Assembly (NCBI GenBank): GCA_003157445.1
Contig: PMJN01000451.1
Span: forward strand, 1 to 17,935
Source: Micrococcales bacterium
Lineage (GTDB): Bacteria; Actinomycetota; Actinomycetes; Actinomycetales; Dermatophilaceae
Direction of reading: 5' to 3'
DNA: 17,935 nt
In this document: piece by piece, positions 1-17,935 of the stretch
Position numbering within the stretch: position 1 is the stretch's first letter
Layout of the letters: every line of letters starts with the position of its first letter
Position numbers and translations under genes: made by a program
The notes under the pieces: model-generated
What the model was told of the DNA's origin: nothing
The model's input: the letters and a program-made list of their open reading frames with translations, nothing else
The model's database searches: none

Positions 1-717
1 CGCGGGACCCGAGATCGGTTGAGTAGTGGCGATGAGGGCGATGTCCACCAGGTCCTTGATCCGGCTGCTGCCGGTCACCGTTTCGCCCCTGATGTGGGTG
101 CCGAGGATCGCGCAAAACTTGTCAGCCACGTGATCGGGTAGCGGGAAAGCACGATATGACGGTCGGACGAGACCGTCGATATGCAGCGGCGTCAGCGGGG
201 CAACTACGTCGGGCTCTCCACTCATCGCCGTCCCGACCACGACGTCGATGTGGAAGACCGCGAAGGTCTTGGCGCCGAGCGTGGCCCGCACGTGAACTCG
301 TGATCCCTTGGCCTCTTCCTGCAGCGCCACGATCCTGGTGACCTCGAACCCGAAAAAGTCACCGAGGTCACGACCGAGGGCCGTGCGCAACGCCGCCGTG
401 GCATCTGAAACTGCCGCGGACTGCTCCGCGAAGTAGACATCAATGTCCTTGCTATGCCTGGCCTGCTCCAGCCGGGCGAGCAACGCGCCGGCACCCTTGA
501 GGACCCAACTGTCGGCATCGGGCGCGGTGAACAGCCTGGCCAGCGCGCGGTCGTAGGCGAACTGACGTTGCAGCTCATCTAACGAGTACCGGGGATCGTC
601 CTTCGCGATCGCCGCGAACCTGTCCCGCAGAGCTGTGCGGAACGCCGCGGCCGTCCCATACGGGAAGACAGGGGGTCCGGCCTGTGGGCCGTCAGCCTCG
701 GAAGGTCCCACCCTCAC
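1..717 (-). CDS. AbiEii/MenT-type nucleotidyltransferase toxin (3' end cut by window edge)
   Basis: Toxin half of an AbiE-type toxin-antitoxin pair. Known relatives are DUF1814 nucleotidyltransferases (AbiEii, mycobacterial MenT); MenT3 adds pyrimidines to tRNA acceptor ends. The visible 239 codons show the family core: a KGAGALLARL stretch at residues 74-83 followed by SKDIDVYF at 89-96, which is the nucleotide and metal-binding GG...DxD region. Further on are DKFCAILG and SRIKDLVDIALI, the usual C-terminal lysine/aspartate motif. The start is GTG at 717-715, whose GTGA overlaps the antitoxin stop (TGA 716-714), so translation is probably coupled. There is no ATG in this frame near the N-terminus. 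The reading frame is still open at base 1, so the C-terminus is missing. Family assignment is strong. The actual target is unknown. Confidence 0.88.
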   Translation of the reverse strand, partial: MRVGPSEADGPQAGPPVFPYGTAAAFRTALRDRFAAIAKDDPRYSLDELQRQFAYDRALARLFTAPDADSWVLKGAGALLARLEQARHSKDIDVYFAEQSAAVSDATAALRTALGRDLGDFFGFEVTRIVALQEEAKGSRVHVRATLGAKTFAVFHIDVVVGTAMSGEPDVVAPLTPLHIDGLVRPSYRAFPLPDHVADKFCAILGTHIRGETVTGSSRIKDLVDIALIATTQPISGPA

Positions 718-1340
718 TCCTGTCTACCCGTCAGCACCGCGGCGAACTCGCTAGCCGACCCATATCCATAATCGACTCCATACCGTGCGGCCGCTCGCGC
801 CAGATCGTCGCGACCAAGCAGCCCATCGCGGATCCCATCCCTGACGATCTGCGCGACGGCAGACTCGTCCTCGTGGTCGGCAAGAAGGTCAGCCACGATC
901 TTCTCGATCGTGCAGACCGGCAGCCCGCCCGACAGGCTCCAGTCACTTCGCGCAATCCTTGGCCGGACCCGCAGCCTCAGGTCGGTCCGTCGCAGCCTCA
1001 CACGGGTCGGAACGTAGAACTCGTGGACCCGCGGGATCAGGTCACCCAGACTCCGAACATGTGCGGCGCTGCGATGGCTGACGACGGCGTCTACGTCACG
1101 GACCCGTTCTTCCCACAGCCGACCCTTTCCGAGTTGCAGCCAGGCCGCGCGCACCGGGTCCTGGTCCGGATCGTCCGGCACGCCAGTCAGCCGGTATACC
1201 CGTGCCGCTCCAGATACAGGCTCGAACGTGCCATCTTCTACGAGGCGATTCAGATCAACCCGAGACACTCCCAGACGCCGGGCATGAGCAGCAGTCAGCA
1301 TCCCCCACTGGTCACTGACCACAGGGCTGAGACTAGCCAT
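714..1340 (-). CDS. AbiEi-type antitoxin / transcriptional regulator
   Basis: Antitoxin partner of the AbiEii-like toxin. The first ~50 residues form a winged-helix-like AbiEi domain (QWGMLTAAHARRLGVSR, then VEDGTFEPV and ARVYRLTG). The second half (VVSHRSAAHVRSLGDL, then CTIEKIVADLLADHED and a C-terminal GSASEFAAVL) is typical of actinobacterial AbiEi proteins. In characterised AbiE systems the antitoxin binds its own promoter and represses it. I chose ATG at 1340 (MASLSP...) because AAGGGG lies 7 bases upstream. The in-frame ATG at 1358 has no ribosome binding site and abuts a perfect inverted repeat, so it is less likely unless the mRNA is leaderless. Predicted length is 208 aa. The stop overlaps the toxin GTG by four bases. 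Confidence 0.85.
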   Translation of the reverse strand: MASLSPVVSDQWGMLTAAHARRLGVSRVDLNRLVEDGTFEPVSGAARVYRLTGVPDDPDQDPVRAAWLQLGKGRLWEERVRDVDAVVSHRSAAHVRSLGDLIPRVHEFYVPTRVRLRRTDLRLRVRPRIARSDWSLSGGLPVCTIEKIVADLLADHEDESAVAQIVRDGIRDGLLGRDDLARAAARYGVDYGYGSASEFAAVLTGRQE

Positions 1341-1360
1341 GGCAGAACCCCTTGACATGG

Positions 1361-1390
1361 ATCGATCGTATCACTATTGATACGATCGAT
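1361..1390. promoter_or_regulatory. Perfect 12-bp inverted repeat, probable AbiEi operator
   Basis: The arms ATCGATCGTATC (1361-1372) and GATACGATCGAT (1379-1390) are exact reverse complements separated by ACTATT. The repeat sits directly upstream of the antitoxin gene, where its promoter should be. AbiEi proteins are known to bind inverted repeats in their own promoters. The operator role is inferred from position. It is followed by the antitoxin leader rather than a T-run, so it does not look like a terminator. Confidence 0.7.
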
Positions 1391-1637
1391 CCACCATGGT
1401 CACGGCAAACTCGGACGTTGGGTCAGCCCAAATACCGGCCAGTCGGTCCTGCGGGTGGAACCGTCCACCCGAACATCCGCTCCCACCAGGCTGAGTACAA
1501 CCGCAGCTGAGTCACCAGGGGCCACCCGCACACACGCAGACGTCCGCGAACGCTGCACCAGTATTCCTGTGGCCCTTTGACGGAGCAGCTCGACATACTG
1601 TCCGCATGTCTCCACGGTCCACGAGCTCACCATCACC

Positions 1638-2177
1638 TTGTTGGGTGTCGAAACCCCCATCCGGCGTCGCGTTCAAGTGCCCAGCGGTGCCACCCTGTCC
1701 CGGGTCCATGGCGATATCCAGGCCGTCATGGGCTGGTGGAACAGCCATCTCCATCAGTTTGAGATCAGCGACATCCGGTACAGCTCGCCCGAGCCGGGCT
1801 ATGTCCCGGTGCTTGGCGATCCCGTCCACGATGAACGCAAGTCAAAGCTCGGTTCCCTGGCGGAAGAGGACGATCGGTTCATCTACGAGTACGACTTCGG
1901 TGACTCTTGGGAGCACGAGATCGTGGGCGAACAGATCCTGGCGGCCGGCCCCGGTTCGACGACGTCCCGCTGCCTGGAAGGCACAAGGTCGTGTCCGCCC
2001 GAGGACGTGGGCGGCTGGCCCGGCTACGCGGACTTCCTCGACGCAATGGCCGACCCCCGGCATCCCGATCACGACGTACGACGCGAATGGATCGGCGGAC
2101 GCTGGGATCCGGAGTTCTTCAGCCTCGACGGCGCCAACGGGGCCCTCAAGATGTCGGCATCCAGACGGTTCCGCTGA
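1638..2177 (+). CDS. Plasmid pRiA4b ORF-3-like family protein, possibly 5'-frameshifted
   Basis: The protein matches the pRiA4b ORF-3 (PRiA4_ORF3) family, which has no established biochemical role and is common near mobile and defence genes. Family landmarks are TPIRRRVQVPSGATL near the start, VMGWWNSHLHQFEI, a central FIYEYDFGDSWEHEI, then EDVGGWPGYADFL and a terminal WDPEFFSLDGAN. The only in-frame start is TTG at 1638, with no good ribosome binding site. The same frame upstream, closed by a stop at 1578, still reads family-like residues (STVHELTIT), so this start removes conserved sequence. ATG at 1606 lies just before that segment but is out of frame; removing one TC from TCTCC after it would restore MSTVHELTIT. 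The usual tryptophan of the PPIWRRV motif is arginine here. This is either a slightly shortened gene or a recent pseudogene. Confidence 0.72.
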   Translation: MLGVETPIRRRVQVPSGATLSRVHGDIQAVMGWWNSHLHQFEISDIRYSSPEPGYVPVLGDPVHDERKSKLGSLAEEDDRFIYEYDFGDSWEHEIVGEQILAAGPGSTTSRCLEGTRSCPPEDVGGWPGYADFLDAMADPRHPDHDVRREWIGGRWDPEFFSLDGANGALKMSASRRFR

Positions 2178-2489
2178 GCCGCACCCGGAGGTGACTGGCC
2201 GCCAGGCAACGCGACCGGACAACATCCTCACCAATGGCCCTCGACTGATCCTCACAACCGTCCGGAAACCGTTGGAGTGAGCGACTAAGCACACAGCGGC
2301 AACCACCGGTAACGACCGAACACCCAGAGTTCGTAACCGTCAGTCGCGTCCTTCGCACCGCGAGCTCTCCAACACGTCATCAGGGCGCCATCCACTCGCA
2401 GTCGACAACGGCGCCGCCTGGTTCGTGCCGTCTTACGCGGATTCACCGTTCGCGTTCAGTGAGGTTTCAAATAGCGCCGGTGCTCGAGG
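2178..2489. other. 312-base stretch without a recognisable gene
   Basis: This lies between the end of the pRiA4b-like gene (+) and the end of the DUF2293-like gene (-), so it is a convergent intergenic region. Short open frames here have no family resemblance. It is visibly less GC-rich than the flanking genes. I see no strong stem with a T-run, tRNA or insertion sequence end. A small palindrome (GACAAC-C-GTTGTC, 2494-2506) lies just inside the DUF2293 gene end, but its one-base loop makes it a poor terminator. Confidence 0.5.
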
Positions 2490-3170
2490 TCAGGACAACC
2501 GTTGTCGGTGGGCGTGGATGAAGACATCGACAGCATCATGGGTTTGGGCCTTAATGTCTCGATAGAGTTCGTCGTCCTCCCCCAGAACCGAGAGTTCATC
2601 GAGCCGGTCATCATAGTCAGTGTGTGCGTGGCGGATCTGCGCTCGCGCCGCCAGCGCAGCGCGTTCGTCGAGCGCCAGGATGCGGGTGCGCCCCACCCGG
2701 CCGCTGCCCACCACAGCAGCGCGCTCGGCAGCCGACCGAGCGATGGTCTGCGCCAAGGCTTCATATCTGGCAGCGAAGTGCAGGTACTCAACGATGGCTG
2801 CAGCAAGCTCGTCCTGGTAGCGAGCCTCCTGCCGGGCCCGGCTGCGAGCCCCGGCTTCACGCCTCACTGCCCGCGCTGAGGCGGTGTCAGCCTCAGCCCG
2901 CTGCGCGCTCCGAATGGCAGCCGCTGGGGCCCACAACCCCAGCAAGCGACGATGCTTTCGCGTCCGACTACGAGGCGCCCAGGCCAGCCAGAACACACCG
3001 GCGGCTTTGACGCTGCGCGTCACAAAAGCCTGCCCGGTCGCCAGGAATTCCCAGTCCTGCGGCGGGACCACAACGTCATGCTCAGGGTTCCACCACCCGT
3101 CACGACTCTCGTAGACGTCCAGCCGCAAAGAGGCGAGATCCAGACCGGCCTCGCCAGGCACTTCACCCAC
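2490..3170 (-). CDS. DUF2293 domain-containing protein
   Basis: This resembles actinobacterial DUF2293 proteins of about 230 aa, whose function is unknown. The C-terminal half carries the recognisable part: an arginine- and alanine-rich helical stretch (RREAGARSRARQEARYQDE), then GSGRVGRTR, LDERAALAARAQIRHAHTDYDD and a helical tail. The N-terminal half has VYESRDGWWNPEHDVVVPPQDWEFLATG and a basic segment (WAPRSRTRKHRRLLG). I chose GTG at 3170 because AGGGGAG lies 5 bases upstream, which gives 226 aa. An in-frame TTG at 3191 would add seven residues but overlaps that ribosome binding site. It stands alone between a convergent gene and a decayed toxin gene, so its context gives no function. Confidence 0.68.
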   Translation of the reverse strand: MGEVPGEAGLDLASLRLDVYESRDGWWNPEHDVVVPPQDWEFLATGQAFVTRSVKAAGVFWLAWAPRSRTRKHRRLLGLWAPAAAIRSAQRAEADTASARAVRREAGARSRARQEARYQDELAAAIVEYLHFAARYEALAQTIARSAAERAAVVGSGRVGRTRILALDERAALAARAQIRHAHTDYDDRLDELSVLGEDDELYRDIKAQTHDAVDVFIHAHRQRLS

Positions 3171-3412
3171 ACGCTCTCCCCTCAGTATCAAATGTGCGAC
3201 TCAGCGTCTCGCACCGCCCGTACTTTCGGCCACCGACATTCCAGCCGGCCCCTTATAACCATCAGCGCTTATCACGTATATGCGAATGTCCGGGTACTGA
3301 TCACGACTCGACAACCACAGGCAGCCCCTCTCACGAGTATCTGTCGTGCCGACCAGAGCCCAGCACCCAAGGTGATCACCGACAGGGTCCGCCGAACTGG
3401 GGCCTGGCACCG

Positions 3413-4246
3413 TTAACGCCTTGGGCCTGCAGGAGCCGGCCCATCGAATCCCACATCGCGGCCATGCCCATGGCGGCTGGACCCTGGCACCCTGCGACAT
3501 GGGCCGCCCTGATAAGAACGCTCCCCGGGAGAGTCAACATCCTGAAGAGGCCCAGCAAGGCGAGGAGATTGACGATCAGGCGGGGTCGCCGCCTGGCTGT
3601 CTGCCTTTTCCTCCAGCACTCTGCTCCAGTCACGCATGGTCACGCGAACCCGAGCGATCTCCCCGACCTCCGCCCCGTAGCGAGCGAACTCCCGGTCGGC
3701 AAAGCGGTCTACGCCGTCAAGAGCCTCCGCAAAGATCGCCCTGTCGAAGCCAGCGTCGGACTGCGCAGCCAGAGCGATCAACTCTTCTTGGCCATAGTGT
3801 CCGCTTGCCAGGATCCCGGCGACGTCAAGGTAGTCGCGAGCCTCGCCTCGGCTGAACGTCGCCGCCGTCTTGGCCGCCACGGCATCTCGTTCCGCGAGCA
3901 CAGGACCGATGGACAGCTGGACAGGCTCGCGCTCACGGAAGTCCGCCGCCAGGTCCACCATTGCGACTTGGTCACTTTCCTGATCCGTCACCTGGAGCCA
4001 GGCGAAGGTGTCGGCTTGTCGAGCCACGATGACGACCATGCCGGCCTACTCGTAGGCCCTACGCACAACCTCCACCGCGTGAGCGAAGTCCTGCACGTCC
4101 CAGCGGTCAGTAAAGAGGTCCACGTCCTCGCTCACGCGTTGCACCAGGCCGTGAGCCTGCAGTGCGTAGCCGCCCGCAAGAGCGAAACCATACTCGCCGA
4201 GGCTACCCAACCCGATCCGGGCCAGTCGGTCTTGCAGCTCGTCCAC
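3413..4246 (-). pseudogene. AbiEii-like nucleotidyltransferase toxin interrupted by an in-frame TAG
   Basis: This is a second AbiEii/DUF1814-type nucleotidyltransferase. The first 66 codons hold the nucleotide-binding core FALAGGYALQAHGL and RVSEDVDLFTDRW. A TAG at 4048-4046 then stops the frame after RRAYE. The same frame continues at once (AG, then ATG at 4039) with VVIVARQADTFAWLQVT and the conserved AAKTAATFSRGEARDYLDVAGIL, so the gene is intact apart from this one codon. The family-like part ends near base 3589. The last ~58 codons before the stop at 3413 do not look like the family, so the original 3' end may also be changed. Start is GTG at 4246, three bases after its partner's stop. 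ATG at 4039 could allow reinitiation of a separate C-terminal piece, but the GG and DxD core would be missing from it. Confidence 0.8.
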
Positions 4247-4249
4247 GCC

Positions 4250-4537
4250 CTACGCCGCCCGCACCAATTCCGGAAAGCACTCTTCCCAGTTACCGCGCAC
4301 CCGCCGGGGCAACCACAGGCGACCCCACACATCAAGCAGGACCCGTCCGTTGACATACCTGCACACCTCGACGGTCGAGGCCGCTTCCCGCAGCACGCGT
4401 TCGTAGACGACTCTGCGGTCGGCGTCCTCACCTAGGTCGTAGGAACACCCTGGGCCCCAGTCGATTGTCACGGGCAACTCGACCGTTCCTGAGGCCGGGC
4501 CGGTCAAATCGTCCAGCCGAGCCGGGGGCCAACTCAC
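4250..4537 (-). CDS. Small partner protein of the interrupted AbiEii-like toxin (putative antitoxin)
   Basis: This is a 95-residue protein of a type that often precedes AbiEii-like genes in actinobacteria. Its recognisable features are LDDLTGPASGTVELPV at the start, DLGEDADRRVVYERVLREA in the middle, and VWGRLWLPRRVRGNWEECFPEL near the end. It ends three bases before the toxin start, so the two form an operon. An antitoxin role is inferred from gene order and not from a DNA-binding domain, since I see no clear helix-turn-helix. The GTG start at 4537 overlaps the end of the TOTE helicase fragment by about eight bases and has no strong ribosome binding site. With its toxin broken, the gene may be a remnant or may act in trans. 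Confidence 0.66.
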   Translation of the reverse strand: MSWPPARLDDLTGPASGTVELPVTIDWGPGCSYDLGEDADRRVVYERVLREAASTVEVCRYVNGRVLLDVWGRLWLPRRVRGNWEECFPELVRAA

Positions 4538-5137
4538 TGATGCGTCGGCGCCATTGGTCAGCCAGAGCCTTGCGGTCGACCAGGATCAGCGTTGAGGTGG
4601 CGTGGTCGGCTGTGAGGGCACACGCGATCACGGTCTTGCCCGCTTCTGGCGGAGCCACCAGGACTCCCAGGTCGTGTGTGGACAGAGCCTTTCGGGCCGC
4701 CTGTTGGCCATCGTCGAGGGTCGCGGAGAATGTGTATGCTTTTGAATCGCCGCCGACGCGGTGGTCGGTGACCTCCAGACAGCTCCCGAGCTGTTCGATG
4801 AGATCCGTAAGAGCTTCCAGCAGTCCCCGGGGCAGTATGAGGCCACCGTCGCGAGTTTCGTCGTAGCTGCGCACGAACCGGGGCACGTTCCAGGTCGACG
4901 CTCTACGTCGTTGGCGCTCGTAAAACACCGGGTTGGGCATTGATGCTGCGTGCTTCAGAGTTGCAGCCAAAGCCGGGGTGAGATCCCCACCCTCAAGCGT
5001 CACACCGGCACCCAGCCGAACGCGGACGATCGCAGGAGCCTGGGCCCTTCTGGCGACGCCATTATCGAAGGCAGTTCCTTCTTCATAGTCATCACCGGCG
5101 CAGTCCTTCGAGACTTGGCGCACACTTTCAACGGCAC
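4530..5137 (-). pseudogene. Fragment of a TOTE-type conflict-system DEAD/DEAH helicase
   Basis: About 170 residues (roughly 5036 to 4530) match the middle of the long primase-helicase proteins of TOTE conflict systems. The order is VRVRLGAGVTLEGGDLTPALAA in pieces, KHAASMPNPVFYERQRRRAS, TWNVPRFVRSYDET, LILPRGLLEALTDL, CLEVTDH, then helicase motif I LGVLVAPPEAGKTVIACAL and motif Ia STLILVDRKALADQW. The family normally has APPGAGKT or APPGSGKT at motif I; here one glycine is glutamate. No start codon or N-terminal primase portion is present: upstream the frame simply runs antisense into the acuI gene. The 3' side ends at RISEL, exactly where the small toxin-partner gene starts; DECH and C-terminal helicase motifs are absent. 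It is a two-sided remnant and cannot encode a working helicase. Confidence 0.78.
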
Positions 5138-6145
5138 TCAGCCGAGGTTGACCACGATGCGGCCCCGAACCGTTCCTTTGAGCAACGCGTTGAACGCCTG
5201 CGGCAGTTCGTCGAAGCCGATGGTGCTCGTCATCCGGTCGAGGTGGTCGGGCCTGAGGTCGGTCGCCATCCGTGCCCAAAGCCGTTGTCGCAGAGCGTCG
5301 TCGAAGTACCCGGTGTTGATCCCGAGCAGGTTTACGGCGCGCAGAATGAACGGCAGTACCGAGGTGGGCAGCTCGTGACCGCCCGCGTTGCCAAAGGCCG
5401 CGATACTGCCCCCGCGCTGCATCGTTCGGATCAGCCACGCGAGGGTCTGCCCACCCACGGAGTCGACAGCCCCGGCCCAACGGGCACTCTCCATCGGCTT
5501 AGCTGGGGCGTCGGGCGTCGGCACCTGCTCGACGGACGCCGCCCCGATCGATCGCAGGTACACCTCGGCGTCGAGTTGCCTGGTCAGGGCAACCGGCTCG
5601 TATCCAAGGCGAGCGAGCATGCCAATCGCCAGACTGGCAACGCCGCCAGTCGCCCCCGTCACGGCCACCGGGCCCTGGCTGGGGCGCAGCCCGTTGGCCT
5701 CGAGTCGGTGGATGGCGAGTGCCGCGGTCAGACCCCCGGTACCGAGGGCCATCGACTCCCACGGGGTCAGACCTTCGGGCAGTCGCACCGCCCACGCCGA
5801 CGGCACACGCACCCACTGCGCGTAGCCGCCGTCGTGTTCCTCACTCAGTCCAAACCCGGTCACCAGGACCTGGTCGCCGGGCAGGTATGCAGGATCAGCC
5901 GACTCGACGACCTCCCCCACCACGTCAATGCCGCCGATGAGCGGGAGGCGGCGCACCACCTTGCCCCGACCCGTCGCAGCCAAGGCGTCCTTGTAGTTGA
6001 CGCTGGAGTATGAGGCCCGCAGGAGCAGCTCGCCTGAGCCGATCTCGGTGACCGAGACCTCGGTGAGTTCCCCGTGACCGAGCCCGGCATCTGCGACGAT
6101 GCGTAACGCCCTGCTGACCTGCGTGGTGCCCGCCTCCGCGCTCAC
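5138..6145 (-). CDS. acuI: AcuI/YhdH-type NADPH-dependent enoyl-CoA (acryloyl-CoA) reductase
   Basis: Zinc-independent medium-chain dehydrogenase/reductase, 335 aa against about 325 in E. coli AcuI. Landmarks are YSSVNYKDALAATGRGKVV near residue 50, LPLIGGIDVVGEV, DQVLVTGFGLSE, the cofactor loop VAVTGATGGVASLAIGML, GAVDSVGGQTLAW, GSIAAFGNAGG and a C-terminal GTVRGRIVVNLG. Characterised AcuI reduces acryloyl-CoA to propionyl-CoA with NADPH. As the last gene of the operon its GTG start (6145) overlaps the gcdH stop in GTGA. Its job here is unclear, since the rest of the operon is oxidative. It could remove reactive enoyl-CoA esters or reduce a pathway enoyl-CoA. Substrate is not readable from sequence. 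Confidence 0.85.
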   Translation of the reverse strand: MSAEAGTTQVSRALRIVADAGLGHGELTEVSVTEIGSGELLLRASYSSVNYKDALAATGRGKVVRRLPLIGGIDVVGEVVESADPAYLPGDQVLVTGFGLSEEHDGGYAQWVRVPSAWAVRLPEGLTPWESMALGTGGLTAALAIHRLEANGLRPSQGPVAVTGATGGVASLAIGMLARLGYEPVALTRQLDAEVYLRSIGAASVEQVPTPDAPAKPMESARWAGAVDSVGGQTLAWLIRTMQRGGSIAAFGNAGGHELPTSVLPFILRAVNLLGINTGYFDDALRQRLWARMATDLRPDHLDRMTSTIGFDELPQAFNALLKGTVRGRIVVNLG

Positions 6146-7323
6146 CCGCGGAAGGCACTGTGACCGGTGATGGCCTGGCCGATGATCATCTGGTGCACCT
6201 CGGACGTGCCCTCGTAGGTGAGCACCGACTCGAGGTTGTTAGCGTGCCGCATGACCGGGTACTCGAGGGTGATGCCGTTGGCGCCCAACAGGGTTCGGCA
6301 CTGACGCGCGATGGCGATCGACTCGCGTACGTTGTTGAGCTTGCCAAGGCTGACCTGCTCCGGGCGCAGCTGGTGGGCGTCCTTGAGCTTGCCCAAGTGC
6401 AGTGCGAGCAGCATCCCGTTGCCGAGGGCCACTGTCATGTCGGCCAGCTTGAGCTGGGTCGCCTGGTAGGCGGCCAGCGGCTTGTCGAAGATCCGGCGGT
6501 CCTGGCTGTAGGCGATCGTCGTGGTGAGGCAGTCGCGCGCAGCGCCGAGAGCCCCGAAGAGGATGCCGAAGCGCGCCTCGTTCAGGCACGACAGCGGCCC
6601 CCCCAGCCCGCGCACGTTCGGCAGCACCGCCGACTCGGGCAGGCGCACCCCCGACAGCACGAGCTCGGAGGTCACCGACGCACGCAGCGACATCTTGCTG
6701 GTGATCTTCGGCGCCGAGAACCCGGGTGTGTCGGTCGGCACGACGAACCCGCGGATACCGTCGTCGGTCTGCGCCCAGACGACCGCCACGTCAGCGATCG
6801 ACCCGTTGGTGATCCACATCTTCGTGCCGTCGAGCACCCAGTCGGAGCCGTCCCGGCGGGCCCGCGTGCGCATGCCGGCCGGGTCCGACCCGAAGTCGGG
6901 CTCGGTCAGGCCGAAGCAGCCGATCGCCTCACCCGCGGCCATCGGTGGCAGCCACTGCTGCTTCTGCTCCTGCGAGCCGTGCTTCCAGATCGCGAACATC
7001 GCCAGCGATCCCTGCACCGACACGAGCGAGCGGATGCCGGAGTCGGCAGCCTCGAGCTCGACGCAGGCCAGGCCGTAGGCAGTGGCGCTGGTGCCCGCGC
7101 AGCCATACCCCTGCAGGTGCATGCCGAGCAGGCCGAGGCTGCCGAGCTCCTTGGCCAGCTCGCGGGCCGGCACGGTGCCCGACTCGTACCACGCCTCGAT
7201 ATGCGGACGCACCCTGTCGTCCATCACCGCGCGGACGGCATCGCGCATCGCGCGGTCGTCCTCGTTGATGAGCGCGTCGATGCCGTAGAGCTCGAGCGGA
7301 GCCTGCGCGTTCTTGGTCGCCAT
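6142..7323 (-). CDS. gcdH: Glutaryl-CoA dehydrogenase-like acyl-CoA dehydrogenase
   Basis: FAD acyl-CoA dehydrogenase of the glutaryl-CoA dehydrogenase branch, which oxidises and decarboxylates glutaryl-CoA to crotonyl-CoA and passes electrons to ETF. Supporting features are DSGIRSLVSVQGSLAMFAI in the N-terminal domain, IGCFGLTEPDFGSDP, KMWITNGSIADVAVVWAQ, and the C-terminal GANGITLEYPVMRHANNLE followed by TYEGTSEVHQMIIGQAITG. Catalytic Glu is about residue 371 of 393. I chose ATG at 7323, nine bases after AGGA; the in-frame TTG at 7329 is too close to it. That ribosome binding site overlaps the stop of the preceding dehydrogenase gene. Its position after the beta-oxidation genes fits glutaryl-CoA as the product of pimeloyl-CoA shortening. 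Dicarboxyl substrate preference is inferred from the family. Confidence 0.88.
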   Translation of the reverse strand: MATKNAQAPLELYGIDALINEDDRAMRDAVRAVMDDRVRPHIEAWYESGTVPARELAKELGSLGLLGMHLQGYGCAGTSATAYGLACVELEAADSGIRSLVSVQGSLAMFAIWKHGSQEQKQQWLPPMAAGEAIGCFGLTEPDFGSDPAGMRTRARRDGSDWVLDGTKMWITNGSIADVAVVWAQTDDGIRGFVVPTDTPGFSAPKITSKMSLRASVTSELVLSGVRLPESAVLPNVRGLGGPLSCLNEARFGILFGALGAARDCLTTTIAYSQDRRIFDKPLAAYQATQLKLADMTVALGNGMLLALHLGKLKDAHQLRPEQVSLGKLNNVRESIAIARQCRTLLGANGITLEYPVMRHANNLESVLTYEGTSEVHQMIIGQAITGHSAFRG

Positions 7324-7337
7324 CGTCAATGGTCCTT

Positions 7338-8489
7338 TCAGAGGAAGGCGCTGACGCCGGTCTCGGCGCGCCCGATGAGGAGCTTCTGGATCTGGGAGGT
7401 GCCTTCGTAGAGCGTCATGACGCGGGCGTCACGCATGTACTTCTGGACCGGGTACTCGTCAACGTAGCCGTACCCACCAAAGGCCTGGATGGCGAGGTTT
7501 GCCGCCTTGACCGCGGCTTCGGACGCGAAGTACTTGGCCTTCGAGGCCTCGACCCCAAACGGCTCACCGCGCTCGATCAGGTCGGCGGCCCGCCATACCA
7601 GCAGGCGGGCGGCATCCGCGTCGATCGACATCTCGGCGATCATGTCCTGGATCATCTGGAAAGATGCCAGCGGCCGGCCGAACTGCTGGCGCTCTTTCGA
7701 GTAGGCAACGGTGGCCTCGAGGCAGCCCTGGATGATGCCGACGCACCCGGCGCCCACCGACACCCGGCCCTTGTCGAGCGAGTGCATGGCGATAGTGAAT
7801 CCCTGCCCTTCCTCGCCGAGCCGGGCCGAGACCGGGACCCGCACCCCGGTAAGGAAGATCTCGGAGGTGGCCTGACCGCGCAGCCCCAGCTTGCCGTGGA
7901 TCTCGCGGCGCTCGAACCCCGGTGTGCTGGTCGGCACCAGAAACGCGGAGACACCCTTGGGGCCCGACCCGCCGGTGCGGGCGAAGAGGAGGCAGACGTC
8001 GGCCCAGGTGCCGTTCGTGATGAATATCTTCTGGCCGTCGATGACGTAGTCGTCAGCGTCGCGCACGGCCTTGGTCCGCAGGTTCCCGGCATCCGACCCT
8101 GTGTCGGGCTCGGTGAGCCCGAAGCAGCCCAGCGACTCACCCGTGGCGATCTTGCGCAGCCAGTCCTGCTTCTGCTCCTCGGTGCCGTAGCCGAGGATCG
8201 ACTTGCCGACCAGGCCCATCGACACCGAGACGATGCCGCGCACCGACGAGTCGGCCCGGCCGAGCTCCTCCATACCAAGGCAGTAGGTGATGTAGTCGCC
8301 ACCGACGCCGCCGTACTCCTCGGGGATCGTCAGGCCGAAGAAACCCAGCTCGGCGAGCTTCGGCAGGAGCGTGGTGTCCACCTGCTCGGCACGGTCCCAG
8401 GCTGCGCGATGGGGCACGACCTCTTTGTCGAGGAATTCGCGGGCCAGCGCCCGGAACGCCTGCTGCTCTTCGTTCAGGGACAGGTCCAT
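7338..8489 (-). CDS. Short/medium-chain acyl-CoA dehydrogenase (proposed pimeloyl-CoA dehydrogenase)
   Basis: Full-length (383 aa) acyl-CoA dehydrogenase close to butyryl/short-chain members. It starts MDLSLNEEQQAFRAL, has LGCFGLTEPDTGSDA and IFITNGTWADVCLLFA for FAD and substrate binding, YSKERQQFGRPLASFQ, AIQAFGGYGYVDEYPVQKY and the terminal LYEGTSQIQKLLIGR with the catalytic Glu near residue 362. It needs ETF, which is not encoded in this window. In the pathway it would introduce the 2,3-double bond into pimeloyl-CoA. Rhodopseudomonas uses a two-subunit PimCD for that step, so this role is inferred from operon position only. The ATG shares one base with the previous stop (TGATG), and GGAG lies inside the last codons of that gene. 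Confidence 0.85.
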   Translation of the reverse strand: MDLSLNEEQQAFRALAREFLDKEVVPHRAAWDRAEQVDTTLLPKLAELGFFGLTIPEEYGGVGGDYITYCLGMEELGRADSSVRGIVSVSMGLVGKSILGYGTEEQKQDWLRKIATGESLGCFGLTEPDTGSDAGNLRTKAVRDADDYVIDGQKIFITNGTWADVCLLFARTGGSGPKGVSAFLVPTSTPGFERREIHGKLGLRGQATSEIFLTGVRVPVSARLGEEGQGFTIAMHSLDKGRVSVGAGCVGIIQGCLEATVAYSKERQQFGRPLASFQMIQDMIAEMSIDADAARLLVWRAADLIERGEPFGVEASKAKYFASEAAVKAANLAIQAFGGYGYVDEYPVQKYMRDARVMTLYEGTSQIQKLLIGRAETGVSAFL

Positions 8490-9427
8490 CAGATCTCCTC
8501 AGCCATGTTGTCAGTCTTCACAGTGTCGTGTTCCGTCGTGTTGTCGAGCTCTTCCTTGCTGCCGTGCTCGTCGTAGCGGTACCAGCCGTGACCGGTCTTG
8601 CGGCCGAGGCGCCCGGATTCCACCAGCTCGGCGAGGCTGCGCTGGGGTTGGTCGCGCGGGTCGCCGGTGAGCTCGAAGCGCTCCCGCTTAACGTAGTAAC
8701 CGATGTCGAGGCCAGTGAGGTCCATGAGCTCGAACGGCCCCATCGGGTAGCCGAGGGCCGTTCGACAGGCCCGGTCGATGTCGGCGATATCGGCTACGCC
8801 GTCCTCGAGCAGGGAGATCGCCTCGTCGCGCACCGCGTTGAGGATGCGGTTGGCGACGAACCCCGGGATCTCCTTCTTGAGCACGACCGGCTCCTTGCCG
8901 ATGCGGTGCACGAACGCCACCACCGCGGCCTGTGTCTGGTCGCTCGTCGCCGGCCCGCGTACGACCTCCACGCAACGCATGATCAAAGCAGGGTTGAAGA
9001 AGTGCAGGTTCACGACCCGGTCGGGGCGCGCGGTGGCATCGGCCAGCTGCGAGGGCATCAGGCTCGAGGAGTTGCTGGCCAGGATCGTGTGCGGCGGGCA
9101 GAGCTCGTCGAGGTCGGCGAACAGCGCCCGCTTCACGTCAAGCTTCTCGATGACGGCCTCGATGACCAGGTCGGCCTCGGCCACGGCGGGCGCCAGCTCG
9201 GTCGAGAACGCGAGGCGGTCGAACGCCGACGCCCGCTCGCGCGCCGTGAGCTTGCTCTTCTCGACCGATCGCTGGGTGAACTGTTCGAGAGAGGTGCGGG
9301 CACCGCCCAGGGCGTCGGCGTTGAGGTCGACGAGTGTGACCCGGCATCCGGCGAGGGCGCAGACCATGCCGATGTGCGCGCCCATGGCGCCCGACCCGAT
9401 GACGGCGACGGTCTGTATGTCGGCCAT
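8489..9427 (-). CDS. 3-hydroxyacyl-CoA dehydrogenase
   Basis: NAD-dependent, single-function L-3-hydroxyacyl-CoA dehydrogenase (PaaH/FadB2-like, 312 aa). The Rossmann motif GSGAMG is at residues 11-16, followed by an acidic residue in LVDLN. The active site shows SNSSSL (119-124), LHFFNP with His 142, and Glu at about 154, then GFVANRILNA and GYPMGPFELMDLTGLD in the C-terminal domain. The tail after GRKTGHGWYRYD is longer and more acidic than usual. It would oxidise 3-hydroxypimeloyl-CoA and possibly 3-hydroxybutyryl-CoA. ATG at 9427 has AGGGG eight bases upstream. ATG at 9433 is only two bases from that site, although it makes a classic ATGA overlap with the hydratase stop, so the start is uncertain by two codons. 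Confidence 0.88.
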   Translation of the reverse strand: MADIQTVAVIGSGAMGAHIGMVCALAGCRVTLVDLNADALGGARTSLEQFTQRSVEKSKLTARERASAFDRLAFSTELAPAVAEADLVIEAVIEKLDVKRALFADLDELCPPHTILASNSSSLMPSQLADATARPDRVVNLHFFNPALIMRCVEVVRGPATSDQTQAAVVAFVHRIGKEPVVLKKEIPGFVANRILNAVRDEAISLLEDGVADIADIDRACRTALGYPMGPFELMDLTGLDIGYYVKRERFELTGDPRDQPQRSLAELVESGRLGRKTGHGWYRYDEHGSKEELDNTTEHDTVKTDNMAEEI

Positions 9428-9429
9428 CG

Positions 9430-10221
9430 TCATCGCCCCTGGAACTGTGCGGGGCGCTTCTGCAGGAAGGCGTTCGTGCCCTCGACCTTGTCGTCGGTCT
9501 GGTACAGGACCGTCTGGGCGAGCCGCTCGATGAGCTGACCGGTGCGCAGGTCGGTGTCCATGCCGGCCCGGATGACCAGCTTCGCCAGTCGTACGGCCAC
9601 CGGCCCCTTGGTCAGGATGGAGGCCGCCGTCGCCCGTGCCTGGTCGAGCAGCTCGCCGGGCTCGACCACCGAGGTGACCAAGCCGTACCGCTCGGCGTCG
9701 ACGGCCGAGACGAGCCGCCCGGTGAGCACCATCTCAACCGCACGGCCGACCCCAACGATGCGGGCGAGCCGCTGCGTGCCGCCCGCGCCGGGCAGCACCG
9801 AGAGGTTGGTCTCGGGCAGGCCGAACCGCGCGGTCGAGGACGCGATGCGGATGTCGCACGCCATCGCGAGCTCGCAGCCGCCCCCGAGTGCGAACCCGTT
9901 CACGGCGGCGATAGTGGGTTTCTCGAAGGCCTCGACCTCGTCGAAGGCGCGTTGCATCGCACCCTCGAGGCCGGTGGCCATCGTGTAGCTGCGCACCTGG
10001 CTGATGTCGGCGCCGGCGATGAAGGCCTTCTCCCCGGCACCGGTGAACACGACCGCGCCGACGGCATCGTCGTCACGGAGGTCGGCGAGAGCATGGTGCA
10101 GGTCGGCGAGGACCTGCCGGCTCAGGGCGTTGCGCACCTCGGGGCGGTTGACGGTCACCAGAGCGACGCCGCCAGCTGTGTTGACCAGGAGGGTCTCAAG
10201 CGTTAGCTCAGTAGTACTCAT
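9430..10221 (-). CDS. Enoyl-CoA hydratase (crotonase family), candidate BadK
   Basis: Crotonase-fold hydratase of 263 aa. Oxyanion-hole segments are AFIAGADIS (67-74) and NGFALGGGCEL (108-118). Both catalytic glutamates of true hydratases are present: Glu 137 in GLPETNLSVLPGAGG and Glu 163 in RAVEMVLTG. That separates it from the BadI/MenB-like crotonase in the same operon. It is the only hydratase here, so it would have to serve cyclohex-1-ene-1-carboxyl-CoA (the BadK step), pimelenoyl-CoA and perhaps crotonyl-CoA, or share these with enzymes coded elsewhere. ATG at 10221 follows GGAAGGA by a normal distance, 15 bases after the thiolase stop. Confidence 0.87.
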   Translation of the reverse strand: MSTTELTLETLLVNTAGGVALVTVNRPEVRNALSRQVLADLHHALADLRDDDAVGAVVFTGAGEKAFIAGADISQVRSYTMATGLEGAMQRAFDEVEAFEKPTIAAVNGFALGGGCELAMACDIRIASSTARFGLPETNLSVLPGAGGTQRLARIVGVGRAVEMVLTGRLVSAVDAERYGLVTSVVEPGELLDQARATAASILTKGPVAVRLAKLVIRAGMDTDLRTGQLIERLAQTVLYQTDDKVEGTNAFLQKRPAQFQGR

Positions 10222-10236
10222 GGTGATTCCTTCCGG

Positions 10237-11433
10237 TCACGGGGCTTCGAGGAGCATGGCGACGCCCTGCCCGACTCCGACGCACATGGTCACGACTGCT
10301 CTGCGAAGTCCACGGTCGGCCAGCTCGATGGCGGCGGTGAGGGCGAGGCGGGCTCCACTGGCCCCGAGCGGGTGCCCGAGGGCGATGGCTCCGCCGTGGG
10401 GGTTGACGTGTTCGGCGTCGTCGGGCAGGCCCAGGGCTCGCAACACGGCCAGCGACTGCGAGGCGAACGCCTCGTTGAGCTCGATGAGGTCGATGTCGGC
10501 CAGCGTCAGGCCGGTGCGGTCGAGCAGCGCGCGGGTCGCCGGCTCTGGGCCCATCCCCATGGTGCGCGGCGGGACGCCCACCGATACGGCAGATACCACG
10601 CGCGCCATCGGCGTGAGGCCATACCGCCCGACGGCGGCCTCGGATGCGACAAGCAGAGCCGCCGCACCGTCGTTGACCCCCGATGCGTTACCCGCCGTGA
10701 CGCTGCCGCCGGAGAACAGCGGCTTGAGCCTCGCCAAGCTCTCGGGTGTCACCGGGCGTGGGTGCTCGTCGACGTCGACGGCTATCTCACCCTGACGTCC
10801 TGGGATCTTCACGGGGGCGATCTCCCTCGCCATCCGGCCGGAGGCGATCGCCTGAGCCGTGCGCTCCTGCGAACGCAGCGCGAAAGCGTCCTGGTCCTTG
10901 CGACTCACGCCGTACTCATCGGCGACGATCTGCGCGGTCTCGGGCATCGAATGGGTGCCGTGGGCGGCCTCCATGCGCGGGTTGACCAGCCGCCACCCGA
11001 TCGTCGTGTCGAACATCTGCGCCGAACGGGCAAATGCCGCGGTCGCCTTGGGCACGACGAACGGCGCGCGGGTCATCGACTCGACGCCGCCGGCGATCAT
11101 CAGGTCGGCATCCCCGGCGCGGATGGCGCGGGCCGCAGCGGACACCGCGTCGAGCCCGGAGCCGCAGAGTCGGTTGACGGTGAGCCCGGGAACGCTCACC
11201 GGGAGGTCGGCCAGCAGTGCCGCCATCCGGGCGACGTTGCGGTTGTCCTCACCGGCCTGATTGGCGCAGCCCAGGATCACGTCATCGAGGCGCTCCCAGT
11301 CCACCGAAGAGTGGCTCTCGACCACCGACCGCACCACGTGGGCGGCCAGGTCGTCGGTGCGCACAGAGGCCAACGCTCCCCCGTAGCGCCCGAAGGGGGT
11401 GCGCACCCCCGAGACGAGGTAGGCGTGGCTCAC
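10237..11433 (-). CDS. Acetyl-CoA C-acyltransferase (thiolase), PcaF-like
   Basis: Degradative thiolase of 398 aa. The nucleophilic Cys is residue 90 in VNRLCGSGLDAV. The second active-site set is His 354 in GGAIALGHPLGASG and Cys 384 in VVTMCVGVGQG. The stretch GCANQAGEDNRNVARMA is what I recognise from 3-oxoadipyl-CoA thiolases (PcaF/PaaJ). This suggests a preference for dicarboxylic 3-oxoacyl-CoAs and fits cleavage of 3-oxopimeloyl-CoA into glutaryl-CoA and acetyl-CoA. Substrate preference is an inference. The GTG start at 11433 overlaps the aliA stop (GTGA). No protocatechuate or phenylacetate genes are nearby, so an ordinary beta-ketoadipate role is less likely. Confidence 0.87.
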   Translation of the reverse strand: MSHAYLVSGVRTPFGRYGGALASVRTDDLAAHVVRSVVESHSSVDWERLDDVILGCANQAGEDNRNVARMAALLADLPVSVPGLTVNRLCGSGLDAVSAAARAIRAGDADLMIAGGVESMTRAPFVVPKATAAFARSAQMFDTTIGWRLVNPRMEAAHGTHSMPETAQIVADEYGVSRKDQDAFALRSQERTAQAIASGRMAREIAPVKIPGRQGEIAVDVDEHPRPVTPESLARLKPLFSGGSVTAGNASGVNDGAAALLVASEAAVGRYGLTPMARVVSAVSVGVPPRTMGMGPEPATRALLDRTGLTLADIDLIELNEAFASQSLAVLRALGLPDDAEHVNPHGGAIALGHPLGASGARLALTAAIELADRGLRRAVVTMCVGVGQGVAMLLEAP

Positions 11434-13064
11434 GCCTGGTCCCCGACGATGGCACGCAGGGCGAACTTCTGGATCTTGCCCGACGGGGTGCTCGGCAACG
11501 CGTCCAGCACCTCGAGGCGCTCAGGCCAGTACTGCTTGGCCATCCCCTTCTCGCGCAGGAACTCCTGCATCTCCTCGAAGGTGAACTCGGTGACCCCGGG
11601 GGCCAGGGTCACGCAGGCGCAGGCACGTTCCTGCACGCGCGGGTCGGGGATGCCGACGACCGCGACCGAGGCAAGCTTCGGGTTCTCGTACAGGGTGTTC
11701 TCGACGTAGACCACCGGGATGTTCTCGCCACCGCGGATGATGATGTCCTTCGTCCTCCCGGACAGGCTGACATAGCCGTCGGCGTCGATCCTGGCCAGGT
11801 CGCCGGTGTCGAACCAGCCGTCGTGGAACTGCTCCCTGGTCGCGTCCAGCCGCTTGGCGTAGCCCACGAAGAGCGAGGGACCGCGCACGTGGAGGCGGCC
11901 TTCCTGCCCCGACTCCAGCGGCGCGCCCGCCAGGTCGACCACCCGGATGTGCATGCCCGACCACGGGAAGCCGTCGGTCTTGGTGATCTTGTCGAGCGGG
12001 TCGCCAGGGATGCCGAGGGTGACCAGGGCGTTCTCGGTCTGCCCCCACCCGCCGAGCACGATGAGGTTGGGCAGCAGCTGATGGGCCTCGGTGACCATGA
12101 CGCGCGGGATCGGAGCGCCCATGCAGCAGAAGAGCGCGAGCGAACCGAGGTCACGCGCGGTCTTGGCGACAGCAGCCACCACGTCGTGCAGGAAGGGCGT
12201 GGCTCCTGCGGTGTAGGTGACGCCGTGCCGCTCGACCAGCTCGAGAAACACCTCCGCATTCCAGAGATCCTGCAGGATGGCGGTGGCGCCGAGGCTCAGC
12301 GGCAGGCGGGCGCCATACAGCAGCCCGGTCAGGTGGGCCAGCGTGGAGGCCATGTGCACGACTGTGTGGTCGGTCATGCCAAGCCGCTCGGGCAGCGGAC
12401 GCAGAGCCGCGACCAGGGTGTTGTGCGTGTGCATGACCCCCTTGGGCTCGCCAGTCGTGCCCGAGGTGAAGATGAGCAGGGTGACATCGTTGGGGTCCGG
12501 CCGTAGCGCGGCCAGTGCCTCAGCCGAATGCCGCTCCTCACCCGGCGTGGCGACGAACTCCTCGTAGGAGAGATCCCCCTCGTCGCCCTGGCGGTCAATG
12601 ACCATGACGTTCTGCACGGTCGGCCAGTCCTTGCGCAGACGCGCGACCATCGCCGGGTACGAGAACGTCCGGAAGCTGCTCGGGACGATAACCAGACGCG
12701 AGCCGGCCAGACCCACCATGAAGCCCACCTCACGCTCGCGGTAGATGGGGATCAGGGGGTTGCTGATCGCGCCGATGCGCGACACCCCGAGGTGTATGAC
12801 GACCCACTCGATCCAGTTTGGGACCTGGAACGAGACGACATCCCCCGAGGTGATCCCGAGCTCGAGCAGACCGGCCGCGAAACGGTCCACCTCGGCCCTC
12901 AGCTGGGCAAAAGTGATCTGCCGGCGCGAGTCGACGTATGCCACCTTGTCGGGGGTGCGCGAAGTGACGTCGTCGAGGTAGTCGGTGATGGTGCGGTCAG
13001 TCCAGTAGCCCTGCTGCGTGTACGCCTCGATGAGCTCGGGCGTGAGGATGGTTTCGAAAGCCAT
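11430..13064 (-). CDS. aliA: AliA-like cyclohexanecarboxylate-CoA ligase (AMP-forming)
   Basis: Acyl-CoA synthetase of the ANL superfamily, 544 aa. It activates a carboxylic acid through an acyl-AMP. Motifs in order are the P-loop FTSGTTGEPKGVMHTH (199-214), GGWGQTEN, DGWFDTGDLARIDADGY, SGRTKDIIIRGGENI and the C-terminal PSTPSGKIQK with the catalytic lysine. The N-terminus MAFETILTPELIEAYTQQGY with WTDRTITDYLDD is what I recall of cyclohexanecarboxylate-CoA ligases. Substrate is supported mainly by the neighbours AliB, BadH and BadI. Start is ATG at 13064 with AGGAGA eight bases upstream, 14 bases after the badH stop. The open frame extends upstream to 13559, but that part is antisense to badH codons and is not used. 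Confidence 0.85.
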   Translation of the reverse strand: MAFETILTPELIEAYTQQGYWTDRTITDYLDDVTSRTPDKVAYVDSRRQITFAQLRAEVDRFAAGLLELGITSGDVVSFQVPNWIEWVVIHLGVSRIGAISNPLIPIYREREVGFMVGLAGSRLVIVPSSFRTFSYPAMVARLRKDWPTVQNVMVIDRQGDEGDLSYEEFVATPGEERHSAEALAALRPDPNDVTLLIFTSGTTGEPKGVMHTHNTLVAALRPLPERLGMTDHTVVHMASTLAHLTGLLYGARLPLSLGATAILQDLWNAEVFLELVERHGVTYTAGATPFLHDVVAAVAKTARDLGSLALFCCMGAPIPRVMVTEAHQLLPNLIVLGGWGQTENALVTLGIPGDPLDKITKTDGFPWSGMHIRVVDLAGAPLESGQEGRLHVRGPSLFVGYAKRLDATREQFHDGWFDTGDLARIDADGYVSLSGRTKDIIIRGGENIPVVYVENTLYENPKLASVAVVGIPDPRVQERACACVTLAPGVTEFTFEEMQEFLREKGMAKQYWPERLEVLDALPSTPSGKIQKFALRAIVGDQA

Positions 13065-13078
13065 GACGGAATCTCCTG

Positions 13079-13822
13079 TCAGCTCATCGTGAGTCCGCCA
13101 CTGACGCTGACGGTCTGTCCGGTGATGAAGTTGGCCTCGTCCGAGGCAAAGAAGCAGACGGCGTTGGCTACGTCTGCAGGGGTGCCGAGCCGGCGGAACG
13201 GGATGGCGCGGGTGAGGCCCTCGCGGAGCTTGTCGCTGTCGCCGCCCATCGATGCGAACAGCGCGGTGTCGGTCGGGCCGGGGCAGATGACGTTGATGTT
13301 GATCTGGTGACGGGCCATCTCGCGGGCCGCGGCCTTGGAGAATGCGATGACCGCACCCTTGGCCCCGGAGTACACGGCCTCGCCCGACGAGCCGACCCGA
13401 CCTGCATCCGAGCCCAGGTTCACCACCGATCCGCTGCCCTGAACAGACATGATCGGCAACACCGCCTTGCAGGTGTTGAGCACGCCGACGTAGTTGATGC
13501 CGATGACCCGATCCCACAGGTCGGGCTCGGAGTCCACGAAGGGGACGGACTTGTCCCAACCGGCGTTGTTCACGAGAACGTCGATGCGACCGAACCGGCT
13601 CTGCACGTCGGCCACCACGGCCGCGACGCCGGCTTTGTCGGTCACGTCGACCTGGTACGAAACGGCACCTTTGCCGATCTCGTCGGCAGCCGCGGCGGCG
13701 GCGTCTCCGTTGACGTCGGTGACGACGACGGTAGCTCCTTCGGAGGCAAGCTTCTCGGCGATGGCCCGGCCGATGCCGGCTCCGGCGCCGGTAACCAGGG
13801 CAATCTTGTTCTCGAGGCGCAT
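13079..13822 (-). CDS. badH: BadH-like 2-hydroxycyclohexanecarboxyl-CoA dehydrogenase (SDR)
   Basis: Classical short-chain dehydrogenase, 247 aa. It has the TGAGAGIG cofactor loop (11-18), NNAG (85-88), catalytic Ser 138, Tyr 151 and Lys 155 (YSGAK), and CPGPTDTALF. Many stretches agree with what I remember of Rhodopseudomonas palustris BadH: VNNAGWD, SDAGRVGSSGEAVY, FSKAAAREMARH, and the end FITGQTVSVSGGLTM. BadH oxidises 2-hydroxycyclohexane-1-carboxyl-CoA to the 2-keto ester with NAD. ATG at 13822 follows AAAGGA. An 86-base gap separates it from aliB, the largest inside the operon; I see no convincing terminator or promoter there. Confidence 0.88.
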   Translation of the reverse strand: MRLENKIALVTGAGAGIGRAIAEKLASEGATVVVTDVNGDAAAAAADEIGKGAVSYQVDVTDKAGVAAVVADVQSRFGRIDVLVNNAGWDKSVPFVDSEPDLWDRVIGINYVGVLNTCKAVLPIMSVQGSGSVVNLGSDAGRVGSSGEAVYSGAKGAVIAFSKAAAREMARHQININVICPGPTDTALFASMGGDSDKLREGLTRAIPFRRLGTPADVANAVCFFASDEANFITGQTVSVSGGLTMS

Positions 13823-13908
13823 CAGGGGTCCTTTCGGTCAGGTATGCGAGGACTCATTCACGAGGCGGGCGGGGTGTGTGCTGTCGTCCTATGACGGTCG
13901 GATGACGA

Positions 13909-15054
13909 TCAGGGGGCGAACTCGCGGCCCAGCAGGGCGCGGGAGATGACGAGCTTGGAGACCTGCTCGGTGCCGTCACCGATCTCCAGACCGATGACGT
14001 CACGCAGGCGCTGACCCATCGGGCTCTCCGACGCGTAGCCGAGGTGGCCGAACGTCAGCAAGCAGCGGTGGATGACCTCGGCGGACAGCTTCGGCGCCCA
14101 GAACTTGGCCATCGCGGCCTCGGCGCTGTGCTCAAGGTCGTTGTCCTTCTTCCACAGAGCCTCAAGGCACACGAGGCGGGCACCGCGCATGTGCGTGGCG
14201 CACTCCGCGAGAGGAAAGGCGACACCCTGGAAGGTGCCAATCGGCTTGCCGAAGGTGACCCGGTCGCGGGCCCACTGCAGGGTCTCGTCCAGAGCAGCCT
14301 GGGCGGTGCCGAGGCAGCACAGACCGATGATGGCCCGCGAGTAGTCGAAGCCCTGCATGACCGAGACGAAGCCGTCACCGATCTCGCCGACAAGCTCGGC
14401 GCGGGTCACCCGCACTCCGTCGAAATGCAGTGACGCCCGCCCGTTGGAACGCCCGCCGAAGTCGTCGAACCCGGCCCGAGTAACGCGCTCGTCATCCAGG
14501 TTGACGTAGAAGGCGCTAACGCCGCGGGCGCCCCGCCCACCCGTGCGGGCGAGCACCAGCCCGGCGTTCGCATACAGGCCGAGGGTGATTGAGGTCTTCT
14601 CGCCATAGAGCAGCCAGCCGTCGCCGTTTTCGACGGCCTTGAACTCAAGGGTCGCGGCGTCGGTGCCATGACCCGGCTCGGTCACTGCCAGGCACGGGAT
14701 CGAGGTGCCATCGGCGATCCCGGGAAGCCAGCTGGCCTGCTGCTCGGAGGTGCCGTTGCGCACGAGCACGTCGCTGATTAGGGCCGTGACGATGATGATG
14801 TATGACGCGTTGAAGTCGGCTCGGCCGATCTCCTCGGCGGCGATGCCCGCTAGCAGCGCGCTCGCGCCCTGGCCGCCGAACTCGTCGGGGATGCGCAGCC
14901 CGGTCAGACCCATGCCAGCGAGGGTAGGGACCAGCTCCGGCCGCATCTTGCCCGCTTTGTCGTCGCTCTGGTAGTAGGGGGCGAGGTTCTTGGTGGCGAA
15001 CCGGCGCAGCTCTTGCCGGTAGTCCTCGATGTCTGGGTCGAGCGCGAAGTCCAT
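13909..15054 (-). CDS. aliB: AliB-like cyclohexanecarboxyl-CoA dehydrogenase
   Basis: Acyl-CoA dehydrogenase, 381 aa, clearly apart from the two others in the operon. It has PCLAVTEPGHGTDA, LYGEKTSITLGLYANAGLVLARTG, GFDYSRAIIGLCCLGTAQAA, VTFGKPIGTFQGVAFPLAE, AMAKFWAPKLSAEVIHRCL and a terminal IGDGTEQVSKLVISR. At the position of the usual catalytic Glu (YEGT) it has Asp, near residue 360. I recall the same GDGT in cyclohexanecarboxyl-CoA dehydrogenases of the AliB type, so this supports the assignment. It would form cyclohex-1-ene-1-carboxyl-CoA, with electrons to ETF. ATG at 15054 follows GAGAGG by six bases, nine bases after the badI stop. Confidence 0.84.
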   Translation of the reverse strand: MDFALDPDIEDYRQELRRFATKNLAPYYQSDDKAGKMRPELVPTLAGMGLTGLRIPDEFGGQGASALLAGIAAEEIGRADFNASYIIIVTALISDVLVRNGTSEQQASWLPGIADGTSIPCLAVTEPGHGTDAATLEFKAVENGDGWLLYGEKTSITLGLYANAGLVLARTGGRGARGVSAFYVNLDDERVTRAGFDDFGGRSNGRASLHFDGVRVTRAELVGEIGDGFVSVMQGFDYSRAIIGLCCLGTAQAALDETLQWARDRVTFGKPIGTFQGVAFPLAECATHMRGARLVCLEALWKKDNDLEHSAEAAMAKFWAPKLSAEVIHRCLLTFGHLGYASESPMGQRLRDVIGLEIGDGTEQVSKLVISRALLGREFAP

Positions 15055-15063
15055 GTCGGCCTC

Positions 15064-15861
15064 TCAGTGCCAGTTGACGTGCTGGTTGAAGTCGGGGGTG
15101 CGTTTCTCGGCGAAGGCTGCGGCGCCCTCGAGGCCCTCGGGCGAGGCGGTGAAAAGATCGAGGGCCGACATCGCGAGGTTCGACAGGCCGGCCTGGTGGT
15201 CGGTGTCGGCGTTGAACGACTGCTTGAGGAAACGGATGGCGGTCGGGCTCTTTTCGGCGATCTCGGCCGCCCAGGACTTTGCCTCGGGGAGCAGCTGATC
15301 GGCCGGGACGACCTTGTTGACCAGGCCCATCTCCTTGGCCTCGGCGGCGTCATACAGACGGCACCAGAACCACATCTCGCGGGCCTTCTTCTCGCCGACG
15401 ACGCGGGCGAGGTAGGCCGAGCCGAAACCGGCGTCGAACGAGCCCACCTTCGGGCCGGCCTGGCCGAAGCGGGCGGTCTCGCTGGCGATGGAGACGTCGC
15501 AGAGGACGTGCAGCACGTGGCCGCCGCCGACCGCGATGCCGTTCACCGCCGCGATGACGGGCTTGGGGATGTCGCGCATCAGCTTGTGTAGGTTGCCGAT
15601 CTCGAACATGCCGCTCTCACTCGGGCCGTAGTCGCCAGTCTCGGCGCGTTGCTTGACGTCGCCCCCGGTACAGAACGCCTTCTCACCCGCTCCGGTGAGG
15701 ATGACGGCCTGTACCGTGCGGTCGGCCCAGGCGAGACGGAAGGCCTTGATGAGTTCGTCGACCGTGCGGGCACGGAATGCGTTGTAGCGCTGCGGACGGT
15801 TGATCGTGATGACGGCCGTCGTGTCCTCGACGGTGTAGTCGACATCTTCGAACTGACTCAC
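15064..15861 (-). CDS. badI: BadI-like 2-ketocyclohexanecarboxyl-CoA hydrolase (ring opening)
   Basis: Crotonase-fold enzyme, 265 aa, of the BadI/MenB branch. BadI hydrolyses 2-ketocyclohexane-1-carboxyl-CoA to pimeloyl-CoA. Landmarks are SQFEDVDYTVED at the start, NRPQRYNAFRARTVDELIKA, AFCTGGD (62-68), VGGGHVLHVLCDVSIASETA, FGQAGPKVGSFDAGFGS (132-148) and VVGEKKAREMW. It lacks the hydratase glutamate pair. MenB (naphthoate synthase) shares the GPKVGSFD motif and is the main alternative. The BadH, AliA and AliB neighbours and the absence of menaquinone genes favour BadI. Start is GTG at 15861 (MSQFED); the longer open frame upstream runs through the operators and into the regulator and is rejected. 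It is the first gene of the operon, with about 45 bases of leader to the operator array. Confidence 0.85.
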   Translation of the reverse strand: MSQFEDVDYTVEDTTAVITINRPQRYNAFRARTVDELIKAFRLAWADRTVQAVILTGAGEKAFCTGGDVKQRAETGDYGPSESGMFEIGNLHKLMRDIPKPVIAAVNGIAVGGGHVLHVLCDVSIASETARFGQAGPKVGSFDAGFGSAYLARVVGEKKAREMWFWCRLYDAAEAKEMGLVNKVVPADQLLPEAKSWAAEIAEKSPTAIRFLKQSFNADTDHQAGLSNLAMSALDLFTASPEGLEGAAAFAEKRTPDFNQHVNWH

Positions 15862-15905
15862 AGGAACCGACTCTCTGTTCGGCCGAGTGAGTGCCCCGCC
15901 GAAAC

Positions 15906-15950
15906 TTGAACGAATATTCATTGAACGAACATTCACTGAACTATGATTCA
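15906..15950. promoter_or_regulatory. Array of three 15-bp operator-like repeats (TGAA-N6-TTCA) in the divergent promoter region
   Basis: Three head-to-tail 15-mers fill this interval exactly: TTGAACGAATATTCA (15906-15920), TTGAACGAACATTCA (15921-15935) and CTGAACTATGATTCA (15936-15950). Each contains an imperfect palindrome TGAA-N6-TTCA, the usual shape of a TetR-family operator. They lie between badI and the TetR gene. On the plus strand TATGAT (15942-15947) inside the third copy is a plausible -10 element for the regulator, with TTGAAC (15921-15926) upstream at a short 15-base spacing. Repressor binding would therefore block the regulator's own promoter and probably the operon's. The repeats are seen; the binding protein is inferred. 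Confidence 0.75.
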
Positions 15951-15972
15951 ACGCTACGATGTTGTCAAGGGC

Positions 15973-16036
15973 TCCGACAGTCAGGGGCTCCGACAGGAGG
16001 ACCTTCCGACAGGAGGACCTTCCGACAGGAGGAATC
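15973..16036 (+). repeat. 16-bp tandem repeat carrying Shine-Dalgarno sequences upstream of the TetR gene
   Basis: The unit TCCGACAGGAGGACCT occurs at 15989-16004 and again, identical, at 16005-16020. A third copy at 16021-16036 matches for 13 bases and then becomes AATC. A degenerate fourth unit, TCCGACAGTCAGGGGC, precedes them at 15973-15988 in register. Each of the three good copies contains AGGAGG. Only the last one (16027-16032) is at a working distance, seven bases before the ATG at 16040. The array is probably in the 5' leader of the regulator mRNA. Confidence 0.85.
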
Positions 16037-16039
16037 TCG

Positions 16040-16726
16040 ATGCAGACCACGCAGAGGGCAGAACAGTTGGTTGAGCCGGGCCGACGCACTGCAGGGATGG
16101 CCAGGGGCTCAAGGGGCACGCGCGGACCGGCACGGGAGGAACGCATCGAACGGCGGCGGCGCGAGGTGCGCGAGGCGGCCACTCGCGTCATGATCGTGAC
16201 CGGATACCACGGAATGTCGATGCAGGCGGTCGCCGATGAGGCTCAGATGAGCGTAGGCCTGATCTACAGCTACTTCGGAGGAAAGGAGGAGCTGCTTCAG
16301 TCGGTCATCGTCGACATCCTCGACGAGTTCCGTGTGCGAGTTCCGGAGTCGATGGCCAGTGCGGGTGGCGACCCCGTGGATCGCCTGCGTCAGGGCTTCC
16401 AGACCTTCTGCACCATCATCGACGAGAAGCGCGAAGGTGCCCTGCTCGCCTACCGCGAGACGCAGACCCTGCCCGAGTCGGGCCAGAAAGAGATCATCCG
16501 GCTCGAGCTCGAGACGACCGAGCCGTTCCAACAGGCGGTGGAGGACGGCATCGCGAGCGGGATGTTCCGGCCGGTCGACGCCGAGTTGGTCACGCACAAC
16601 CTCAAGATGGCGGCTCACAGCTGGGCCCTGAAGCACTGGCACCTTGCACCCCGAATGACGCTGCAGGAGTATATCGACCGGCAGCTCGAGCTTGCCCTGT
16701 TGGCGATGTACGCGACCTCGCGCTGA
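16040..16726 (+). CDS. TetR/AcrR-family transcriptional regulator, probable repressor of the bad/ali operon
   Basis: TetR-family protein of 228 aa. After a basic, low-complexity N-terminal extension of about 35 residues (RRTAGMARGSRGTRGPAR), the DNA-binding domain covers about 38-85: RRRREVREAATRVM, then YHGMSMQAVADEAQMSVGLIYSYFGGKEELL. The rest is a helical ligand-binding domain with LLAYRETQTLPESG and AAHSWALKHWHL. ATG at 16040 follows AGGAGG by seven bases. An in-frame ATG at 15959 would place the tandem repeat inside the protein and has no ribosome binding site. It is divergent from the operon across three TGAA-N6-TTCA sites. The inducer could be an acyl-CoA of the pathway; this is inference from context. 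Confidence 0.88.
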   Translation: MQTTQRAEQLVEPGRRTAGMARGSRGTRGPAREERIERRRREVREAATRVMIVTGYHGMSMQAVADEAQMSVGLIYSYFGGKEELLQSVIVDILDEFRVRVPESMASAGGDPVDRLRQGFQTFCTIIDEKREGALLAYRETQTLPESGQKEIIRLELETTEPFQQAVEDGIASGMFRPVDAELVTHNLKMAAHSWALKHWHLAPRMTLQEYIDRQLELALLAMYATSR

Positions 16727-17126
16727 CAATCAACATCCACCAATCTGCTGCAAGCGACGAGCGCAACACTGCTGCTCACCGGCGACCGTCCGCTGTGGGC
16801 CCTGCGCTGATCGCCCAGCAAGAACTCGGAGACGCCGCCGCATGGCAGGAGCACCAGAAGGACGGCACTGGGGGGAAGGCCGCCGCGCGTCCTGCACCCT
16901 GAAGCCGCCTTCCACTGAAACTTCGGCACGTGTCAGACACCTGGCCCGATCATGAGCGAGTGGTGGCAACAACCCACGGCCATCGCAAAGATGAAGTGCA
17001 GCTCGAGCCGCCTTCGTTTCGCAGCCATGGTTCGTTTGCGGGCTGGGTGTGAGCTGGCACACTGCACCCGTTCGGCATACGCACTCCAAGGTTGCAGCGC
17101 GCGATCGCCGGGCCACGAACTGGCGC
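16727..17126. other. 400-base stretch without a convincing gene
   Basis: This is the space between the regulator's stop and the leader of the next toxin-antitoxin pair. Several short frames are open on both strands, but none has a ribosome binding site with recognisable protein content. One plus-strand frame around 16780-16900 reads ALIAQQELGDAAAWQEHQ and ends in TGA near 16902. It could be the tail of a lost gene, but I cannot assign it. I see no clear terminator hairpin after the TetR gene, no tRNA and no insertion sequence ends. Confidence 0.45.
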
Positions 17127-17161
17127 CTACTATCTGCTACAGATAGAGTTGCTTGTAGTAG
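17127..17161. promoter_or_regulatory. Nested inverted repeats upstream of the right-hand AbiEi gene, probable operator
   Basis: CTATCTG (17130-17136) and CAGATAG (17140-17146) are perfect 7-base arms around CTA. Outside these, CTACTA (17127-17132) pairs with TAGTAG (17156-17161). The block is AT-rich compared with its surroundings and ends 27 bases before the antitoxin ATG, so it probably covers the promoter. AbiEi proteins bind inverted repeats at their own promoters. The sequence differs from the repeat at the left-hand pair, so the two systems are probably controlled separately. Confidence 0.5.
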
Positions 17162-17188
17162 AAACTAGGCGACCGAGGAGGTGACCCG

Positions 17189-17773
17189 ATGCCCACTCTC
17201 GACCAACTCCCCGCTGGCACGTTCCGGCAAAGCCAGGCTGCCCGAGCCGGGATCAACGCCCGTTCGCTTTACCGGCTACGCGATGCAGGCAAGATCGAGG
17301 CCATCAGCCGCGGCCTATATCGGCGCACCGACGCGCCCACAGGGGATATCGACCTCCTCGAGATCACCATCCGCGCGCCGCACGCAACGATCTGCCTGGC
17401 AAGCGCCCTGGCCCGCCACGGCCTGATCGACGCGATCCCGGCGCGCACCGACATCGCGATCCCCCGCGGCCAGAGCGCGCCGATTACCACCGCCCCAGCG
17501 ATGTGGCACCAGTTCAACCGGGCCACGTTCGACCTGGGCCGAGACATCATCATCATCGATGGAAGCGACCAGACCATCGGCTTGTACGGCCCCGAGCGAT
17601 CCATCGCAGACGCTTTCCGGCTACGCGGAACCGAGGGATATGAACTCGCGACCGAGGCCCTGCGGGCATGGCTGGGCCGCCGCGGCTCTCAGCCGGCTCA
17701 CCTTATGGAGATGGCTATTCGGCTCCCGCGTGCACAACAACCGATCCGCCAGGCACTGGAGTACCTCACGTGA
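17189..17773 (+). CDS. AbiEi-type antitoxin / transcriptional regulator (right-hand system)
   Basis: Type IV-like antitoxin of 194 aa. The N-terminal winged-helix AbiEi domain reads GTFRQSQAARAGINARSLYRL, then AGKIEAISRGLYRRTDAP. The following domain has LLEITIRAPHATICLASALARHGLIDAIP, DIAIPRG, IGLYGPERSIADAFRLRG and ATEALRAWLGRRG, all typical of AbiEi proteins. It is not closely similar to the antitoxin at the left edge. ATG at 17189 has a very strong GAGGAGGTGA just upstream. The stop overlaps the GTG of the next gene by GTGA, as in the left-hand pair. The protein should neutralise its toxin neighbour and repress the shared promoter; this is known for the family and not shown here. Confidence 0.9.
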   Translation: MPTLDQLPAGTFRQSQAARAGINARSLYRLRDAGKIEAISRGLYRRTDAPTGDIDLLEITIRAPHATICLASALARHGLIDAIPARTDIAIPRGQSAPITTAPAMWHQFNRATFDLGRDIIIIDGSDQTIGLYGPERSIADAFRLRGTEGYELATEALRAWLGRRGSQPAHLMEMAIRLPRAQQPIRQALEYLT

Positions 17774-17935
17774 GCACTGCGACGAAGATCTACTCCGACC
17801 TGCAGTCCCTTGCACGCATGCGAGGTCGAGCCACTAGCGAGATCCTGACCATCTACGGTCTCGAACGATTCGTCGACAGGCTCACCCGCACTGAGTTCCG
17901 CGACGACTTCGTGTTGAAAGGCGGGATCCTGCTAG
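17770..17935 (+). CDS. AbiEii-type nucleotidyltransferase toxin (5' part; cut by window edge)
   Basis: The first 55 codons of a toxin partner: YSDLQSLARMRGRATSEI, then IYGLERFVDRLTRTEF and FVLKGGILL at the window end. KGG (residues 50-52) is the start of the conserved nucleotide-binding motif; the expected DxD just downstream is outside the window. This N-terminal pattern belongs to the AbiEii subgroup that follows AbiEi genes. The GTG start at 17770 overlaps the antitoxin stop. A TGGAG about nine bases upstream can serve as ribosome binding site. Whether the gene is intact cannot be seen. Confidence 0.85.
   Translation, partial: MSTATKIYSDLQSLARMRGRATSEILTIYGLERFVDRLTRTEFRDDFVLKGGILL

What the first reader, a model, noticed from the sequence alone, without database searches (positions are those of the whole stretch)
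5138..15861. Single ten-gene operon that could convert cyclohexanecarboxylate to crotonyl-CoA
The genes match every step in order: ligase (AliA), ring dehydrogenase (AliB), hydratase, BadH, BadI, a full beta-oxidation set for pimeloyl-CoA, and glutaryl-CoA dehydrogenase. In Rhodopseudomonas palustris the ring genes and the pimeloyl-CoA genes are, as I recall, in separate clusters. Here they are one tightly coupled transcription unit in an apparent actinobacterium. Family matches come from remembered sequence patterns; substrates come from context.
Basis: partly seen in the sequence, partly recalled or inferred. Interest (0 to 1): 0.7.

Follow-up and report, generated by a model that had tools for sequence, protein, structure and literature searches.

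The report
Actinobacterial cyclohexanecarboxylate degradation operon
One bacterial gene block appears to carry nearly everything needed to open and burn a six-membered carbon-ring acid of the kind found in oil; the pathway is known from other bacteria, but this packaging, its predicted switch and its altered ring-opening enzyme are a new variant.

Summary
Ten same-strand genes fill 5138-15861, with gaps of -4 to +86 bases: BadI-, AliB-, BadH- and AliA-like, thiolase, hydratase, 3-hydroxyacyl-CoA dehydrogenase, acyl-CoA dehydrogenase, GcdH and an AcuI-like reductase. Best reading: a bad-ali/aab-type route from cyclohexanecarboxylate to crotonyl-CoA, probably repressed by the divergent TetR at 16040-16726. 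The ring hydrolase belongs to a clade apart from proteobacterial BadI. It keeps the catalytic Ser/Asp but lacks a tyrosine present in 12 of 12 proteobacterial BadI-type and 5 of 5 MenB rows (0 of 42 in its clade). New here: three tandem TGAAYN4RTTCA operators at the operon promoter, a motif present in 35 of 39 related loci. Three Streptomyces share the ten-gene order. The pathway, and linkage of bad-ali, aab and gcdH genes, are published for Gram-negatives; an induced Rhodococcus cluster too. New variant of a known kind. Substrate, activity and co-transcription are untested.

The parts
15064..15861 (-). BadI-like 2-ketocyclohexanecarboxyl-CoA hydrolase (265 aa, GTG start), actinobacterial-type clade
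   Evidence: badI 327.2 bits (cut-off 467.6), MenB model 348.5 (380); tree; Ser141/Asp143 kept, Tyr258-equivalent is Thr238
13909..15054 (-). AliB-like cyclohexanecarboxyl-CoA dehydrogenase (381 aa), Asp360 at the usual catalytic-base position
   Evidence: TIGR03207 best match, 400.7 bits, cut-off 575.35; AliB clade 100/100; Asp in 21 of 21 rows of that clade
13079..13822 (-). BadH-like 2-hydroxycyclohexanecarboxyl-CoA dehydrogenase, SDR (247 aa)
   Evidence: TIGR03206 best match, 286.9 bits, cut-off 431.2; tree weakly resolved near it
11430..13064 (-). AliA-like cyclohexanecarboxylate-CoA ligase (544 aa)
   Evidence: TIGR03208 best match, 579.3 bits, cut-off 792.3; clade with proteobacterial AliA, 94/88
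10237..11433 (-). 3-oxoadipyl/3-oxopimelyl-CoA-type thiolase (398 aa)
   Evidence: TIGR02430 619.3 bits over cut-off 597; NF006551 634.1 over 605
9430..10221 (-). Enoyl-CoA hydratase (263 aa), the only hydratase of the operon
   Evidence: best model NF004475, 279.9 bits, below cut-off 394; PF00378
8489..9433 (-). 3-hydroxyacyl-CoA dehydrogenase (314 aa)
   Evidence: PF02737 and PF00725; NF006124 313.4 bits, cut-off 508
7338..8489 (-). Acyl-CoA dehydrogenase, presumed pimelyl-CoA dehydrogenase (383 aa)
   Evidence: PF02771/02770/00441; clade apart from AliB and GcdH. Against: its best models are acryloyl-CoA reductase NF042972 (392.9/640) and glutaryl-CoA dehydrogenase NF045552 (315.2/470); pimC/pimD only 102.8 and 127.8
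6142..7329 (-). Glutaryl-CoA dehydrogenase GcdH (395 aa)
   Evidence: 644.7 bits to PDB 3swo, 382.6 to 1siq; Arg100 and Glu373 in the shared motifs. Against: NCBIfam NF045552 182.5, cut-off 470
5138..6145 (-). AcuI/YhdH-family reductase-like MDR protein (335 aa), role unknown
   Evidence: TIGR02823 393.1 bits over cut-off 297.25; AcuI equivalog 319.7, below 440
15940..15968 (-). Promoter-like site TTGACA-17-CATAGT of the operon
   Evidence: 10 of 12 matches; the scan found 1 site, shuffles 0.9, so only its place argues for it
15907..15950 (.). Three tandem operator-like palindromes TGAAYN4RTTCA at 15907, 15922, 15937 (15-bp pitch)
   Evidence: 3 in the window, 0.01 expected; motif in related loci
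16040..16726 (+). Divergent TetR-family regulator (228 aa), probable repressor
   Evidence: PF00440 and PF17932; divergent TetR beside BadI also in L017, L018, L019, L021, L035, L038, L077, L078

Best explanation
The operon encodes a CoA-thioester route, needing no oxygen for its chemistry, by which the host can grow on cyclohexanecarboxylate or a close ring acid. AliA makes the CoA ester and AliB dehydrogenates it. The hydratase adds water, BadH oxidises the alcohol, and the BadI-like enzyme hydrolyses the 2-keto ring to pimelyl-CoA. The second acyl-CoA dehydrogenase, the same hydratase, the 3-hydroxyacyl-CoA dehydrogenase and the 3-oxoadipyl-type thiolase shorten pimelyl-CoA to glutaryl-CoA plus acetyl-CoA. 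GcdH makes crotonyl-CoA. The divergent TetR represses the operon, and probably itself, through tandem TGAAYN4RTTCA operators and is released by an acyl-CoA of the pathway. Shown here: gene content, order, conservation, catalytic residues, operator motif. Inferred: substrates, dual use of the hydratase, TetR binding and inducer, co-transcription.
For: Family matches. AliB clade with Asp at the base position in 21 of 21 rows, including a Paraburkholderia AliB that passes its cut-off. AliA clade. Dicarboxyl-type thiolase over cut-off. GcdH in the operon suits a C7 product; the best other match in the 69%-complete genome outside the window is 43% identical with 2 stops. Same ten genes in order beside a divergent TetR in L017, L018, L019, and nine of the ten in L035 and L078. 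Motif at cluster promoters in 35 of 39 loci. A Rhodococcus cluster beginning badI, badH, ligase, GcdH is induced about 70-290-fold on cyclohexane- and 180-800-fold on cyclopentanecarboxylate.
Against: The four ring enzymes miss their equivalog cut-offs. The ring hydrolase lacks the conserved tyrosine. Only one hydratase. Gene 8 is a weak match to pimC/pimD and fits an acryloyl-CoA reductase model best; NCBIfam's glutaryl-CoA dehydrogenase model NF045552 fits gene 8 (315.2) better than gene 9 (182.5), both below 470. The Rhodococcus cluster has GcdH and yet responds more strongly to the five-membered ring, so GcdH does not prove a six-membered ring. No uptake or ETF gene among the ten. No expression or growth data for this gene layout.
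Confidence: 0.75

Rival explanations
1. The natural substrate is a substituted or different ring acid (alkyl- or hydroxycyclohexanecarboxylate, a perillate-type monoterpene acid, cyclopentanecarboxylate, or the cyclohexyl end of omega-cyclohexyl fatty acids), processed by the same chemistry. This is compatible with the general scheme above.
For: The 46-row BadI-like clade also holds L012, L013, L016 and L065, whose neighbourhoods differ from the bad-ali set (CoA-transferase, P450, extra SDR or dehydrogenase genes). PMC9795900 mentions badKHI copies suggested for monoterpenes. The Rhodococcus cluster responds to cyclopentanecarboxylate, more strongly than to cyclohexanecarboxylate.
Against: A dicarboxyl-type thiolase over cut-off and GcdH in the same operon suit an unbranched pimelyl-CoA (reasoning); AliA- and AliB-type enzymes.
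Confidence: 0.35
2. The 15064-15861 protein is a menaquinone-pathway MenB and the cluster is a general fatty-acid or dicarboxylic-acid beta-oxidation operon.
For: Its best NCBIfam score is a MenB model, 348.5 bits, below its cut-off of 380, and sources name many relatives 'naphthoate synthase' (others '2-ketocyclohexanecarboxyl-CoA hydrolase').
Against: By the alignment it lacks both the Tyr-97 and Tyr-258 equivalents, which hydrogen-bond the substrate carboxyl in E. coli MenB (PMC3637252, passages). The genome has a separate MenB-like gene on C508 with both tyrosines. It sits apart from 5 MenB rows with 100/99 support. AliA-, AliB- and BadH-like neighbours.
Confidence: 0.03
3. The hydration of cyclohex-1-enecarboxyl-CoA is done by a hydratase encoded elsewhere (a badK gene), so the operon is incomplete for the ring steps.
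For: PMC9795900 says several bad-ali clusters lack badK and in most cases have a badK-like gene elsewhere; a 44% identical hydratase lies on contig C250.
Against: One hydratase hit lies at the same place in L017, L018, L019, L021, L035 and L078, with no second one found beside it by search with the window's genes.
Confidence: 0.35

Closest known systems
bad-ali plus aab clusters of Aromatoleum sp. CIB and relatives (PMC9795900; abstract, passages and sections 21-22 read, figures not held)
   Same: Same set of reactions from cyclohexanecarboxylate to glutaryl-CoA; gcdH linked in Thauera phenolivorans and other Gram-negatives; works with and without oxygen
   Different: There divergent operons and a MarR-type BadR with a CAAN4TTG operator; here one same-strand run, divergent TetR, TGAAYN4RTTCA operators, a BadI clade without the tyrosine. 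The paper says Gram-positive clusters have a TetR gene usually in the same direction; its Figure 6 could not be seen
chcpca cluster of Rhodococcus aetherivorans BCP1 (PMC5906575; abstract, passages and section 17 read)
   Same: BadI, BadH, ligase and GcdH genes with TetR genes; induced on cyclohexane- and cyclopentanecarboxylate
   Different: Its eight listed ORFs hold no thiolase or 3-hydroxyacyl-CoA dehydrogenase. In 15 Gordonia loci of like order the ligase is 27-29% and the 'aliB'-place dehydrogenase 35-37% identical to the window's ligase and gene 8; the two Gordonia loci put in the trees (L025, L039) fall outside the AliA and AliB clades, with Gly at the usual base position
badHI-aliBA-badK operon of Rhodopseudomonas palustris (via PMC9795900; pim gene location recalled)
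   Same: AliA, AliB, BadH, BadI reactions in one operon
   Different: Part of anaerobic benzoate degradation; has its own badK; pimelyl-CoA genes elsewhere (recalled)
Same-strand clusters on alphaproteobacterial plasmids (Salipiger abyssi pPABY2, Paracoccus sp. MC1862)
   Same: BadH-, BadI-, AliB- and AliA-type genes, a long 3-hydroxyacyl-CoA dehydrogenase-type gene and pcaF in one run
   Different: MarR regulator; no GcdH annotated in the stretch fetched

Membership tests
bad-ali cyclohexanecarboxylate pathway | AliA, AliB, BadH, BadI homologues side by side | tested here: met
   AliA, AliB and BadH models are the top matches of their genes and badI the third of gene 1; 11430-15861
bad-ali cyclohexanecarboxylate pathway | The four pass NCBIfam equivalog cut-offs | tested here: not met
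   579.3/792.3, 400.7/575.35, 286.9/431.2, 327.2/467.6 bits; the Paraburkholderia control passes all four
bad-ali cyclohexanecarboxylate pathway | BadK hydratase | tested here: inconclusive
   One hydratase; the root split of the hydratase tree is weak, 56/91
bad-ali cyclohexanecarboxylate pathway | Growth on and induction by cyclohexanecarboxylate | not testable with these tools
   Needs bench work
BadI (TIGR03210) | Catalytic Ser/Asp and oxyanion-hole glycines | tested here: met
   Ser141, Asp143, Gly67, Gly113; 42 of 42 rows of the clade
BadI (TIGR03210) | Equivalog cut-off 467.6 bits | tested here: not met
   327.2; L015 546.7 and L014 491.0 pass
BadI (TIGR03210) | Tyrosine equivalent to E. 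coli MenB Tyr258 (invariant in the proteobacterial BadI-type rows compared) | tested here: not met
   12 of 12 proteobacterial rows, 0 of 42 in the window's clade
MenB | Tyr97 and Tyr258 equivalents | tested here: not met
   Asp77 and Thr238 in the window protein by this alignment
AliB (TIGR03207) | Groups with cut-off-passing AliB; Asp at the base position | tested here: met
   100/100 clade of 21 rows, all Asp
GcdH | Arg and Glu of the human GCDH motifs (roles recalled) | tested here: met
   SGIRS and TYEGT aligned to 1siq
GcdH | NCBIfam NF045552 glutaryl-CoA dehydrogenase cut-off 470 | tested here: not met
   Gene 9 182.5, gene 8 315.2; human and mycobacterial-type enzymes were not run as controls
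3-oxoadipyl-CoA-type thiolase | TIGR02430 cut-off | tested here: met
   619.3 over 597
Pimelyl-CoA dehydrogenase PimC/PimD | TIGR03204/TIGR03203 cut-offs | tested here: not met
   Gene 8: 102.8/623.85 and 127.8/652.7
AcuI acrylyl-CoA reductase | NF051456 equivalog cut-off | tested here: not met
   319.7 below 440; subfamily TIGR02823 met
chcpca cluster | Order badI-badH-ligase-gcdH-aliB-tetR | tested here: not met
   Window order differs and its TetR is divergent

The most novel reading that the evidence does not exclude
Actinobacteria use a second kind of BadI: a ring-opening hydrolase that works without the active-site tyrosine shared by MenB and proteobacterial BadI. It is the constant core around which different ligases, dehydrogenases and full beta-oxidation sets were assembled into single units under one TetR/TGAAYN4RTTCA regulon, and its substrate range may include five-membered and substituted rings.
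Probability: 0.35. Interest if true: 0.55.

Novelty: new variant of a known kind. Interest (0 to 1): 0.4.

Why it matters
Cyclohexanecarboxylate is a model of the toxic naphthenic acids of hydrocarbon deposits (PMC5906575, abstract). A self-contained operon with its own predicted switch would be a cassette for their aerobic breakdown and a biosensor lead. It also gives a testable motif (TGAAYN4RTTCA) for finding such clusters, and a residue difference that asks how ring opening works without a tyrosine that MenB and proteobacterial BadI keep.

Tried and rejected
MenB for gene 1: rejected on residues, tree and a second MenB-like gene in the genome. Chance assembly: rejected by conserved order in named genomes. 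Rfam (gathering threshold) and tRNA scans of the window gave nothing. A promoter scan alone was uninformative (1 found, 0.9 expected). Naming the host: rpoB came in pieces below the cut-off, rplB was not found, and only RecA-like fragments turned up, so the host stays an unnamed 3.8-Mb, 551-contig bin, 69% complete. That it is an actinobacterium rests on the kinship of these genes; no marker tree was made. Two of four genomes of its genus, itself included, hold a close BadI; the other one (L010, 78%) has a BadH beside it that is only 52% identical. BadH tree: the window pairs with L038 at 83/93, and the fork with other ring-cluster BadH is 88/49, so placement is weak. Hydratase tree: root split weak, inconclusive on BadK. 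No structure prediction was run. Literature: all ten searches are. In the rows listed I saw no full single-operon actinobacterial case and nothing on this BadI difference; but searches listed only part of their hits, subscription papers are mostly missing, Figure 6 of PMC9795900 (which draws Gram-positive clusters) is not held, and Zampolli et al. 2020 was not read. PMC4591350 was seen as passages and section 25.

Samples given to calls: of 90 plasmid hits listed (1560 and 1830 records matched), 21 regions were fetched. and both trees used 29 chosen loci, one search used 22; one search used all loci then held from L010 on with a BadI hit plus L002, except L056 and L057.
Full report
OBSERVATION. 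The window carries ten minus-strand genes from 15861 down to 5138: BadI-like, AliB-like, BadH-like, AliA-like, thiolase, enoyl-CoA hydratase, 3-hydroxyacyl-CoA dehydrogenase (HAD), acyl-CoA dehydrogenase, GcdH and an AcuI/YhdH-family reductase. By coordinates the gaps are 9, 86, 14, -4, 15, -4, -1, 8 and -4 bases. A TetR gene lies divergently at 16040-16726. The window has no tRNA and no Rfam match at gathering thresholds. A terminator scan of 4900-16200 found about what shuffles give (4 against 3.4).

FAMILY TESTS. NCBIfam gives AliA, AliB and BadH as the best models of their genes, but below cut-off: 579.3/792.3, 400.7/575.35 and 286.9/431.2 bits. For gene 1, badI scores 327.2/467.6, behind two MenB models (348.5/380 and 330.2/342.7), also below cut-off. 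As a positive control, the annotated Paraburkholderia plasmid proteins pass: BadI 546.7, AliB 743.3, AliA 919.4, BadH 479.9. The thiolase passes the 3-oxoadipyl-CoA thiolase cut-off (619.3/597). The reductase passes TIGR02823 (393.1/297.25) but not the AcuI equivalog (319.7/440). Gene 9 (GcdH) matches PDB 3swo and 3sf6, both named glutaryl-CoA dehydrogenase, with 644.7 and 629.3 bits, and 1siq with 382.6; the SG-x-R-S arginine and TYEGT glutamate align. Against that, NCBIfam's glutaryl-CoA dehydrogenase model NF045552 gives gene 9 only 182.5 and gene 8 315.2 (cut-off 470). Gene 8's best model is an acryloyl-CoA reductase (392.9/640), and pimC and pimD score 102.8 and 127.8. So gene 8 as pimelyl-CoA dehydrogenase rests on context.

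RING HYDROLASE. A tree of 63 sequences separates 5 MenB rows from 58 others (100/99). It splits the latter into 12 proteobacterial BadI-type rows (100/98) and 46 rows (100/99) that hold the window and its actinobacterial relatives. Of the 12, six are annotated badI in their records (L014, L015, L061, L062, L066, L067); two of these were tested and pass TIGR03210. The tree's root is for drawing only, and long branches (the genome's own MenB, L065) are flagged by the tool. On the alignment the window keeps Ser141 and Asp143 (E. coli Ser161, Asp163), Gly67, Gly113 and Gln134/Gly136/Trp164 (recalled as the MenB bicarbonate site), each in 42 of 42 rows of its main clade. The Tyr97 equivalent is absent from every BadI-type row. 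The Tyr258 equivalent is present in 5 of 5 MenB and 12 of 12 proteobacterial rows, in 0 of 42 rows of the main clade (Thr 30, Ala 6, Val 4, Gly 1, Ser 1) and in 0 of the 4 outlying rows (L012, L013, L016, L065). PMC3637252 (passages) calls Asp-163 catalytically essential and describes Tyr-97 with Tyr-258 as an active-site motif that hydrogen-bonds the carboxyl of a substrate analogue in MenB. So gene 1 is unlikely to be MenB, and it is a BadI variant rather than the TIGR03210 type. The genome holds a separate MenB-like gene on contig C508 with both tyrosines.

DEHYDROGENASES AND LIGASE. In a tree of 59 acyl-CoA dehydrogenases from 29 chosen loci and the window, the window AliB falls in a clade of 21 (100/100) with proteobacterial AliB; Asp takes the usual base position in 21 of 21. 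Genes 8 and 9 fall in separate clades. In the two Gordonia loci included (L025, L039), the dehydrogenase at the place of 'aliB' in the published Rhodococcus order lies outside the AliB clade and has Gly there; some acyl-CoA dehydrogenases carry their base elsewhere (recalled), so this bears on naming, not on activity. The window AliA groups with proteobacterial AliA (16 rows, 94/88); the Gordonia ligases do not. The BadH tree is weakly resolved around the window.

CONSERVATION. A genome-contig search with gene 1 gave 41 loci, 39 of them close relatives, L017-L055 (a single-protein query, so biased to close kin). Three Streptomyces (L017-L019) carry the divergent TetR and all ten genes in the same order. 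Nocardia paucivorans (L035) and an unnamed single-contig genome (L078) carry nine; no reductase hit. Intrasporangium calvum (L021) matches up to gene 8, where its contig ends, but has no HAD hit between hydratase and gene 8. Two other layouts occur: TetR-BadI-AliB-BadH-AliA-GcdH-hydratase-HAD-dehydrogenase in 7 loci (L022, L024, L044, L046, L048, L050, L055), and BadI-BadH-ligase-(GcdH)-dehydrogenase-TetR in 15 of 16 Gordonia loci (GcdH hit in 9 of the 15; L031 is cut short). In 396 sampled genomes of the host's phylum, 5 including the host have an AliB match at E <= 1e-90. Of the other four, L078 has the layout; L077 has TetR, BadI, AliB and BadH; L076 has AliB, thiolase, HAD, gene 8 and GcdH but no BadI, BadH, AliA or hydratase hit in the stretch; L079 has AliB only. 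The type is uncommon.

REGULATION. TGAAYN4RTTCA occurs three times in the window, at 15907, 15922 and 15937, and nowhere else in it; 0.01 are expected. These sites overlap the -10 of a TTGACA-17-CATAGT promoter between the divergent starts. In the 39 related loci the motif occurs 64 times in 747 kb; first-order Markov sequences gave a mean of 0.95 and at most 4 in 20 trials. Of the 64, 46 begin within 260 bases upstream of the BadI or TetR start. The other 18 begin 1-40 bases past a TetR start that I extrapolated from the window's TetR, whose N-terminus may be longer, so they probably belong to that promoter too. In one search, 35 of 39 loci have at least one; L032, L034, L052 and L054 have none. 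The motif is unlike the CAAN4TTG of BadR (PMC9795900). Release of the TetR by an acyl-CoA is inferred by analogy with BadR and CHC-CoA.

MECHANISM. See Best explanation. One hydratase must serve both the ring and the chain, or a second one acts from elsewhere (44% identical copy on C250). The reductase has no assigned step and gave no hit in two relatives with the other nine genes, so it looks accessory. GcdH suits a C7 dicarboxyl-CoA, but the Rhodococcus cluster also has GcdH and responds more strongly to cyclopentanecarboxylate, so ring size is not settled.

KNOWN OR NEW. PMC9795900 (abstract, passages, sections 21-22) shows bad-ali degradation with and without oxygen, wide distribution including Gram-positives with TetR genes usually in the same direction, co-clustering of aab genes, and gcdH linkage in Thauera phenolivorans and other Gram-negatives. 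PMC5906575 (abstract, passages, section 17) shows induction of the Rhodococcus chcpca cluster. In the rows listed by ten searches I did not see a single actinobacterial unit running from ligase to GcdH with a divergent TetR, the operator motif, or the missing tyrosine; the limits of those searches are given under Tried and rejected. Hence a new variant of a known kind.

Noticed in passing
714-1358 (-) and 17189-17773 (+): AbiEi-type antitoxin-like genes on both sides of the operon (PF13338; 23.6 bits, just below the cut-off of 25, and 36.0).
   Followed up: no
4428-5480 (-): An ORF with a short ResIII/helicase stretch (26.1 bits) beside the operon's end; it looks like a gene fragment.
   Followed up: no
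1638-2177 (+): pRiA4b ORF-3-like plasmid-type protein (PF07929, 184.2 bits), hinting at a mobile or island neighbourhood.
   Followed up: no
about 15990-16033: A 16-base unit (CCGACAGGAGGACCTT) repeated about three times in tandem just before the TetR start (read).
   Followed up: no
L011 13001-14543: A Mycobacterium dioxanotrophicus plasmid carries BadI-clade (79%) and BadH-like (52%) genes after GroEL, NDMA-dependent alcohol dehydrogenase and aldehyde dehydrogenase genes.
   Followed up: partly
L025 14575 and L039 14470: The Gordonia dehydrogenase at the place called aliB in the published chcpca order is not in the AliB clade and has Gly at the usual base position in both loci examined, so that name may be wrong.
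   Followed up: partly
L022, L024, L044, L048, L055: Mosaic clusters: AliB groups with proteobacterial AliB while BadI is of the actinobacterial type.
   Followed up: partly
L022, L028: A Sporosarcina (Bacillota) record holds an actinobacterial-type cluster with 82% identical BadI, and the tree tool files 'Kocuria sp. cx-455' under Acidobacteriota: possible label slips.
   Followed up: no
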